From Parvibaculum lavamentivorans DS-1 (GTDB lineage Bacteria > Pseudomonadota > Alphaproteobacteria > Parvibaculales > Parvibaculaceae), in NCBI RefSeq assembly GCF_000017565.1, contig NC_009719.1, positions 1,240,001-1,304,000 on the forward strand: 64,000 nucleotides of DNA. Reading direction: 5' to 3'. Positions 1 through 64,000 of the stretch are shown here, piece after piece (position 1 is the stretch's first letter; every line of letters starts with the position of its first letter). Below the pieces are notes generated by a model. The model was not told where the DNA came from. It saw only the letters and a list, made by a program, of their open reading frames with translations, and made no database searches. The translations under genes were made by a program, and so were the position numbers.

Positions 1-1
1 C

Positions 2-175
2 CTCGACGCCGCGTATCAGCATTTTGAAGACGATATCAAAGGCTCTATCGAGATCGGCAAACTCGCCGATCTTGTTATCGTGGAGCAGGATCCGGAGACC
101 ATGGACGTATCGGATCTCCGCGATCTTCATATCCTCGAAACGCTGAAGCGTGGCGAAACCATTTACTCGGCCTGA
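2..175 (+). CDS. Amidohydrolase family protein, C-terminal fragment
   Basis: Only the last 57 codons are inside the window; the gene begins upstream. The fragment carries GSIEIGKLADLVIVEQDP followed by a hydrophobic strand and a short TIYSA-like tail. This is the usual closing beta-sandwich of metal-dependent amidohydrolases (YtcJ/amidohydrolase 3 type), where the composite domain re-forms after the TIM barrel. The metal ligands are not in the visible part, so the substrate cannot be guessed. It reads in the same direction as the TetR gene that starts 47 bases after its stop. Confidence 0.7.
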   Translation, partial: LDAAYQHFEDDIKGSIEIGKLADLVIVEQDPETMDVSDLRDLHILETLKRGETIYSA

Positions 176-222
176 AGTTGAACTGTCCAAGACCGACATC
201 ACTTATTGACCAGAAGGACAAG

Positions 223-825
223 ATGACCCCGCCCCCGGGAAAGCAAAAACAGGATGGCCGCCGCTTGCGCAGCGAAGTCAGCCGCCGCCGCATTGTCGAG
301 GCTATGCGTGAACTGATTCGCGAAGGCTCGGTCGCGCCGCGGGCCGAGGAGGTCGCCGCGCGGGCGGATGTTGGACTTCGCAGCGTTTTCCGCCACTTCG
401 ACGATATGGAAAGCCTCTATCGCGAAATTGCGGAGGCGATGCTTCTTGAAATTATGCCGATGGTGAACCTTCCTCAGCCTTCGGGGTCCACTGCGGAAAT
501 CGTGTCGGAAATGATCGACCGGCGCGCCAAATTGTTCGAGCGGATCATGCCGTTTCGGACGGCGGCGGATGTGCACCTGCACCGTTCGCCCTTCCTGCAT
601 GAAGATCGGTTGCGCATGAATGAGATGTTGCGCAAGGCAATGCGGTCCGCGCTCCCCGCCGGCATCCGCAAGGACAAGATGCTGCTCGACGCCTTGGACG
701 CAGTCTTCAGTTTTGAATTCTGGCGCCGTCTCCGCTCGGACCAGGAGCTGTCTCCCGCCCAGGCCCGACGCGTCGTCGAGCACGTGACCTCGAGCCTTGT
801 CGAGGGAAAACCAGGCAAGGGCTGA
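223..825 (+). CDS. TetR/AcrR family transcriptional regulator
   Basis: A 200-residue protein with an N-terminal helix-turn-helix (about residues 20-65; the recognition helix region reads DVGLRSVFRHFDDMESLY) and a C-terminal all-helical ligand domain, the normal TetR size and layout. The ATG at 223 is preferred over the in-frame TTG at 178 because AAGGA lies just upstream and the extra residues are not TetR-like. It probably represses itself or a neighbour. Candidates are the preceding amidohydrolase or the convergent GST/DUF2855 pair, whose end lies 6 bases away. No operator was identified close to it. The inducer is unknown. Confidence 0.88.
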   Translation: MTPPPGKQKQDGRRLRSEVSRRRIVEAMRELIREGSVAPRAEEVAARADVGLRSVFRHFDDMESLYREIAEAMLLEIMPMVNLPQPSGSTAEIVSEMIDRRAKLFERIMPFRTAADVHLHRSPFLHEDRLRMNEMLRKAMRSALPAGIRKDKMLLDALDAVFSFEFWRRLRSDQELSPAQARRVVEHVTSSLVEGKPGKG

Positions 826-831
826 TTTCAC

Positions 832-1863
832 TCAGTTTCGGAAGAGCTTCTCGCATCCCGTTCCAGACAAGACATCGTCCAACGCCTTTCGGTCGATGGG
901 CTCAAGAGCGGCATGTTTCTCCCTCAGCCATTGCAGGCACTTTCCCTGATAAGGAAAGGGCTGCTGGACCCAGGGCTTGCCGTCGATCTCCGTTTCGACC
1001 TTCTCCGCCCCCGCTATCAGAGCTTCCGCATTGGCGAGGAGCGCCGGCACGTACACACGGCCGACTTCAGCAAGCAGTCCCCGAATGGTGTCCGGTATGG
1101 AGCCTCGCTTCATCCAGTCGTCTTCTGTCGGCTCCAGGCCAGACAGATCCTCCACAATGTCGACCCACGCAAAAACACGCGGCGCCCGCTTCAGCGTTTC
1201 CTCCATCGGTGTCGGATCGAAATGCGTCAATTGGGTCAATTGGCCGAAGGCGCCGAAGTCGCTGCCGCCGGGCCGCTGTCCCATCAGGAACGGCTGTTGT
1301 TCAAGATGCGCCTTCAAGGCGTCGAGATACCGCAGAAAGCTGGACTCAATGACAGGCGCCGTCGTGTCGTTTGAGCCCACCACATAAAGCCGCGAGATCT
1401 GCCGTTGTGCAAAGAGCTCCCCCATCTTCAAGGCTTCGTCTTCCGGAGCGGTGATGCCTCGCCACCGCGGCAGAATGGCCGCCGCCCGCTCGATGTCCGC
1501 TTTGTAGTGCCAGCGATAATGGAACATCGCCTTGGTCAGCCATTCGTCCGCATAATCTTCGAGCAGGTAGTCGATGAATTCGATCACCGGGTCGGCGGGC
1601 ACGACATGCCGCCCGTTAAATGCCTTTTCGAAACGCCGGATCAGCGGCGTGGAGTCGACCGCCGCTTCATAGGGGCCGCCATCCTCGCTCAGGAAAAATG
1701 TCGGCAGCAGCGCGACTTTAGGCTTCGGCAGGTTCTCGGGCAGGGAATGTCCCGAAAGCAGGAATCGGTAGGGGATGTGACGGTAGCGAAGCACCGAGAT
1801 CATCTTGCGCGTATAGGGAGAGCCCGGCGCGCCGCTTAGAATAAGTGGTGTCGTCAGTGTCAT
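832..1863 (-). CDS. Glutathione S-transferase family protein
   Basis: A 343-residue cytosolic protein. The first 80 residues form a thioredoxin-like GST N-domain (SGAPGSPYTRKMISVLRY, then a LLPTFFL strand/cis-Pro turn). The rest is a long helical C-domain, longer than the common 200-230 residue GSTs and resembling the larger two-domain GSTs that fuse extra C-terminal helices. The catalytic Ser/Cys position is probably in SPYT, but this is not certain. It lies 31 bases downstream of the DUF2855 gene on the same strand, so the two are likely co-transcribed. A role in glutathione conjugation of an electrophilic intermediate is inferred. Confidence 0.8.
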   Translation of the reverse strand: MTLTTPLILSGAPGSPYTRKMISVLRYRHIPYRFLLSGHSLPENLPKPKVALLPTFFLSEDGGPYEAAVDSTPLIRRFEKAFNGRHVVPADPVIEFIDYLLEDYADEWLTKAMFHYRWHYKADIERAAAILPRWRGITAPEDEALKMGELFAQRQISRLYVVGSNDTTAPVIESSFLRYLDALKAHLEQQPFLMGQRPGGSDFGAFGQLTQLTHFDPTPMEETLKRAPRVFAWVDIVEDLSGLEPTEDDWMKRGSIPDTIRGLLAEVGRVYVPALLANAEALIAGAEKVETEIDGKPWVQQPFPYQGKCLQWLREKHAALEPIDRKALDDVLSGTGCEKLFRN

Positions 1864-1894
1864 GGTCGCTACCGCCCTTGATATTTTCTGGTTG

Positions 1895-2968
1895 TCAGAA
1901 CGTCAGAATATGTCCTTCAGCCGGGTTGATGCGTCCCGCTCTCATCTCCGCATAGATGTGCGCGATTGCCTCTTCGCCTTTGCCATGTTCGACGGTCAGC
2001 CATTTATCCGCGTGCTCGGCAAAGGCGTTCCAGCTTTCGTCGAGCTTCGTGTCGAAACCTTCCTTGCCCCAGTCGTTCGTGCGCTTGCGCACCTGGTCCG
2101 GCGCAAAGAAGAAGCGCGGCGTTGCTCCCGGCAATCCGCTTGGCGGCCGCCCCGCGTCCCAGTGCGAAAGCCCTACCTGCGTGCTCTCCACAAGCTTGTC
2201 GCCGAAATGGTTGTGAACGGCAGCCAATACCTCGCCATTGCCCGCGAAATCGACCACAAGCGTCGGCATGCTCGCATCGAGGGATGCGATATCGTCATAG
2301 GCGATGGTCCGGTCGTAGAAGCCGAGCCCGTTCACGAAGCCGATATTGCCGCGCGAGGTGATGCCGATTGTTTTCGGCGCGTCGGGCCGGCGCCTGTGCA
2401 GGCCGAAGGCCAGGCCGAGCCCCGTCTTCGACGACGCGCTCAGCACAAGCGCCTGCTTTGCTCCGAAGAATCCGTTATCGGCAAGCCAGTCGTCGATCAG
2501 GAACGACGTCGTGTAGAGCGGCCGCAGTATCGGCTGCAGGTCGTCATGTGGCACCGTCTGCGCATTGCTCCGCGTATAGCTGTTATAGACGGGGTGCAGT
2601 TCGCGACGCGATTTGTAGAGATCGAGGAAGCTGCCCGGCGTCACTTTCTCCGGCTGCATAACGAGATGCGTGGCCATCGGAAAATAGCCATAGAGCCTTT
2701 CCCCCACGGCGACGTCCTTGTTCTTCGACTGAACCACATTGGCGAAACCCCAAACCGGAATTTTCCCCCAGCCGCCTTCCGCGGGAAAGAACGACCAGTA
2801 GTTCAGCATGTCGCCGGCGACGGCATAGGTGATGTTGTTGGCGGTGAAGGCGAACTTCTCGATCTCCGCCAAAATCTGACCGTCCTCGACCTCCGCCTCG
2901 CGCTCTACCCATTTGGACTGCGCCAGGTCGTTGCGGTTCACGATGAATTCCCTGATCTGCGTGTTCAT
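1895..2968 (-). CDS. DUF2855 family protein
   Basis: A 357-residue protein recognised as DUF2855 by its opening (REFIVNRNDLAQSKW), the FAFTANNITYAVAGD stretch and the WGFANVV and GYFPMATHLV segments. The family resembles medium-chain reductases without the zinc site: a GroES-like first half, then LVLSASSKTGLGLAFGL as a nucleotide-binding turn. The biochemical function of DUF2855 is not established. The ATG at 2968 is chosen because AGGAGAGG precedes it; an upstream in-frame start at 3046 lacks support. It is the first gene of a two-gene leftward operon with the GST and is divergent from the DUF1330 gene across a 227-base gap. Confidence 0.82.
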   Translation of the reverse strand: MNTQIREFIVNRNDLAQSKWVEREAEVEDGQILAEIEKFAFTANNITYAVAGDMLNYWSFFPAEGGWGKIPVWGFANVVQSKNKDVAVGERLYGYFPMATHLVMQPEKVTPGSFLDLYKSRRELHPVYNSYTRSNAQTVPHDDLQPILRPLYTTSFLIDDWLADNGFFGAKQALVLSASSKTGLGLAFGLHRRRPDAPKTIGITSRGNIGFVNGLGFYDRTIAYDDIASLDASMPTLVVDFAGNGEVLAAVHNHFGDKLVESTQVGLSHWDAGRPPSGLPGATPRFFFAPDQVRKRTNDWGKEGFDTKLDESWNAFAEHADKWLTVEHGKGEEAIAHIYAEMRAGRINPAEGHILTF

Positions 2969-3091
2969 GTGCCTCTCCTCTGCGTGCCGAACAGGCGCAT
3001 GATGTCGCGTCCTCTCCCCGCTGTCCGGCGGTTTTTCTCGCGTCACGAAATCTTGATGCGAGATCCGCCTGGCTCATTGTTTTGCGTCCAC

Positions 3092-3119
3092 TTGACCGGC
3101 TCGAACATCCGCCGATAAA
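3092..3119 (+). promoter_or_regulatory. Possible sigma70-type promoter for the DUF1330 gene
   Basis: TTGACC at 3092-3097 and GATAAA at 3114-3119 are separated by 16 bases, in the gap between divergent genes. A perfect TATAAT also occurs at 3139-3144 but has no convincing -35 box. The assignment is by eye and weak. Confidence 0.3.
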
Positions 3120-3195
3120 ATGACACGTTAAATGCCAATATAATGAGCGCCGGGATAATCCGTCAATCTCCATGGGCCGAATGAGGAACGATACG

Positions 3196-3612
3196 ATGAA
3201 AGTCGAAAATGCAATACGCCCGGCCCCCGGCCAGCAGGAAGCCTTTTTCGCCCGTGCAGGCACCGAGGATGATGGTCCCGCCGTTCTGGTCAATCTCCTG
3301 AAATTCCGCGAGCATGCCGCCTATCCGGATGGCCGCGACGCAGAGCTTTCAGGCGAGGAGGCCTATATGCGCTATGGCATGGAGGTGGCGAAGCTCATCT
3401 CCGCGCTCGGCGGGAAGTTCATCTGGTTCGGCGTCGTGGATGGTATTCTGGTCGGCGAATGCGAGGAATTGTGGGACCGGGTGGCCCTCATAGAGTATCC
3501 TTCTCGCGCCGCCTTTCAGGCAATGATCTCATCTCCCGAATATCAGGCGATCATGATCCACCGCGAGGCCGGCTTGGCCGGTCAACTCGACATCGGCGCG
3601 CGCCGCGGCTGA
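3196..3612 (+). CDS. DUF1330 domain-containing protein
   Basis: A 138-residue protein with the ferredoxin-like dimeric alpha/beta barrel fold of DUF1330: PAVLVNLLKF near the start, a Tyr-rich helix, then RVALIEYPSRAAFQAMISSPEY, the hallmark second half. DUF1330 proteins are small cytosolic proteins of unknown biochemical role, related to antibiotic-biosynthesis monooxygenase and EthD-type barrels. GAGGA upstream supports the ATG at 3196; earlier in-frame ATGs at 3172 and 3181 are alternatives. It is divergent from the DUF2855/GST operon and probably part of the same response, which is inference. Confidence 0.82.
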   Translation: MKVENAIRPAPGQQEAFFARAGTEDDGPAVLVNLLKFREHAAYPDGRDAELSGEEAYMRYGMEVAKLISALGGKFIWFGVVDGILVGECEELWDRVALIEYPSRAAFQAMISSPEYQAIMIHREAGLAGQLDIGARRG

Positions 3613-3715
3613 AGCGGGAGCCGGTTTTCAGCCGAAAAAGCCTCGAATGAACCCCTTGTGACGTCCCCCCTCCCGGCGCATCATATCCCCCTGTTGCGTC
3701 TGTGAAAGACAAGGC

Positions 3716-3756
3716 GCGTCCGGGCGGCAGCCTTCCGGGAGGGGAAGGCCGGACGC
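3716..3756 (+). other. Long hairpin in the leader of the PHA synthase gene
   Basis: GCGTCCGG (3716-3723) pairs with CCGGACGC (3749-3756), and an inner CCTTCC (3731-3736) pairs with GGAAGG (3743-3748). The structure ends 27 bases before the phaC start. It has no T-run, so it is more likely a leader or mRNA-stability structure than a terminator. A TTGTGA (3656-3661) with a poor -10 lies upstream. Confidence 0.45.
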
Positions 3757-3783
3757 AGTCAAAACAAGAGGGGGAGGGCGCGC

Positions 3784-5475
3784 ATGGCGAAGCGTCGCGA
3801 AGATATTGTTCCGGGCCTTGGCGAAGAAGCAGCCGAAACGCCGAATGTCCTCAGTCCCATTGTCGGCATCAGCCGTGAGGATGTGCTCTCTGCCATAGGG
3901 TCGATCGTGGGTGGCGCTGCGCGCCAGCCCTTCACCTTCATGCAGCATATCGGCTCATTCGGCCGCAATGTCGTCGACATCGTCGGCGGCGGAGCGAAGT
4001 TCGCGCCCCAACCGAAGGACCGCCGTTTCATCGACAGCGCCTGGCAGAAGAGCCCCGTCTATCGCCGCCTCATGCAGGGGTGGCTCGCCTTCCAGACTGA
4101 AGTGCACGGCTTCATCAAGTCGCTCGATCTCGATCCCGTCGAACATGGCCGCGCCATGCTCGTCGCGGACATCATGATCGACGCCGTTGCGCCCACCAAC
4201 ACTTTCGTTGGCAATCCCTCCGCTGTGAAGCTTGCGCTCGATACGGGGGGAAGCTCGCTGGTGCAGGGCTTCCGCAACGCGATCGACGATCTGCGCAACA
4301 ATCATGGTATGCCGAGCCAGGTCGACAAGTCCCCGTTCAAGGTCGGCGAAAATATAGCGACCACGGAAGGGGCCGTCGTCTATCGCACCGAGATGCTGGA
4401 GCTGCTGCAATACACGCCGCAATCCGGCCAAGTGCACGCGATGCCGCTTCTCTTCGTGCCGCCTCAGATCAACAAGTACTATGTGCTCGATCTCACGCCC
4501 GAAAAGAGCATGTCGCGCTACCTCACCACCCAGGGTTTCCAGGTCTTCGTGGTGAGCTGGCGTAATCCTGGGCCTGAGCATCGCGATTGGGGCCTTGCTG
4601 AATATGTGGCCGCTCTGGTCGACGTCATTGGCGTCGTCTGCGCGATCACGAGTTCCGACAAGGTCAATATCTCGGGTGGCTGTTCCGGCGGCATAACAAC
4701 CGCAACGCTTCTGAGCTACCTCGCCGCAAAGGGCGACAAGCGCGTCAATTCCGTCACCTTCTGGGTCTGCGTGCTCGACCCTCGAATGGAGGACAGCGAT
4801 GTCGGTGTTCTGGTCACCAAACGGGGTATCGAGATGGCGCGAAAGCGATCGGCCAAGAAAGGTGTTCTTGCTGGCTCGGATCTCTCACGCGTTTTCGCGT
4901 GGTTGAGGCCGAACGATCTCATCTGGAACTATGTCGTGAACAATTATCTGCACGGCCAGAAGCCGCCAGCCTTCGATGTTCTGTTCTGGAATAATGATTC
5001 CACCAATCTCACCGCCGCTCTGCACTCGGACTATCTGTCGCTCTACGAAACTCAGCCTTTTGCGAATCCGGGTAAGGAACAAATTCTGGGCGAGCCTATC
5101 GATCTCGGAAAGGTCGAGATTGATGCGTTTATCGTTGGTGGCGTGACGGATCACATCACGCCGTGGAAAGCCTGCTACAGAACGACGCAGATGCTCGGTG
5201 GAAACAAGGAATTCGTACTGTCGAACAGCGGTCACATCCAAGCAATTCTCAACCCTCCGGGGAACCCCAAGGCCAAATACTTCGTTAATGACAAGCTTCC
5301 GTCCACTGCGGATGAATGGGCCGCTGGCGCTTCGGAAGTTAACGGTTCCTGGTGGGAACGCTGGGCAAAATGGCTTGGAGAGCGTTCCGGCGAGATGCAG
5401 CCCGCATCGAAAAAGCTCGGAAATCGCAAATACAAGCCTTTGGATGCAGCCCCGGGCACTTATGTATTAGGCTGA
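3784..5475 (+). CDS. phaC: Class II (medium-chain-length) polyhydroxyalkanoate synthase
   Basis: A 563-residue PHA synthase that polymerises (R)-3-hydroxyacyl-CoA on granules. The catalytic nucleophile is Cys300 in the lipase-like box GGCSGG, with Asp456 (VTDHITPW) and His484 (LSNSGHIQ) completing the triad. Length and long stretches (LSPIVGISREDVL, HGMPSQVDKSPFKVG, VPPQINKYYVLDL, NPPGNPKAKYF, ending in PGTYV) match the Pseudomonas PhaC1/PhaC2 class much better than the class I enzymes usual in alphaproteobacteria. It is followed after 55 bases by a matching depolymerase. No phasin or PhaR was found nearby. Start ATG with a GGGGGAGGG ribosome site. Confidence 0.95.
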   Translation: MAKRREDIVPGLGEEAAETPNVLSPIVGISREDVLSAIGSIVGGAARQPFTFMQHIGSFGRNVVDIVGGGAKFAPQPKDRRFIDSAWQKSPVYRRLMQGWLAFQTEVHGFIKSLDLDPVEHGRAMLVADIMIDAVAPTNTFVGNPSAVKLALDTGGSSLVQGFRNAIDDLRNNHGMPSQVDKSPFKVGENIATTEGAVVYRTEMLELLQYTPQSGQVHAMPLLFVPPQINKYYVLDLTPEKSMSRYLTTQGFQVFVVSWRNPGPEHRDWGLAEYVAALVDVIGVVCAITSSDKVNISGGCSGGITTATLLSYLAAKGDKRVNSVTFWVCVLDPRMEDSDVGVLVTKRGIEMARKRSAKKGVLAGSDLSRVFAWLRPNDLIWNYVVNNYLHGQKPPAFDVLFWNNDSTNLTAALHSDYLSLYETQPFANPGKEQILGEPIDLGKVEIDAFIVGGVTDHITPWKACYRTTQMLGGNKEFVLSNSGHIQAILNPPGNPKAKYFVNDKLPSTADEWAAGASEVNGSWWERWAKWLGERSGEMQPASKKLGNRKYKPLDAAPGTYVLG

Positions 5476-5530
5476 ATATGTAGTGAGTCGAATCCACCCG
5501 CGCAAAAGGGTGCAATGAAGAGTGCACGGA

Positions 5531-6409
5531 ATGAGTGAAAGACAACCCCGATACCGCGAAATCAGAGTGGGTTCGCATCTTCTCCGTACTGCGGTTTGGG
5601 AGGGCACTGGCGCTCAGACCCCGTTGTTGTTTTTCAACGGCATCGGGGCGAATATCGAACTCATTGCTCCGCTTGCGGATGAATTGTCGGATAGGGATAT
5701 CATCGCGCTCGATGCGCCGGGCGTTGGTGGTTCGCCCGCCGCTGCTTTCCCTTATCGTCCGTGGCAATTCGCACGCATGGCGGCCGGCGTTCTCGACGAG
5801 TTAGGTTACGACGAGGTCGATGTTCTCGGCGTTTCCTGGGGCGGCGCGATGGCCCAGCAATTCGCCTTCCAGTTCAGCAAGCGGGTGCGCCACCTTGTGC
5901 TCGCCGCCACATCGGCAGGCATGTTCATGGTGCCGGGCAAGCCGAAGGCGTTGATGAAGCTGGCGCATCCGCGCCGCTACATGGACTCCGACTACATGAT
6001 GAAGCACTTCGAAACCCTCTATGGCGATGAGGGCGATGGCGCGGATCATTCAAAGCGCCTGCGTGCGCCGTCCATGCGGGGCTATTTTTATCAGCTGCTG
6101 GCGGGGTTGGGCTGGACGAGCCTCCCTTTCCTGCCTTTCATCAAGCAGCCGACGCTGGTCCTCGCCGGCAAGAACGATCAGATCGTGCCGGTGGTCAACG
6201 CGCGCATTCTCGCCCATTGCATTCCCAATGCGCGCCTGGAAATAGTCTCGGGCGGCCATCTCTTCCTGGTCTCGCGGCCGGATGAGGTCATGCCCCTGAT
6301 CCGCGATTTCCTGGACAAGGAGCCCGCCAAGCGCCCTTTCGCAAGTAGCTCGTTCAAGGGCGAGCGCCGTTTCCGCGGCACCGGCAAAAGCGTCCGCCCC
6401 GCCGTTTGA
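5531..6409 (+). CDS. phaZ: Intracellular poly(3-hydroxyalkanoate) depolymerase
   Basis: A 292-residue alpha/beta hydrolase that releases 3-hydroxyacids from intracellular mcl-PHA. The opening NGIGANIELI, the nucleophile motif GVSWGG (Ser102), AATSAGMFMVPGKPK, AGLGWTS and the Asp216/His243 positions correspond to PhaZ of mcl-PHA pseudomonads, where the same serine position and Asp-His spacing are found. It follows phaC with 55 bases between them, so synthesis and mobilisation are encoded together. The ATG at 5531 is taken as start; a GTG at 5522 is possible. The last 20 residues are basic and poorly conserved. Confidence 0.92.
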   Translation: MSERQPRYREIRVGSHLLRTAVWEGTGAQTPLLFFNGIGANIELIAPLADELSDRDIIALDAPGVGGSPAAAFPYRPWQFARMAAGVLDELGYDEVDVLGVSWGGAMAQQFAFQFSKRVRHLVLAATSAGMFMVPGKPKALMKLAHPRRYMDSDYMMKHFETLYGDEGDGADHSKRLRAPSMRGYFYQLLAGLGWTSLPFLPFIKQPTLVLAGKNDQIVPVVNARILAHCIPNARLEIVSGGHLFLVSRPDEVMPLIRDFLDKEPAKRPFASSSFKGERRFRGTGKSVRPAV

Positions 6410-6446
6410 GCCCTTTTTAGTTCCGAGTTGTCTCCCCGCTTGCCGC

Positions 6447-6475
6447 TTGCACGGCAACAAGCATTTCTCTATATT
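6447..6475 (+). promoter_or_regulatory. Strong sigma70-like promoter of the sulfatase operon
   Basis: TTGCAC at 6447-6452 and TATATT at 6470-6475 are separated by 17 bases. This is one of the best matches to the housekeeping consensus seen in the window. The -10 box abuts the palindrome at 6474-6490. Confidence 0.55.
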
Positions 6476-6490
6476 AATGAAAGTCATTAA
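6474..6490. promoter_or_regulatory. Perfect inverted repeat, candidate operator
   Basis: TTAATGA and TCATTAA form perfect 7-base arms around a 3-base centre. The site overlaps the end of the -10 box and the expected transcription start, where a bound repressor would block RNA polymerase. Arm length and position fit a dimeric TetR- or MarR-type repressor. The regulator is not identifiable from the window. Confidence 0.5.
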
Positions 6491-6513
6491 ATCCCCGGGG
6501 AGGGTGAGGCGCC

Positions 6514-8169
6514 ATGAAAATCGGAAAGCGCGGGGCGAGTATTCTCGCCGCGCTCGTCGTCATGCTCGTTGTCGGCGCGGTGCTGCTCAGCCGCTACTGG
6601 ATCTACATTCCGGGCCTCCTGATGGAATTGCGCGATCCGGTGCAGCCCAACCGGGAAGTCACTTGGGAGCAGGGCCCTGCCGAAGCCACGGCATCCCCCA
6701 CCGAGCGGGCGCCAAACGTCGTCTTCATCCTCGTGGACGACCTCGGCTTCAACGATTTGAGCTTCGCAGGCGGCGGCATGGGCGGCGGCACCGTCCGTAC
6801 ACCCCATATCGACAGCATTGCCCATGAAGGTGTCTTGTTCGCTAACGGTTATTCTGGAAATGCCACCTGCGCACCCTCCCGTGCTGCGATCATGACAGGC
6901 CGCTATGCCACGCGCTTCGGCTTCGAGTTCACGCCTGCGCCCAAGGCTTTCCAGAAAGGCATCGCCACCTTCAACAAGGATGCCGGCGCGCAATACTTTA
7001 CCGAGCGAGAGAAAGACGTTCCCGAAGTCGATGCCATGAGCTTGCCCACCAGCGAAATCACCATCGCGGAAATGCTGAAGCAGCAGGGCTATCACAATGT
7101 CATGCTCGGCAAGTGGCATCTCGGCGGCACGGATACATCTCGTCCCGAGAAGCGCGGCTTCGACGAATTTCTCGGGTTCATTCCCGGCGCCTCGATGTTC
7201 CTGCCGCGCAACAGTCCAGACGTCGTGAACTCGATCCAGGATTTCGATCCAATCGACCGCTTTCTCTGGGCCAATCTGCCTTTCGCGGTCCAGTTCAACG
7301 GCGGTGACAGGTTCGAGCCTTCCGAATACATGACGGACTATCTCACCAATGAGGCCGTCAAGGCGATCGGGGCAAATCGCAATCGCCCTTTCTTCATGTA
7401 TGTTGCCTACAACGCGCCGCATACGCCGCTTCAGGCGCTGAAATCGGATTATGACGCGCTGGCCCATATCGAAAATCACACCGAGCGCGTCTATGCCGCG
7501 ATGGTCGTCGCGCTCGACCGTGGCGTCGGCAAGATCAAGCAAGCCCTTCGCGACAATGGTCTCGAAGAAAACACGATCATCATTTTTACCAGCGACAATG
7601 GCGGCGCGGGTTATGTCGGCCTGCCGGATCTGAACAAGCCTTATCGCGGTTGGAAGGCCTCCTTCTTCGAGGGCGGCATCCACGTTCCCTTCTTCATGAA
7701 GTGGCCTGCACGCATAGCACCCGGCACCGTCTATGAATATCCGGTCGCCCATGTCGATATCTTCAGCACCGTCGCTGCGGCAGCAGGTGCGACACCGCCG
7801 GCGGATCGCGTCATCGATGGCGTTGATTTGACGGCACAGGTGACGGGCAACACCGATCCTTCGCGCACGCTTTTCTGGCGGTCGGGACATTACAAGGTTC
7901 TGCTTTCCGAAGGCTGGAAACTCCAGACGTCCGAACGCCCGGAGAAGAAGTGGCTCTTCAATCTCGCTGCCGATCCCACGGAGCAGAAAAATCTGGCGGA
8001 CGCCGAACCGGAAAAGCTCTCCGAGATGATGGAAATGCTCGCAAAAGTTGACGGCGAACAATCGGCGCCGGTCTGGCCGGCGCTCATCGAAGCGCCGATC
8101 ATGATAGACCGTCCTCTCGGCGGTGCGCCGCGCGGGCCGGAAGATGAATTCGTCTTCTGGGCAAATTGA
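6514..8169 (+). CDS. Sulfatase (arylsulfatase family), membrane-anchored or secreted
   Basis: A 551-residue type I sulfatase. An N-terminal hydrophobic helix (about residues 9-26) targets it to the membrane or periplasm. FILVDDLGFND supplies the first calcium-binding aspartates, and the signature CAPSRAAIMTGR has Cys119 as the residue that is oxidised to formylglycine. LGKWHLGG and a late SDNGG motif (second metal/substrate loop) are present. The next gene, 10 bases downstream, encodes the formylglycine-generating enzyme that would activate Cys119. Substrate not predictable: sulfate esters for sulfur or carbon scavenging are likely. It has a strong promoter with an overlapping palindrome. Confidence 0.92.
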   Translation: MKIGKRGASILAALVVMLVVGAVLLSRYWIYIPGLLMELRDPVQPNREVTWEQGPAEATASPTERAPNVVFILVDDLGFNDLSFAGGGMGGGTVRTPHIDSIAHEGVLFANGYSGNATCAPSRAAIMTGRYATRFGFEFTPAPKAFQKGIATFNKDAGAQYFTEREKDVPEVDAMSLPTSEITIAEMLKQQGYHNVMLGKWHLGGTDTSRPEKRGFDEFLGFIPGASMFLPRNSPDVVNSIQDFDPIDRFLWANLPFAVQFNGGDRFEPSEYMTDYLTNEAVKAIGANRNRPFFMYVAYNAPHTPLQALKSDYDALAHIENHTERVYAAMVVALDRGVGKIKQALRDNGLEENTIIIFTSDNGGAGYVGLPDLNKPYRGWKASFFEGGIHVPFFMKWPARIAPGTVYEYPVAHVDIFSTVAAAAGATPPADRVIDGVDLTAQVTGNTDPSRTLFWRSGHYKVLLSEGWKLQTSERPEKKWLFNLAADPTEQKNLADAEPEKLSEMMEMLAKVDGEQSAPVWPALIEAPIMIDRPLGGAPRGPEDEFVFWAN

Positions 8170-8179
8170 GAAGGATGCG

Positions 8180-9136
8180 ATGAAGCGCTGGCTCCTGGCC
8201 GCCCTGTTTATCCTCGCCGCCGCCGCCGTTCTGGCGGCGGCGTTCGTGTGGCTGCGTGGCGGCCGGGAAGCGGCACGGCTTTCTTCGACGGAGCCGTCGC
8301 AATGCCTTTCGCCCATCGCCGGTGAAACGCCGCACCCGGGCATGGTCCGCGTCGAAGGCGGCACTTTCATGATGGGCGATACGCTCTACCCGGAAGAGGG
8401 GCCGCTGCGCGAGGTCTCGGTCGAAGCCTTTTGGATGGACCGTACGGAGGTCACCAATGCCGAGTTTGCCGAATTCGTTGCCGCCACGGGCTATGTCACG
8501 GTGGCCGAGCGTCCGGTCGACACCGCTCGTCACCCCGGCCTCCCGCCCGAGATGCAAAAGCCCGGCGCCGTCGTCTTCGTCATGCCGAATGATGTGAGCG
8601 GCACCGGCGACATCTCGCAATGGTGGCAATACATTCCCGGCGCGAATTGGCGCCACCCCGGCGGTCCCGACACGTCGATAGAGGAACGCGACCATTTTCC
8701 CGTCACCGCTATCGCCTATGAAGATGCGCAGGCTTACGCGGCGTGGAAGGGAAGGGTGCTCCCGACGGAAGCACAATGGGAGTGGGCCGCCCGCGAAGCG
8801 AAAGCGGACGCGCCGCCGCCCCGTGCGCAGCCGCGCGAGGCAAACACCTGGCAAGGCCTCTTCCCCGTCGCCAACAACACGGAGGACGGCTTCGTCGGCA
8901 TTGCACCCGTCGGTTGTTTCGAGCCGAACGCGCTCGGCCTCTACGATATGATAGGCAATCTCTGGGAATGGACGGTCGATGAGTATGAAACCGTCCCCGG
9001 CGCACGCGTCATCAAGGGTGGTTCCTGGCTCTGCGCGCCGAATTATTGCCTGAGATACAGGCCCGGCGCGCGCCAGCCGCAAGAAGCCGACCTCGCCACC
9101 ACGCATCTCGGTTTCCGAACGGTCCTCGCGCCCTGA
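8180..9136 (+). CDS. Formylglycine-generating enzyme (SUMF1 family)
   Basis: A 318-residue protein with an N-terminal membrane helix (residues 5-22) and an FGE-sulfatase domain: VEGGTFMMGD, FWMDRTEVTNAEFAEFV, LPTEAQWEWAAR, NLWEWT and a C-terminal GGSW. The active-site cysteines of the aerobic copper enzyme are present as Cys285 and Cys290 in WLCAPNYCLRYR, with the same 5-residue spacing as in the human enzyme, so it is probably a true FGE and not a mere SUMF1-fold protein. It should convert the sulfatase Cys to formylglycine outside or at the inner membrane. The ATG at 8180 has GAGAAGGA upstream; the gene is translationally close-coupled to the sulfatase. Confidence 0.93.
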   Translation: MKRWLLAALFILAAAAVLAAAFVWLRGGREAARLSSTEPSQCLSPIAGETPHPGMVRVEGGTFMMGDTLYPEEGPLREVSVEAFWMDRTEVTNAEFAEFVAATGYVTVAERPVDTARHPGLPPEMQKPGAVVFVMPNDVSGTGDISQWWQYIPGANWRHPGGPDTSIEERDHFPVTAIAYEDAQAYAAWKGRVLPTEAQWEWAAREAKADAPPPRAQPREANTWQGLFPVANNTEDGFVGIAPVGCFEPNALGLYDMIGNLWEWTVDEYETVPGARVIKGGSWLCAPNYCLRYRPGARQPQEADLATTHLGFRTVLAP

Positions 9137-9184
9137 TCCGCTCTTCCGCTTGACGGTTTCCCCCGTTCATTGCTCACTTGCGCC

Positions 9185-10396
9185 ATGTCCGCCGATCTTG
9201 CATCGGGCGAAAAGCCCGCAGACACAGTGCTTGAGCAGGTCTCCCTCGGTCATTTGCAAAAGGCTGAGCGCGAAATCGTCTGGCTGCGCTGGCTCGGTAT
9301 CGCCGGCTGGGCCTTCATCCTCTGGAGCGGTGGTGCGGCCACGGATGCGGGCTGGGCATGGATCGTTTACGCGGGCGGCCTCGCTTACACCGCCTTTGCC
9401 CATTGGCGCATTGCCGGCGCTGGCTCGATCCTTTCAAGCGCGCGCATCACCACGGTGGGTGACCCTGTCCTCGTTACGCTTATGTGCATCGTCACCGGCG
9501 GCCCTGCTTCTCCCTTCTTTCCGTTCTACTATTTCACGCTGCTTGCCGCCGCCTTCCGCTTTGGCTGGCGCGAAACGCTCGGCCTCCTCGTTCTGAACAG
9601 CGGCCTCACCGTCTTCCTCTATCTCGTCGCACCGGGAGCCTCTCCCGAACTCTCGTCCCTCGTTATCGCGATCTTCCATCTGTCTTTTTCCGCTGCTCTC
9701 GGCGTCCTTCTCGCGCGCTGGGCACAGGAAAATCTCGACCTCGCGCTCGATCGTGCCCGTGCCTTGAGCTTCGCGCGAGACCGCGCCCGCGCGCTTCTGC
9801 AGCGCCTCATCCGCACGCAGGAAGACGAACGCCGCCTCATAGCGGGCGATCTGCACGATCGTATGAGCGGCCATCTCTTCGCGCTTCGGCAGGGGGCGGA
9901 CCGCACCAATGACAGCGAGATAAGCGCCGCCGTCGATAGCCTGTCGACGGATGTGAGCGCCTTGATGAACGAACTTCACCCGACTGTGCTGGATGATCTC
10001 GGTTTCTGCGTCGCCGTTGAAGAGTTCATTGCGGCGCAAGGAGAATCTTCCTCATTCTCCATTTCGCTCGACATCGCGCCCGGTCTGCGCAGCTGGCGCT
10101 CCGCCACCGACGCAATGCTCTTTCGTATTCTTCAGGAGGCACTACTGAACATCCGGAAGCATGCGCGCGCCCGCCACGTTTCCGTTTCTTTCCAGCCGGC
10201 CGGGCAAGGCGCCGCGCGCCTCACGGTTTCGGATGATGGCGAAGGCTTCGATCCAGCCCTTGTCCGTCCCGGTCATTTCGGCCTTCTCACAATGCGCGAG
10301 CGTGCGGAGGCGCTCGGCGGCACGCTTGAAGTTCGCAGCGTGCCGGGGCAGGGTGCCATCCTTGTCGTGACGGTGCCGGGAGGGGGCGTGTCGTGA
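9185..10396 (+). CDS. NarL-type membrane sensor histidine kinase
   Basis: A 403-residue kinase. Five to six hydrophobic segments occupy residues 35-185 with almost no periplasmic loop, suggesting sensing within the membrane. A short coiled segment leads to the HisKA_3 box (EDERRLIAGDLHDRM, phospho-acceptor His224). The HATPase domain follows (N box ALLNIRKHA, then DDGEGFDP and GLLTMRERAEALGG). Its stop overlaps the GTG start of the response regulator by 4 bases, so the two are translationally coupled. The target is not known. The catabolic genes immediately downstream are the obvious candidates. Confidence 0.92.
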   Translation: MSADLASGEKPADTVLEQVSLGHLQKAEREIVWLRWLGIAGWAFILWSGGAATDAGWAWIVYAGGLAYTAFAHWRIAGAGSILSSARITTVGDPVLVTLMCIVTGGPASPFFPFYYFTLLAAAFRFGWRETLGLLVLNSGLTVFLYLVAPGASPELSSLVIAIFHLSFSAALGVLLARWAQENLDLALDRARALSFARDRARALLQRLIRTQEDERRLIAGDLHDRMSGHLFALRQGADRTNDSEISAAVDSLSTDVSALMNELHPTVLDDLGFCVAVEEFIAAQGESSSFSISLDIAPGLRSWRSATDAMLFRILQEALLNIRKHARARHVSVSFQPAGQGAARLTVSDDGEGFDPALVRPGHFGLLTMRERAEALGGTLEVRSVPGQGAILVVTVPGGGVS

Positions 10397-11034
10397 GAAA
10401 AATTTACACCTACCTGATCGACGATCATCATGTCCTGCGCCAGGCGGTTGTCGAAATGCTGGAGGCGGAGGAAGATATTTCCGTCATCGGGCAGAGCGGC
10501 GATGCGCGTTCCGGCATTGGCGAAATAGCAAACCTGAAGCCGGATGTCGCCATCCTCGACCTCAAGATGCCGGGCATGACGGGTCTCGCCGCGATAGGCG
10601 AAATCCTCCGCGCCGCGCCGAAAACAGGCATCATCATTTTCACCATGTATGACAATCCTGCCTATGTCTGGGAGACCACGAACGCGGGCGCGAGCGGCTA
10701 TGTGCTGAAAAGCGCCTCGAAGGAAGACCTGCTTCGTGCCGTCCGCGCCGTACATGCGGGCGGGGGTTATTTGCAGGCCGAGGTGACGAAACCGCTGCTC
10801 CGCCGCCTTGCGCAGGACGCCCGCACTTCCGGCCAGAAGGCCACGCTCACTTCGCGCGAATTGCAGGTGCTTGAATGCCTCGCCGATGGCCAGAGCAACA
10901 AGATGATCGCCCAGACGCTTTCCATCACCGAGGATACGGTGAAGGCACATTTGAAAAGCCTCTATGAAAAACTGGGCGCCTCCGATCGCGCCCATGCGGT
11001 TGCCATTTCGCTCCGCCAGCAGCTCATCGAGTAG
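10393..11034 (+). CDS. NarL/FixJ-type response regulator
   Basis: A 213-residue regulator. The receiver domain occupies residues 4-120, with acidic residues Asp10/Asp11, phospho-acceptor Asp56 in AILDLKMPG, and a conserved Lys in GYVLKSAS. A LuxR-type helix-turn-helix follows at about 145-210 (LTSRELQVLECLADGQSNKM, then TVKAHLKSLYEKLG). The GTG start overlaps the kinase stop in a GTGA arrangement. It would bind DNA as a dimer after phosphorylation by the upstream kinase. A conserved-looking 20-base motif (11083-11103) lies just downstream, ahead of the next operon. Confidence 0.93.
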   Translation: MRKIYTYLIDDHHVLRQAVVEMLEAEEDISVIGQSGDARSGIGEIANLKPDVAILDLKMPGMTGLAAIGEILRAAPKTGIIIFTMYDNPAYVWETTNAGASGYVLKSASKEDLLRAVRAVHAGGGYLQAEVTKPLLRRLAQDARTSGQKATLTSRELQVLECLADGQSNKMIAQTLSITEDTVKAHLKSLYEKLGASDRAHAVAISLRQQLIE

Positions 11035-11082
11035 CTGGAAACCGGCGGAATTCCGGCCTTTTCCCTCTAAAGAGGCCACCCG

Positions 11083-11103
11083 CCCCCTCATCCGTGTAAT
11101 ACC
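11083..11103 (+). promoter_or_regulatory. TCCGTGTAAT motif, copy 1
   Basis: The sequence CCCC, then TCATCCGTGTAATACC, lies 53 bases upstream of the FAD monooxygenase start and directly after the response-regulator gene. Related sequences occur at 36917-36936 and 39379-39398. It may be an activator site; this copy is the most diverged. Confidence 0.3.
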
Positions 11104-11155
11104 GCCCGAAGCCGCCCCGGCCGATCCTCCGCGCCATCAACCTGGAGGAAATCGA

Positions 11156-12499
11156 GTGGCGAGCAAGAGCAGCACAGCCCCCCGCCGCGCCATTGTCATC
11201 GGCGCCAGCACCACCGGCCTCATCGCGGCGGCGGCGCTCGCTCGTCACTTCGCACATGTCATGGTGCTGGAGCGCGACACGCTTCCCGAGGAGCCCGAAT
11301 GGCGCAAGGGCGTGCCCCAGTCGCGCCATGTCCATCTCCTGCTTCGCTGCGGTGAGGAAATCATCAGCCATTATTTCCCTGGCCTGACGGATGAGCTTGT
11401 TGCCGCCGGCGGCCGCCGCGTCGATATGGCGGGCGACACCCGCTGGTTTTATGCGGGCGGCTGGAAAGCGCGCTTTCAAAGCGGCATCACCATGCATTGC
11501 CAGAGCAAGGGCTTCCTCGAATGGGCGATCCGCCGCCGCGTCGAGTCACTCGGCAACGTCACCATCCGCGACCGCGCCGAAATCGACACCTTCACCACGG
11601 CGCCCGGTTCCGTCACAGGCGTCCGGCTGAAGGATGGCGAGGAAATCGCAGCCGATCTCGTCGTCGACGCGTCGGGCCGCAACTCGAAAACGCCACAGCG
11701 CCTCGCCGCCCTCGGCTTCGGCACTGTCGAGATATCGGAACTGCCCGTCGATGTCGGCTACGCCACTCGCGCCTATCGGATGCCGCGCGGCGCGCGCGAC
11801 TGGCAATCCCTCATCGTTCACCCGCGCTACCCGGATGCCCGTATCGGCGTCATCATCCCGGTAGAGGGCGATCGCTGGCTCGTCACGCTGGTTGGCTGGC
11901 GCGGCGATCAACCGCCCGCCGATGACGAGGGCTTCCTCGAATTCGCACGCGGCCTTTCCGTCCCGGACATCTACGAGGCGATCCGCGATGCCGAACCGCT
12001 CACGCAGGCCGGCCTCCACCGCTTCCCGGGCAATCTCCGCCGCCACTATGACCGCCTTGCCACCATGCCGGATGGCTTGGTTGTTATCGGCGACGCCGCT
12101 TGTTCGTTTAACCCGATCTACGCCCAGGGCATGACGCAAGGCGCCACAGCCGCGCGCATCCTCGACGATTGCCTCGAGCGCCGCGCGAAGCACGGCAATT
12201 CGGGCCTTGCTGGCTTCGGCCCCGTCTTCCAGCGCGAATACGCAAAATTTGCCAATCGCTGCTGGCTTATCTCCACGACAGAGGAATACCGCGATCCGCT
12301 TGTCGCCCCTCATCCGCCACTCTGGACGAGGCTCGCCAACTGGTATCTCGAACAGGTCCACGAGCTCTCATGGAGCGATCGCCGGGCTGCGAAAAGCTTT
12401 CTCGAAGTCATGCATCTGCTTCGCCCGCCGGCTTCTCTGCTCTCGCCCGGGCTGGCAACCCGCGTCCTCGCGCATAGCCTCTTCGCCCGCGCGCACTGA
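11156..12499 (+). CDS. FAD-dependent monooxygenase/oxidoreductase
   Basis: A 447-residue flavoprotein. The N-terminal Rossmann fold opens with AIVIGASTTGLIAAAALAR. The central part has the ADLVVDASGRNSKTP strand, and late in the chain GDAACSFNPIYAQGMTQGA gives the GD(A) flavin ribityl motif of the PHBH/UbiH-like aromatic hydroxylase superfamily. Relatives include bacterial FAD hydroxylases and geranylgeranyl-reductase-like enzymes; the substrate is unknown. GTG at 11156 is chosen because TGGAGGA precedes it at good spacing. It is the first gene of a run with an exported amidohydrolase, an SDR and a limonene-epoxide-hydrolase-like protein. Confidence 0.85.
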   Translation: MASKSSTAPRRAIVIGASTTGLIAAAALARHFAHVMVLERDTLPEEPEWRKGVPQSRHVHLLLRCGEEIISHYFPGLTDELVAAGGRRVDMAGDTRWFYAGGWKARFQSGITMHCQSKGFLEWAIRRRVESLGNVTIRDRAEIDTFTTAPGSVTGVRLKDGEEIAADLVVDASGRNSKTPQRLAALGFGTVEISELPVDVGYATRAYRMPRGARDWQSLIVHPRYPDARIGVIIPVEGDRWLVTLVGWRGDQPPADDEGFLEFARGLSVPDIYEAIRDAEPLTQAGLHRFPGNLRRHYDRLATMPDGLVVIGDAACSFNPIYAQGMTQGATAARILDDCLERRAKHGNSGLAGFGPVFQREYAKFANRCWLISTTEEYRDPLVAPHPPLWTRLANWYLEQVHELSWSDRRAAKSFLEVMHLLRPPASLLSPGLATRVLAHSLFARAH

Positions 12500-12529
12500 A
12501 AAAAGAAAACTGAACCGGAGGGAATTTCC

Positions 12530-14023
12530 ATGTGGCTCACAGACAGGCAGAGGCGGCGCGTCTCTCCCGCTGAAGAAGACGCGACCGGCACACCGATCCC
12601 GACGCGTATCGTCTCGAACGGCGAATACATGCCGATGCCGCAGACGCCGGATCAGGCCCGCGTGGAAAGCGGCATTCTTGCTGCCGCCGATGAACAGGGC
12701 GGTAGGCTCGGCATGGATCGCCGCGCCTTCCTGCGTTCGGGCGCAGGCCTCGCCGCCTCCTTCATGGTCATGAACAAGGTCTTCGGCGGCGACGTCTTCT
12801 CCGTCGCTCATGCCGAAACGCTCGATCCCGCCGCCGCCGCCGAGCGCGCCGCCCGTTTCGCCGATCAATATATCGTCGACATGCAGCTCCATTTCATTCG
12901 CGACGACTACGCCTGGGACGGCATTCTCCATCTCGGCAACTACGCGAAGCAGTGGAACGCAGACCTCGACAAGATCACTTTCGACAATTTCAAGTTCGAT
13001 AACTTCATGAAGGAAGTCTATTTCGACAGCGACACGAAAATTGGCCTCATCAGCGCCGCGCCCGCCGATCACGGGCCGAACGTCATCATGAACAATGACG
13101 GCCTCGCCGACGCGCGCAATTTCGTCAACAAGGCATCGGGCTCGCGCCGCATGTTGTCCCACACGGTCATCGCGCCCGGCCAGCCCGGCTGGCTGGATGA
13201 GATAGACCGCGCCATCGAGGTCCTGAAGCCCGACAGCTGGAAGGGCTACACGCTCGGCGATCCCTTCGACAATTCGCAATATCCGTGGCGGCTCGATGAC
13301 GAGAAGCTGATGTATCCGGCCTATGAGCGAATGGTGAAAGCAGGCATCCGCAATGTCTGCATCCACAAAGGTCTCCTGCCGGAAGACTACGAAAATGTCA
13401 TCACCCATTGGCGTCACGCCATGGTGGACGATGTCGGCCCCGCCGCGCGCGACTGGCCGGAGCTGAACTTCATCATCTACCACTCCGGCTTCCGCCCGCT
13501 CATGACATCGCCGGATCCGCTCCTCGCGCAGTTTGAACGGACCGGGCGCATCGACTGGGTAAGCGATCTCGCCGACATCCCGGAGAAATACGGCGTCACG
13601 AATGTCTATGCCGAACTCGGCACCACCTTCGGCAGTTGCGCCGTCACCCATCCGCGCCTCGCCGCCGCCTTGATGGGCGTCATCATCCGCGGCATGGGCG
13701 CCGATCACGTCATCTGGGGAACCGACAGCGTCTGGTATGGCTCGCCGCAATGGCAGATCGAAGCCATGCGCCGCATCGAAATCCCCGAAGACATGCGCAA
13801 GGCGCACAACTTCGCGGCGCTCGGCGCGGCAGACGGGGAAGTGAAAAGCGCCATCTTCGCCGGCAATGGTTCGCGCCTCTATGGCCTCGAAGATCTCGCA
13901 GGCCCCGATGCGGCATGGCGAACCGACGCCCTGTCCAGGGTGAAGGCTGAATATGTGGCGGCGGGCGCCGCGCCCTCCAACAACTACTACGGCTTCATCC
14001 GCAGTGCCGGAGGGCAGGGCTGA
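12530..14023 (+). CDS. Amidohydrolase 2 family protein with internal Tat-like signal
   Basis: A 497-residue protein. About 60 polar N-terminal residues (with PTRIVSNGEYMPMPQT) precede MDRRAFLRSGAG plus a hydrophobic stretch (residues 62-84), which looks like a twin-arginine signal. The remainder is a TIM-barrel amidohydrolase_2 domain (NVCIHKG, FIIYHSGFRP, NVYAELG, and IWGTDSVWYGSPQW near the end). The normal HxH metal motif on strand 1 is VDMQLHF, so the first histidine is Gln119 while His121 remains. This may alter metal use. It overlaps the SDR gene start by 1 base. Possible roles are decarboxylation or hydrolysis of a ring-derived acid. Confidence 0.85.
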   Translation: MWLTDRQRRRVSPAEEDATGTPIPTRIVSNGEYMPMPQTPDQARVESGILAAADEQGGRLGMDRRAFLRSGAGLAASFMVMNKVFGGDVFSVAHAETLDPAAAAERAARFADQYIVDMQLHFIRDDYAWDGILHLGNYAKQWNADLDKITFDNFKFDNFMKEVYFDSDTKIGLISAAPADHGPNVIMNNDGLADARNFVNKASGSRRMLSHTVIAPGQPGWLDEIDRAIEVLKPDSWKGYTLGDPFDNSQYPWRLDDEKLMYPAYERMVKAGIRNVCIHKGLLPEDYENVITHWRHAMVDDVGPAARDWPELNFIIYHSGFRPLMTSPDPLLAQFERTGRIDWVSDLADIPEKYGVTNVYAELGTTFGSCAVTHPRLAAALMGVIIRGMGADHVIWGTDSVWYGSPQWQIEAMRRIEIPEDMRKAHNFAALGAADGEVKSAIFAGNGSRLYGLEDLAGPDAAWRTDALSRVKAEYVAAGAAPSNNYYGFIRSAGGQG

Positions 14024-14784
14024 TGGCCGCAGCGTTCGACGGAAAAATCATCCTCGTCACCGGCGCCTCGGCAGGCATCGGCCGCGCCATTGCGGAGGCG
14101 GCCGCGCGCGAAGGTGCCTCCCTCGCTCTCGGCGACATAGCGGAGGCGGGCGAGGAGGTTGCAGTCTCCCTCCGCTCAAAAGGCGCAAAGGCCTTCTTCC
14201 TCCGCACCGATGTCCGCCGCAAATCCGATCTCGACGCGCTCGTCGCCCGCGCAAAATCCGAATTCGGCTCAAGTCCCCATGTCGCCTTCGCCAATGCAGG
14301 CGTGGAGGGCCGCCTCGCCACTCCATGGGAGCCATCGGAAGAAGAATTCCTCCGCGTCATGGACACGAATGTCGTCGGCGCCTGGCGTACCATGGCCGCC
14401 GTCCTGCCCGGCATGATCGCGCAAGGGCAGGGCGCCATCGTTGCCACTGCCTCCGTCGCCGGTCTCGTCGGTGCCGGTGGTCTGGCGGCCTATGTCGCCA
14501 GCAAGCACGGCGTCGTCGGCCTCGTGAAATCGGTAGCCATAGACGTCGCGAAGTCCGGCATCCGCGTTAACGCGCTTTGCCCCGGCATGATCGAAACCGC
14601 GATGGTCGATCGTCTTGCAGACGACATGCCCGGCTTCCGCGAGGCACTTCTCGCGCTGAAACCCATGGGCCGTCTTGGCGTGCCGTCGGAGGCCGCAGAG
14701 GCCGCCATCTGGCTGGCCTCGCCCGCCGCCAGTTTTGTCACCGGCCACGCGCTCGCCGTCGATGGCGGCTATGTCGCCCAATAA
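14023..14784 (+). CDS. Short-chain dehydrogenase/reductase
   Basis: A 253-residue classical SDR, cytosolic and NAD(P)-dependent. The cofactor motif is TGASAGIG at residues 12-19, ANAG is present in the middle, and the catalytic Ser144, Tyr157 and Lys161 (YVASK) are all in place. The C-terminal AVDGGYVAQ is typical. Asp38 in GDIAE, after strand beta-2, points to NAD preference. The start ATG overlaps the preceding stop (TGATG), so translation is coupled to the amidohydrolase. It probably oxidises an alcohol produced in the same pathway. Confidence 0.93.
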   Translation: MAAAFDGKIILVTGASAGIGRAIAEAAAREGASLALGDIAEAGEEVAVSLRSKGAKAFFLRTDVRRKSDLDALVARAKSEFGSSPHVAFANAGVEGRLATPWEPSEEEFLRVMDTNVVGAWRTMAAVLPGMIAQGQGAIVATASVAGLVGAGGLAAYVASKHGVVGLVKSVAIDVAKSGIRVNALCPGMIETAMVDRLADDMPGFREALLALKPMGRLGVPSEAAEAAIWLASPAASFVTGHALAVDGGYVAQ

Positions 14785-14808
14785 AAATCACGAGAGAGGG
14801 AAAATAAA

Positions 14809-15213
14809 ATGAACACCACCACGATGATGACGGCTGAAGCCTCGAAAAAGCTGGTCGCCGATTTTCTCGGCGCCTGGCAGAAGCGCGACATCCCCGGCAT
14901 CATGGATTGCTTCGCGCCCGATGCCGTCTATCACAATGTTCCGGTCGCGCCGATCAAGGGCATCGCCGGTATCCGCAAGATCTTCGAGGATTTCCTCGCG
15001 GCCTTCGCATATGCCGATCTCGAAATCATCCGCATCTGCGCTGAACCAAACCTCGTCTTCGCCGAACGTGTCGATCATTTCCGCCTTCATGACGGCAGGA
15101 GCGTCGACCTGCCGGTGAATGGCGTCTTCGAACTGCGAGATGGCAAGATCTGGCGTTTCAGCGACTATTTCGATCTCGCCTCCTTTGAAGGCCCCACCGG
15201 CTTGAAGCTCTGA
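14809..15213 (+). CDS. Limonene-1,2-epoxide hydrolase-like NTF2/SnoaL-fold protein
   Basis: A 134-residue cone-fold protein. The Arg-Asp-Asp catalytic pattern of limonene-epoxide hydrolase appears to be conserved as Arg87 and Asp89 (ERVDHF) and Asp119 (SDYFD), with almost the same spacing as in the Rhodococcus enzyme. The shared VFELRDGKIWRFSDYFDL stretch strengthens the match. It would add water to an epoxide without cofactor. The combination with an FAD monooxygenase and an SDR fits epoxidation, hydrolysis and diol oxidation of a cyclic alkene. A non-catalytic SnoaL relative is the alternative. Confidence 0.8.
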   Translation: MNTTTMMTAEASKKLVADFLGAWQKRDIPGIMDCFAPDAVYHNVPVAPIKGIAGIRKIFEDFLAAFAYADLEIIRICAEPNLVFAERVDHFRLHDGRSVDLPVNGVFELRDGKIWRFSDYFDLASFEGPTGLKL

Positions 15214-15298
15214 CCGGAATTTTCGCCGGAAAGGTGAGACTTTTTCCCGTCTGATGCGTTTTCCCCGCGAGAACCCTCATTCCTGGAGAAAATCACGC

Positions 15299-17473
15299 AT
15301 GTCGGTTCAGGGCTTCCCTGCGACGGAAGACGCGGGAGGGCGGGAAAAGAGTGCCGTGCTTCAGGCCGCGCGCAATGTCTGGCGCGTGGAGAAAGCCGCG
15401 CGGGCGCACCTCCTTGTGGATGGCGCGGCTTACTATAGCGCCGTCCGCCATGCGATGCGCAATGCCGAACATTCGCTCATCATCGTCGGCTGGGATATCG
15501 ACAGTCGCACCCGCCTTGTGGGTGAAAGCGGCAAGGCGGATGATGGTCTTCCCGAGACCTTAGGGGAATTTCTGAAGGCGCTGGCGAAGGAAAAGCCGGA
15601 CCTCTCCATAAAGATTCTCCTTTGGGACTATTCCGTCCTTTATGCGATGGAGCGCGAGCTTCTCCCCGTCGTCGCCTTCCGCTGGAGCACGCCCGGCAAT
15701 ATCGACCTCTGCCTCGACGATCGCGTGCCGATCGGCGCCTCGCATCACCAGAAGATAGTCGCGATCGATGACAAGCTTGCCTTCTGCGGCGGCCTCGACA
15801 TCACGGTCCGCCGCTGGGACACCTCCGCCCACGATCCACGAAATGCCGGCCGCGTCGATCCGGCGAACGAACCCTATCGCCCCTTCCACGATGTGCAGAT
15901 GATGGTCGATGGGCCCGCAGCCGCGGCACTGGGCGATCTTGCGCGCCGCCGCTGGGAACATGCCGCCGCCGAGAAGCTCGATCCCCCGCGCACCGGCGGC
16001 GACCCCTGGCCCCGCTCCATCGACTCGCATTTCCGCGATGTTTCCGTCGGCATCGCCCGCACCGAACCTCCTTATTCCGGCCGCCCGGAAGTCCGTGAAG
16101 TGCAGGCACTCTTCGGCGATATGGTCGCCGCTGCGCAACGCTGGATCTATATCGAGAACCAGTTCCTGACCTGCACGGATTTCGCCCGCCGTCTCGCCGC
16201 CCGTCTCCGGCAGCTTCCCTCGCTCGAGGCGCTCCTCGTCGTGCCGGAAACCCATCACACATGGCTGGAGCATCGCACCATGCTGATGGGACGCATCCGC
16301 TTCATGGAAATCCTGCGTGAGGCCGGTGTCGCGGATCGCGTCCGCCTGCTTCATCCCACTATAGGCGAAGGCGACGAGGCGGTCCCCATCATGGTCCATT
16401 CCAAGGTGATGATCGTCGACGACGCCATTCTCCGTGTCGGCTCCGCCAATCTCTGCCATCGCTCGATGGGCATGGATTCCGAATGCGACCTCGCGGTGGA
16501 GGCCGACAGCGGCGATGGCCGCGAAGCCGTCTTGGCGGCGCTTGGCCGCCTGCTTGGCGAGCATTGCGGTGCCGACCCCGCGCGCATCGTCGCCACGCTC
16601 CGCGAGTCAGACTCTCTTTTCACCGCCATGGACAATTGCGGCAGCAAGACGCGCCGCCTCAATCCGGTAGAAGACGCAACCGACCTGTCCGGTGAAACGG
16701 CCAGTGCCATAGAAGCAGTGGCTGACCCGGTTCAGCCCATAGGCGCGGGCGAATATTTCGCCGATATCGTCGATTTCGCAGGCGAAGCGGACAAGAGCGG
16801 CGGCCTCTCCGCCATGGCGAAAGCGACTGCCGCCCTTCTCTTTGTCGGCGCTCTGGTGCTTCTCTGGCGCTACACGCCGCTCTCCGATTACGCCGATCCG
16901 CAGACGCTGCGCTCTTCCTTCGATGGAGTCGCCGCTGGTTCCTTCGCGCCCGTCATTGTCGTCGCCATATATGTGTTGACCGGCTTCATCGCCTTTCCCG
17001 TCACCGTGCTCATCGTCGCCACGGCCGCGACCTTCGGTCTCTGGCCGGGCCTCCTCTATGCGGGCATAGGCTCCCTCGCAAGCGCCGCCGCCACATACCT
17101 GGCCGGCCGTTCGCTCGGTGCCGACATGCTGCGAAATCTCATCGGCCCCCGCATCAATCGCATCGGCCGCGGCATCGGCAAGCGCGGCGTCGTCACCATC
17201 ATGACGATACGCCTCGTGCCGGTCGCACCTTTCATGCTGGTCAATCTCGTGGCGGGGGCTCTGCGCGTGCCGATTATCGACTACATGGTCGGGACCTTGC
17301 TCGGCCTCGCGCCCGGCATCCTGGTCCTGTCCGTCCTTGGTGATCGCGTCTTCACGATCCTCCAGGACCCATCGCTGCTCGATATCGCGATCATCCTCGG
17401 CTCGCTCGCGGCATGGATCGCCCTTGCGCTCGGCCTCCAGCGCCTCATCTCGAAAAGGCGGAGTTCGAGGTGA
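15299..17473 (+). CDS. Phospholipase D family protein fused to a VTT (DedA-like) membrane domain
   Basis: A 724-residue fusion. Residues 40-470 contain two HKD motifs (HHQKIVAID at His149 and VHSKVMIVDD at His367), both complete, as needed for a pseudo-dimeric PLD active site. From about residue 510 the protein turns hydrophobic with a VTT/SNARE-associated (DedA-type) domain of several membrane helices (FIAFPVTVLIVATAATFG, LAGRSLGADMLRNL). This suggests a phosphodiesterase or transphosphatidylase held at the inner membrane next to a lipid-scramblase-like domain. The ATG at 15299 is favoured by CTGGAGAA. Its stop overlaps the next gene by 4 bases. Confidence 0.9.
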   Translation: MSVQGFPATEDAGGREKSAVLQAARNVWRVEKAARAHLLVDGAAYYSAVRHAMRNAEHSLIIVGWDIDSRTRLVGESGKADDGLPETLGEFLKALAKEKPDLSIKILLWDYSVLYAMERELLPVVAFRWSTPGNIDLCLDDRVPIGASHHQKIVAIDDKLAFCGGLDITVRRWDTSAHDPRNAGRVDPANEPYRPFHDVQMMVDGPAAAALGDLARRRWEHAAAEKLDPPRTGGDPWPRSIDSHFRDVSVGIARTEPPYSGRPEVREVQALFGDMVAAAQRWIYIENQFLTCTDFARRLAARLRQLPSLEALLVVPETHHTWLEHRTMLMGRIRFMEILREAGVADRVRLLHPTIGEGDEAVPIMVHSKVMIVDDAILRVGSANLCHRSMGMDSECDLAVEADSGDGREAVLAALGRLLGEHCGADPARIVATLRESDSLFTAMDNCGSKTRRLNPVEDATDLSGETASAIEAVADPVQPIGAGEYFADIVDFAGEADKSGGLSAMAKATAALLFVGALVLLWRYTPLSDYADPQTLRSSFDGVAAGSFAPVIVVAIYVLTGFIAFPVTVLIVATAATFGLWPGLLYAGIGSLASAAATYLAGRSLGADMLRNLIGPRINRIGRGIGKRGVVTIMTIRLVPVAPFMLVNLVAGALRVPIIDYMVGTLLGLAPGILVLSVLGDRVFTILQDPSLLDIAIILGSLAAWIALALGLQRLISKRRSSR

Positions 17474-18165
17474 GGAGAGACTTTCTTCGCGTTCTGAGCT
17501 GGAACATTCACGGCGGCGTCGGCCGCGACGGCCGTTTCGATCTCGCGCGCATCGTCCGCCTCGTGGAGCGCCACGATCCGGATATCGTCGCCTTTCAGGA
17601 GGTGGATTCCCGCGGCCGGCTCGATGGCGGCGCGCCGCTGTCGATCCTCAAGGAAGCCCTCGGCGAGCACGCCGCCGAAGGCCGCACGATCTCCGCCCCG
17701 GATGGTCACTACGGCCATGCCGTCATCAGCCGCTTCCCGCTTTCCGGCACACGCGTCTGCGATTTGTCGTTTCGTTCGCGTGAGCCGCGCTGCGCCATCT
17801 CCGCAAATATCGAAACGCCCTGGGGGCCCCTTCGCCTCGTCACCACGCATCTGGGCCTCAGCATCTGGGAGCGCCGCCTGCAATCCTCGATGCTTGTGGA
17901 TCTTGCCCGCGAGGAAAAATTGCCCTGCATCATGATGGGCGACTTCAACGACTGGTTTTCTTTCGGCTGGGTCCGCCGCCGCCTCAGGGCGGTTCTGCCC
18001 TCGCGCACGATGGAGCAGACCTTCCCCTCGGCCTGGCCGTTTCTTCGTCTGGACCGGATTTATTGCGGTGGCGCCGCTGCCATCGTGAAAAGCTGGACGG
18101 ATGAAGGCGCCGCGCCGATTTCCGACCACCTCCCCATCATCGCGGACATCTCCCTCGCGGGCTAG
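17470..18165 (+). CDS. Endonuclease/exonuclease/phosphatase (EEP) family protein
   Basis: A 231-residue EEP-fold hydrolase. LRVLSWNIHGG supplies the N-terminal Asn, IVAFQEVDS the metal-binding Glu, TTHLGL a catalytic-site His, MGDFNDW the Asp/Asn pair, and SDHLPI the terminal Asp-His pair, so the active site is complete. The family includes nucleases, sphingomyelinases and phosphoinositide phosphatases. Coupling by a GTGA overlap to the PLD/VTT fusion points to phospholipid head-group chemistry instead of DNA repair, which is inference from context. No signal peptide is visible. It converges with aguB, overlapping it by 4 bases. Confidence 0.88.
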   Translation: MRRDFLRVLSWNIHGGVGRDGRFDLARIVRLVERHDPDIVAFQEVDSRGRLDGGAPLSILKEALGEHAAEGRTISAPDGHYGHAVISRFPLSGTRVCDLSFRSREPRCAISANIETPWGPLRLVTTHLGLSIWERRLQSSMLVDLAREEKLPCIMMGDFNDWFSFGWVRRRLRAVLPSRTMEQTFPSAWPFLRLDRIYCGGAAAIVKSWTDEGAAPISDHLPIIADISLAG

Positions 18166-19034
18166 CGCCGCTGCGTCCCGTCCAGCGTCAGGATATCCGT
18201 GTAAAGTTCCGGTCGTCTGTCGCGGAATACGCCCCAGTTGACGCGCTGCCGCCGATTCTGCTCCACGTCGAAAGTCGCCGTCAGCACGGCCTCTTCGCGC
18301 TCGTCCGCCTCCGCCACCTTGGCACCGGATGCATCCGTGATGAAGGACGAGCCGTAAAACGTGATGGCGCAGCTGCGGCCTTCCTCCCGCCCGACGCGGT
18401 TCGATGCGACTACGGGCGTGAGGTTTGCCGCCGAATGTCCCTGCATCGTCCTTTGCCAGTGGTCGCGCGAATGAATCGTCTCGTCATGCGGTTCGGAGCC
18501 GATAGCGGTGGGGTAGAGGATCACGTCCGCGCCCTTCAGCGCCAGGATGCGCGCCGTCTCCGGAAACCATTGATCCCAGCAGATCGCCGCCCCGATGCGG
18601 CCATGGCGTGTGTTCCAGACGTAAAAGCCGGTATCGCCGGGACTGAAGTAATATTTCTCGCGATAGCCCGGCCCGTCCGGGATATGCGATTTCCGGTAGA
18701 CACCGAGGATCTCGCCGCTGTCGATCATCACCAGTGAATTATACTGCGCATTGTTGGCGCGCTCGTAGATCGACACCGGAATGACCGCTTTGTAGTGCGC
18801 GGCGAGGGCCCGGAAATGATGCACCGCAGGGTTGTCGGCAATGGGCGTCGCCAGATGCATCAGGTCCGGCTCCGTATCCTTGCAGAAATAAGGTGTCTCG
18901 AAGAGCTCCTGCAGCAGGATCACCTGTGCGCCCTTTTCCGCCGCCGCCCTTACCAGCGTCTCCGCCCGCGCAATATTCTCGTCGCGGTCATGGCCACAGG
19001 CCATCTGCGTGGCGGCGACCGTCATATGCGTCAT
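18162..19034 (-). CDS. aguB: N-carbamoylputrescine amidase
   Basis: A 290-residue nitrilase-superfamily enzyme that hydrolyses N-carbamoylputrescine to putrescine, CO2 and ammonia. The catalytic triad is Glu43 (LLQELFETPYF), Lys115 (YRKSHIP) and Cys152 (AAICWDQWFPE). The YREKYYFSPGD and HSRDHWQR segments are typical for AguB among nitrilases. AGGAG sits 7 bases before the ATG. It is divergent from a putrescine carbamoyltransferase operon and, with AguA in that operon, forms the hydrolytic agmatine route. Confidence 0.93.
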   Translation of the reverse strand: MTHMTVAATQMACGHDRDENIARAETLVRAAAEKGAQVILLQELFETPYFCKDTEPDLMHLATPIADNPAVHHFRALAAHYKAVIPVSIYERANNAQYNSLVMIDSGEILGVYRKSHIPDGPGYREKYYFSPGDTGFYVWNTRHGRIGAAICWDQWFPETARILALKGADVILYPTAIGSEPHDETIHSRDHWQRTMQGHSAANLTPVVASNRVGREEGRSCAITFYGSSFITDASGAKVAEADEREEAVLTATFDVEQNRRQRVNWGVFRDRRPELYTDILTLDGTQRR

Positions 19035-19130
19035 GCTTTTACTCCTGACAAAACCGGCGGGCCTGGCCCGGCTGCTTGCCGGGATCGTTACAAATTGCGT
19101 CTATCGCCCGTCATGCGTCGATTTAGCAGC

Positions 19131-19159
19131 TGAAAATCGCCGGATTCCGCGAATTTTCA
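19131..19159. promoter_or_regulatory. Inverted repeat in the divergent aguB/ptcA promoter region
   Basis: TGAAAAT (19131-19137) and ATTTTCA (19153-19159) are perfect 7-base arms, extended by CGC/GCG inside. The site lies midway between divergent genes of one pathway and could be the binding site of a shared regulator. No regulator gene of obvious relevance is adjacent. Confidence 0.4.
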
Positions 19160-19248
19160 ACTCCGCATTGCGGCAGATCAATTCCCGGCTTCGGCTCCCC
19201 GTACATACTCGGCTGCGTCTGCATTTCCGTAAAGAGGGGACACGCCGG

Positions 19249-20259
19249 ATGTTGCATCATTTCGTTCAAATCCTTGACTTCTCGAAGGAGGAGTTGCTCC
19301 GCATGATGGAGCTGACGGCACTGCTGAAGCGGGCCGACAAGGATGGCGCCTGTCCGAAACTGTTGAGCGGCGCCTCTCTGGGGATGATTTTCGAGGAACC
19401 GTCCACTCGCACCCGCGTCTCCTTCGAAGTCGCCATGACCAAGCTCGGCGGCCACGCGCTCTATCTCCGTCCCGGCGAAATTCATCTCGGCGCCCGCGAG
19501 TCGATCGCGGATACCGCTCGCGTGGTCTCCCGCATGGTCGACGCCATCGAGGCGCGCACGCTGAAGCACCAGACGGTCCTCGATCTCGCGAAATACGCGA
19601 CTGTTCCCGTCCTCAACGGTCTGACCGATTTCAATCATCCGACACAGGTCGTCTGCGACGTCTTCACCATGACGGAACATGCGCCGAAAGGTAAGAAACT
19701 CGAAGACTTCAATCTCGCCTTCGTCGGCGACGCGACAAATGTCTGCATTTCGCTCATGTTCATCTGCGCCCGCTTGGGGATTTCCTTCACCCAGGCGGCG
19801 CCCGCGAAGTATCAGATATCCGAAGCGCACCGTGCCATGGTGCGCGACGCTTGCGCGGAGTCGGGCGCGAAAATTTCCTTCACCGAAGACCCTGCCGCCG
19901 CTGTCGCCGAAGCCGATTTCATCTATACCGATCTCTGGTGGTGGGTCGGTCAGGAAAGCGAGATACCCGAGCGCAGCGCCGCCTTTATGCCGAAATTCCA
20001 GGTCAATGGGGCATTGATGGCAAAAGCGCCGGCCACCGCGCGCTTCATGCACTGTCTTCCTGCCTCGCGCGGCGTCGAGGCAACCGACGAAGTCATGGAC
20101 GGCACGCAATCCATCATCCTCGATCAATCCGAAAACCGGCTGCACACCGAGAAGGCGTTGCTTGTCTGGTTCGTCTATCCCCGCCTGAAGCGCCCCTCCG
20201 AAGCTCTGCTCGCGCGCCACAAGGGATTGGTCGAGGATTTCCTGACGGATTTTCTCTGA
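19249..20259 (+). CDS. ptcA: Putrescine carbamoyltransferase (ornithine carbamoyltransferase family)
   Basis: A 336-residue transcarbamoylase. STRTRVS (residues 52-58) binds carbamoyl phosphate, with LRPGEIHLGARESIADTA, NGLTDFNHPTQ and MHCLPASRG as the further signatures. The FVGDATNVC and YTDLWWWVGQE stretches and the operon context fit putrescine as amine substrate. In the catabolic direction it phosphorolyses N-carbamoylputrescine to putrescine plus carbamoyl phosphate. The ATG at 19249 follows a GAGGGG ribosome site; a longer upstream in-frame reading is not supported. Ornithine as substrate is the alternative but is less consistent with the AguA neighbour. Confidence 0.85.
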   Translation: MLHHFVQILDFSKEELLRMMELTALLKRADKDGACPKLLSGASLGMIFEEPSTRTRVSFEVAMTKLGGHALYLRPGEIHLGARESIADTARVVSRMVDAIEARTLKHQTVLDLAKYATVPVLNGLTDFNHPTQVVCDVFTMTEHAPKGKKLEDFNLAFVGDATNVCISLMFICARLGISFTQAAPAKYQISEAHRAMVRDACAESGAKISFTEDPAAAVAEADFIYTDLWWWVGQESEIPERSAAFMPKFQVNGALMAKAPATARFMHCLPASRGVEATDEVMDGTQSIILDQSENRLHTEKALLVWFVYPRLKRPSEALLARHKGLVEDFLTDFL

Positions 20260-20325
20260 CCTTTCCGGGAGTGAAGCGGTGTTTGCCACGCGTAGAAAAA
20301 TTCAACTTTATCGGGAGAAAAAATA

Positions 20326-21720
20326 ATGACCGATCGATCTGCCGCCAATTCGCGTGGCTACAAGAAGGTCATGCGCAGCCTTGACCTCACGCTGTTCACT
20401 GTCTGCGCCATTCTCGTTATCGACCAGTTAGCGGCTTCCGCGGCCATCGGCCCGCAAGCTGTCTTCTGGTGGATATTCACGATGATCTTCTTCTTCTTGC
20501 CCTATGGCCTCATCACCGCCGAACTCGGCAGCACCTATCCGGACCAGGGTGGCATCTATGCCTGGGTGCGCCGCGCTTTCGGGCCGCGTTGGGGCGGACG
20601 TACAGCCTGGCTCTGGTGGATCAACGTCGCGCTCTGGCAGCCCTCGGTCTTCATTCTCTTCGCCGGCATCTTCGCCGCCCTCTTCATGCCGGACCTCGGT
20701 CTGTGGACGCAGATCGCCATCGCCATTGCGCTCACCTGGCTCACCGTCTGGATCAACGTCGTCCGTCTCGACGTCGGCAAATGGGTGCCCAATATCGGCG
20801 CCGTCTTCAAGGCCGCGATCATGCTGGTCATCGGCATTGGCGGTTTTCTCTACGCCGCAAATCACGGTGTCGCCAACGAGCTGACATTCTCCAGCATGGC
20901 GCCGAGCTGGGGTGCCTCGCTCGCCTTCCTGCCGGTCATCGTCTACAACTTCATGGGCTTTGAGCTGATGTCCGGCGCCAGCGCCGAGATGAAAAACCCC
21001 GCCCGCGACGTGCCCGTGACGATCGCCGTATCGGGTATTCTCATCGCCGCCTTCTATCTCTTCGCCACCATCGGCATCCTGATCGCTCTCCCGCTCGACG
21101 AGATCAACCTCGTCAGCGGCATCGTCGATACGCTCCGCGTGTTGCTCGGCGAAGGGGGTGGCATATTCGTCGTCGTGCTCGGTATCATGGCGCTCTACAC
21201 CTTCCTTGCCAACATGGTCACATGGACCATGGGTGCCAACCGCTCGGCCGCCGAGGCCGCTCTCGACGGCAACCTGCCGGCGATGTTCGCGCGCCTTCAC
21301 CCTGAGCATAAAACGCCTTCCAACGCTGCCATCGTGACGGGCGTTGTGACCTCGGTTGTCATCGTCGTCTACGGTCTCCTCGCCGCCGACGCGGAAGACC
21401 TCTTCTGGACGCTCTTCGCATTCTCCTCCATCGTCTTCCTGCTTCCTTATCTCATCATGTTCCTGACCTTCCTGCAGCTTCGCCGCATCGATGCGCACCG
21501 GCCGCGCCCCTATCGGGTGCCCGGCGGAAAGGGCGGGGCCCTCGTTTTCGCTTTGTTGTGCATCGCGTTCATCGTTCAGGCCATTGTCTTCTTCATCTAC
21601 ACTCCCGGGGAGTTCGACATGACATATGCCGCCTCCATCATCATCGGCGTCGCGGCAACGGTCATCGTCGGTGAACTCATGATCATGCGGGCAAAGCGCG
21701 TCACCGCGTCTGCAGGCTGA
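20326..21720 (+). CDS. APC-superfamily amino acid/polyamine permease
   Basis: A 464-residue integral membrane protein with about 12 hydrophobic helices. The conserved opening of the APC fold is present ([19 protein letters not shown], then [16 protein letters not shown]). It sits between the carbamoyltransferase and AguA in the same direction, so agmatine uptake or agmatine/putrescine exchange is the likely role. In lactic bacteria an APC antiporter does this job in the same type of operon. The exchange mechanism is inferred from context only. GGGAG precedes the ATG. Confidence 0.87.
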
Positions 21721-21742
21721 CGGTATCGAAGGAGAGAAGCGA

Positions 21743-22852
21743 ATGGTTCGGTTGCTTGAGACGACACCGAAGGCGGATGGCTTCCGCATGCCCGCCGAGT
21801 TCGAGCCCCATGCCGGCACATGGATGCTCTGGCCGGAGCGACCGGACAACTGGCGGCTGGGTGCGAAGCCCGCCCAGCACGCCTTCGTCGCCGTCGCGGA
21901 AGCGATTTCCGGCGGCGAGCCGGTCACGGTCGGCGCCTCGCCGCGCCAGTTCGCCAACGCGCGTGCGATGCTGCCGCCCCAAATCCGCGTCGTCGAAATC
22001 TCGAACGACGATTCATGGATGCGCGATTGCGGCGCCACCTTCGTTGTCGACGGCAAAGGCGGCGTCCGCGCCATAGACTGGATATTCAACGCCTGGGGCG
22101 GTCTCGACGGCGGCCTCTATTTTCCCTGGGATCAGGACGATCTCGTCGCGTCCAAAATGGCCGAAATCGAGCGCGTGGACCGCTACCGCGCGCCCATCAT
22201 CCTCGAAGGCGGCTCCATCCATGTCGACGGCGAAGGCACGCTCCTTACGACGGAGGAATGCCTTCTCAATCCCAACCGCAACCCCGGCCTCTCCCGAGCG
22301 GAGATCGAAGCCGTCCTCACCGATTATCTCAATCTTGAGAAAATCGTCTGGCTCGGCCTCGGTGTCGTCGAGGACGAAACAAACGGCCACGTGGACAATC
22401 TCTGCTGCTTCGTGCGTCCCGGCGTCGTCGCCCTCACATGGACCGACGACAAGGCCGACCCGCAATACGACGTTTCGCACGACGCCTTCGAGCGCCTCTC
22501 CGCCGCCACCGACGCGCGCGGGCGCCGCTTGGAAATTCACAAGCTCCACCAGCCGGGTCCCCTCTACATCACGGAAGAGGAAAGCGGCGGCGTCGATGCG
22601 GTGGAAGGTACGCAACCCCGTCTTCCCGGCGCCCGTCTCGCTGCCTCCTATGTCAATTTCTACATCGCCAACGGCGTCGTCGCCGTGCCCGTCTTCGGCG
22701 ACCCGCATGACGGCGCCGCCATCGACAAGATTGCCGCGCTATTGCCCGGCCGCAAGGTCGTCGCCGTGCCTGCTCGGGAAATCCTGTTGGGGGGCGGCAA
22801 CATCCATTGCATCACTCAGCAGCAGCCCGCGCCTCGCAGCATGAAGGGCTGA
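21743..22852 (+). CDS. aguA: Agmatine deiminase
   Basis: A 369-residue guanidine-modifying (pentein-fold) enzyme that converts agmatine to N-carbamoylputrescine and ammonia. Recognised by [49 protein letters not shown], the His-containing ETNGHVDN and the catalytic Cys356 in [11 protein letters not shown]. The length matches the bacterial AguA family. Carbamate kinase begins 4 bases after the stop. Its product can go either to the divergent AguB or to the carbamoyltransferase in the same operon. Confidence 0.95.
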
Positions 22853-22856
22853 GCGG

Positions 22857-23759
22857 ATGCGCGTCCTCGTTGCTATCGGCGGAAACGCTCTCCTGAAGCG
22901 CGGCGAAATGCTGGCCATTGCAAATCAGCGCCGTAACATGGCCGATGCAGCCGCCCCGCTCGCCGTCATTGCCCGCGAGCATGAAATGGTCCTCGTCCAT
23001 GGTAACGGTCCGCAGGTCGGCCTTCTCGCGCTCGAGGCGGACGCCTACAAGGACGCGCCGGCATATCCGCTCGATGTGCTGGGCGCGGAGTCGCAGGGCA
23101 TGATCGGCTTCGTGATAGAAGAGGCGATGCGCCGCTTCCTCCCGGACAAGGAGATCGTGGCGGTTCTCACGCAAACCCTCGTCGATCCCGGCGATCCTGC
23201 CTTCGCTGCACCGTCGAAACCCATCGGCCCGGTCTATGATGAGGAGACGGCGAAGGCGCTCGCCGCCGAGCGTGGCTGGTCCGTCGCGCCGGATGGCAAG
23301 TCGTGGCGCCGTGTCGTCGCATCGCCCGCACCCCAGCGCATCGTCGAACTCGCCTCCATCCGCAGGCTGGTCGAGAGTGGCTGCGTTGTAATCTGCGCTG
23401 GCGGCGGCGGCATTCCCGTCCGTCCCGGCCCCGCTGGCGCGCCTGAAGGCATAGAGGCCGTCATCGACAAGGACCTCGCCGCCCGCCTGCTCGCTGTTGA
23501 GCTCGCCGCCGACTGTCTCGTGATCCTGACGGACGTGGATGGTCTCTACGAGAATTGGGGCAAGCCCGGTCAGCGCCTTCTCAAATCCATCGCCGCCCGC
23601 GATCTCGATCCTGCTTCCTTCGCCTCCGGCTCCATGCGCCCGAAGGTCGAAGCCGTCCGCGGTTTCGTGGAGGCGACAGGCCGTCCCGCCTTCATCGGCA
23701 GCCTCGCCGAGGCGGCTGCGCTCATAGCGGGCAGGGCAGGCACCCGCATCGAGCCGTGA
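22857..23759 (+). CDS. arcC: Carbamate kinase
   Basis: A 300-residue amino-acid-kinase-fold enzyme that makes ATP from carbamoyl phosphate and ADP, leaving carbamate (CO2 plus ammonia). Motifs: VAIGGNALL at the start, VHGNGPQVG, LDVLGAESQGMIG, CAGGGGIPV, VIDKDLAARLLA and ILTDVDGLYENWG, with GSMRPKVEA near the end. It is the last gene of the agmatine operon, which shows that the carbamoyl phosphate released from N-carbamoylputrescine is used for energy. An arginine deiminase was not found in this window. Confidence 0.94.
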   Translation: MRVLVAIGGNALLKRGEMLAIANQRRNMADAAAPLAVIAREHEMVLVHGNGPQVGLLALEADAYKDAPAYPLDVLGAESQGMIGFVIEEAMRRFLPDKEIVAVLTQTLVDPGDPAFAAPSKPIGPVYDEETAKALAAERGWSVAPDGKSWRRVVASPAPQRIVELASIRRLVESGCVVICAGGGGIPVRPGPAGAPEGIEAVIDKDLAARLLAVELAADCLVILTDVDGLYENWGKPGQRLLKSIAARDLDPASFASGSMRPKVEAVRGFVEATGRPAFIGSLAEAAALIAGRAGTRIEP

Positions 23760-23900
23760 ATTGCCCGTAACCTTTCAGTGATCGCCTCGGCCCTCCGTGT
23801 CATCGCCGGTCAACCGGGTTATGCTCGCCGGAATTCATCCCCATATTCGTGGTAGATATGCGGCGCGGCGGGCAGAAAAGGCGTGGATCCGGGCCTGAAG

Positions 23901-24740
23901 ATGGTTGTTGGCATAGTGAGCACAAGCCCGGAGGCGCCGCCCCGGCCGACCTTCCATGTCGCGCCGCCGCCGCCGCCCCGCCCGAAGACGTGGAGCGAGT
24001 TCGCCATCGCGCTCGCCATTGCCCTTTTCCTCAATCTTCTGCTGCTGCTCCCCTTCCTCCTCCAGTCGCCGGCCGTCGCGCCGCCCTTCGAGGAGCCGGA
24101 GGCGATCTCGGTTGAACTGGTGCAGGAGCCTCGGCAGGAAGAGCCCCAGCCGGAGCCCCAACCTGAGCCGCAGCCGGAACCGGCGCCGGAAGTGCCCTCC
24201 GCGCAGAGAACCTTCACCCGCTCCGGCGGCGACAGCGACGAGCCGCCGGGAGATCCCGTCGAGGAGGAGCCCGCCGATCCCGCCGCCACGGAACCGGACC
24301 TGCAGCCGGATGAAACGACGGTCGAGCCGCGCGAGGAACAGGCCGCCGAGGATATTCCCGGCTGGGCCCGCACCATCGAGCCTGGCTACGATGTGCGAGC
24401 CGGCAATCCGCAGGCCACCGCCGCCGCAAAACAGGCCACGCGCGGTGGCGGCGGTGGCGATGCCTATCTGAATGCGATGGGAAAGCGCATCGTCGCGAAT
24501 GTCGTCTATCCGAGGGAGGCCGCCGGCAGGACCGGCGTCATCGTCTTTGACCTTGTGGTCCACCGCTCGGGCGTCATTCGGCAGGCCGTGGTCGTCTCCT
24601 CCACCGGCGTGCCCTCGCTGGACCGCGCCGCGACCGAAGCCCTCCAGCGAAGCCAGCCTTTCGCGCCTTTCCCGCCGGGTGTCATGGTGGAAACGGCCCA
24701 GCTCCGGCTGACGCTGAAAGTGGCGCCGAACATGCCTTGA
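23901..24740 (+). CDS. TonB family energy-transducing protein
   Basis: A 279-residue protein with a short cytoplasmic Pro-rich lead, a single membrane helix (about residues 31-54, Leu/Ala-rich), and a periplasmic Pro/Glu-rich linker with QPEP-type repeats. The C-terminal TonB domain is complete: RIVANVVYPREAAGRTGVIVFDLVV, then GVPSLDRAATEALQRSQPF. It would pass proton-motive energy to outer-membrane receptors. No ExbB/ExbD or TonB receptor lies next to it. The ATG at 23901 or a GTG at 23883 could be the start. Confidence 0.85.
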   Translation: MVVGIVSTSPEAPPRPTFHVAPPPPPRPKTWSEFAIALAIALFLNLLLLLPFLLQSPAVAPPFEEPEAISVELVQEPRQEEPQPEPQPEPQPEPAPEVPSAQRTFTRSGGDSDEPPGDPVEEEPADPAATEPDLQPDETTVEPREEQAAEDIPGWARTIEPGYDVRAGNPQATAAAKQATRGGGGGDAYLNAMGKRIVANVVYPREAAGRTGVIVFDLVVHRSGVIRQAVVVSSTGVPSLDRAATEALQRSQPFAPFPPGVMVETAQLRLTLKVAPNMP

Positions 24741-24798
24741 GCGGCATTGTTCTGCCGCTCTCCCAAACCCCTGAAATATGCCATTCTTGCCTACCCAC

Positions 24799-24820
24799 CC
24801 TTTCGGGTGGGTATGGAGGG
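24799..24820 (+). promoter_or_regulatory. Shared leader element, copy A (MDR gene)
   Basis: CCTTTCGGGTGGG (24799-24811) then AGGGGTA, preceded by ACCCA so that CCCACC and GGGTGGG can also pair. The 10-mer GGGGAGGATA follows at 24860-24869. The same three blocks occur in the same order at 28840-28930 in front of the carboxylase operon, on the other side of the LuxR activator gene. Candidate binding site for that activator. Confidence 0.55.
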
Positions 24821-24946
24821 GTAAATCTGCCCCAGCATCCCTCGAAACAAGCGCCGTCTGGGGAGGATAGCGTGCTGAAAACGATAAGTGCCTGGTTTCG
24901 CAGTGAAAATCGCGCGCAGCCAGGCCAGAAACGGGGGGAGGCACAG

Positions 24947-25966
24947 GTGTCGGCTAGCGCCCATCACTGGTATTTCAACAAACGGCCCAAGGATGTAATC
25001 GAGGCGGATACGCTGGTCCTGCGCGAAGATCCCATCCCCGCGCTGAAGCAGGGGGAGCTTCTCGTCCGCACCCTCTATATGTCGCTGGATGCAACAAACC
25101 GCGTCTGGATGAGCGATTGGGATACCTATATGGACCCGCTGCCGCTCGGCTCCCGCATGCTCGGCTTCGTGCTGGGCGAGGTGGCCGAAAGCCGCAATCC
25201 GGCCTTCCCGCAAGGCTCCCTCGTCACCGGCCTGGGCACCTGGTCCGATTATTTCGTCACCGATGGCGTCGGCTACGTTCCCTTCCCGAAGCCTGAGGGC
25301 GTCCCCCTCGCGGATGCCTTCGGCATTCTCTCTGTCGCCGGCCCTACCGCCTATGTCGGCCTCCTCGAAATCGGCAAGCCGAAACCGGGCGACACGGTCG
25401 TCGTCACCGCGGCGGCCGGCGCGGTCGGCGCGCTGGTCGGTCAGATTGCGAAGCTGCATGGCTGCCGCGTAGTCGGCGTCGCGGGCTCCGAAGACAAATG
25501 CCGCTGGCTCACCGATGAACTCGGCTTCGACGCCGCCATCGACTACCGCAAGGAAAATGTGCTGGATGCGCTGAAGCGCGAAGCGCCGAACGGTATCGAC
25601 GTTCATTTTGAAAATGTCGGCGGCGAGCAGCTCGATGCGGGTCTCACACTGATGAACGATGGCGGCCGCGTCGTCATCTGCGGCCTCATCTCCACCTACA
25701 ATTCGTCGGAGCCCGTGCCGGGCCCCTACATGTTTCGCAATGTCATCATGAAGCGCCTCACCATTCAGGGCTTCGTCATTCTCGACTACGCGGAGCATTT
25801 CGCGGAATACAACGCGAAGCTCGTCGAATGGATGCGCACAGGCAAACTCAAATACCGTCTGCATATTGTCGACGGTCTGAAGAATGCGCGAGACGCGCTC
25901 GGCCTTCTCTACACGGGAGGCAACAACGGAAAGCTCATGGTGCGCATAGGAAAAGAAAGCGCCTGA
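24947..25966 (+). CDS. Zinc-free NADP-dependent MDR oxidoreductase
   Basis: A 339-residue medium-chain reductase of the prostaglandin-reductase/alkenal-reductase group (YncB-like). HHWYFNKRP is the family opening, and the NADPH Rossmann motif is VVVTAAAGAVGALVGQIAK. DVHFENVGGEQLDAGL and MKRLTIQGFVILDYAEHF are also family-typical. No zinc ligands are visible. Members reduce activated C=C bonds in enones. Start is uncertain: GTG at 24947 with GGGGGGAGG matches family length, while GTG at 24872 with GGGGAGGATA would add 25 residues. It is preceded by the shared leader element and followed by the LuxR activator. Confidence 0.85.
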   Translation: MSASAHHWYFNKRPKDVIEADTLVLREDPIPALKQGELLVRTLYMSLDATNRVWMSDWDTYMDPLPLGSRMLGFVLGEVAESRNPAFPQGSLVTGLGTWSDYFVTDGVGYVPFPKPEGVPLADAFGILSVAGPTAYVGLLEIGKPKPGDTVVVTAAAGAVGALVGQIAKLHGCRVVGVAGSEDKCRWLTDELGFDAAIDYRKENVLDALKREAPNGIDVHFENVGGEQLDAGLTLMNDGGRVVICGLISTYNSSEPVPGPYMFRNVIMKRLTIQGFVILDYAEHFAEYNAKLVEWMRTGKLKYRLHIVDGLKNARDALGLLYTGGNNGKLMVRIGKESA

Positions 25967-26053
25967 GCGGAAGAAGGAAGACAATAAGCCCGCATTGAAG
26001 CGGGCGCGCGGAAACCGCGAGGCTTCCGCCATCCTTGGAGGAGGAGGGTGCCA

Positions 26054-28819
26054 ATGGCCGGGGCATTGGAACCGAAACCGTCTCGCGCGGCCGCGCGTGA
26101 CGGAAACCTGTCGCTGCTTCCCGCGACGAACAAGCTCGGGCGCGGCGCGGCCGCGGGCGCAAACAATCTCGTTTTGCGCAAGCATCAGCTCGACCGGTTG
26201 AAAAATCACACCGGCGTCCGTCTCATCGTCGTGCAGGCGCCCGCCGGCTTCGGCAAGACCACGCTCCTCCGTCAATATTGTGCATGGCGCGAGGCGCAGG
26301 GAAGCCGGGTCGCATGGCTGCACCTGGAAGCGCATTACGCAGACCCGTCCCGTTTTCTGCGTCTTGTCTGCGAGGCGGTGGCAGGCGCCATCGAGGAGGA
26401 AAGCCCGTCAGCTGCCCTCCCGGACAACTCGTCAGCTTCAATTCAGGATTTCCTTCGCGTTGTCCGCGGCACCGATGTCGGCATCGTTGTCGTCGTCGAC
26501 AATTTCGAGCAAGCCGCTCATTCGGGCATGGAAGCCGTCATCGCGCAGCTCGTCCGCGTTCTCCCGCAGAACGTGCAGCTCTGCATCGGCACGCGCGTCA
26601 TTCCCGCCATAAATCTGCCGCGCCTCCAGCTTCGCGAACAGGCGGTTGTCGTCAATGTCGAGGGCTTGCGTTTCCGCGCCAACGAAACCACTGAATTCTT
26701 CCGCGAGTTCCGGGACATCTCTGAGGAAGAACTGGATAAATATCAGGTGGCGACGGATGGCTGGCCCGCCGCCCTTCAATGCATTCGTCTTTCCATGCGT
26801 GGCCGCACGGGCAGGGCAAAGCCGCTTCCCATTTCCGGCGTCACGCCGGACCTGATCGACTTCCTTGCAACCGACGTCTTTGAAAATCTGTCGGGTGACA
26901 TTCAGCGTGCGCTTCTCGATGCCTGCATGCCGGAACGCATTTGCCCGGAACTTCTCGAGTCGATTTCCGGCCGGCCGGACGGCGAGGGCAGTCTCGGCGA
27001 GATAGAACATCTCGGTCTCTTCCTCACACCCGTCGATATGGATCATCGCTGGTTCCGGTTTCACACCGTCTTCCGCCAGGTGCTGCTGACCCGCCTCCGC
27101 CGCGAACTCTCGGAGGCCGAAATTCTCGCGCGCCATCGGAAGATCGCCGAGTGGTATGCCGCCCACGGCTTTTCCGAGGAAGCGATCCTTCACTATATCG
27201 AGGCAACGGATCAGGAAGCTGCCGCAGCACTCCTGAACGCGATCATCGGCCGCCTCGTCAACGAGGAGCGGCTCGATCTCATTGTCCGCTACACGGACCG
27301 CCTCTCCCCCGATGTCATCCAGAACTACGAACACATCCTCAACGCCGCCATCGTCGCTTATGGCTTCCGCCGCGAATTCATCAAGGCAAATCGAATTATC
27401 GCTCTCCGCCGTGCCGCGCTGGAACGCGAGAATGCGTCGAAAGAGGCCTGGGGCGTCCACCATTACACGCGCATCTTCACCACCGCCGCGCAGGATCAGG
27501 TGGTGGAGATCGGCCGCACGGCGCAACTGGCGCTGGACCATCTTGCCGATGCCCCCGGCCTCGAATATGCCGTCGCGCTCAATGCCCGCGCCTATTGGCT
27601 TTACCTGAACAGCAAGTTCGAGGAAGCGCGCGAAGCCCTGGCGCAGGCCCGCGCCCTTCACGACGAGGCGCATAATCTTTTCGGCCTCTCATACTGTGAA
27701 TGGATCTACGCCAATGTCCTCTCGACGCAGGGCCGCAATGAAGAGGCGCTGAAAAGCCTGAAGCAGGCACAAATACATAATGACGAAGGCGCCACCGCCA
27801 GCGTCACCGCCGGCTCCGTCATCGCTGCTTGTCTCGCCGAAACGCTTTACGAGAAAAACTGCATCGCGGAAGCCGAAATGCTTCTCCACGATCATCTCCT
27901 TCTCCTCGAACAACAGGCGATTGTCGAACCGCTGGCACTCGCCTTCCTCACAATGGCTCGCGTCGCCATGCTGAGGGGCGAGGAGCGCGAGGCCGAGGAA
28001 GTCCTCGACCGGATGATGTATCTCGGACACCGCTACAACCTTCGCCGCCTCGTCATCTACGCCAAGGCCGAGCTCGTCCGCCAGGCGACGCTGGCCGGCG
28101 ATCTCGACAAGGCGCGCACGCGCTTCGCAAGCATGGGGCAGGGCGAAAACGACGGCGAAGACGATCTCGTCTATTTCGCGGGTGAGACCGAAGCGCAGAC
28201 GATCACCGAAGCCCGCCTGCTCATCCTCGCCGGCCGTCATGCCGATGCCCGCGCGCTGCTCCAGCCCGCCGCCCGCAAGGCGCGCTCGCAGCGCCGCATG
28301 CGCCGCTTCCTCAAGCTCAATCTCCTGCTCGCCATCTCGCTCAATGTCGAAGGCCAGGTGAATTCCGCCCGCCGCGCCTTGATCGAGGCCTTGCAGGTCG
28401 GCGCGCCGGATCAGTTCATTCGTCTCATTCTCGATGAAGGCCCGCAGGCCCTCCGCCTTCTGCATGAAGCGCGCGCCGCCCTGCCGAAGTTCCCGGACCT
28501 GCCGCAAAAGGACAGCGTCTCCGCCTATCTCGACCGCCTGCTCAGCGAAGCCGGCGAATTCGCGCCCGCGCTCATGCCCGATGCAGGGCATGACGAAAAC
28601 GACGATATCTCGCCGCACCTCCTCGAGGAACTCACCGATCGCGAACGCGAAATTCTGCGCCTCGTCTCCAACGGCTTCTCCAACAAGGCCCTCGCAGATC
28701 GCCTTTCTCTCTCCACCAACACGGTGAAATGGCACCTCCGCAACATCTTCGAGAAGCTGCAGATCGGCAATCGCATGCAGGCCGTTTCCGTCGCCCGCCA
28801 CTTCGGTCTCATCGACTGA
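26054..28819 (+). CDS. Large ATP-binding LuxR (LAL/MalT-type) transcriptional activator
   Basis: A 921-residue STAND-type regulator. The P-loop APAGFGKTTLL is at residues 62-72, Walker B VVVVDNFEQA near 140-150, then a winged-helix region and a long TPR-like helical array (about 400-840) that would bind the inducer. A LuxR helix-turn-helix ends the protein (LTDREREILRLVSNGFSNKA and NTVKWHLRNIFEKLQIGNR). Such proteins switch on operons when ATP and inducer are bound. It lies between two units that carry the same leader element, so autologous control of the MDR and carboxylase genes is likely. ATG at 26054 follows GGAGGAGGAGG. Confidence 0.93.
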   Translation: MAGALEPKPSRAAARDGNLSLLPATNKLGRGAAAGANNLVLRKHQLDRLKNHTGVRLIVVQAPAGFGKTTLLRQYCAWREAQGSRVAWLHLEAHYADPSRFLRLVCEAVAGAIEEESPSAALPDNSSASIQDFLRVVRGTDVGIVVVVDNFEQAAHSGMEAVIAQLVRVLPQNVQLCIGTRVIPAINLPRLQLREQAVVVNVEGLRFRANETTEFFREFRDISEEELDKYQVATDGWPAALQCIRLSMRGRTGRAKPLPISGVTPDLIDFLATDVFENLSGDIQRALLDACMPERICPELLESISGRPDGEGSLGEIEHLGLFLTPVDMDHRWFRFHTVFRQVLLTRLRRELSEAEILARHRKIAEWYAAHGFSEEAILHYIEATDQEAAAALLNAIIGRLVNEERLDLIVRYTDRLSPDVIQNYEHILNAAIVAYGFRREFIKANRIIALRRAALERENASKEAWGVHHYTRIFTTAAQDQVVEIGRTAQLALDHLADAPGLEYAVALNARAYWLYLNSKFEEAREALAQARALHDEAHNLFGLSYCEWIYANVLSTQGRNEEALKSLKQAQIHNDEGATASVTAGSVIAACLAETLYEKNCIAEAEMLLHDHLLLLEQQAIVEPLALAFLTMARVAMLRGEEREAEEVLDRMMYLGHRYNLRRLVIYAKAELVRQATLAGDLDKARTRFASMGQGENDGEDDLVYFAGETEAQTITEARLLILAGRHADARALLQPAARKARSQRRMRRFLKLNLLLAISLNVEGQVNSARRALIEALQVGAPDQFIRLILDEGPQALRLLHEARAALPKFPDLPQKDSVSAYLDRLLSEAGEFAPALMPDAGHDENDDISPHLLEELTDREREILRLVSNGFSNKALADRLSLSTNTVKWHLRNIFEKLQIGNRMQAVSVARHFGLID

Positions 28820-28839
28820 TTTCACCCCCGAAATTCCAT

Positions 28840-28862
28840 CCTTTCGGGTGGGGCGAGGGGTA
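28840..28862 (+). promoter_or_regulatory. Shared leader element, copy B (carboxylase operon)
   Basis: CCTTTCGGGTGGG (28840-28852), GCG, then AGGGGTA. The 10-mer GGGGAGGATA lies at 28921-28930, just before the GTG start at 28936. The first 13 bases and the 10-mer are identical to copy A. The spacing from block 1 to the 10-mer is 81 bases here and 61 in copy A. Confidence 0.55.
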
Positions 28863-28935
28863 TCCGCCGCCGGTACTTTCTTCCTCATAAACGGCAACGC
28901 TGTGTGCCGAAAAGACGAGTGGGGAGGATATCGCG

Positions 28936-30819
28936 GTGGGGCTTCTTGTAAGCATCGACAATGGCGGCACGCTGACGGATGTCTGCGCCACGGATGGCAT
29001 GTCCACCATCCACGCCAAGACCATCACCACGCCGCATGATCTGACGGAATGCTTCGTCAAATGTCTCGAAGCACTCTCCGAAAAAATCAGCGGCGAGGTC
29101 GACCTGCCGAAACTTGTCGGCGCCATCGACTACATCCGCTATTCGACCACGCAGGGCACCAACGCCATCGTGCAGCGCAAGGGCCCGCGCATCGGCCTGT
29201 TGACGGATGACGACGCGCTCCTTTCGGGCGCCATGAATGCCGCGCCCGCGCTCTTCGAGGCTTTCGTTGGCGACTGCATCCGCGTCGTCTCGCCCGCCGC
29301 CGCGTCCTCCGCCACATCCGAACTCGTGATGGCCGTCTCGAAGCTCGTCTCCTCCGGCGCAAGCCGCATCGTCATCGCCTTCTCCGGCGCCGAGGCCGTC
29401 GCGCATGAGAAGGCCGCCAAGCGCGCGCTCTACCGCGCCTTCCCGCGCCACCTTCTCGGCGCCGTGCCGCTCCTCTTCTCCACCGAGTTGACGCGCATCG
29501 GCACGGTCGAGCAGCGTGTCTGGACGAGCGTCGTCAACGCCTTCCTCCATCCCGCGATGGAAACCTTCCTCTACAACGCCGAGAACAAGCTCCGCGAGCA
29601 CCGCGCGAGGAAGCCTCTCCTCATCTTCCGCAACGACGGCAACTCCACCCGCGTCGCGAAAACGGTCGCGATCAAGACCTATTCCTCCGGCCCCCAAGGC
29701 GGTGTCGTCGGCGGCGAAGTGCTCCTGAAGCATTACGGCATCCCCGCCGCCGTCTCCATCGACATCGGCGGCACGACCACCGACATCGCCGTCTTCGACG
29801 ACGCCACAGTCGCCGTCGCCGATGCCGGCCACATCGAGGGCGCGCCGGTTTCCATCCCGCTCTCCGCTGTCGAAAGCATCGGCGCCGGCGGCGGCTCCAT
29901 CATCCGCGCCGAAGGCGGCGAGATCCTCGTCGGCCCCGAAAGCGTCGGCTCGGCCCCCGGCCCCGCCTGCTTCGCGCGCGGCGGCACCAGCGCCACCATG
30001 ACCGATGCCTTCCTCGCCCTCGGCATCCTCGACCCGCACTCCTATTTCGGCGGACGCATGGTGCTCGACCGCGAGCGCGCCGCCCGCGCCATCATGGCCC
30101 ATGTCGGCGACCCGCTGGGCCTGCCGCTCGCCGACGCCGCCGAAGCCATGGCCGCCGCCTATCACGGCAAGATCGCCGCCACGCTGAAATCCTGGGCGGG
30201 CGAAAACCCGGACGCCACGCTCCTCGCCTTTGGCGGCGCGGGGCCCATGTCCGCCTGCGGTGTCGCCGAAATGGCCGGCCTCAAGACCGTCCTCATCCCG
30301 AAATTCGCTGCCGTCTTCTCCGCCTACGGCATCGCCTTCTCCGACATCGAACACAGCTATATGGCCGAACTCGTCCGCGACAGCGACGGCGCGATCGCCC
30401 GCGCCAAGGCCGATCTCGCGGAGCAAGCCCGCCGCGGCATGCTCGCCGAAGGCTTCGACCTCGAAGAATGCCGCCTCGATTATGCGGTGCTGACGAAGAA
30501 CGGCAGCGGCTACACCCGCGCCAAACTGAACGGCCAGCTCGACCGCGCCAACATCGAAACCTGGCTCGAACTGCGCGTCACCAAACCCATCGACAAGATC
30601 GCGCTGGGCGGCACCGAAAGCAGCGAGACGCGAAAGGCAACACCCTCCGGCATCCGCAAGGGAACGTCCGACCTGCCGCTCTTCCGCCTCGAGGAACTCC
30701 TCCCCGGCGATTGGCATGACGGCCCCTGCCTCGTCGAGGAAGCCTTCTTCACCACGCATGTCCGGCAGGGCTGGCGCTTCGTCGTCAGTGGCAATGGCGA
30801 CCTTTTCCTGAAGCGCTGA
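28936..30819 (+). CDS. Hydantoinase/oxoprolinase-family subunit of a ketone carboxylase (ApcA-like)
   Basis: A 627-residue HyuA-type ATP-grasp/ASKHA-fold subunit. LLVSIDNGGTLTDVCA is the N-terminal phosphate-binding loop, SGPQGGVVGGE and VSIDIGGTTTDIAVFD the second, and GAGGGSIIRAEGGEILVGPESVGSAPGPACF a classic family stretch broken only by short variants. In acetophenone and acetone carboxylases such subunits activate substrate or bicarbonate with ATP. It is the first gene of a five-gene operon (large HyuA, small zinc protein, larger HyuA, HyuB, 27-kDa protein). The GTG start is 6 bases after GGGGAGGATA. Confidence 0.88.
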   Translation: MGLLVSIDNGGTLTDVCATDGMSTIHAKTITTPHDLTECFVKCLEALSEKISGEVDLPKLVGAIDYIRYSTTQGTNAIVQRKGPRIGLLTDDDALLSGAMNAAPALFEAFVGDCIRVVSPAAASSATSELVMAVSKLVSSGASRIVIAFSGAEAVAHEKAAKRALYRAFPRHLLGAVPLLFSTELTRIGTVEQRVWTSVVNAFLHPAMETFLYNAENKLREHRARKPLLIFRNDGNSTRVAKTVAIKTYSSGPQGGVVGGEVLLKHYGIPAAVSIDIGGTTTDIAVFDDATVAVADAGHIEGAPVSIPLSAVESIGAGGGSIIRAEGGEILVGPESVGSAPGPACFARGGTSATMTDAFLALGILDPHSYFGGRMVLDRERAARAIMAHVGDPLGLPLADAAEAMAAAYHGKIAATLKSWAGENPDATLLAFGGAGPMSACGVAEMAGLKTVLIPKFAAVFSAYGIAFSDIEHSYMAELVRDSDGAIARAKADLAEQARRGMLAEGFDLEECRLDYAVLTKNGSGYTRAKLNGQLDRANIETWLELRVTKPIDKIALGGTESSETRKATPSGIRKGTSDLPLFRLEELLPGDWHDGPCLVEEAFFTTHVRQGWRFVVSGNGDLFLKR

Positions 30820-30830
30820 GGAACAGAAAA

Positions 30831-31232
30831 ATGAAAGTCTTCATCACCGCCGCGCTCACCATCGATCTCGGCAAGGAGCGCTGGGAATGCGCCGCCTGCG
30901 GCCACGATCTCGGCTCCGCCCGCGAAAACTACAAGAAGGGTCTCCTGGTCCGCGACCGCGCGCCGGAAGAAATCCACGCGCCCATCCTCGATCCCGCGCG
31001 CTACGAATTCACCTTCGCGCCCGATGGTGACTGGTGCCGCATCCTCGAATATTGCTGCCCCTCCTGCGGTCGCCTCGCCGAAGTCGAATACCTGCCGCCG
31101 GGCCATCCCCCCGCGCATGACATCGAGCTCGATATCGACGCGCTGAAGGCGCAATGGGCAAAGCGCGAGCCGCTCGCCGCGCCCGTCCTCGGGCCGGATT
31201 TCGTCGCGCCTCCCCATTCGCATTCGCACTGA
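30831..31232 (+). CDS. Small zinc-binding subunit of the ketone carboxylase (acetone carboxylase gamma / ApcB-like)
   Basis: A 133-residue protein, about 15 kDa. Two Cys clusters, CAACGHDLG (residues 19-27) and EYCCPSCGRL (about 72-81), form a probable zinc site as in the acetone carboxylase gamma family. The C-terminus is His-rich (PHSHSH). This subunit type is found almost only with HyuA/HyuB carboxylases, which makes the whole operon a carboxylase and not a hydantoinase. It sits 11 bases after the first subunit and 20 bases before the third. Confidence 0.85.
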   Translation: MKVFITAALTIDLGKERWECAACGHDLGSARENYKKGLLVRDRAPEEIHAPILDPARYEFTFAPDGDWCRILEYCCPSCGRLAEVEYLPPGHPPAHDIELDIDALKAQWAKREPLAAPVLGPDFVAPPHSHSH

Positions 31233-31252
31233 ACAAGAACAAGGATCGCACC

Positions 31253-33385
31253 ATGCGTCGCGTATCGGTCGACATCGGCGGAACATTCACGGATTGCTCG
31301 CTCGTCTGGGACGATGCCTATGTCGAGGCAAAGGCGCTCACCACGCATCAGAACCTCGCGCTCGGTTTCAACGCCTCGCTGAAGATCGCCTATGAGCAGC
31401 TTGGCCTCTCGCTGGAAGAAGTCATGCGCGAAGTCGACAGCGTCCGCTATGCGACGACGCTCGGCACCAACGCGCTGATCGAGCGGCGCGGCCCCCGCGT
31501 CGGTCTTCTCGTCACGGCGGGCTTCGAAGCCATGGTGCCCCTGAGCCGCGGCCGCGGCTATGGCGAGGGCCTGCCGGACCGTCTCCGCCGCGACCTGCCC
31601 ATGGCGCAGCGCCCCGAGCCTCTCGTCCCCGTGCAGATGATCGTCGGCATCCGCGAGCGCGTCGCCGAAACGGGCGAAATCCTGATGCCGGTCGATGCCG
31701 AGGATGTGCGCGCCCGCGTCCGCGAGCTGGTGGACAATGGCGTACAGGCCTTCGTTGTCTCGCTCGTCAACGCCGTCGTGCAGCCGGAACATGAATTGCT
31801 GATCGAGGAAATCATCCGCGATGAATTCCCCGAACATCTCCTCGGCTCCGCGCCCATCATCCTATCGCATCAGGTCGGCGGCCGTAAGGGCGAATACGCG
31901 CGCACCTCGTCGGCCATCATCGACGCCTTCCTGCACAATGCGATGTATCACGGCCTCTCGACGCTGGAGCTCAATCTCCGCGACAATGGCTACCAGAAGC
32001 CCATGCTCGTCATCCATAATTCCGGCGGCATGGCGCAGTTGAATTCGACCGACGCGCTACAGACCATCCATTCCGGCCCCGTCGCCGGCATCAACGCCTC
32101 GGAGCATCTCGCCGCCGAAACCGATCTCGGCAATGTCGTCTGCACGGATATGGGCGGCACCTCCTTCGACATCGGCCTCGTCGTGAAGGGCGGGGTGAAG
32201 TTCTACGATTTCAATCCCGTCATCGGCCGCTGGCTCGTCAACATCCCGATGGTCCATCTCGTCACGCTCGGCGCCGGCGGCGGCTCCGTCGCGCGTTATG
32301 ATCGCCTCCGCCGCACCGTCGTCGTCGGCCCGGAAAGCGCCGGTTCCGATCCCGGCCCCGCCTGCTACAATCGCGGCGGCCGCAACCCGACAGTCACGGA
32401 TTCAGATCTCGTCCTCGGCTACCTCCTCGCGGATCGCTATGCCGGCGGCACCATCCCGCTGAACGAGCGCCGCGCTCTCCGCGCCCTCGAAAAGGAAGTC
32501 GGCGAGCCGATGAGCGTCGATGCCGTCGAGGCCGCGAAACTCATCCGCGAAAAAGTCGATAACGACATGGCGAATGGCATCGCGCAGGAATTGCGTGTGC
32601 GCGGTTATGAGCCCCGCCATTTCACGCTGCTCGCCTATGGCGGCAACGGCGCGCTTCATGCCTGCGGCATCGCCAATGTCCTCGGCGTCACCCGCGTCAT
32701 GGTCCCGCCCTTCAGCGCCATTTTTTCGGCCATCGGCGCGGGCAATATGGACCAGCTCCATTTCCACGAGCGTTCGCTTTATCTCTCGCTCTACGATTCC
32801 AATACGCGCGCCCTCTTCGACGATTTCCCGCGCTTCAATGCCCTGGTCGAGGAGCTGGAAGCAAAAGGCCGCGAAGACCTGCTCCGTCAGGGCGTCCCGG
32901 CGGATGCGATCCGCCATCGGCTCGAACTCGACATGCGCTATGGCAACCAGCTCGCGCAGACCGCTGTCGTCTCCGCGAAGAACAGGCTCGAATCCGCGGA
33001 CGATTTGATGGAAGTCCTCACCACCTTCTCGAAGGATTACGGCCGCCGCTACGGCGAAGGCAGTCAGGCGCCCGAAGCCGGCATCCGCGTCAACACGCTT
33101 CGCGTCGCGACTTATTCCAGCATGTCGACCTTGAAGTTCAAGGGCGTCCTGCCGGAAGAAGCGGACCTCGCCGCCGCGCCCGCGCCGTCCTCCTCGCGCG
33201 ATTGCCAATTCGTCGGCCAGTCCGCGCCACTCACTACGGCCTTCTACGATCTCGCCGATCTCTCCTTCGGCGCCGTCATCGAAGCCCCCGCCATCGTCAT
33301 CTCCCCCTCGACAACCTACCTCGTCGAGCCCGGCTGGCGCCTCCGCATCGGCCGCTATGGCGCCGCCCTTTTCGTGAAGGTGTGA
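31253..33385 (+). CDS. Second HyuA-family subunit of the ketone carboxylase (ApcC-like)
   Basis: A 710-residue paralogue of the first operon gene. RRVSVDIGGTFTDCSLVW is the N-terminal loop; later motifs are RYATTLGTNALIERRGPRVG, SGPVAGINASEHLA, DMGGTSFDIGLV and TLGAGGGSVARYD. The presence of two different HyuA-type subunits is a feature of acetophenone carboxylase and not of simple hydantoinases or oxoprolinases. The ATG at 31253 has AAGGA upstream; a longer in-frame reading that overlaps the small subunit is rejected. A 273-base gap with palindromic repeats separates it from the next gene. Confidence 0.9.
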   Translation: MRRVSVDIGGTFTDCSLVWDDAYVEAKALTTHQNLALGFNASLKIAYEQLGLSLEEVMREVDSVRYATTLGTNALIERRGPRVGLLVTAGFEAMVPLSRGRGYGEGLPDRLRRDLPMAQRPEPLVPVQMIVGIRERVAETGEILMPVDAEDVRARVRELVDNGVQAFVVSLVNAVVQPEHELLIEEIIRDEFPEHLLGSAPIILSHQVGGRKGEYARTSSAIIDAFLHNAMYHGLSTLELNLRDNGYQKPMLVIHNSGGMAQLNSTDALQTIHSGPVAGINASEHLAAETDLGNVVCTDMGGTSFDIGLVVKGGVKFYDFNPVIGRWLVNIPMVHLVTLGAGGGSVARYDRLRRTVVVGPESAGSDPGPACYNRGGRNPTVTDSDLVLGYLLADRYAGGTIPLNERRALRALEKEVGEPMSVDAVEAAKLIREKVDNDMANGIAQELRVRGYEPRHFTLLAYGGNGALHACGIANVLGVTRVMVPPFSAIFSAIGAGNMDQLHFHERSLYLSLYDSNTRALFDDFPRFNALVEELEAKGREDLLRQGVPADAIRHRLELDMRYGNQLAQTAVVSAKNRLESADDLMEVLTTFSKDYGRRYGEGSQAPEAGIRVNTLRVATYSSMSTLKFKGVLPEEADLAAAPAPSSSRDCQFVGQSAPLTTAFYDLADLSFGAVIEAPAIVISPSTTYLVEPGWRLRIGRYGAALFVKV

Positions 33386-33436
33386 CAAATGCCGGCGGCA
33401 GCGCGAAGCAATGAGCGGCCAAAAATAGAAGTGTCA

Positions 33437-33454
33437 CCCCGGCGCAAGCCGGGG
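33437..33454. repeat. Short palindromic element inside the carboxylase operon
   Basis: CCCCGGC, GCAA, GCCGGGG forms a perfect 7-base stem. Preceded by GTCA, it looks like the common alphaproteobacterial intergenic palindrome family. It lies between the third and fourth subunit genes. Confidence 0.65.
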
Positions 33455-33521
33455 CCCATTAGCCTCGCGCCAATGAACGCGGGCAGCGAACACCGCTCGC
33501 GCAAACGCGATAACTCAAAGC

Positions 33522-33612
33522 CGTCATGGCCCGGCTTGTCCGGGCCATCCACGTCTTCCTTTGGGAGCGTGGTGCAAAGACGTGGATGGCCCGCATGAAG
33601 CGGGCCATGACG
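33522..33612. repeat. Nested palindromic mosaic element inside the carboxylase operon
   Basis: An approximately 90-base imperfect palindrome. The outer CGTCATGGCCCG (33522-33533) matches CGGGCCATGACG at 33601-33612; the inner GGGCCATCCACGTCT (33542-33556) is perfectly complementary to 33578-33592. Each half also holds its own small hairpin. The style is that of alphaproteobacterial REP/RIME-type mosaics. It could stabilise or process the mRNA between subunits. Confidence 0.7.
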
Positions 33613-33658
33613 AACAGTAGAAAATATACGCGGCCACAACCGCTCTGGAGGAACCAAA

Positions 33659-35902
33659 ATGGGTGACGACATGGACATCGGCGCGGCCTCATCCGCCGTC
33701 GAAAACTTCCTGAGCGAGACGAGCCTCTATCTCTCGCCCGACAGCGAAATCATGAACAATCACGGCCTCGAAGCCCGTACGGATTTCGAGGACGCCTGCA
33801 TCGCGAAGGAGAATGATCCCGTTCGCCTCGAAATCGTCCGTGAGCGTCTTCTCGCCGGCGTCAACGAGAGCTACGAGATGCTGGAAAACATGGGCGCCGC
33901 GCCGGGCGCGAAGTGGGGCGATTGCGTCTCCGCCGTCTACACGGCATCGGGCGACCTCTCGCTGGCCAGCTCCGGCGGCGTCGTCATCTTCTGCAACCTC
34001 GTGCAGTACCCGATCAAATTCGTCAACAAGTACTGGACGAAGGAAGCGACCGTCGGCGTCAACGAAGGCGACGTCTTCATCGTCAACGATGCCCGCTACG
34101 GTCAGGCGCACAACACCGACCAATCCATGATGATGCCCGTCTTCCATGAAGGCAAGATCGTCGCCTGGGCCGGCGCCACCGTGCATGAAGGCGAGAACGG
34201 CGCCATCGAGCCGGGCGGTATGCCCTCGCTCGCCGAGCAGATCTGGGACGAGGGGTTGAAAATGTCGCCCTTCAAGGTCGCCGAGAATTACACGCTGAAA
34301 CGCGACCTCGTCACCTTCCTTCAGAATTCCGTGCGCGAGCCGAAGCTCCAATATGCGGACATGAAAGTGAAGATGTATGTCTGCCGCCGCATCGAAACGC
34401 GCATCCATGAAGCGATCGCCGAATATGGTGTCGAAGCCGTCGTCGCCGCGCTCCGTATGAATCTGGAAGATACCGACGCCGAAGTCCGCCGCCGCCTTCT
34501 CGAATGGCCGGACGGCACCACCCGTCATTCATGGTGGACCGACGGCACGCTCCGCGAAAACGTGCAGATCAAGATCAACCTTGAACTGACGAAAAAGGGC
34601 GACGAACTCACCTTCGATTATCGCGGCTCAAGCCCGGAGTTCACCAACCGCGCCAACAACAGCCTCGATGTGACCGTGAAGGGTATGCTCGCGCAGCTCT
34701 TCCTCACCTTCATCTGGCCGGACATCCCGCGCAATCAGGGCGTGCTCGCCCCCGTCAACTTCATCTTCGACAATCCGTCGATCCTGAAGCCCGGCTTTGG
34801 CACGCCGAGCGCGCAGTCCATGATGTCGGTCTTCACCGCGTGGAGCGCCGGCCAGGTCTGCGCCATGAAGCTCCTCTATTCCAATCCGAATAAATACACC
34901 AAGGTGCTCGCGCCCTGGTTCAACATGATCAACACCTTCCTCTTCGGCGGGCTGACGCAGCATGGCGAAATGGTCGGCAATGTCTGCGCCGACATCAACG
35001 GCATGGGCGGCGGCGCGCTGGCGGACCGCGATGGCGAACATGGTGTTTCGCCCATATTCGCCACCATGTCCGATCTCGGTGAGCAGGAATTCATCGAGGA
35101 GGAAATGCCCTTCATCCAGATCGTCTCCAAGAAGATGATGAAGGACAATCAGGGCTTCGGCCGCCAGCGCGGCGGCATGGGCTATCAGATGATCCTCGCC
35201 ATGCGCGACAGCGACGCCTTCGGCTTCATGCTGACGGCGATGGGCGCCAAGTTCCCGAACGTGCCGGGCCTCTTCGGCGGCTATGGCTGCCCGACTTATC
35301 CGCTCGCCCGTGTCAGCGGCGTCAATGTCTTCGAGATCCTGAAAAACGATCCCGGCTCCTTCCGCTATTCGATAGAAGAACTGCTGAACGAGCGCCCCTT
35401 CCCGGATGCGAAATATTCGACCCATCCCATGTCGCTCGGCTACACGCTGGCACAGCGGGGTGAGCTCTACATGATCGCGCAAGGGACGGGCGGCGGCTTC
35501 GGCGATCCTCTGGAGCGCGCGCCCGCCGATGTGATCCGCGACATCGACGAAGGCTTGATCTCCGCCGACATCGCCTGGCGCATCTACCGCGTCGTCTACG
35601 ACAAGGAGACGCTGCACATTGATGAAAAGGCAACCGAAGAAGCCCGCAACGCGGCGCGGCGCGAGCGCATCGCGAAGAGCAAGCCCTTCGATGCCTTCTG
35701 CAACGAGTGGGTCAAGGACAAGCCCTCCGGCAAGGTTCCCTATTTCGGCTGCTGGGACGACAAGTCGATGGTCCATGCCGGCTCGCCGGACAAGCTGCAT
35801 CCGGCCGCGCAGGTGAACCCGCCTGTCGTCATGGCCCATCCGCTGCAGGTGAAGATCGACAAGCTCGAAGCCGAAGTCGCCTCGCTTCGCAAGAAGGCCT
35901 GA
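33659..35902 (+). CDS. HyuB-family catalytic subunit of the ketone carboxylase (ApcD-like)
   Basis: A 747-residue HyuB-type protein. Family features: NDPVRLEIVRERLLAGVNE near the start, VFIVNDARYGQAHNTDQSM, GATVHEGENGAIEPGG, FDYRGSSPEFTNRANN, and GTGGGFGDPLERAP near the end. HyuB-type subunits carry the carboxylation or ring-opening site in the family. Extra C-terminal residues end in a Lys-rich tail. It is separated from the preceding subunit by the palindromic elements but is clearly the same transcription direction; the last subunit gene starts 4 bases after its stop. Confidence 0.9.
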   Translation: MGDDMDIGAASSAVENFLSETSLYLSPDSEIMNNHGLEARTDFEDACIAKENDPVRLEIVRERLLAGVNESYEMLENMGAAPGAKWGDCVSAVYTASGDLSLASSGGVVIFCNLVQYPIKFVNKYWTKEATVGVNEGDVFIVNDARYGQAHNTDQSMMMPVFHEGKIVAWAGATVHEGENGAIEPGGMPSLAEQIWDEGLKMSPFKVAENYTLKRDLVTFLQNSVREPKLQYADMKVKMYVCRRIETRIHEAIAEYGVEAVVAALRMNLEDTDAEVRRRLLEWPDGTTRHSWWTDGTLRENVQIKINLELTKKGDELTFDYRGSSPEFTNRANNSLDVTVKGMLAQLFLTFIWPDIPRNQGVLAPVNFIFDNPSILKPGFGTPSAQSMMSVFTAWSAGQVCAMKLLYSNPNKYTKVLAPWFNMINTFLFGGLTQHGEMVGNVCADINGMGGGALADRDGEHGVSPIFATMSDLGEQEFIEEEMPFIQIVSKKMMKDNQGFGRQRGGMGYQMILAMRDSDAFGFMLTAMGAKFPNVPGLFGGYGCPTYPLARVSGVNVFEILKNDPGSFRYSIEELLNERPFPDAKYSTHPMSLGYTLAQRGELYMIAQGTGGGFGDPLERAPADVIRDIDEGLISADIAWRIYRVVYDKETLHIDEKATEEARNAARRERIAKSKPFDAFCNEWVKDKPSGKVPYFGCWDDKSMVHAGSPDKLHPAAQVNPPVVMAHPLQVKIDKLEAEVASLRKKA

Positions 35903-35906
35903 GCCG

Positions 35907-36671
35907 GTGCCTGTCCTGCCGCCGCTCTGGATCGACGGCTATGCCTTCGGCCGCCGCGTCCTGCGCGGCGGCGACGATCCTTGGGCGGCGCCCGATGAGC
36001 TCGGCCTCTTCCTCCGCGAATTGTCGCAACTTCTCTCGCTTGCCATTGCCGATGTGGACGTGACGCAGGCCATCCTCGCCTGGTGCAGTCTCGAAGGTAT
36101 CGACCGCACCTCGCTGGATGCAAACGCCATCGAAAACCTGCTCGCCGATCCGCGCTTCCGCGCCCATGTGAAGCGCGGCATGGAAACCTCGGTAGGCGCA
36201 TTGGGCTCCCGTCCCGTCGCCCTCGCGCTTCCCGGTCCCGGCGCCCTCGCATCGCTCTTCCTGGAGCCGGGCGATATCGACGAGGACACGCTGGACGATC
36301 TCTCCCTCTCGCTCGCCGATCTCCTCCGCGCGCTCTTCCGCGCCGAGCTCTCCGTCTTCCGCTTCACGGAGACGGACCCGCGCGCGCTCGACTTCTTCGA
36401 ACCTCTCACCAATGTCGCCCGCCACTACGAAGTGCCCTCAATTCTCGTCCTGAAGGGTGAGGGCGGCGACGCACCCGGCTTCGATCGCGTCTACCGCGAA
36501 GGCGAGGGGCAGGGCGATGCCGGTTCCGGTTTAATTCTGCCAGCCGTCTTTTTGGAGGGGGCGCCGAACCCGCCCTCAGGCGACAATCCGCTATTCATGG
36601 AAGTGCCGGCGGACACGGTCCCGGAGACCGCACTCGCGAGGCTCAAGCAATTGAGCGGTCAGGCTGCCTGA
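35907..36671 (+). CDS. Fifth gene of the carboxylase operon (ApcE-like by position)
   Basis: A 254-residue acidic cytosolic protein with no clear catalytic motif. Its place and size fit the fifth, loosely bound subunit of acetophenone carboxylase. The stretch PVALALPGPGALASLF followed by a helix (LADLLRALFRAELSVF) loosely recalls the PGP strand and following helix of MetE/UROD-type barrels, which is a weak resemblance. GTG start 4 bases after the HyuB stop, so it is translationally coupled. Function is inferred only from the operon. Confidence 0.65.
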   Translation: MPVLPPLWIDGYAFGRRVLRGGDDPWAAPDELGLFLRELSQLLSLAIADVDVTQAILAWCSLEGIDRTSLDANAIENLLADPRFRAHVKRGMETSVGALGSRPVALALPGPGALASLFLEPGDIDEDTLDDLSLSLADLLRALFRAELSVFRFTETDPRALDFFEPLTNVARHYEVPSILVLKGEGGDAPGFDRVYREGEGQGDAGSGLILPAVFLEGAPNPPSGDNPLFMEVPADTVPETALARLKQLSGQAA

Positions 36672-36744
36672 AGATCCTCGGGAGCGATCCCTCCTCCTCC
36701 CGGAAGACTTGGCTGCCTCATGGTTTCATGAGGCAGCCTTTTTT
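36672..36744 (+). ncRNA. Candidate 3'UTR-derived small RNA, module 1
   Basis: Directly after the last carboxylase gene. A hairpin CGGGAG/CTCCCG (36679-36702) presents CCCTCCTC in its loop; an alternative GGGA-GCGA-TCCC hairpin frees TCCTCCTCC. After a short ACTT-containing spacer comes a strong terminator. A loop rich in CCTCC resembles the anti-Shine-Dalgarno loops of the alphaproteobacterial cuckoo-type sRNAs. No promoter is seen, so it would arise by processing of the operon mRNA. Confidence 0.35.
36711..36744 (+). terminator. Intrinsic terminator of the carboxylase operon
   Basis: GGCTGCCTCATG (36711-36722), a GTTT loop, then the perfect complement CATGAGGCAGCC (36727-36738) and six T. 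A 12-base perfect stem with T-run: a textbook Rho-independent terminator 40 bases after the last stop codon. Confidence 0.9.
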
Positions 36745-36762
36745 CTCTCACTTTATTCGTCA

Positions 36763-36866
36763 TTGCCGGGCTTGACCCGGCAATCAAGAAGCCGCGAAGC
36801 GGCGTCGGCAAAAACTCTTCCCACCATCCCCCTGAGGGAGGGTCGAAAAATTCATGGAATTTTTCG
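36763..36866. repeat. Mosaic of palindromic intergenic repeats
   Basis: Three perfect stems in a row: TTGCCGGG-CTTGA-CCCGGCAA (36763-36783), GCCGC-GAA-GCGGC (36791-36803) and CGAAAAATTC-ATG-GAATTTTTCG (36844-36866), the last flanked by GAGGGAGGGT and GGGGAGGGGT. These modules look like dispersed alphaproteobacterial repeats. No coding potential. Confidence 0.65.
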
Positions 36867-36916
36867 GGGAGGGGTAAGTCGCAGAATGATGAGCGTCTCC
36901 ATCTGCGCACCCCTCA

Positions 36917-36936
36917 CACCCCATCCGTGTAATTCC
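36917..36936 (+). promoter_or_regulatory. CACCCC-CGTGTA-TTCC motif, copy 2
   Basis: Matches the copy at 39379-39398 at 17 of 20 positions. The two copies flank the ligase gene. A TATACG (36949-36954) 12 bases later could be the -10 box of sRNA module 2. Confidence 0.35.
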
Positions 36937-36954
36937 TCATCTCCGCCGTATACG

Positions 36955-37051
36955 GAACAATCAACCCGCAAAGACGACCTCCGCGGGCACGCACCCTCCG
37001 TGCGCCCGTCACACTTCGGCTGCCTCGTCGCGTTACGAGGCAGCCTTTTTT
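36955..37051 (+). ncRNA. Candidate small RNA, module 2
   Basis: A hairpin CGGGC-(AC)-GCAC, pentaloop CCTCC (36995-36999), GTGC-GCCCG spans 36984-37008. It exposes a perfect anti-Shine-Dalgarno pentamer; another CCTCC stands just upstream at 36978-36982. ACACTT leads into a terminator with the same GGCTGCCTC/GAGGCAGCC arms as module 1. Possible promoter: TATACG at 36949-36954 behind the conserved motif at 36917-36936. The 5' end is a guess. Confidence 0.4.
37018..37051 (+). terminator. Intrinsic terminator of sRNA module 2
   Basis: GGCTGCCTCGT (37018-37028), a six-base loop, ACGAGGCAGCC (37035-37045) and six T. The first nine stem bases are identical to the terminator at 36711, although no gene ends within 300 bases upstream; a separate short transcript would explain it. 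Confidence 0.85.
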
Positions 37052-37248
37052 CACCGGGGATAATAAAAGCAGAAGATTCTGTCTCGCGGCGTGTGCTGCG
37101 CGTCCAGTCAGAACTTGTCCCCATGTCATTTCCGGTCGGAACCGGGGATAACTGCCGCCCGCCGCGGCGGGTACAAGTCCCCCGCAGCGCCCGCCGCCTG
37201 GCCCGAAAAACACTTCATGACGGTTCTGTGACAGTTCGATGACAGTCG

Positions 37249-39249
37249 TCAGTCCGCGGCCGTCGAATACTCGGTCTGCGTCGCCGCGAAATCGCGAAAA
37301 TAGTCGATGGCAGAAGGGTTTGCCATGGCGTCGCGGCTCGCCGCCTTGTCCACCGGCACACCGAGCAATATCTTGCGCACCGGCACCTCCATTTTCTTGC
37401 CCGTCAGCGTATAGGGCACCGCGTCGATTTCATAAATGCGATCAGGCACATGGCGCGGAGAGTACTTTTCCCGCAGCGATTTGTTGATCTTTTCCCTTAC
37501 CGCATCGCTGAGCGCCACGCCGTCCTTCAGCACCACGAAAAGCGGCATGAAAAAGTTTCCGCCGGGCAGGTCGAGATTGACGATGATCGAGTCCTCGATC
37601 TCCTCAAGTCCTTCTATTGTCCGGTAAATTTCCGCCGTGCCGATCCTTACGCCATAGCGGTTCAGCGTCGAATCCGAGCGACCGAGAATGAAACAGCCGC
37701 CCCGTTCATTGACCTTGAAGTAGTCGCCATGCCGCCAATGATCCGTATACGTATCGAAATAGGAATCATGATAACGGTGCCCGCCCTCGTCGTTCCAGAA
37801 GAACAGCGGCATCGACGGCATCGGTTTGCTGACCACCAGCTCGCCAACCTCCCCGATGACGGATTCCCCTTTATCGTCAAAGGCATGGACGTCGACGCCG
37901 AGGCACCGCGCCTGGATTTCTCCTGCATGAACCGGCAGCGTCGGCACCCCGCCCACAAAGGCGGAAGCGACATCCGTACCGCCGCTTTGCGACGTCACCC
38001 ACATGTCGGGATGCAGGTTTTCGAAGCACCATTCCATGTGTTCCGGCATCACCGGCGAGCCGCCAAGCAGGATGCTCTTCATCCGCTCGAGGTCGTAAAT
38101 CTTGTTGGGAACGATACCTAACTTCATCTGTCCATTGAGAAAAGTCGGGCTCGCCCCAAAAAGCGTCATGCCCGTCTCCGCCGCCAGTTCCCACAACCGG
38201 TCCGGCTTCGGCGTCATCGGATTGCCGTCGTAAAGCACCACCGCAGACCCCGCGACAAGCCCTGACAGGAGGATATTCCACATCACCCAGCCCGTCGTCG
38301 TGAAGTAGAACATGCACGAGTCCGGCTTCAGATTCAGGTGAAAATGCGTGAATTTCAGTGCTTCCAGAAGCACACCGCCATGTCCGTGGACAAACGGTTT
38401 CGGCAGTCCCGTCGTCCCCGATGAATAGACGATCCACAAGGGATGGTCGAAGCGCGTGTCCTCGAAAACGAACCTTGTTTCGCTCACCGCCGGTCTCGAA
38501 ATCAGCTTCCCCCAGGCAATCGCTTCGGCCGTCAGGGGCTCGCTGCCATAGTCCGGATCGGCGCCCGCCACATGCACCACATGCTGCAGCGAGGGCAGGG
38601 CGTCGACCATCGCGCGCACCTCCGCCCGCCGGTCGAAATTCTTGCCGCCATACCGGTAACTGTCTGTAGCAAAAAGGAGTTTCGGAGCGATCTGGCTGAA
38701 GCGGTCGATCACGCTCGCCGCCCCGAAATCCGGCGAACAGCTCGACCACACCGCGCCGATGCTCGCCGTCGCGAAGAACGCAACCGCCGCTTCCGGCACG
38801 TTCGGCATATAGGAAACCACGCGGTCGCCGGGTCCGATACCGAGCTCGCGCAACGCCGTTGCCACCTTGAAGACCTGCGTTTTCAGCTCGTCCCAGCTGA
38901 TTTTCCGCGCTTTTCCTTCCTCGCCGGCCGCATGGATCGCGGTTTTGTTCCCGCTCCCCTTGGACAGGAGCGTCCGGATGTAGTTCACCCGCGCCCCCGG
39001 AAACCATTCCGCCCCCGGCATCTTTTCATCGCGCAGCACGCATTCGTAAGGCGTCGACGACGTGACCCCGAAGAACTGCCAGACCGCCTCCCAGAACGCC
39101 GCAATATCGGCCACGGACCATCGCCGCAAATCCTCATAGCCGCCAAAGGAATGGCCGCGCGCATTAAGCCAGGCGATGAAGGCGGTGACATTTGCATCGG
39201 CCACCATCCCCTCGGACGGCGACCAGAGCAGGTCTCCCATATTGGCCAT
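37249..39249 (-). CDS. Acetoacetyl-CoA synthetase-like beta-keto acid CoA ligase
   Basis: A 666-residue adenylate-forming enzyme. Diagnostic: YSSGTTGLPKPFVHGHGG as the AMP-binding P-loop, TTTGWVMWN, SGGTDVASAFVGG, the hinge LGRSDSTLNRYGVRIG, and YTLTGKKMEVPVRK with the C-terminal catalytic lysine. WSPSEGMVADANVTAF at the start is typical for acetoacetyl-CoA synthetase (EC 6.2.1.16) in preference to acetyl-CoA synthetase. It should activate the beta-keto acid made by the convergent carboxylase operon; benzoylacetate and longer acids are possible. ATG at 39249 with GGGGGA; the upstream in-frame extension is rejected. Confidence 0.9.
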   Translation of the reverse strand: MANMGDLLWSPSEGMVADANVTAFIAWLNARGHSFGGYEDLRRWSVADIAAFWEAVWQFFGVTSSTPYECVLRDEKMPGAEWFPGARVNYIRTLLSKGSGNKTAIHAAGEEGKARKISWDELKTQVFKVATALRELGIGPGDRVVSYMPNVPEAAVAFFATASIGAVWSSCSPDFGAASVIDRFSQIAPKLLFATDSYRYGGKNFDRRAEVRAMVDALPSLQHVVHVAGADPDYGSEPLTAEAIAWGKLISRPAVSETRFVFEDTRFDHPLWIVYSSGTTGLPKPFVHGHGGVLLEALKFTHFHLNLKPDSCMFYFTTTGWVMWNILLSGLVAGSAVVLYDGNPMTPKPDRLWELAAETGMTLFGASPTFLNGQMKLGIVPNKIYDLERMKSILLGGSPVMPEHMEWCFENLHPDMWVTSQSGGTDVASAFVGGVPTLPVHAGEIQARCLGVDVHAFDDKGESVIGEVGELVVSKPMPSMPLFFWNDEGGHRYHDSYFDTYTDHWRHGDYFKVNERGGCFILGRSDSTLNRYGVRIGTAEIYRTIEGLEEIEDSIIVNLDLPGGNFFMPLFVVLKDGVALSDAVREKINKSLREKYSPRHVPDRIYEIDAVPYTLTGKKMEVPVRKILLGVPVDKAASRDAMANPSAIDYFRDFAATQTEYSTAAD

Positions 39250-39378
39250 TTTTATCCCCCGTTTCCGCGCCTGGCGCATTGTTTGTTGGCGAAACCCTAG
39301 TAAGCGCAACGGACTTCAACCCCACCCCATCGGGCGGCCCAACACCCCTTCCTCTGCGGCCCGAAAGAGAACTCCGTG

Positions 39379-39398
39379 CACCCCGTTCGTGTAGTTCC
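39379..39398 (+). promoter_or_regulatory. CACCCC-CGTGTA-TTCC motif, copy 3
   Basis: CACCCC, GTT, CGTGTAGTTCC. It lies 130 bases upstream of the leftward ligase start and 17 of 20 bases agree with copy 2. It is a candidate activator site for the ligase gene, perhaps for a NarL-type regulator. Confidence 0.35.
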
Positions 39399-39528
39399 GG
39401 GCCTTGCCCTCCTCGCCCAAGGTTCGCATCAGGTGGAAAACGGAGGGGTGCGGACGCCGTCGTGAAGAGCCGGCAGACAGTCGTTCAAGGCTTTGATTTG
39501 TTTGCTTCTTTTCACGTGTTGCACATCG

Positions 39529-39555
39529 CCATCCTTTAGGGCGGGGCGCGGTGGC
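39529..39555 (+). promoter_or_regulatory. Shared leader element, diverged copy C (RND cluster)
   Basis: CCATCCTTTAGGGCGGGGCG aligns without gaps to CCATCCTTTCGGGTGGGGCG at 28837-28856, differing at 2 of 20 positions. It lies 164 bases before the RND gene start. It would place the envelope cluster under the same activator as the carboxylase operon. Confidence 0.45.
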
Positions 39556-39718
39556 GCAGGCTCAACCACCATTGTTGAAACGGCCCGGAATCGCGAATGC
39601 AGCGGGAAAAAGGGCTGGAGGGGCGAGGGATACGACAGAGGTTTCCCGGCACAAATTCGAGGCGGCAAGCATTGCGTTGCTCGCTTCCGTGCCGCGAGCC
39701 GGTGAGGGGGAGTACCGA

Positions 39719-42211
39719 GTGGATAGGCTGAGTTCTCGCATTGCCCGGGCCGCGATGACCTATCGCTGGCTTTCGCTGCTCATTCTGACGGCGATCACGG
39801 GGTTCTTCGCCGTTCAGTTGCCGAACGTCGAACTGCGCACCATTTTCAGCGACCTGCTGCCAAGCAACCATCCCTTCGTCCAGACCTACAAGGATCATCC
39901 GAACTTCGGCAATCCGCTCACCGTCACCGTCATGATCAAGCGGAAGGACGGCGATATCTACAACGCCGAAACACTGCAGAAGGTCTGGGATCTCACACGC
40001 GACATCGATCTGACGCCCGCCGTCGATCACGACCAGATACTTTCGGTGGCGACCGAAAAGGCGCGCTATGCCGAAGCGACACCGAACGGCATCGACTCGC
40101 GCCCCCTGATGGAGGATCACGCGCCGCGAACGCCCGCCGAAATCGCGGAGTTTCGCAACCGCCTGCTGAAGTCGCCGAACGTCCGCACATTCATGGTGTC
40201 CGAGGACGAAACGGCAACGCTTGTCACGGCGACGTTCATCGAGCGCCTGCTCGATTACGGCGAGACCTTCGAATATCTCGACAAGCTCGTGAACGACGCC
40301 CGGGACGACAAGCACGACGTCTATATGGCCGGGCAGCCGGTTCTGACGGGCTGGGTCTATTTCTATGAACTGCAGATGCTCGGTATTTTCGGCATCACAG
40401 GCATTGCCCTGCTGGTTGCACTCATCTTCTACATGCGAAATGTCGTAGGTGTCGTTGCGCCCTTGGTAACAAGCATCATCGCAGCTATCTGGGGCTTCGG
40501 CTTTGTCGGCTGGCTTGGGTTGCCTGTCGAGCCGCTCATCATGGTCGTCCCGCTGCTGCTGGTCGCGCGGTCATTCAGTCATTGCGTGCAGTTCGTTGAA
40601 CGCTATTACGAAATCCTGCACTACGTTAAGGACCGACGCCGCGCAGCCGAGATATCGCTCAGCGTCATGATGACGCCCGGCATGTTGGGCATCGCCACGG
40701 ACGCAATGGGGCTGTTCATCATTGCCGTCGCGCCTATCCCGGCGATGGAACGCTTCGCGCTCTTCTGCGGATTTTGGGCCTTTATTCTCATCCCGACGAA
40801 TGTCTTCCTGTCGCCGCTTCTGATGCTGCTGCTGCCCAAGCCGCGAAATGTCGAGCGCATGGTAGGCGGAAACGAAAAGGATGGCCGCTACAGCGGCATC
40901 AAGCTGTTGCTGAGCTTGATTGGCCGCCTGTCGATCGGAAGGACATCTACATTCACGGCGGCGGCGCTCATAGCGCTGGCCGTTTTCAGCGTCGTGAAAG
41001 TAATGGAACTCAAAGTTGGAAATCCTGTCGAGGGCAGCAATCTCCTTTGGGACGATTCCGAGTTCAACGTCGCGGTTTCAAATATCAATCGTCATTTCCC
41101 GGGCCTGAACACGCTGGAGATCATTTTCGAGTCCAAGTCGCAGGACAGTATGGAGAGGGTCGTCCGCAAGGCGGAAACGGCTCTTACAATGCAGCGGCTG
41201 CAACACCTTCTCGAAAGCCAGCCGAACCCGCCGGAAGCGTCTCTTTCGTTCACCGACTACCTACCGGAAGCAAACCGCTTGTTCAGCGGCGGTAATCCAA
41301 AATGGGCGCCACTTGATCATGACGACGCAGCTGTGAGCGCTGCTGCAGGTGCGCTCATGGTTGGCACTGGACCGAAAGCATTCTTGCATGTTGCGGATTT
41401 CGAACAGCGAAATGGCACGGTGTCCCTCTGGTACAAGGACAACAAGCAGGAAACGGTCGATGAAGCACTGCGCCAGGCGCGCGCTGCGCTCGAAATAGTT
41501 GGCACGGAGCACGAGGATTTCCGTATCAGGCTCGGCAGCGGCACCATTGCCTTGCAGCAATCGATCAACGACACGGTCGACCATTATCAGTGGATCATTC
41601 TGGGGTTGCTGAATGCTGTAATCCTGATCACCTGCAGCTATGCCTACCGGTCCATAGTCGCCGGCATCCTGCTTCTTATTCCCGTCAACCTGTCGAACCT
41701 GCTGCTCGGCGCCGTGATGACGGAAATGGGCATCGGCCTGGACGTCAATACATTGCCGATTGCGGCAATCGGCGTTGGCGTCGGCATCGATTACGGCATC
41801 TATCTGCTCAGTCGCATCTACGAGGAATACCAGCAGCGCAAGGATATGGGGCCTGCGATCCTCGCTTCGGTGACGACGACCGGAAAGGCGATCTTCTTCA
41901 CCGCCACTATCGTGCTCATCGGCATTTTGCCCTGGTACTTCCTGTCGGCGTTGAAGTTTCTGGCCGACATGGGCCTGCTGCTCGTCATGGTCATGCTTAT
42001 CAACATGATCATTGCGCTCATTGTGGTGCCGCTGCTCGTCTGGCTGATCCGGCCCCGCTTTATCGAATCCAAGGAATTGATGGTGAGCGAGGGCATCGAT
42101 CTCGAAGCCCTTGCGGCCGAACACTCTGACGAAAGTCTCCGCACAAAAGCTGCTGAGATGGTGAAACACCCGGCAAACGAACTGGTTGAGGTGGTCCCGC
42201 TCCGGTCATGA
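39719..42211 (+). CDS. RND-superfamily (MMPL-type) transporter
   Basis: An 830-residue inner-membrane protein with two homologous halves. Each half has one lone helix, a periplasmic domain of 200-230 residues, and a five-helix block (first near 230-400, second near 640-790). LPSNHPFVQTYKDHPNFGNP in the first loop and GVGVGIDYGIYLLSRIYEEY in the second helix block are characteristic of the MMPL/HpnN-like branch that moves lipids and other hydrophobic compounds. The GTG at 39719 follows GAGGGGGA. It is the first gene of a five-gene cluster with DUF1329, YCF48 and DUF1302 partners; a direction of transport cannot be read from sequence. Confidence 0.9.
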   Translation: MDRLSSRIARAAMTYRWLSLLILTAITGFFAVQLPNVELRTIFSDLLPSNHPFVQTYKDHPNFGNPLTVTVMIKRKDGDIYNAETLQKVWDLTRDIDLTPAVDHDQILSVATEKARYAEATPNGIDSRPLMEDHAPRTPAEIAEFRNRLLKSPNVRTFMVSEDETATLVTATFIERLLDYGETFEYLDKLVNDARDDKHDVYMAGQPVLTGWVYFYELQMLGIFGITGIALLVALIFYMRNVVGVVAPLVTSIIAAIWGFGFVGWLGLPVEPLIMVVPLLLVARSFSHCVQFVERYYEILHYVKDRRRAAEISLSVMMTPGMLGIATDAMGLFIIAVAPIPAMERFALFCGFWAFILIPTNVFLSPLLMLLLPKPRNVERMVGGNEKDGRYSGIKLLLSLIGRLSIGRTSTFTAAALIALAVFSVVKVMELKVGNPVEGSNLLWDDSEFNVAVSNINRHFPGLNTLEIIFESKSQDSMERVVRKAETALTMQRLQHLLESQPNPPEASLSFTDYLPEANRLFSGGNPKWAPLDHDDAAVSAAAGALMVGTGPKAFLHVADFEQRNGTVSLWYKDNKQETVDEALRQARAALEIVGTEHEDFRIRLGSGTIALQQSINDTVDHYQWIILGLLNAVILITCSYAYRSIVAGILLLIPVNLSNLLLGAVMTEMGIGLDVNTLPIAAIGVGVGIDYGIYLLSRIYEEYQQRKDMGPAILASVTTTGKAIFFTATIVLIGILPWYFLSALKFLADMGLLLVMVMLINMIIALIVVPLLVWLIRPRFIESKELMVSEGIDLEALAAEHSDESLRTKAAEMVKHPANELVEVVPLRS

Positions 42212-42249
42212 ACCGGGCGGGTTCCTGTCCTACTGGGAGGAGGAAGGAA

Positions 42250-43629
42250 ATGCGAATTCGGAAATACGACAGTGGGTTCTCTCGGCGTGCTTTTCTTGAA
42301 AAGTCGCTGAAGGGAGTGGCGGCTGCCGGTGTGCTCGCACCGCTTTGGCCGGAGATTGCGCGCTCGGGCACGATAGACAAGGTCTATCCGGACGAGCTCC
42401 TCTCGATCGAGCTCTATACCAAAGGGCAGGTCAAGCCGGGCGATGTCATCACGGCCGACAATGTCGAGGTGGTGAAGGATCTGCTTGACCCGATTGCCTA
42501 TCGTCAGGTGAAAGAGATGGGGCGGCGCATCAACATCGTCGAAACCACGACCGATGTAACGAAGCTCTTTCCTCACGAATATCTGGAGGCGACCCTCCGC
42601 AACGCGGGTCGTGCGAAATTCGACGCGAATGGAAATGTCGTCACCGACGACGGAAAGCCCTGGATCGGTGGCAACCCCTTCCCGAATGCACAGACGGGCG
42701 AGGAGGCCTTTGCAAACCTCACCATGTCCTGGGGCCGCCACGATGAATCCGTCTACGGCGTTCGCGACTGGGATATTTCACCAAATGGAACGCTCTCCTA
42801 CCAGTATGACTTCATCTGGGCGGAGCAGAACACGGTCGGCCTTGTAAACAAGCCCTCGCCTTATCAGGCGGGTGCTGAGGACAAGCTCCGCTATCAGGCG
42901 GTTTGGTTTACCTCGCCGACAGATGCCAAGGGCACGGCCTTCCTCAACACCTGGCATTATGACCAGCGGAAATTTCCGGAACTTCTCGGATACCTGCCGG
43001 CATTCAAACGCGTCCGTAATTTCCCGACCAATCAGCGTTTCGAACCGCTGGTGCCCGGCATCACAATTTTCTTGTCCGACGCATGGGCAGCGGGAGATCC
43101 GATGCTCACTTGGGGCAACTACAAGGTGATCGGCACGAAGCCGCATCTTGGCGCCGTCTCGGGCAATTGGTCCGGCAAGACGAATCCCAATTGGGAGCGC
43201 GAGGTTCACGGTGGCCCACAAGGGCAGACCTTCTTCGAGGACTACAAGGAGCTTGTTCCTGAAGTTCTCGTCGTTGAAGCCGAGCCCATCGGTTATCCGC
43301 GTGCGCCGGTCAGCAAGAAGCGCGTCTACATCGACGTCCGCAACATGATGTTCGTGTCCTATCTGACTTACGACCGTCGCGGCGAAATATGGAAGTCCTT
43401 CGAACCTGCCTTCAGCCAGTACAAGGACGGTGACGCCGCATACATGGACGGAGCGCACCCGCTCTGGTCGTGGACGCATGTTCACAGTCATGACGTGCAG
43501 ACCAACCGCATGAGCCGCTTCGTGCAGGCGAAGCAGATCACCGGTGGTTTTGGCCCCGAGTACAATATCGGGCCGAGCATCTACGACAAGTATCTGACGG
43601 CACAGGCTATCCGCCGGTTCGGCACCTAG
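42250..43629 (+). CDS. DUF1329 protein, Tat-exported (first paralogue)
   Basis: A 459-residue protein with a twin-arginine signal (SRRAFLEKS plus a hydrophobic stretch, residues 11-32). Body matches DUF1329: YPDELLSIELYTKG, WIGGNPFPNAQTGEEAF, GYLPAFKRVRNFP, TIFLSDAWAAGDPMLTWGNY. The family is predicted to have a LolA/LolB-like fold, consistent with carrying a hydrophobic ligand through the periplasm. Good GGGAGGAGGAAGG ribosome site 38 bases after the RND gene. It shares long identical blocks with the DUF1329 gene at 46630. Confidence 0.9.
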   Translation: MRIRKYDSGFSRRAFLEKSLKGVAAAGVLAPLWPEIARSGTIDKVYPDELLSIELYTKGQVKPGDVITADNVEVVKDLLDPIAYRQVKEMGRRINIVETTTDVTKLFPHEYLEATLRNAGRAKFDANGNVVTDDGKPWIGGNPFPNAQTGEEAFANLTMSWGRHDESVYGVRDWDISPNGTLSYQYDFIWAEQNTVGLVNKPSPYQAGAEDKLRYQAVWFTSPTDAKGTAFLNTWHYDQRKFPELLGYLPAFKRVRNFPTNQRFEPLVPGITIFLSDAWAAGDPMLTWGNYKVIGTKPHLGAVSGNWSGKTNPNWEREVHGGPQGQTFFEDYKELVPEVLVVEAEPIGYPRAPVSKKRVYIDVRNMMFVSYLTYDRRGEIWKSFEPAFSQYKDGDAAYMDGAHPLWSWTHVHSHDVQTNRMSRFVQAKQITGGFGPEYNIGPSIYDKYLTAQAIRRFGT

Positions 43630-43689
43630 GAACAGAGGCAATGCGGGCGCCGGCAGGAGGTCGGCGCCCCGGTGTCTTTGAGGGAGAGC

Positions 43690-44634
43690 ATGTTGAAAAG
43701 ATTTGTCGTCGTAGTCGCCGCTCTATTGTTTCTGCCTGTTCTCGTGGCGGATGCTGCAACGGGCGACCTGTCTCTACGTTATCGTGGTACGGCGCATGAC
43801 GCGCTGTTCGACATCTCATTCGACAATTCATTTGGTATTGCCGTCGGCGGTGGCGGAACGGTACTCGCCAGCGAGGATGGTGGTTTGAGTTGGGCGCATT
43901 ATGTGCGGCCAGATACCAGCCTTGCCTTGCTTGGAGTGATTGCCGAAGGCGGCAAGCGCTTTGCCGTCGGGCAGTCCGGGCAAATCTTTCGGCTCGATGG
44001 GGACTCCTGGTCGCCGCTTGAAAGCGGCACGGATGCGCGCCTTTTCTCGATCGCGCTTGGTCACAATGGGCTTGTTGTTGTTGTGGGAGGCTTCGGCACG
44101 ATCCTCGTATCACATGACAATGGTGCGACATGGTCGGCTGCGACCATCGATTGGATGCCGATTCTCAATGATTACGTTGAGCCTCATCTGTATGCGGTTC
44201 AAATACAGAACGGCGTCATTACCGTCGCCGGCGAGTTCGGCTTGATCCTTCGTTCATTGGATGATGGCGCCTCGTGGACGGTGGCGCATAGAGGCGAAGC
44301 CTCGATTTTCGATTTTTCAATCGACCAGAAGGGGCTCGGCCTTGCGGTGGGGCAGGAAGGGCTTGTCCTTGCAACCGCAGATGGCGGAGCGAGCTGGCGC
44401 GAGAGCGGCCGCCTTTCCGGAACGCCCTTGCTCGGCGTTTGGCAATCGGGCGCCCGCGCATTCGCCGTCGGCATACGCGGCGGATACGCAAGTAATGATG
44501 GCGGCCGCAACTGGAAATCCGTGACGCGAAGCGACATCGAAACGGGCTGGTATCAGGCGGTTGCGTCCTCAGCATCTAGAGACAAGCCCGTGCTCGTCGG
44601 TCATCGCGGACGAATTCTTGAGGTGGATGAATGA
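43690..44634 (+). CDS. YCF48-type beta-propeller, exported
   Basis: A 314-residue protein with a signal peptide (MLKRFVVVVAALLFLPVLVADAA region). Seven repeats with the Gly-x-Gly...DGG-x-(S/T)W pattern, for example VGGGGTVLASEDGGLSW, VGGFGTILVSHDNGATW and VGQEGLVLATADGGASW, make a BNR/YCF48 propeller. Such propellers accompany RND/DUF1329/DUF1302 sets in other proteobacteria. Likely periplasmic scaffold or assembly factor. A GGGCGCCG/CGGCGCCC hairpin stands in the 60-base gap before it. Confidence 0.85.
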   Translation: MLKRFVVVVAALLFLPVLVADAATGDLSLRYRGTAHDALFDISFDNSFGIAVGGGGTVLASEDGGLSWAHYVRPDTSLALLGVIAEGGKRFAVGQSGQIFRLDGDSWSPLESGTDARLFSIALGHNGLVVVVGGFGTILVSHDNGATWSAATIDWMPILNDYVEPHLYAVQIQNGVITVAGEFGLILRSLDDGASWTVAHRGEASIFDFSIDQKGLGLAVGQEGLVLATADGGASWRESGRLSGTPLLGVWQSGARAFAVGIRGGYASNDGGRNWKSVTRSDIETGWYQAVASSASRDKPVLVGHRGRILEVDE

Positions 44635-44695
44635 GCCGCGTCGCGGCTTGAGGTTGGTTCCAACCCGTTTCGGGTTATCCAAGGGAGGGGAGAAA

Positions 44696-46474
44696 ATGTC
44701 TCGTAAACTTATCGAGGCCGCAGGGGGACTTCTGGCAGGCGTGGCGCTCACCGTGGCGTTTACGGCAGGCGCCCGCGCTGCTGACTTCAATGTTCAGGGC
44801 TTCATCAGACAAGAGCCGGCAATCAAGCTCACGGATGAAGAGAATCCGTATAACCAGCGCGGTAATATCTATAACGGCGTGGCTGTTACGCAGGACTCGA
44901 CCTTGTTGGGCGGTGGCGTCACGACAACGACGAGGCCGATAGAGCGCGGGGACAACACATTCAATTTGATGGCGACGCGCCTCGAGGTCGATTTCCAGGC
45001 GAACTTCAATGAGAACTGGAACGGCTTCGCCCGGCTGCGTGGATATTTTCAGCCGGACATCTTCGACAATGAGGGAGATCCGGAGTTCTTCGAGACACCG
45101 CTCTGGAGCGGGGGGCGAGGAACCTTCCTGGAAGCCAATGGCAGGAACTACATGGTCGACTTGCCGGCTCTCTATCTCGACTATTCCGAGGGACCGCTCT
45201 GGCTCCGGCTCGGCAACCAGCAGATTGCGTGGGGCGAATCCCTTTTCTTCCGTGTTCTCGACGTTCCTAACGGTCTCGATCTCCGGCGGCACCTATTGCT
45301 CGATCTCGTCGCCGAAGAGTTTGCCGATGAGCGTGTCGCTGCGCCCGGTATTCGCGGTTCCTATCGTGTGACGAACGACATCGAGGTCGAAGCATTTACG
45401 CAGCTCTTCAACCCGTCGATTCTCGCCAATGCCGACACGCCCTACAACGTTATTCCCTCTCAGTTCACGGTCCACCAGCAAGAGGGATTTGACGACGCGG
45501 AAGGTGCGATGAACGTCGGCGGCCGCGTACAAGCCCAAGTCGGAGGCGTCGCCCTGCAGGCAATCGCTGTCAATAGACGCAACCCTGACGGCGTCTTCAG
45601 CTGGACAGCTTCTGGCGTCAACCGCGACATTCCAGGCCTCGTGGGCAGCGGCGCCGTACTTGCGCAAACTCCATTCGAAGTAAGCAATACCGGCGTCTAT
45701 TCCGCACAGGAATGGTTTACCTATGCCGGCATGGCGCGCCTGAATGGCTTCACTGGATTCAACACGGCGATCAATGAATTCCCTGCCACCGCTCTTCTAG
45801 GGGCTGCCGCTGTACCGAACCAGACGCTTGCCGCTTCCGAACTCGATCTGTTTTTCCAGCTCAGCCCGCTTCGTGGCCATATAGCGCGCACCTATCACCG
45901 CGAAAACATCTTCGGTCTCGGCGCAAACTACGTCGTGAATGCCGGACCCGAATCCTTCTTCGACCAGCTCGTGATCAGGAGCGAATTCACCTACACGCCC
46001 GACAAGATTTTCACGAGCCCCGATCTCAGTCAGTCTTTCATCGAAGAAGACGAGTATGTCGCGTCGCTGGTCTTCGAGAAGTACCACCGTTTCTCGCAGG
46101 AATTCCCCGCGACTTTCATGGTGCTGCAGTATCTCTATAAATCGGAAAGCGACATGTTCGGCCGTCACTTGAGCGGCATGGGTGCGACGGGAGCCCGCAC
46201 CAGTGGTTTGCCTGAAGGCGAAAATTCCTTCAATGCCGTTGCCTTCGCGCTGCAGCAGCCTTTTCCGAATCTCATCTGGAGGGCTGACTTCTCGGTTCTT
46301 TACGACGTGAGGGGCGGCGCCTTGGTCCAGCCCGGCCTCAAGTGGAAGCCTAACGAACAATGGACTGCCGAGGTCTTTGCCAACATCACCATGAGCGACG
46401 GTGGCAATGATGACATCGTGGACACGATTGACTGGGCCGACGAGCTGACATTCCGCATTACCTATCAGTTCTAA
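44696..46474 (+). CDS. DUF1302 family outer-membrane protein
   Basis: A 592-residue exported protein: signal peptide ending in ARAA (about residue 27), then alternating strands rich in aromatic residues, RLEVDFQANFNENWNGFARLR, LYLDYSEGPLWLRLGNQQIAWG, and a final strand ending in ITYQF. A terminal Phe is usual for Omp85-inserted beta-barrels. DUF1302 members are thought to be outer-membrane channels for hydrophobic compounds; hard evidence is limited. Preceded by an AACCCG-TTT-CGGGTT hairpin and a GGGAGGGGAG ribosome site. It would complete an envelope path with the RND and DUF1329 proteins. Confidence 0.88.
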   Translation: MSRKLIEAAGGLLAGVALTVAFTAGARAADFNVQGFIRQEPAIKLTDEENPYNQRGNIYNGVAVTQDSTLLGGGVTTTTRPIERGDNTFNLMATRLEVDFQANFNENWNGFARLRGYFQPDIFDNEGDPEFFETPLWSGGRGTFLEANGRNYMVDLPALYLDYSEGPLWLRLGNQQIAWGESLFFRVLDVPNGLDLRRHLLLDLVAEEFADERVAAPGIRGSYRVTNDIEVEAFTQLFNPSILANADTPYNVIPSQFTVHQQEGFDDAEGAMNVGGRVQAQVGGVALQAIAVNRRNPDGVFSWTASGVNRDIPGLVGSGAVLAQTPFEVSNTGVYSAQEWFTYAGMARLNGFTGFNTAINEFPATALLGAAAVPNQTLAASELDLFFQLSPLRGHIARTYHRENIFGLGANYVVNAGPESFFDQLVIRSEFTYTPDKIFTSPDLSQSFIEEDEYVASLVFEKYHRFSQEFPATFMVLQYLYKSESDMFGRHLSGMGATGARTSGLPEGENSFNAVAFALQQPFPNLIWRADFSVLYDVRGGALVQPGLKWKPNEQWTAEVFANITMSDGGNDDIVDTIDWADELTFRITYQF

Positions 46475-46629
46475 AGACCCGGTCGACAAGGCTCCGTCCG
46501 GAGTGCCGGCGCGGACCGTCAAGCCATTTCAACATTGGGCACCAGACGGTCATCCCCCAAAAGCGCGCCGTCAATCCGGACGGGTGCTGTCGGCGACATG
46601 GCAGGCAGCACAAATAGGCGGAGAAGGTG

Positions 46630-48006
46630 ATGCATATTCGGCGCTATACGCATGACTATTCGCGGCGCGTCTTTTTGCACCGTCTTGCTGCGGGCATAGT
46701 CGGCTTGGGTGTCACGGCGCCGCTCTGGAAAACGCTCGAAGCTCATGGTGATGCGTCGCGCGCCTATCCGGACGAGCTTCTTTCCATCGAAGCCTACACA
46801 AAGGGTGCAATCTCCACCGGCGGCCGTATCGACGCCGGCAATGTCGATCTCGTGAAAGAGCTGCTTGATCCGATACGCTATCGTCAGATCAAGGAAATGG
46901 GACGAGTCCTGGAGGTGGTCGCTGCGACAACCGATCTAATGCAGCTCAGCCCGTGGGAATATATCGAAGCCACATTGCGCAACAAGGGCAAGGCTCGGTT
47001 CGATGCGACGGGTAACGTGGTCACCGCGGATGGAGAACCATGGATCGGCGGCAATCCTTTCCCCGATCCCCGGAGCGCATTGGAAATCTTCGCTGGCCTC
47101 ACGCTCAGTTGGGGACGGCACGATATCTCCGTATATGCGACCAGGGAATATGACCTCGCACCAGGAGGTACGGTCGACTACACATATGAATCCGTTTGGG
47201 CCGAACTTGCGCCGGTCGGCCGTCTGGTGGTCGACCCCAAACCTTATTGGCCTGAATTTCGCGACAAGCTGCGCTTTCAATCCGTCGCCTTCACGTCGCC
47301 TAATGAGGACAAGGGCACATCGTTCCTGAACATATGGCCATACGACCAGAACGAGTTCCCCGAGCTTTACGGCTATCTTCCCGCATTCAAGCGCATCCGC
47401 CGTTTTCCCGCCAATCAGCGTTTCGAGCCGCTCATCGCGGGTTCGACCATGTATCTATCCGATGCCTGGGCGGCGGGGGATCCGCTCCTAACCTGGGGTA
47501 ACTATCGGCTTGTACATCAAGGCCCCGCGCTTGCCGCGCTATCCGATGGTTGGGCGGCCGGCCATCCAAACTGGGAACATGCAACGCATGGCGGCCCCGG
47601 CGGCGTGAGCTTCTGGGATACCAAGGTTCAACTGGTCCCGGAAGCACTCGTCGTCGAGGCTGAGCCGGTGAAGTTCGCGCGGGCCCCGGTCGGCAAGAAG
47701 CATGTCTGGTTCGATGCGCGGACGATGCTGCCCTTCGTGATGGTTTCTTTCGATCGTAAGGGAGAAGTGTTCCGGTCATTCGATGGCGCTTTTTCGCTCT
47801 ACAAGAACGGCGCCTCTGTCGTCATGGATGGTGCCCATCCCTATTGGTCATGGACGCATGTTCACGCCCACAACATCCAGACCAACAGGATAACGCGGCT
47901 GGAGCAGGTGCAACGGATCAAGGGTGGTCACACCATGATGGTCAATGACCAGTCTGCCTTCGACCGCTATCTGACGACGAGCGCGCTTCGCCGTCTGGGC
48001 ATGTGA
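46630..48006 (+). CDS. DUF1329 protein, Tat-exported (second paralogue)
   Basis: A 458-residue paralogue of the protein encoded at 42250, with a twin-arginine signal (YSRRVFLHRL). Shared blocks: YPDELLSIE, YTKG, LLDPI-YRQ-KEMGR, PWIGGNPFP, SWGRHD, GYLPAFKR and LSDAWAAGDP-LTWGNY. The ligand-carrier role is inferred from the family. The ATG at 46630 with GGAGAAGG is preferred to the GTG 3 bases earlier. A 155-base gap with no visible structure separates it from the DUF1302 gene. It converges with the dehydrogenase gene without any gap. Confidence 0.9.
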   Translation: MHIRRYTHDYSRRVFLHRLAAGIVGLGVTAPLWKTLEAHGDASRAYPDELLSIEAYTKGAISTGGRIDAGNVDLVKELLDPIRYRQIKEMGRVLEVVAATTDLMQLSPWEYIEATLRNKGKARFDATGNVVTADGEPWIGGNPFPDPRSALEIFAGLTLSWGRHDISVYATREYDLAPGGTVDYTYESVWAELAPVGRLVVDPKPYWPEFRDKLRFQSVAFTSPNEDKGTSFLNIWPYDQNEFPELYGYLPAFKRIRRFPANQRFEPLIAGSTMYLSDAWAAGDPLLTWGNYRLVHQGPALAALSDGWAAGHPNWEHATHGGPGGVSFWDTKVQLVPEALVVEAEPVKFARAPVGKKHVWFDARTMLPFVMVSFDRKGEVFRSFDGAFSLYKNGASVVMDGAHPYWSWTHVHAHNIQTNRITRLEQVQRIKGGHTMMVNDQSAFDRYLTTSALRRLGM

Positions 48007-49140
48007 TTATTCTTTGGGTGCGACGCGCAATACGCTGCCGTTTTCGCCGTCGGTCACGAGATAGAGATATCCGTCCGGTCCCGTGCGCACCTCGCGAATG
48101 CGCTGGCCGAGCTCGCCGAATAGCTCTTCCTGGCCGACAGGCTGTCCATTCTCCATGTCGACACGCCGAAGATGCTTGGCCGCAAGCGCACCGGCAAACA
48201 GGTCGCCATCCCATTCGGGAAACACGCTGCCACGATAAAGCGTAAACCCCGCTGGCGCGATCGAGGGCGTCCAGTGAAGAAGCGGCTGTTCCATTCCTTC
48301 ATATTCCGTATAGGGCGAAATGCGCGCACCCGAATAATCGAGGCCATAAGTGATGACGGGCCAGCCGTAATTCTTGCCAGGTTCGATGATGTTGATCTCA
48401 TCGCCGCCCTGCGGCCCGTGCTCGTGGAGATAGACCCTTCCCGAGAGGTTGTCGTAGACGATACCTTGCGCGTTGCGATGCCCCAGCGTCCAAATCTCCG
48501 GCTTAGCCCCTTCGCGGCCGATGAAAGGATTGTCTTCCGGCACGCTGCCGTCTCGGTTGATTCGGACGACCTTGCCGAAATCGACATCGAGTCTCTGCGC
48601 GTCCTCCCGGTAATCGAATCCATCGCCCACCGTCACGAGCAGCGTTCCATCCGGAAGAAAGAGCATACGACCGCCGTAATGCACGGGTGTGTTCTTCGCC
48701 GGTTCAGCGTCGAATATAACCTCGACGTCGCTGAGCGATGCCCCGTCAAAGCGTGCCCTTGCTACGCGCGTTCTGTTCTCGCCGGGCGTACCATGCGCAT
48801 AGGAGAGGTAAACGAAACCATTCGTGGAGAATTCGGGGTCGAGCAGCAGGTCGAAAAGTCCGCCCTGGCTTTCGAAGTAAACATCCGGGATGCCAGCAAC
48901 CGAATCCGGGGAGAGCACGCCCCCCCGAATGATCCGGACATTACCGGACAGCTCCACGACCAGGATGGAACCATCCGGCATGAATGTAAGGCTCCATGGG
49001 TGATCGAGCCCCTCCGCAATCGGCACGATTTCATACGATCCGGCGGCTTCCTGTGCGTGAACTGGAGCGGAGCCTGCGGCCCACAGCGCAGCCAGAAGAG
49101 TAACCGCGATTGTAGTCATCGCCCGTGCCGGATTTGTCAT
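48007..49140 (-). CDS. PQQ-dependent soluble aldose dehydrogenase-like protein (YliI/GDH-B type)
   Basis: A 377-residue exported protein: signal peptide (about residues 1-27, ending AQEA), then a six-bladed propeller of the soluble glucose/sorbosone dehydrogenase family. LDHPWSLTFMPDG is the first blade, NRTRVARARF, HYGGRMLFLPDGTLLVTVGDG, LGHRNAQGIVYD (with the catalytic-His region) and HEHGPQGGDEINI follow. The enzyme oxidises sugars or related alcohols in the periplasm. It is leftward and convergent with the DUF1329 gene, so it belongs to a different transcription unit. PQQ biosynthesis genes are not in the window. Confidence 0.87.
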   Translation of the reverse strand: MTNPARAMTTIAVTLLAALWAAGSAPVHAQEAAGSYEIVPIAEGLDHPWSLTFMPDGSILVVELSGNVRIIRGGVLSPDSVAGIPDVYFESQGGLFDLLLDPEFSTNGFVYLSYAHGTPGENRTRVARARFDGASLSDVEVIFDAEPAKNTPVHYGGRMLFLPDGTLLVTVGDGFDYREDAQRLDVDFGKVVRINRDGSVPEDNPFIGREGAKPEIWTLGHRNAQGIVYDNLSGRVYLHEHGPQGGDEINIIEPGKNYGWPVITYGLDYSGARISPYTEYEGMEQPLLHWTPSIAPAGFTLYRGSVFPEWDGDLFAGALAAKHLRRVDMENGQPVGQEELFGELGQRIREVRTGPDGYLYLVTDGENGSVLRVAPKE

Positions 49141-49220
49141 TGGTTGTTTCCCCGTCCCATCCGCTGGTATTCTGTGCAATCATACAGCGAGAAGACAACC
49201 GAAAGAAGCGGGGGCGGGGG

Positions 49221-49652
49221 ATGCAATTCGGCAAGATAGTGCTGGCCTTTGTTCTGGCCGTGGTCGTGGCAACTGTCCTCGGCTCGATTGCGCACACCCA
49301 GTTCGTTCTGGGGCGGCTGGCGGATATCGGCGTTTCGGTCCCCCTCTCTGACCGTATCTCCATGACACTTCACGACATAGGCGGCATGGGCCCGCTTTAC
49401 GGCGCGATCATCGGGCTCGGCCTGATTGTGGCTATGGCCGCGGCGGCGCTGGTATTTCGCTTCGCCGGTATTCAGCGCACATTGATATACGGAGTGGCGG
49501 GGGCTGCAGCCGTAGGGGTTGCATTAGCGGCCATGGGAATGGCCTACGATATCACGCCTATTGCTGGCGCCCGCTCGGCGGCAGGATTCCTCGCTCAGAT
49601 GCTTGCAGGTGCAATCGGTGAGCTGACATTCGCGCGCGTCTCCCGATTATAG
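49221..49652 (+). CDS. Small four-helix membrane protein, unknown function
   Basis: A 143-residue protein with four hydrophobic helices (about residues 6-24, 57-80, 87-105 and 118-137) joined by short loops. The N-terminal helix looks like an uncleaved anchor. No motif was recognised; SIAHTQFVLGRLA and MTLHDIGGMGPLYGAI are the most distinctive parts. ATG at 49221 follows GGGGCGGGGG. It is divergent from the PQQ dehydrogenase over an 80-base gap and may share its regulation. Confidence 0.75.
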   Translation: MQFGKIVLAFVLAVVVATVLGSIAHTQFVLGRLADIGVSVPLSDRISMTLHDIGGMGPLYGAIIGLGLIVAMAAAALVFRFAGIQRTLIYGVAGAAAVGVALAAMGMAYDITPIAGARSAAGFLAQMLAGAIGELTFARVSRL

Positions 49653-49704
49653 CATTGCGCTCCGAAAGCGCGTCTCCAAGTGCCTCTCCCCGCCGTCCAT
49701 GCCT

Positions 49705-49718
49705 CATGATGTATCATG
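49705..49718. promoter_or_regulatory. Inverted repeat upstream of the TRAP operon
   Basis: CATGAT-GT-ATCATG: perfect 6-base arms with a 2-base centre, in the 256-base gap before the TRAP genes. It looks like a dimeric regulator site (GntR/FadR style). No other feature was found in this gap. Confidence 0.35.
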
Positions 49719-49908
49719 CTGCCTCTTCGCACGTCATTAAGCGCGTCTAACAAGTCACTGAAATCTGAAGATCGTTTTATGTTCGCGATCTGATCCCACG
49801 TCGACAGTTGCCTTGCCGCTTTAATCCGTGCAGCCTTTGTAATTGGCACGGTCGCCCCTCAACGCGTTCCGCCGCCGCTCGATTTCTCATCTGAATGGAA
49901 GCGAGAAA

Positions 49909-50421
49909 TTGCCCAAAGCCGCTAGAACATACATACGCTATGTGGACGCCATAAATCGAGTAGTCGGTCGGATCGTCATGTATCTGATCTTTGTGATGAT
50001 TGGCATCCTGCTTTACGCCTCCATCTCCCGAACCATGTTCAACATGCCCATCAGCTGGGCGATGGAGATGGGGCAGTTTCTCCTGGCTGCCTATTACTTG
50101 CTCGGCGGTGGTTACTCCCTCCAGATCAATTCGCATGTGCGGATGGACCTGCTCTATGGCCGTCTCTCGCCACGGAAAATGGCATTCACCGACACGATCA
50201 CCGCCTTCTTTCTGATTTTCTACCTGTGCGTTCTGCTCTATGGCGGCATTTCCAGTACCGCGTATGCGGTCACATATCAGCAGGTGAACTATACATCCTG
50301 GGCGCCCTTGCTTTGGCCGATCAAGAGCATCATGACGGTAGGCATTGCGCTGATGCTGCTTCAGGCCATAGCTATTTTCTTCAGAGATCTCGCCCGCGTC
50401 CGAGGTGAGGAAATCGCATGA
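49909..50421 (+). CDS. dctQ: TRAP transporter small permease (DctQ)
   Basis: About 170 residues, four membrane helices, typical of DctQ: RYVDAINRVVGRIVMYLIFVM at the start, MEMGQFLLAAYYLLGGGYSL in the centre. It links DctM with the periplasmic receptor. There is no good ATG: a TTG at 49909 with GGAAGCGAGAAA is chosen, and TTG at 49843 or GTG at 49942 are alternatives. Its stop overlaps the DctM start by 4 bases. Confidence 0.82.
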   Translation: MPKAARTYIRYVDAINRVVGRIVMYLIFVMIGILLYASISRTMFNMPISWAMEMGQFLLAAYYLLGGGYSLQINSHVRMDLLYGRLSPRKMAFTDTITAFFLIFYLCVLLYGGISSTAYAVTYQQVNYTSWAPLLWPIKSIMTVGIALMLLQAIAIFFRDLARVRGEEIA

Positions 50422-51743
50422 GCTACGAACTCATCACGCTGCTCATGTTTTCCTCGTTGATGGTGATGTTGCTCACGGGCCAGCGTGTCTTTGGCGCCAT
50501 CGGCTTTGTCGCTGCCGCGGCCGCCCTGTTGCTCTGGGGCGACGGCGCGGTGGAGATGCCGTTTAATGCCAGCTTCCAGGTCCTCAACTGGTATCCGTTG
50601 CTGACTCTGCCGCTGTTTATCTACATGGGCTACATGCTCGCAGAGTCGGGCATCGCAAATGACTTGTACCGCATGTTCCATGTTTGGATGGGGCCGGTCA
50701 GAGGCGGTCTCGCCCTCGGCACGGTCGGTCTCATGGTCGTGATCTCGGCCATGAACGGCCTGAGCGTTGCGGGAATGGCCATCGGAGCGAGCGTCGCATT
50801 GCCTGAGCTTCTAAAGCGCGGTTACGACAAGGTGATGGTAACGGGCGTTATTCAGGCAGGGAGCTCTCTTGGCATTCTCATTCCGCCAAGCGTCGTGCTC
50901 GTCCTCTATGCGATGATTGCGCGTCAGCCGGTGCTCCAGCTGTGGCTCGCGGGCGTGTTGCCCGGGCTCCTCATGGCTTCTCTTTTCGCGCTCTATATCT
51001 ATGTCCGGTGCAGAAGAAACCCGGAGCTTGGTCCGCCGCTGCCAAAAGAAGAACGCGATCTCATTACGTGGGCGGAAAAGTTTCGTCTGCTGCGTGCAGG
51101 CATCGCTCCTTTCGTTATTTTCGCTACCATGATGGGACTTTTTCTGACCGGCATTACAAGTCTGGTCGAGAGCTCCGCTGTCGGGGCGACGGGGGCCACT
51201 CTTGCTGCTCTCATAAAGCGGCGGCTTACATGGCGCGTGCTGGATGACACGATGCGTCAGACATTGAGCATCACGTGCATGTTCATGTTCATTATTCTTG
51301 CCGCGCTCTGCTTTGGCGCTGTCTATGACGGCCTTGGTGCAAAGAATGCCATTCGGGTGTTGATGCTGGAAACCTGGGATCTCACGCCCTGGGAAATTCT
51401 CATCATGATGCTGGTCTCGTTTGTCATCCTGGGGATGTTCTTGGACGACACGGCCATGCTGGTCATTGTGGCGCCGCTCTACATCCCCTTGGTGCTCAGC
51501 ATGGGCTTCAGCCCCATCTGGTTCGGCGTCCTCTACGTGATTACCTGCCAGGTCGCCTATATCACCCCGCCATTCGGCTACAATCTTTTCCTCATGCGGG
51601 CCATGGCGCCCCCGGAGATAACGCTTGTCGATATCTATCGGTCAATCGTACCGTTTGTTGGCATAATGCTGGTCACGATAGCGATCATAATGGTGTTTCC
51701 GCAGATCGCTTTGTGGCTGCCCGAAATGTACTCCGGACGATAA
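50418..51743 (+). CDS. dctM: TRAP transporter large permease (DctM)
   Basis: A 441-residue membrane protein with about 12 helices. Typical DctM parts are GTVGLMVVISAMNGLSVA, GVIQAGSSLGILIPPSVVLVLYAM, GMFLDDTAMLVIVAPLYIP and YITPPFGYNLFLMRA. It imports the substrate by sodium or proton symport once the receptor delivers it. The ATGA overlap with dctQ couples translation. Confidence 0.93.
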   Translation: MSYELITLLMFSSLMVMLLTGQRVFGAIGFVAAAAALLLWGDGAVEMPFNASFQVLNWYPLLTLPLFIYMGYMLAESGIANDLYRMFHVWMGPVRGGLALGTVGLMVVISAMNGLSVAGMAIGASVALPELLKRGYDKVMVTGVIQAGSSLGILIPPSVVLVLYAMIARQPVLQLWLAGVLPGLLMASLFALYIYVRCRRNPELGPPLPKEERDLITWAEKFRLLRAGIAPFVIFATMMGLFLTGITSLVESSAVGATGATLAALIKRRLTWRVLDDTMRQTLSITCMFMFIILAALCFGAVYDGLGAKNAIRVLMLETWDLTPWEILIMMLVSFVILGMFLDDTAMLVIVAPLYIPLVLSMGFSPIWFGVLYVITCQVAYITPPFGYNLFLMRAMAPPEITLVDIYRSIVPFVGIMLVTIAIIMVFPQIALWLPEMYSGR

Positions 51744-51854
51744 TCCAGCCCGGAATTTGAGTTTAAACAGTAAGCGGATTTTCTTCGTGCGAAAGGGCCG
51801 GGTCTGGCTGGGGCTGGATACGACCCAAAACATCCAGAGAAGGAGCCCTTCCAT

Positions 51855-52916
51855 ATGACGGACCACCCGAAGATAAACAAACGCGATTTTTTGAAAAAGG
51901 CAGGCGTCGCCGCCGTTGGCGCGGGAGCGCTGGCAACCCCCAATATCGTTCGTGCGCAGGCACCGATAAAATGGCGCCTTCAGACATATGCCGGCGCCTC
52001 TCTTGCAGAGCATGTCATCAAGCCGTCGATCGATGAATTCAACAAAGCCGCAAATGGCGAAATGGTGATCGAACTCTACACGGCCGATCAGCTTGTGCCG
52101 CAGGGCGAACTTTTCCGAGCCGTGCAGAATGGCACCATCGACGCCGCGCAGAGTGACGATGACAGCATGGCCGCACCGGTCGATGTCTCGGTGTTCGGTG
52201 CCTACTTCCCCTTCGCCTCGCGCTACAGCCTCGACGTTCCTGTTCTCTGGGAATGGTATGGCCTGCGTGAGATCTGGGAAGAGGCCTATGCAGAGGTGGA
52301 AGGCGTAACCTGGCTCAGCACAGGCTCCTGGGATCCTTGCAACTTCGTCACCACCAAGCCCATCCGGTCTGTCGCCGACCTTAAGGGCCTGCGCGTCTTT
52401 ACATTCCCGACCGGTGGCAAGTTTCTGGAGCGTTTCGGCGTCGTTCCGGTCACGCTGCCTTGGGAAGATATCGAAGTTGCTATCCAGACCAACGAGATCG
52501 ACGGTGTCGCTTGGTGCGGCGCGACCGAAACCTATACAGTTGGCTGGGCAGACATCACGAAATACTATCTGACGAACAACATCTCCGGCGCATGGGCCGG
52601 CTCCTACATCGCCAATACGGAAAAGTGGGAAGCACTGCCCGAACATTTGAAGACACTGTTCAAGCTCTGCATGGACAGCTCGCACTACTATCGCCAGCAT
52701 TGGTATTGGTGGGGCGAGGCGCATTACCGCACAACAGGCGGCAAGCTCGAGCTCACCACCATCCCAGAGGCGGAATGGGCGCAGATTGAAAATGAGGCGC
52801 TTAAATTCTGGGACGAGGTTGCGCAGAAGAGCCCGCGCAATGCCAAGGTCGTCGAAATCCTCAAGAAGTACGCGGATACAATGAAGAAAGCCGGCGCGCC
52901 TTATCGCTACGGCTAG
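51855..52916 (+). CDS. dctP: TRAP transporter substrate-binding protein (DctP)
   Basis: A 353-residue periplasmic receptor. NKRDFLKKAG plus a small-residue hydrophobic stretch gives a Tat/Sec signal ending near VRAQA. The DctP signature is LKGLRVFTFPTGGKFLERFG with the conserved Arg that contacts carboxylates, followed by EVAIQTNEIDGVAW. The closest style is the mannitol/chloroaromatic- or lactate-like DctP group; the ligand is probably a carboxylic acid. Start ATG with GAGAAGGAG, 111 bases after dctM. Confidence 0.9.
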   Translation: MTDHPKINKRDFLKKAGVAAVGAGALATPNIVRAQAPIKWRLQTYAGASLAEHVIKPSIDEFNKAANGEMVIELYTADQLVPQGELFRAVQNGTIDAAQSDDDSMAAPVDVSVFGAYFPFASRYSLDVPVLWEWYGLREIWEEAYAEVEGVTWLSTGSWDPCNFVTTKPIRSVADLKGLRVFTFPTGGKFLERFGVVPVTLPWEDIEVAIQTNEIDGVAWCGATETYTVGWADITKYYLTNNISGAWAGSYIANTEKWEALPEHLKTLFKLCMDSSHYYRQHWYWWGEAHYRTTGGKLELTTIPEAEWAQIENEALKFWDEVAQKSPRNAKVVEILKKYADTMKKAGAPYRYG

Positions 52917-52939
52917 GTTCTCGATCAAGGATCGCGTTG

Positions 52940-52976
52940 CGGGCTCCATCGTGGCATTGCCAGGATGGAGCCCGTT
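52940..52976 (+). terminator. Probable terminator of the TRAP operon
   Basis: CGGGCTCCATC (52940-52950) is perfectly complementary to GATGGAGCCCG (52964-52974), and the loop contains a further TGGC-ATT-GCCA stem. The tail TTCGATT is only mildly T-rich, so efficiency may depend on Rho. Confidence 0.6.
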
Positions 52977-53047
52977 CGATTCCGGCCTAACCATTGCGGG
53001 CATTGCCAAGCCGCCCCTGCGTCAAAAACTCCGCGGCAACACAGGCT

Positions 53048-53103
53048 TTGACGGATAGTAAATCAGCGTTATCGTTTTAGATCAGGCGGTACCGAAACCG
53101 CCT
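53048..53103 (+). promoter_or_regulatory. Promoter and operator candidate of the Baeyer-Villiger monooxygenase gene
   Basis: TTGACG (53048-53053) and TATCGT (53070-53075), spaced by 16 bases, are followed by the inverted repeat AGGCGGT (53084-53090) / ACCGCCT (53097-53103). The repeat would cover the start region of the transcript, as expected for a repressor site. Confidence 0.4.
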
Positions 53104-53159
53104 TATCCGCTCACAAGAAGGCGGAGTGAGTAAACACGGGATCACAGGAGGAGGCCCTG

Positions 53160-54974
53160 ATGAACGGGAAATCGAGTAGCGAAAAGGCGGAACTTGGTTT
53201 CGACCCGGCAGCCCTGAAGGCGAAGTATCGTGCCGAGCGCGACAAGCGTCTGCGCGCGGATGCCAACGAGCAGTATGTGGAGATTAAAGGCCAGTTCGCG
53301 CACTACCTCGAAGATCCTTATGTCGAACCGGGCTATGCTCGCGCAGCGCTCTCCGATGAGGTCGACGTGGTGATGGTTGGCGGAGGCTTCGGCGGACTGC
53401 TGGCCGGCGCTCGCTTGCGCGAGGCTGGCGTCGACAAGGTTCGCATTATCGAAAAGGGCGGAGACTTCGGCGGGACATGGTACTGGAACCGCTATCCGGG
53501 CGCGGCGTGCGATATAGAATCCTATATCTATCTCCCGCTTCTCGAAGAAATCGGCTACATCCCGGTCGAGAAATATTCCAAGGCGGCGGAAATTCTCGCC
53601 CACAGCCGCGCCATCGGCGAACATTTCGACCTCTATCGCGATGCGCTTTTTCAGACCGAAGCGACGGAACTACACTGGAACGATGCCGCCGCGCGCTGGA
53701 TTGTCCGCACCAACCGCGGCGACGCGATCCGCGCCCGCTTCGTGGTAACGGCCAGCGGTCCGCTGCATCGCCCAAAGCTCCCCGGCATTCCCGGCGTTGA
53801 AACCTTCCAAGGGCATTCTTTCCACACGAGCCGTTGGGATTACGGCTACACAGGCGGTGATTGCAATGGCGGGCTCGACCGTCTGAAGGACAAGCGTGTC
53901 GCCATCATCGGAACGGGCGCAACGGCCGTGCAATGCGTGCCGCATCTCGGCGCCCGGGCGAAAGAACTGTTCGTCTTCCAGCGTACGCCCTCATCTATCG
54001 ACGTCAGAAACAACCGTCCGACCGATCCTGAATGGGTACAGAAGCTGCAGCCTGGCTGGCAGCAACACCGGATGGACAACTTCAACACGCTTGTCTCCGG
54101 CGGGTATCAAGAGGAGGACCTTGTCAACGACGGCTGGACCGACATCATCGGTAACCTGCTGGTCATGGCGCGCAAGGGAGCTGCGGGACGTTCCCCGGCC
54201 GAGATGGGTGAGATTGTTCAACTTGCTGACTTCCAGAAAATGGAATCGATCCGCAAGCGCGTGGAAACGGTGGTGAAAGATTCGTCAAAGGCTGAGGCGC
54301 TGAAGCCCTGGTACAATCAGTTCTGTAAGCGTCCCTGCTTCCACGATGAATATCTCGACACGTTCAACCGGCCAAATGTACACCTGATCGATACGCAGGG
54401 CAGGGGCGTTGAGCGCATCACAGAGCATTCGATTGTCGCGAATGGGCAGGAATTTGAAGTCGATTGTCTGATCTATGCGACCGGCTTTGAGGTCGGCACG
54501 AGCTACACGCGGCGCGCAGGTTTCGAAATCTACGGCCGTGATGGGGTGTCGCTCAGCGAAAAGTGGAAGGATGGCATCTCGACCCTGCATGGGATGCACA
54601 GCCGTGGCTTCCCGAACTGCTTCATCGTCAGCAACTCGCAGGCGGGCTTCACCGCCAACTACCCGCACATGCTCAATGAGCAGTCGAAGCATCTATCCTA
54701 CATTGTGAAGGAATGCATCGACCGCCAGGCCCGCGTCGTTGAAGTGACCGAGGACGCGGAAAAGGAATGGGTGGAAGCGATCATCAAGGCGTCCGTCTTC
54801 AACAGGCGCTTTCTCGAAGAATGCACGCCCGGCTACTACAACAACGAGGGCAAACCCTCTGAGCTCGCTATCCGAAATGGATTTTACGGTGGCGGCTCCG
54901 TCGCCTTTATTAAAATCCTCGAAGAATGGCGCGCCAAAGGCGACTTGCCGGGTCTCGAGTTGAACGTCGGCTGA
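53160..54974 (+). CDS. Flavin-dependent Baeyer-Villiger monooxygenase (large-ring/steroid-type)
   Basis: A 604-residue NADPH/FAD enzyme that inserts oxygen next to a ketone to give esters or lactones. First Rossmann motif [17 protein letters not shown] (about residues 70-86), the type I fingerprint [12 protein letters not shown] (residues 216-227), and second dinucleotide motif [12 protein letters not shown] (about 247-258). [19 protein letters not shown] is also typical. The N-terminal extension of about 60 residues and total length resemble cyclododecanone, cyclopentadecanone and phenylacetone-type enzymes better than cyclohexanone monooxygenase. The ATG follows GGAGGAGG. Confidence 0.93.
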
Positions 54975-55069
54975 CGCATTTCCGGGGCAGGTAAAGCTTG
55001 ATACCACACCGCCGGGGACCGGAAACGGCTCCCGGCAGGTGCGTTTGCCTTATATGGCCGGAAAAAGAG

Positions 55070-55143
55070 TGGCTGGGGGACTAGGATTCGAACCTAGATA
55101 GGCAGAGTCAGAGTCTGCAGTCCTACCATTAGACGATCCCCCA
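55070..55143 (-). tRNA. tRNA-Gln (anticodon CTG)
   Basis: A full cloverleaf on the minus strand: acceptor TGGGGGA/TCCCCCA, D arm GTC/GAC, anticodon stem GCAGA/TCTGC with loop CTCTGAC (anticodon CTG), and T arm CTAGG-TTCGAAT-CCTAG. The discriminator is G, and CCA is encoded. Total length 74 bases. Confidence 0.95.
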
Positions 55144-55212
55144 ACAAGCGCCGAGTCGGCCCGGTTTTCCACGAGTTTCCTGCGGGCTGCGACGCATTTG
55201 GTTGCGCGCGCG

Positions 55213-55241
55213 AAACTAGTCGTAGGCCCCCCGTTCGTCAA
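55213..55241 (-). promoter_or_regulatory. Promoter of tRNA-Gln
   Basis: On the minus strand TTGACG (55241 to 55236) is followed after exactly 17 bases by TAGTTT (55218 to 55213). The transcript would start about 60 bases before the tRNA. Between here and the ppx start a weak rightward pair TTTACC (55278-55283) / TACACT (55300-55305) may serve the ppx gene. Confidence 0.5.
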
Positions 55242-55386
55242 CACTTTGGGCGTGCTTTGGGGCGGGATCCCTCGTCCTTTACCCCACGGCTGAGGCTGCT
55301 ACACTAATCCCAACTGAAATATAGGGAATCCGGTTGGAAGCGCGGTCTGCATACGTAGTCTCCTGCGCTGCCCGGGTCTAAAAAAC

Positions 55387-56751
55387 GTGCACCATAAAGG
55401 TGACGGCGGTGTGACCGGCCCTGGCGGGGCTGACACCGCTCCGGAGGGGCTGCAGAGTCCCCTTTCCGCCACGACCAAGTCTTCCGGCGCCCCGGAAGTG
55501 GCTCAGTCGCGCGAGCTTCCGCTCGATGGCGGTGACAAGCCGAAGCGCCGTCGCAGGCGCGGACGCCGGGGCAGGGGGCAGTCGAAACTTCAGTCTCCCC
55601 CCCAGGTCGAGAGCGAGCCGCCAGCCACGAGGCCGGCACGGTCTTCTACATCGGCCGATTCCGCCATCTCGTCAGACCCGCTCTATGCCGCGCTCGATCT
55701 TGGCACTAATAATTGCCGCCTCCTGATCGCGCGCCGCTCTCCCGACGGCTTCAAGGTGGTGGACGCCTACTCCCGCATCGTTCGCCTGGGCGAAGGTCTT
55801 GCGCATACCGGTGCGCTTGGCGATGCCGCCATGTTGCGCGCCATCGATGCGTTGAAGATCTGTGCGGACAAAATGGCCCGGCGCGGCGTGGTCCGGGCGC
55901 GTACGATCGCCACCGCCGCTTGCCGCACGGCGTCCAACGGCGCCGCCTTTATAGACCGGGTCAAGAAAGAGACAGGCCTCTCGCTCGAGGTCGTTTCAAC
56001 GGAAGATGAGGCCCGCCTCGCCGTGGCCGGTTGTGCGCCGCTGCTTGACCGGACTTGCTCCTCGGCTCTCGTTTTCGATATAGGCGGGGGGTCCACCGAG
56101 CTCATCTGGGTCCAGATGGAGGGGACCGAGGAAAGCAACGGCAGGAAGGGCAAATACACCTCGGGCGCTTCCATAGGCGACTGGGTTTCCCTGCCGTGCG
56201 GGGTTGTTACGCTCGCGGAGCGGCATGGCGGGGTCGAGGTGCCGAACGCGGTCTATGATCGGATGGTCGATGAGGTTGCGGAGAGGCTGCAGCCGTTTCT
56301 TGATCGTGTAAAAGCAGCTTCCGGCTGGGGGTCGGGCAGCGAGAGAGGTTTTCATCTTCTCGGCACATCCGGCACGGTCATGACGATAGCAGGCGTCCAT
56401 CTTGGACTGAACCGCTATGACCGTACTCAGGTCGATGGCATATGGATATCGCCGCTGGATGTCCAGCGCGTCACACGTTCGCTGCTCGATATGGATTATG
56501 ATCGCCGCGCGGCGCATCCTTGCGTAGGGCAGGAGCGGGCAGATCTTGTGCTCGCTGGATGTGCGATCTTTGAGGCGATTGCACGTGCCTGGCCGGCCGA
56601 CAGGCTGCGCGTCGCAGACAGGGGCCTTCGCGAAGGCATTCTGATGTCGCTGATGGATGCGGACACGGCACGGCGCCGCCGCCGCAGAAGACGGCGCCGC
56701 AAAAGCGCAAAGCCCAGCCTGCCATCGGCCCGGCAGCTCTCCGCTAAGTGA
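55387..56751 (+). CDS. ppx: Ppx/GppA-family exopolyphosphatase / pppGpp phosphatase
   Basis: A 454-residue protein. An unusual low-complexity N-terminus (residues 1-95, with an Arg/Gly-rich block [12 protein letters not shown]) precedes the ASKHA domain: [54 protein letters not shown] and [13 protein letters not shown]. The C-terminus is again Arg-rich. This single-domain type of Ppx/GppA is common in alphaproteobacteria, where it precedes rlmE as here. It removes phosphate from polyphosphate or pppGpp. GTG start; its last bases overlap a possible start for RlmE. Confidence 0.9.
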
Positions 56752-56762
56752 ATTGGAAGAAC

Positions 56763-57527
56763 ATGACCAACAGCGGAAAAACCGGCGGCAAAAGCGGCAA
56801 GGGAGGCACGGGCGGCGCCCGGGCCCTGAAGGTGCGCGTGAAAACGGCGCGCAAACGCAGCAACTCCTCTACCCGCTGGCTGCAGCGGCAGCTGAATGAT
56901 CCCTATGTCCACGCCGCGAAGCGCGAGGGGTATCGCTCCCGTGCTGCCTTCAAACTTGCCGAGATAGACGACAAATACCGCTTCCTGAAGCCCGGCGGCC
57001 GAGTGGTCGATCTTGGCTGTGCGCCGGGTGGCTGGTGCCAGGTCGCGGTAGCACGGGTAAAGGCGGAAGGCGGCGATGCGGGCGCCGAAGGACGGCATGG
57101 CCGCGTCATAGGGCTCGACTATCTGGAGATGGACCCGGTTCCTGGCGCCACGATCCTTCAACTCGACTTCCTCTCCGAAGGGGCGGATGACCAGGTAAAG
57201 GAGCTTCTGGCGGGCGAGGCGGACGTCGTCCTCTCCGACATGGCAGCGCCGACAACGGGCCACAAGCAGACCGACCATATGCGGATCATGTCGCTGTGCG
57301 AAATCGCCGCCCACTTCGCAACAGAAGTCCTGGCCCCGGGAGGCACCTTTCTCGCCAAGGTGTTGCGGGGTGGAACGGAGAATGAGCTTTTGGTGCTCCT
57401 CAAGCAGCACTTTAAAACTGTCCGCCATGTGAAGCCCAAGGCCAGCCGGGCCGATTCGGCGGAGATGTACGTTTTGGCCCAAGGCTTTAAGGGGCGTAGT
57501 GAAAGCCCTCTCGATGATGCGGAGTGA
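56763..57527 (+). CDS. rlmE: 23S rRNA (uridine-2552) 2'-O-methyltransferase
   Basis: A 254-residue FtsJ/RrmJ-type enzyme that methylates U2552 in the ribosomal A-loop late in 50S assembly. A basic, Gly/Lys-rich leader of about 35 residues binds RNA. Then [14 protein letters not shown] with the first catalytic Lys, [17 protein letters not shown] as the SAM site, [19 protein letters not shown] with the catalytic Asp, and [12 protein letters not shown] with the second Lys. ATG at 56763 with GGAAGAA is chosen over an overlapping GTG at 56748. It follows ppx closely, as usual in this group. Confidence 0.95.
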
Positions 57528-57603
57528 ATGTTTGGGTGCAGCGCGATATGTATCTTTGCTTTCCCCGATATAGGTGTTAAAAGCCAGCGCCAACACACGA
57601 TAA

Positions 57604-59100
<1,497 letters not shown>

Positions 59101-59128
59101 CCGCGGCCCCCGGACCGGGTCTCGTATC

Positions 59129-60430
59129 ATGACGCCCGGCGCACGTCTGCAATCCGCGATAAGCGTTCTCAGTGACATCTTCAAGAGCGGCCGCCCTGCC
59201 GACCGTGTCTTCGACACATGGGCGCGCTCCAATCGCTATGCAGGGTCCAAAGACCGCGCGGCAGTAAGCGATCTTGTCTTCACGGTTTTGCGCCGCCGAG
59301 CTGAATTGACCGCTGCCGTCGGTAGCGATGATGCGCGCCTTCTCGCCTTCGCTGCCCTCACTCTCGGCGCGGAACAAGGCGTTGACGAGGTCGCGGCTTT
59401 GGCCGATGGCGCGCGCCACGCTCCGGAACCTCTGAGCCCGGAAGAACAGACCGCGCTGTCCATGGCGGTATTACCCGGAGAGAGTGCTCCCCCCTGGACC
59501 AGATTTAACTACCCCGAATGGCTCCATCCCGAATTTGAAGCAGCCTTTGGTAACGGGCTCGAGCGGGAGATGGCCGCTTTTATGGAGCGAGCGCCCACTG
59601 ATCTTCGGGTCAACACGCTGAAAATGAAGCGGGAGAAGGCGCTGGCGGCTCTCACCGGCGAAGGCCTTTCCGCCGAGGCCACCCCTTGGTCGCCATGGGG
59701 GCTCAGGCTCACCTCGCGGGGCAATGTCCTCGGCCTTGCCACCTTCCGTGATGGCATTGTCGAGATTCAGGACGAAGGCTCGCAGCTCGCCTGCCTGCTC
59801 GCCGGTGCGGCGCCGGGCGAACAAGTGGTTGATCTTTGTGCTGGCGGTGGCGGCAAGTCGCTGGCGCTCGCGGCCATGATGAAAAATCACGGTCAGATTT
59901 ACGCCTGCGATACGGACGCCCGCCGCCTCTCCGGCCTCACCCCTCGCGTTCGCCGCGCCGGCATACGCAATCTTCAGACCCGCGTGCTCGGCCCTTTCAC
60001 GCCGGATATGGCGGACAAAGACCTCGCCGGCCTTGCCTCACACGCGGATTGCGTCCTTGTCGATGCGCCCTGCAGCGGCACCGGCGCGTGGCGTCGCAGC
60101 CCCGGCGCACGCTGGAGCTTGAGCCCCGAAATGCTCATGGGGTACCGGGCGGCACAGGCCGAGGTGTTGACGCGTGGTGCCCGCCTAGTCCGTCCCGGCG
60201 GCAGGCTGGTCTATGTGACCTGCTCCCTGCTTCCCTCGGAAAACGAAACCCAGGTCGAAGCTTTTCTCGCCGTCCATCCGGCATTTACGCCCCAGCCATG
60301 GGCGTCCAACTGGCCCGAGCATGTGCCGCTCCCGCCCGCACCGCACGGCAACTGGCTTCGTCTCACGCCTGCCTCCACCGGAACGGACGGTTTTTTTGTC
60401 GCCATTCTGCGGCGGGAGGCGCGCTCATGA
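59129..60430 (+). CDS. RsmB-like RNA (cytosine-5) methyltransferase
   Basis: A 433-residue protein. An N-terminal NusB-like helical part (about residues 1-120) is followed by a Rossmann-fold methyltransferase: VVDLCAGGGGKSLALA for SAM, VDAPCSGTGAWRR with the Cys of motif VI, and YVTCSLLPSENE with the second Cys. It likely makes m5C in 16S rRNA. The sequence is shorter than E. coli RsmB in the RNA-binding region, so assignment of position 967 is tentative. ATG at 59129; a GTG at 59090 overlapping guaB is possible. Confidence 0.88.
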   Translation: MTPGARLQSAISVLSDIFKSGRPADRVFDTWARSNRYAGSKDRAAVSDLVFTVLRRRAELTAAVGSDDARLLAFAALTLGAEQGVDEVAALADGARHAPEPLSPEEQTALSMAVLPGESAPPWTRFNYPEWLHPEFEAAFGNGLEREMAAFMERAPTDLRVNTLKMKREKALAALTGEGLSAEATPWSPWGLRLTSRGNVLGLATFRDGIVEIQDEGSQLACLLAGAAPGEQVVDLCAGGGGKSLALAAMMKNHGQIYACDTDARRLSGLTPRVRRAGIRNLQTRVLGPFTPDMADKDLAGLASHADCVLVDAPCSGTGAWRRSPGARWSLSPEMLMGYRAAQAEVLTRGARLVRPGGRLVYVTCSLLPSENETQVEAFLAVHPAFTPQPWASNWPEHVPLPPAPHGNWLRLTPASTGTDGFFVAILRREARS

Positions 60431-61014
60431 CGCACCGCCTTATCGGGCTTGACGGTTACGGGCTGGAATGGTCTATCGAAGGTCACCCCCTCCACGGGCC
60501 TGGACGTATGACGGCCGTTTTCCCTCAAGGTTTTTTCCGCTTGGCGTGTCTGCCTGCATGGCTGCTCGCCGTCGCACTGCTGTGCGTGCCCTTGGACGCA
60601 TATGCCGTGGATGCACGTTCGGAGCGCGCCTCCCTCAACCTTGCGTCCCGAGGAGTCGAAGCCGCGGCCACAGGGCGTTTGCTTGATGCCCAACGTCTTC
60701 TTGAGGAGGCGATGGTGGTGAACCCTGCCAATACCCGCGCCATCACGGAACTCGGCAACGTCCATGAGGCGCGTGGCAACGCGAAACTCGCGCGCAAATA
60801 CTATCGCCTCGCTCTGGAGATAGATCCGGTCGCGCCCGATGCCCTAAGCAAGCTTGCATTGCTCGATATTTCCGAAGGCAATCGAGCTGCGGCGGTAGGG
60901 GCGCTACGCAAGCTGCAGGTCATCTGTCCTGCTTGTACGCAAACGCAGAAACTTTCCAGCGCTCTCAGCGCCGGGACAACGTCCCCATCCGATGTACCCT
61001 CCTCAAATCCGTAG
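60427..61014 (+). CDS. Exported tetratricopeptide-repeat protein
   Basis: A 195-residue protein. A hydrophobic segment (about residues 37-58) ending in DAYAVDA looks like a signal peptide, which would make the ATG at 60508 the true start; the ATG at 60427 overlaps the RsmB stop (ATGA) and would couple translation. The rest holds three TPR units (for example [39 protein letters not shown]). Cys pair CPAC near the end. Function unknown; probably a periplasmic scaffold. Confidence 0.75.
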
Positions 61015-61021
61015 ACGGGCC

Positions 61022-62572
61022 ATGACCGAAGACCGCATTCTTATCGTCGATTTTGGAAGTCAGGTAACACAGCTCATTGCGCGGCGCGTTCGCGAAAGTG
61101 GTGTCTATTGCGAGATCGTCCCCTTCAACAAGGCGGATGAGATGCTCGACACCTTCGAGCCGAAAGCGATCATTTTGTCCGGTGGTCCGGCCAGCGTCAC
61201 GGTGGAGACGGGACCTCGCGCCTCCCTGCGTGTATTCGAGCTCGGTGTTCCCGTTCTCGGCATTTGCTATGGCGAGCAGACGATGTGTGTCGAACTCGGC
61301 GGCAAGGTTGAGGGCTCGGACCATCAGGAATTCGGCCGCGCTTCCATCGAGATCGTGGAGGAGTGCGCGCTGTTCGAGGGGCTGATGAAGGTCGGCGACA
61401 CGGAGCCGGTCTGGATGAGCCACGGCGACCGCGTCGTCGCGCTCCCGGAAGGCTTCAAGGTCGTCGCCATCAGTCGCGGCGCTCCCTTTGCCGCCATAGC
61501 CGACGAGACAAGACGCTTCTATGGCGTTCAATTCCACCCGGAAGTGATGCATACGCCGCGTGGCCGCGACATGCTCTGGAATTTCACGCACAAGATTGCC
61601 GGCTGCTCCGGCGACTGGACCATGGCCGCATTCCGCGAAACGGAAATCGCCAAGGTGCGCGCGCAGGTCGGCAAGGGGCGGGTAATCTGCGGCCTCTCCG
61701 GCGGTGTTGATTCATCCGTCGTCGCCGTGCTGCTTCATGAAGCAATTGGCGATCAGCTTCAATGCGTCTTCGTCGACACGGGCATGATGCGTGCTGGCGA
61801 AGCCGAGCAGGTCGTAAGCCTCTTCCGTAACCACTACAACATCCCGCTTGTCCATCGCGATGCGAGCGACCTGTTCCTCGGCAAGCTCGAAGGCGTCAGC
61901 GATCCGGAGAAGAAGCGCAAGATCATCGGTGCCACCTTCATCGACGTCTTCGAAGAAGAGGCCCGGAATATTGGCGGCGCGGATTTCCTTGCGCAGGGCA
62001 CGCTCTACCCGGACGTGATCGAAAGTGTCTCCTTCACCGGCGGCCCCTCGGTGACGATCAAGAGTCACCACAATGTCGGCGGTCTGCCCGAACGCATGAA
62101 CATGAAGCTCGTGGAACCGCTGCGCGAACTCTTCAAGGATGAAGTGCGCGAACTTGGTCGCGAACTCGGCCTGCCGCCCGATTTCGTCGGCCGCCACCCG
62201 TTTCCCGGGCCAGGTCTTGCCATCCGCATTCCTGGCGAGATTACGCGCGAGAAACTCGAAATTCTTCGCAAGGCCGACACCGTCTATCTCGAAGAAATCC
62301 GTTCGGCCGGTCTCTACGACGAAATCTGGCAGGCCTTCGCCGTGCTGCTGCCCGTGCGCACCGTAGGGGTGATGGGCGATGGCCGGACCTATGACTACGT
62401 CTGCGCACTCCGCGCCGTGACATCGACCGACGGCATGACGGCGGACTACTATCCGTTTAGTCACGAGTTTCTTGGCCAGGTTTCCACGCGCATCATCAAC
62501 GAGGTCCGAGGCATCAACCGCGTAGTTTACGACGTAACGTCGAAACCGCCGGGGACGATCGAGTGGGAATGA
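61022..62572 (+). CDS. guaA: GMP synthase (glutamine-hydrolysing)
   Basis: A 516-residue enzyme converting XMP to GMP. The class I glutamine amidotransferase domain comes first (GICYGEQTM with Cys82, then [14 protein letters not shown] with the His-Glu pair). The ATP pyrophosphatase P-loop is [14 protein letters not shown], and a dimerisation domain ends in PPGTIEWE. The ATG is 7 bases after the TPR stop. Its 3' end is a known integration target of tyrosine-recombinase islands, and an integrase gene starts 316 bases downstream. Confidence 0.97.
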
Positions 62573-62888
62573 TTCAGGCCCATCCGAGGGTATCCAATGC
62601 TACGCCATGATTTCCGTTAAGTATATGATATAAAACGAAAAACTCTTCTACATGTTTCGGCGTCTATCGCCGGGTAAGCGTCACAGGTGACGGACTTTTT
62701 GGCGGTCCTCACAAACTTGCTCAATTGATCTTTTGAAAGTACCGTCAGGGGCATGAGAGCCGCTGACGGACTTTTTTTGGCCATAACACATTGGGAATTC
62801 AGATAAAAATTTCCAAATGATGGGCCAAAAACGGCTGACGTACTTTTCAGTGGCTTTCTCCGCTTTCGATCCTGTTTCGGAGGGAAGA
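62573..62888. other. Left end of an integrated element (attL region)
   Basis: 316 bases with no gene. It is noticeably more AT-rich than the surroundings, and carries four TGACGGACTTTT-type repeats (see next entry) plus an inverted repeat TTTTTGGC-CAT around 62774-62784 and 62819-62830. The attachment core is expected within the last 20 or so bases of guaA; it cannot be fixed without the other end of the element. Confidence 0.6.
62686..62854. repeat. Four TGACGGACTTTT-type repeats, candidate integrase arm sites
   Basis: Direct copies: TGACGGACTTTTT at 62688-62700, TGACGGACTTTTTTT at 62764-62778, TGACGTACTTTT at 62836-62847. One inverted copy: TTTTGAAAGTACCGTCA at 62731-62747, that is TGACGGTACTTTCAAAA on the minus strand. 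Three direct copies are followed by GGC. Their position between the target gene and the integrase start fits arm-type sites, which the N-terminal domain of the recombinase would bind. Confidence 0.6.
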
Positions 62889-64000
62889 ATGCTCACGGAC
62901 GCTGCCATTAAGGCTTTGAGACCACGCGATAAAATGTACAAAGTGACGGACCGTGACGGGATGTACGTGTTGGTCTCACCGACCGGCGCGTTGACCTTCC
63001 GCTTCGACTACCGTTTGAACGGGCGCCGGGAAACGGTGATTATTGGCAGGTACGGCCCAACGGGCGTTTCGCTTGCGCGCGCCCGCGAGAAGCTGATCGA
63101 GGCCAAACTGATGATTCAGGACGGCGTCTCGCCTGCGTTCGAAAAGCGACGCGAGAAGCGCCGGATCAAGGAAGCCAAGAGTTTCGGCGAATTTGGCGAG
63201 CGCTGGCTGCAAGACGCGCGAATGGCCGATAGCACCCGCGCCATGCGCCGCACCATCTTCGAGCGCGATATTCTGCCGACATTCCGGAACCGGCTCCTGC
63301 ACGAGATTCTGCCTGAGGACCTGCGAGCGATGTGCGAGAAGGTGAAGGCGAGAGGCGCACCGGCGACGGCGGTCCATGTCCGGGACATCGTGAAGCTGAT
63401 CTTTGCCTTCGCGATCTTGCACGGCGAGAAGGTTTCCAACCCAGCCGACGAGGTTGGCCCATCCTCGATCGCAACCTTCGTGCCGAAGGATCGATCGCTA
63501 TCCCCCTCGGAAATACGCATCATGCTCACCCAGCTCGAGCATGTCGCGACTTTGCCGACGATACGCCTCGGAATGAAACTGTTCCTGCTATCGATGGTGC
63601 GAAAGAGCGAATTACAGGATGCCGTGTGGGACGAAGTCGATTTCGAGAACGCGGTTTGGTCGATCCCGAAGGAGCGGATGAAGCGCTCGAAGGCTCACAA
63701 CGTCTATCTCTCGCAGCAGATGCTCGACATTTTCATCGCTCTCAAAACCTGCGCGGGAAACTCGAAATACGTTCTGCCGTCACGTTACGACGCCGACGCC
63801 CCGATGTCGCGGGCGACGTTCAACCGGATCACGGTGGCCGTGGTGGAGCGCGCCAAGAAGGAAGGCTTGCCGCTGGAGGCATTTACGATCCATGATCTCC
63901 GGCGAACCGGCTCAACCTTGCTGAATGAGGTGGGCTTCAACAGCGACTGGATCGAGAAGTGTCTGGCGCATGAGGATGGACGGTCCTCGCGGGGCATCTA
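62889..64000 (+). CDS. int: P4-type tyrosine recombinase/integrase, partial at the window end
   Basis: At least 370 codons are open to the window end. The N-terminal DUF4102-like arm-binding domain opens with LTDAAIKALRPRDKMYKVTD and contains LTFRFDYRLNGRRETVIIGRYG. A SAM-like core-binding domain lies at about 95-190, and the catalytic domain shows LFLLSMVRKSELQDAVWDEVD (first Arg) and TIHDLRRTGSTLLNEVG (His-x-x-Arg). The window ends just after LAHEDGRSSRGIY, before the catalytic Tyr. ATG at 62889 follows CGGAGGGA. It should integrate or excise the element at guaA. Confidence 0.92.
   Translation, partial: MLTDAAIKALRPRDKMYKVTDRDGMYVLVSPTGALTFRFDYRLNGRRETVIIGRYGPTGVSLARAREKLIEAKLMIQDGVSPAFEKRREKRRIKEAKSFGEFGERWLQDARMADSTRAMRRTIFERDILPTFRNRLLHEILPEDLRAMCEKVKARGAPATAVHVRDIVKLIFAFAILHGEKVSNPADEVGPSSIATFVPKDRSLSPSEIRIMLTQLEHVATLPTIRLGMKLFLLSMVRKSELQDAVWDEVDFENAVWSIPKERMKRSKAHNVYLSQQMLDIFIALKTCAGNSKYVLPSRYDADAPMSRATFNRITVAVVERAKKEGLPLEAFTIHDLRRTGSTLLNEVGFNSDWIEKCLAHEDGRSSRGI

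Follow-up and report, generated by a model that had tools for sequence, protein, structure and literature searches.

As of the 2017 structure paper, a single enzyme of the acetophenone carboxylase (Apc) branch had been characterized (PMC5214803). Weidenweber et al. listed criteria for Apc, including an R/KERiDsxG fingerprint that is present in the α subunit and not in α′, and had earlier pointed out that genomes contain Apc-like clusters (PMC5214803); the existence of such operons is therefore not new. In acetone carboxylase (Acx), the metal ligands of the β subunit are Glu89, His150, Asp153, and His175 (PMC5543143). A further described system that bears on the present locus is AmeABCD of Castellaniella, which confers protection from apolar monoterpenes (PMC6394551).

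The operon described here lies in a 64,000-nucleotide stretch of the Parvibaculum lavamentivorans DS-1 genome (the window; RefSeq assembly GCF_000017565.1, contig NC_009719.1, positions 1,240,001–1,304,000), and all coordinates below refer to this window. With a probability of roughly two-thirds, its five genes encode an Apc-type, biotin-independent, ATP-dependent ketone carboxylase that is distinct from the Apc of Aromatoleum aromaticum EbN1 and is likely to act on a hydrophobic alkyl (methyl) ketone. New here are the clade to which the operon belongs, with its pocket signature and partner genes, and a family assignment for the fifth subunit, E.

Organization of the Operon

The operon comprises five intact open reading frames, A–E, all on the + strand between positions 28936 and 36671, with the sizes, order, and coordinates given in the original prediction; the host proposed there, an aerobic alphaproteobacterium, was also correct. 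Gene A (28936–30819, 627 residues) encodes the α′-type subunit, a second ASKHA ATPase subunit and predicted bicarbonate kinase, and is followed by B (30831–31232, 133 residues), which encodes the short four-Cys γ subunit, and C (31253–33385, 710 residues), which encodes α, the predicted ketone kinase subunit. Gene D (33659–35902, 747 residues) encodes the HyuB-type β subunit, predicted to hold the metal site, and E (35907–36671, 254 residues) an ε-type fifth subunit assigned by fold. Pfam domains were found in A and C (Hydantoinase_A), B (Acetone_carb_G), and D (Hydantoinase_B).

The intergenic gaps are 11 nt (A–B), 20 nt (B–C), 273 nt (C–D), and 4 nt (D–E). A 36-nt inverted repeat sits inside the C–D gap, which measures ∼18 nt in one relative (locus L042) as compared with the 273 nt of DS-1. 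A strong intrinsic terminator of the operon, with a 12-bp stem and T6, is located after E (36711–36738, + strand) and forms a repeat pair with a near copy at 37018–37045. The gene order is that of apcABCDE (α′, γ, α, β, and ε) and is kept in 11 other Parvibaculum genomes and in dozens of other genera, and the arrangement is therefore not due to chance. The B frame of relatives had been flagged as containing internal stops; the gene calls place a normal end at 131 residues.

Family Assignment of Subunits A–D

Searches of the PDB returned the cognate subunit of 5L9W as the best match in each case, with E-values of 6.8e-82 (A to ApcA), 1.7e-34 (B to ApcB), 1.2e-156 (C to ApcC), and 2.2e-81 (D to ApcD), and Apc always ranked above acetone carboxylase and hydantoinase. 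The top NCBIfam families for A, B, C, and D were likewise ApcA, ApcB, ApcC, and ApcD, at scores far under the equivalog cut-offs. All five equivalogs, ApcA–ApcE (NF042960, NF042974, NF042975, NF042976, and NF042977), were missed, with 324.7, 142, 559, 318.7, and 13.8 bits against cut-offs of 1250, 250, 1500, 1500, and 450, respectively. Identity to EbN1 Apc, taken from near-identical Parvibaculum copies, was ∼37% for C, ∼36% for A, and ∼29% for D. A single-sequence structure prediction of A reached a pLDDT of 37.5 and was discarded.

Subunit D, at 747 residues, compares with 684 for EbN1 ApcD and 776 for Acx β (lengths from the PDB), and so departs from the approximate guide that an Apc β subunit is ∼50 residues shorter than that of Acx. 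In length D is nearer to Acx β than to Apc β, an observation that runs against the main reading.

The operon is Apc-type in build and probably also in mechanism. The predicted Apc-type architecture is borne out by the gene order, the PDB matches of A–D, and the fold of E. On sequence grounds, it is not an ortholog of EbN1 ApcABCDE, as the equivalog cut-offs, the identities, and the substrate pocket all disagree with such an assignment.

The Predicted Fold of Subunit E Is ApcE-like

No match to E was found in Pfam, and a sequence search of the PDB gave no useful match. The NCBIfam ApcE model matched E weakly (E-value 0.026), with other members of its family matching down to 3.9e-5. An AlphaFold model of E, built from a 35-sequence alignment, had a pLDDT of 94.2, and its best fold matches in the PDB were both ApcE chains of 9FOU (E ∼7e-8, TM 0.63–0.66, 20% identity), followed by methionine-synthase barrels. 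Judged by this model, E is ApcE-like by fold, an assignment for which sequence alone is insufficient. An open reading frame at locus L138 was considered as an E candidate and rejected, its sequence being that of a short-chain dehydrogenase.

ATP Motifs, Metal Site, and Substrate Pocket

Three ATP-binding motifs, two for phosphate and the GxxPGP motif for adenosine, are retained in both ATPase-type subunits, as DNGGT, DIGGTTTD, and GSAPGP in A and as DIGGTFTD, DMGGTSFD, and GSDPGP in C. The sequence RERVAETG at position 136 of C is a partial match to the α fingerprint, which is absent from A. Three residues have been noted close to the bicarbonate site of EbN1; two of them are changed in A (E248S and K281D), making the α′ role less certain. 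The four cysteines of B (Cys20, Cys23, Cys76, and Cys79) are invariant.

The metal ligands of D, by alignment, are Asp88, His151, Asp154, and His176, corresponding to Asp65, His123, Asp126, and His148 of Apc. This D-H-D-H set, as found in EbN1 Apc, is present in 87 of the 91 aligned rows; the remaining four carry E-H-D-H and are Acx proteins, in keeping with the Glu that Acx is reported to have where Apc has its first Asp.

In EbN1 α, the residues proposed to line the ketone pocket are Leu81, Phe281, Asn282, Pro285, Ile333, Gln344, and Thr345. At these positions C carries T-I-H-P-I-H-L as compared with L-F-N-P-I-Q-T in EbN1 ApcC, a difference at five of seven positions. The pattern T-[I/V]-H-P-I-H-L is found in 86 of 97 alignment rows, and the Acx rows read L-I-V-P-M-A-M.

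The Operon Belongs to a Clade Sister to EbN1 Apc

Phylogenetic analysis used 60 rows and a quick method, with long branches for the EbN1 and outgroup rows, a single hydantoinase reference (L001), and EbN1 Apc sequences limited to the stretches printed in PDB alignments, of which ApcA is incomplete. In this tree A and EbN1 ApcA fall together (support 95–99), apart from the α subunits, Acx, and the hydantoinase of DS-1 itself. Subunit C and its relatives form one tight clade, whose members are at least 59% identical to DS-1 C and 36–43% identical to EbN1 ApcC; the Acx HyuA rows are 28% identical to C. The same subgroups recur in the A and C subtrees, and the clade ranges over Alpha- and Beta-/Gammaproteobacteria and beyond. 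As far as these alignments and trees go, the operon is part of a large, coherent clade that is sister to EbN1 Apc, rather than of Apc proper. The phylogenetic check proposed with the original prediction was thus carried out, and in this 60-row tree with its single hydantoinase reference the subunits did not fall into hydantoinase or oxoprolinase clades. The architecture, the β metal-ligand set, and the tree also agree with its exclusion of a three-subunit acetone carboxylase and of a two-subunit hydantoinase.

Neighboring Genes

Upstream of the operon is a gene for a CurA-type NADPH-dependent medium-chain reductase (24842–25966, + strand; start codon uncertain), which scored 352 bits against NF058644, below the cut-off of 440, and is conserved upstream of LuxR-ABCDE in relatives. 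It is followed by a MalT-type LuxR regulator (26048–28819, + strand; NF003420 MalT, 285 bits) with TPR_MalT and GerE domains, which probably regulates the operon. A beta-keto-acid CoA ligase of the acetoacetate-CoA-ligase type (AACS-type) lies convergent to the operon (37249–39249, − strand), with 928 bits against NF002937 (cut-off 639) and 789 against TIGR01217 (cut-off 521). That the ligase passes the acetoacetate-CoA-ligase cut-off is also compatible with acetone as substrate and counts against the main reading. A second acetoacetate-CoA ligase, 43% identical, is encoded elsewhere in the DS-1 genome.

Beyond the ligase, an associated module resembling an Ame-type HAE3 RND efflux set was identified by Pfam on the + strand (39551–48006), consisting of MMPL (39551–42211), a first DUF1329 (42208–43629), YCF48/BNR (43672–44634), DUF1302 (44561–46474), and a second DUF1329 protein (46627–48006).

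The Parvibaculum block thus runs from CurA and the MalT-type LuxR gene through ABCDE and the convergent ligase gene to MMPL. Among the 27 Parvibaculum genomes, the γ gene was found in 12, and the same 12 carry orthologs of the ligase (73–100% identity), the LuxR regulator (69–100%), and MMPL (68–100%). The exception is genome G684, which has MMPL, a ligase gene truncated by the end of a contig, and no detected operon. As these genes are physically linked, their co-occurrence shows that the cluster is gained or lost as a unit, and not that the genes are functionally coupled independently of linkage.

Outside the genus, the layout CurA-LuxR-ABCD followed by a convergent ligase is also found in Solimonas terrae, and the convergent Solimonas ligases cluster with the linked ligase of DS-1 (support 98). 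MMPL is likewise found beside the operon in Solimonas, and many Solimonas-type loci have a short-chain dehydrogenase between D and E. The ligase gene runs in the same direction as the operon in relatives from Solimonas, Burkholderia, and Zavarzinia; its place is taken by 3-oxoacid CoA-transferase genes in those from Zoogloea, Azotobacter, Geobacter, and Neorhizobium, and by a FadD-type ligase in the sphingomonad relatives, some of which also have an SCP-x-type thiolase. The AACS-type, CoA-transferase, and FadD plus thiolase partners are alternative means by which a 3-oxo acid can be activated and cleaved. Some relatives possess the operon together with a separate, genuine acetone carboxylase, in one case side by side (loci L045 and L051 of genome G643; also L103).

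Proposed Function and Substrate

By analogy with Apc, α (C) would phosphorylate the ketone as its enol and α′ (A) would phosphorylate bicarbonate to carboxyphosphate, with the C–C bond formed on the α-β-γ core together with ε (E) to yield a 3-oxo acid at the expense of 2 ATP. The linked ligase would then convert the 3-oxo acid to a 3-oxoacyl-CoA, which thiolases would cleave to acetyl-CoA and a shortened acyl-CoA. Such a pathway, from alkyl ketone through 3-oxo acid to CoA ester, is suggested by the linked genes for a ligase, a dehydrogenase, a regulator, and an efflux system. The ketone would arise from secondary alcohols or from subterminally oxidized alkyl chains and would be neither acetophenone nor acetone.

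The portion of the DS-1 description cited here (PMC3368416) reports growth on acetate, ethanol, succinate, and C8–C16 alkanes, alkanols, and alkanoates; it gives benzoate, phenylacetate, hydroxyacetophenone, cyclohexanone, and several terpenoids as not supporting growth, and mentions few aromatic genes. This growth range, the Ame-type efflux set, and the relatives with a separate acetone carboxylase together favor a hydrophobic alkyl ketone. In the literature library searched, no report linked Parvibaculum with acetone carboxylase, or subterminal oxidation with ketone carboxylation.

A carboxylase of short-chain ketones such as acetone or butanone, feeding acetoacetate or a homolog to the linked acetoacetate-CoA ligase, would account for the ligase scores, and C4–C5 3-oxo acids are the substrates expected of such a ligase. 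We nevertheless regard it as unlikely, given that the subunit set and the β metal ligands are those of Apc and not of Acx, that an enzyme for acetone would be redundant in the relatives that encode both the operon and a genuine Acx, and that the neighboring efflux genes are suggestive of an apolar compound.

The five subunits in EbN1 order, and the adjoining CoA ligase, an arrangement also found in apc-bal (PMC4729919), are what would be expected of a true acetophenone (aryl methyl ketone) carboxylase working with a benzoylacetate-CoA ligase. Such an assignment is improbable when every ApcA–ApcE equivalog cut-off is missed widely, when C is 37% identical to EbN1 ApcC as compared with at least 59% within its own clade, and when five of seven pocket residues are changed, and it fits poorly with the lack of growth on benzoate and hydroxyacetophenone and the few aromatic genes described in the cited portion of PMC3368416. 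The altered pocket, the missed cut-offs, and the separate clade support the earlier suspicion that the substrate is not acetophenone.

An ATP-dependent amidohydrolase (hydantoinase-, oxoprolinase-, or caprolactamase-like) that has recruited extra subunits is highly improbable: A and C do score against the NCBIfam caprolactamase α model and share the fold family of these enzymes, but γ, ε, and α′ are absent from hydantoinases (PMC5214803), A clusters with ApcA in the tree, at a distance from the hydantoinase of DS-1, and the linked genes are for a CoA ligase, a dehydrogenase, and a thiolase.

For the hydrophobic-ketone carboxylase favored here, a broader role is conceivable, at somewhat less than even odds. 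In aerobic bacteria that degrade hydrocarbons, the clade might provide a widespread carboxylation route that is dedicated to hydrophobic ketones (medium- or long-chain alkyl, or terpenoid) and exists alongside the Baeyer-Villiger route. On this reading, an apolar efflux pump and four enzymes (secondary-alcohol dehydrogenase, carboxylase, 3-oxo-acid CoA ligase, and thiolase) would form one functional unit. If so, oily ketones would be degraded by aerobic bacteria through addition of CO2, at a cost of 2 ATP and with no oxygen used in that step. This is a large clade, with a pocket that is uniform yet altered and with pathway genes that recur, and one of its hosts is a type strain that can be cultured and whose genome is complete; it thereby becomes testable which ketones Apc-type enzymes use in nature. 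The role of ε becomes testable as well, its family now being widely alignable and matching the solved ApcE fold.

Comparison with Known Systems

The DS-1 operon most closely resembles ApcABCDE of A. aromaticum EbN1 (5L9W for the core and 9FOU for ApcE), with which it shares the five subunits in identical gene order, the α′ ATP motifs, the α fingerprint, the four-Cys γ subunit, the D-H-D-H site of β, and the fold of ε. A CoA ligase is found next door in both, that of DS-1, unlike that of EbN1, being AACS-type. The two also differ in that D is ∼60 residues longer in DS-1, in the regulator, which is a MalT-type LuxR protein in DS-1 and a two-component system in EbN1, and in the host, DS-1 being an aerobic degrader of alkanes, and also of detergents. 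With Xanthobacter AcxABC (5SVB) the operon has in common the HyuA-, HyuB-, and γ-type subunits and the handling of an acetoacetate-type product, whereas Acx is without α′ or ε, has the gene order HyuA-HyuB-γ, a γ subunit of 168 residues as compared with 133, and Glu rather than Asp as the first β ligand. Hydantoinase, oxoprolinase, and caprolactamase share the ASKHA-fold α and HyuB-fold β; they consist of these two subunits only, without γ, α′, and ε, and are separate in the tree. Finally, the efflux set is composed, like AmeABCD of Castellaniella defragrans, of DUF1302, DUF1329, YCF48/BNR, and MMPL proteins, and differs from it in gene order and by an extra DUF1329 gene.

Divergence of the epsilon gene and arrangement of related operons

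The epsilon gene of the carboxylase operon, E (window 35907-36671), shares 57-64% identity with its orthologs in loci L053-L060 across most of the genus, and the alpha gene, C, retains 88-90% identity in the same comparison. By this measure, E is evolving much faster than the carboxylase core. Two adjoining Apc-like operons of different subtypes are found in Solimonas marina (L096) and S. terrae (L131), and the members of each pair could possibly differ in ketone range. An Apc-like operon in an alphaproteobacterial MAG (L103, 1-11600) has an acetone carboxylase gene set directly upstream on the same strand.

Genes neighboring the operon

An HAE3 RND efflux set of Ame type, which includes two DUF1329 genes, lies at window 39551-48006 (+), and such a set again adjoins Apc-like operons of Solimonas. 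Solimonas-type loci also carry a recurrent small protein of ~153 residues between E and the ligase (e.g. L090:16624-17085), which resembles DUF3237 by eye and had no match in NCBIfam. Further downstream, the product of window 53160-54974 (+) scored 897 bits against the NCBIfam PtlE model, below the cut-off of 1100, and is a candidate Baeyer-Villiger-type monooxygenase; the carboxylase operon may therefore have an oxygen-dependent ketone route 16 kb downstream of it.

Non-coding elements

The stretch from E to the convergent ligase contains two near-identical terminator hairpins (window 36711-36745 and 37018-37052; 83% alike), arranged as direct repeats. Inside the operon, the C-D gap (window 33386-33658) contains a 36-nt inverted repeat element, whereas in the relative L042 C and D are separated by only ~18 nt.
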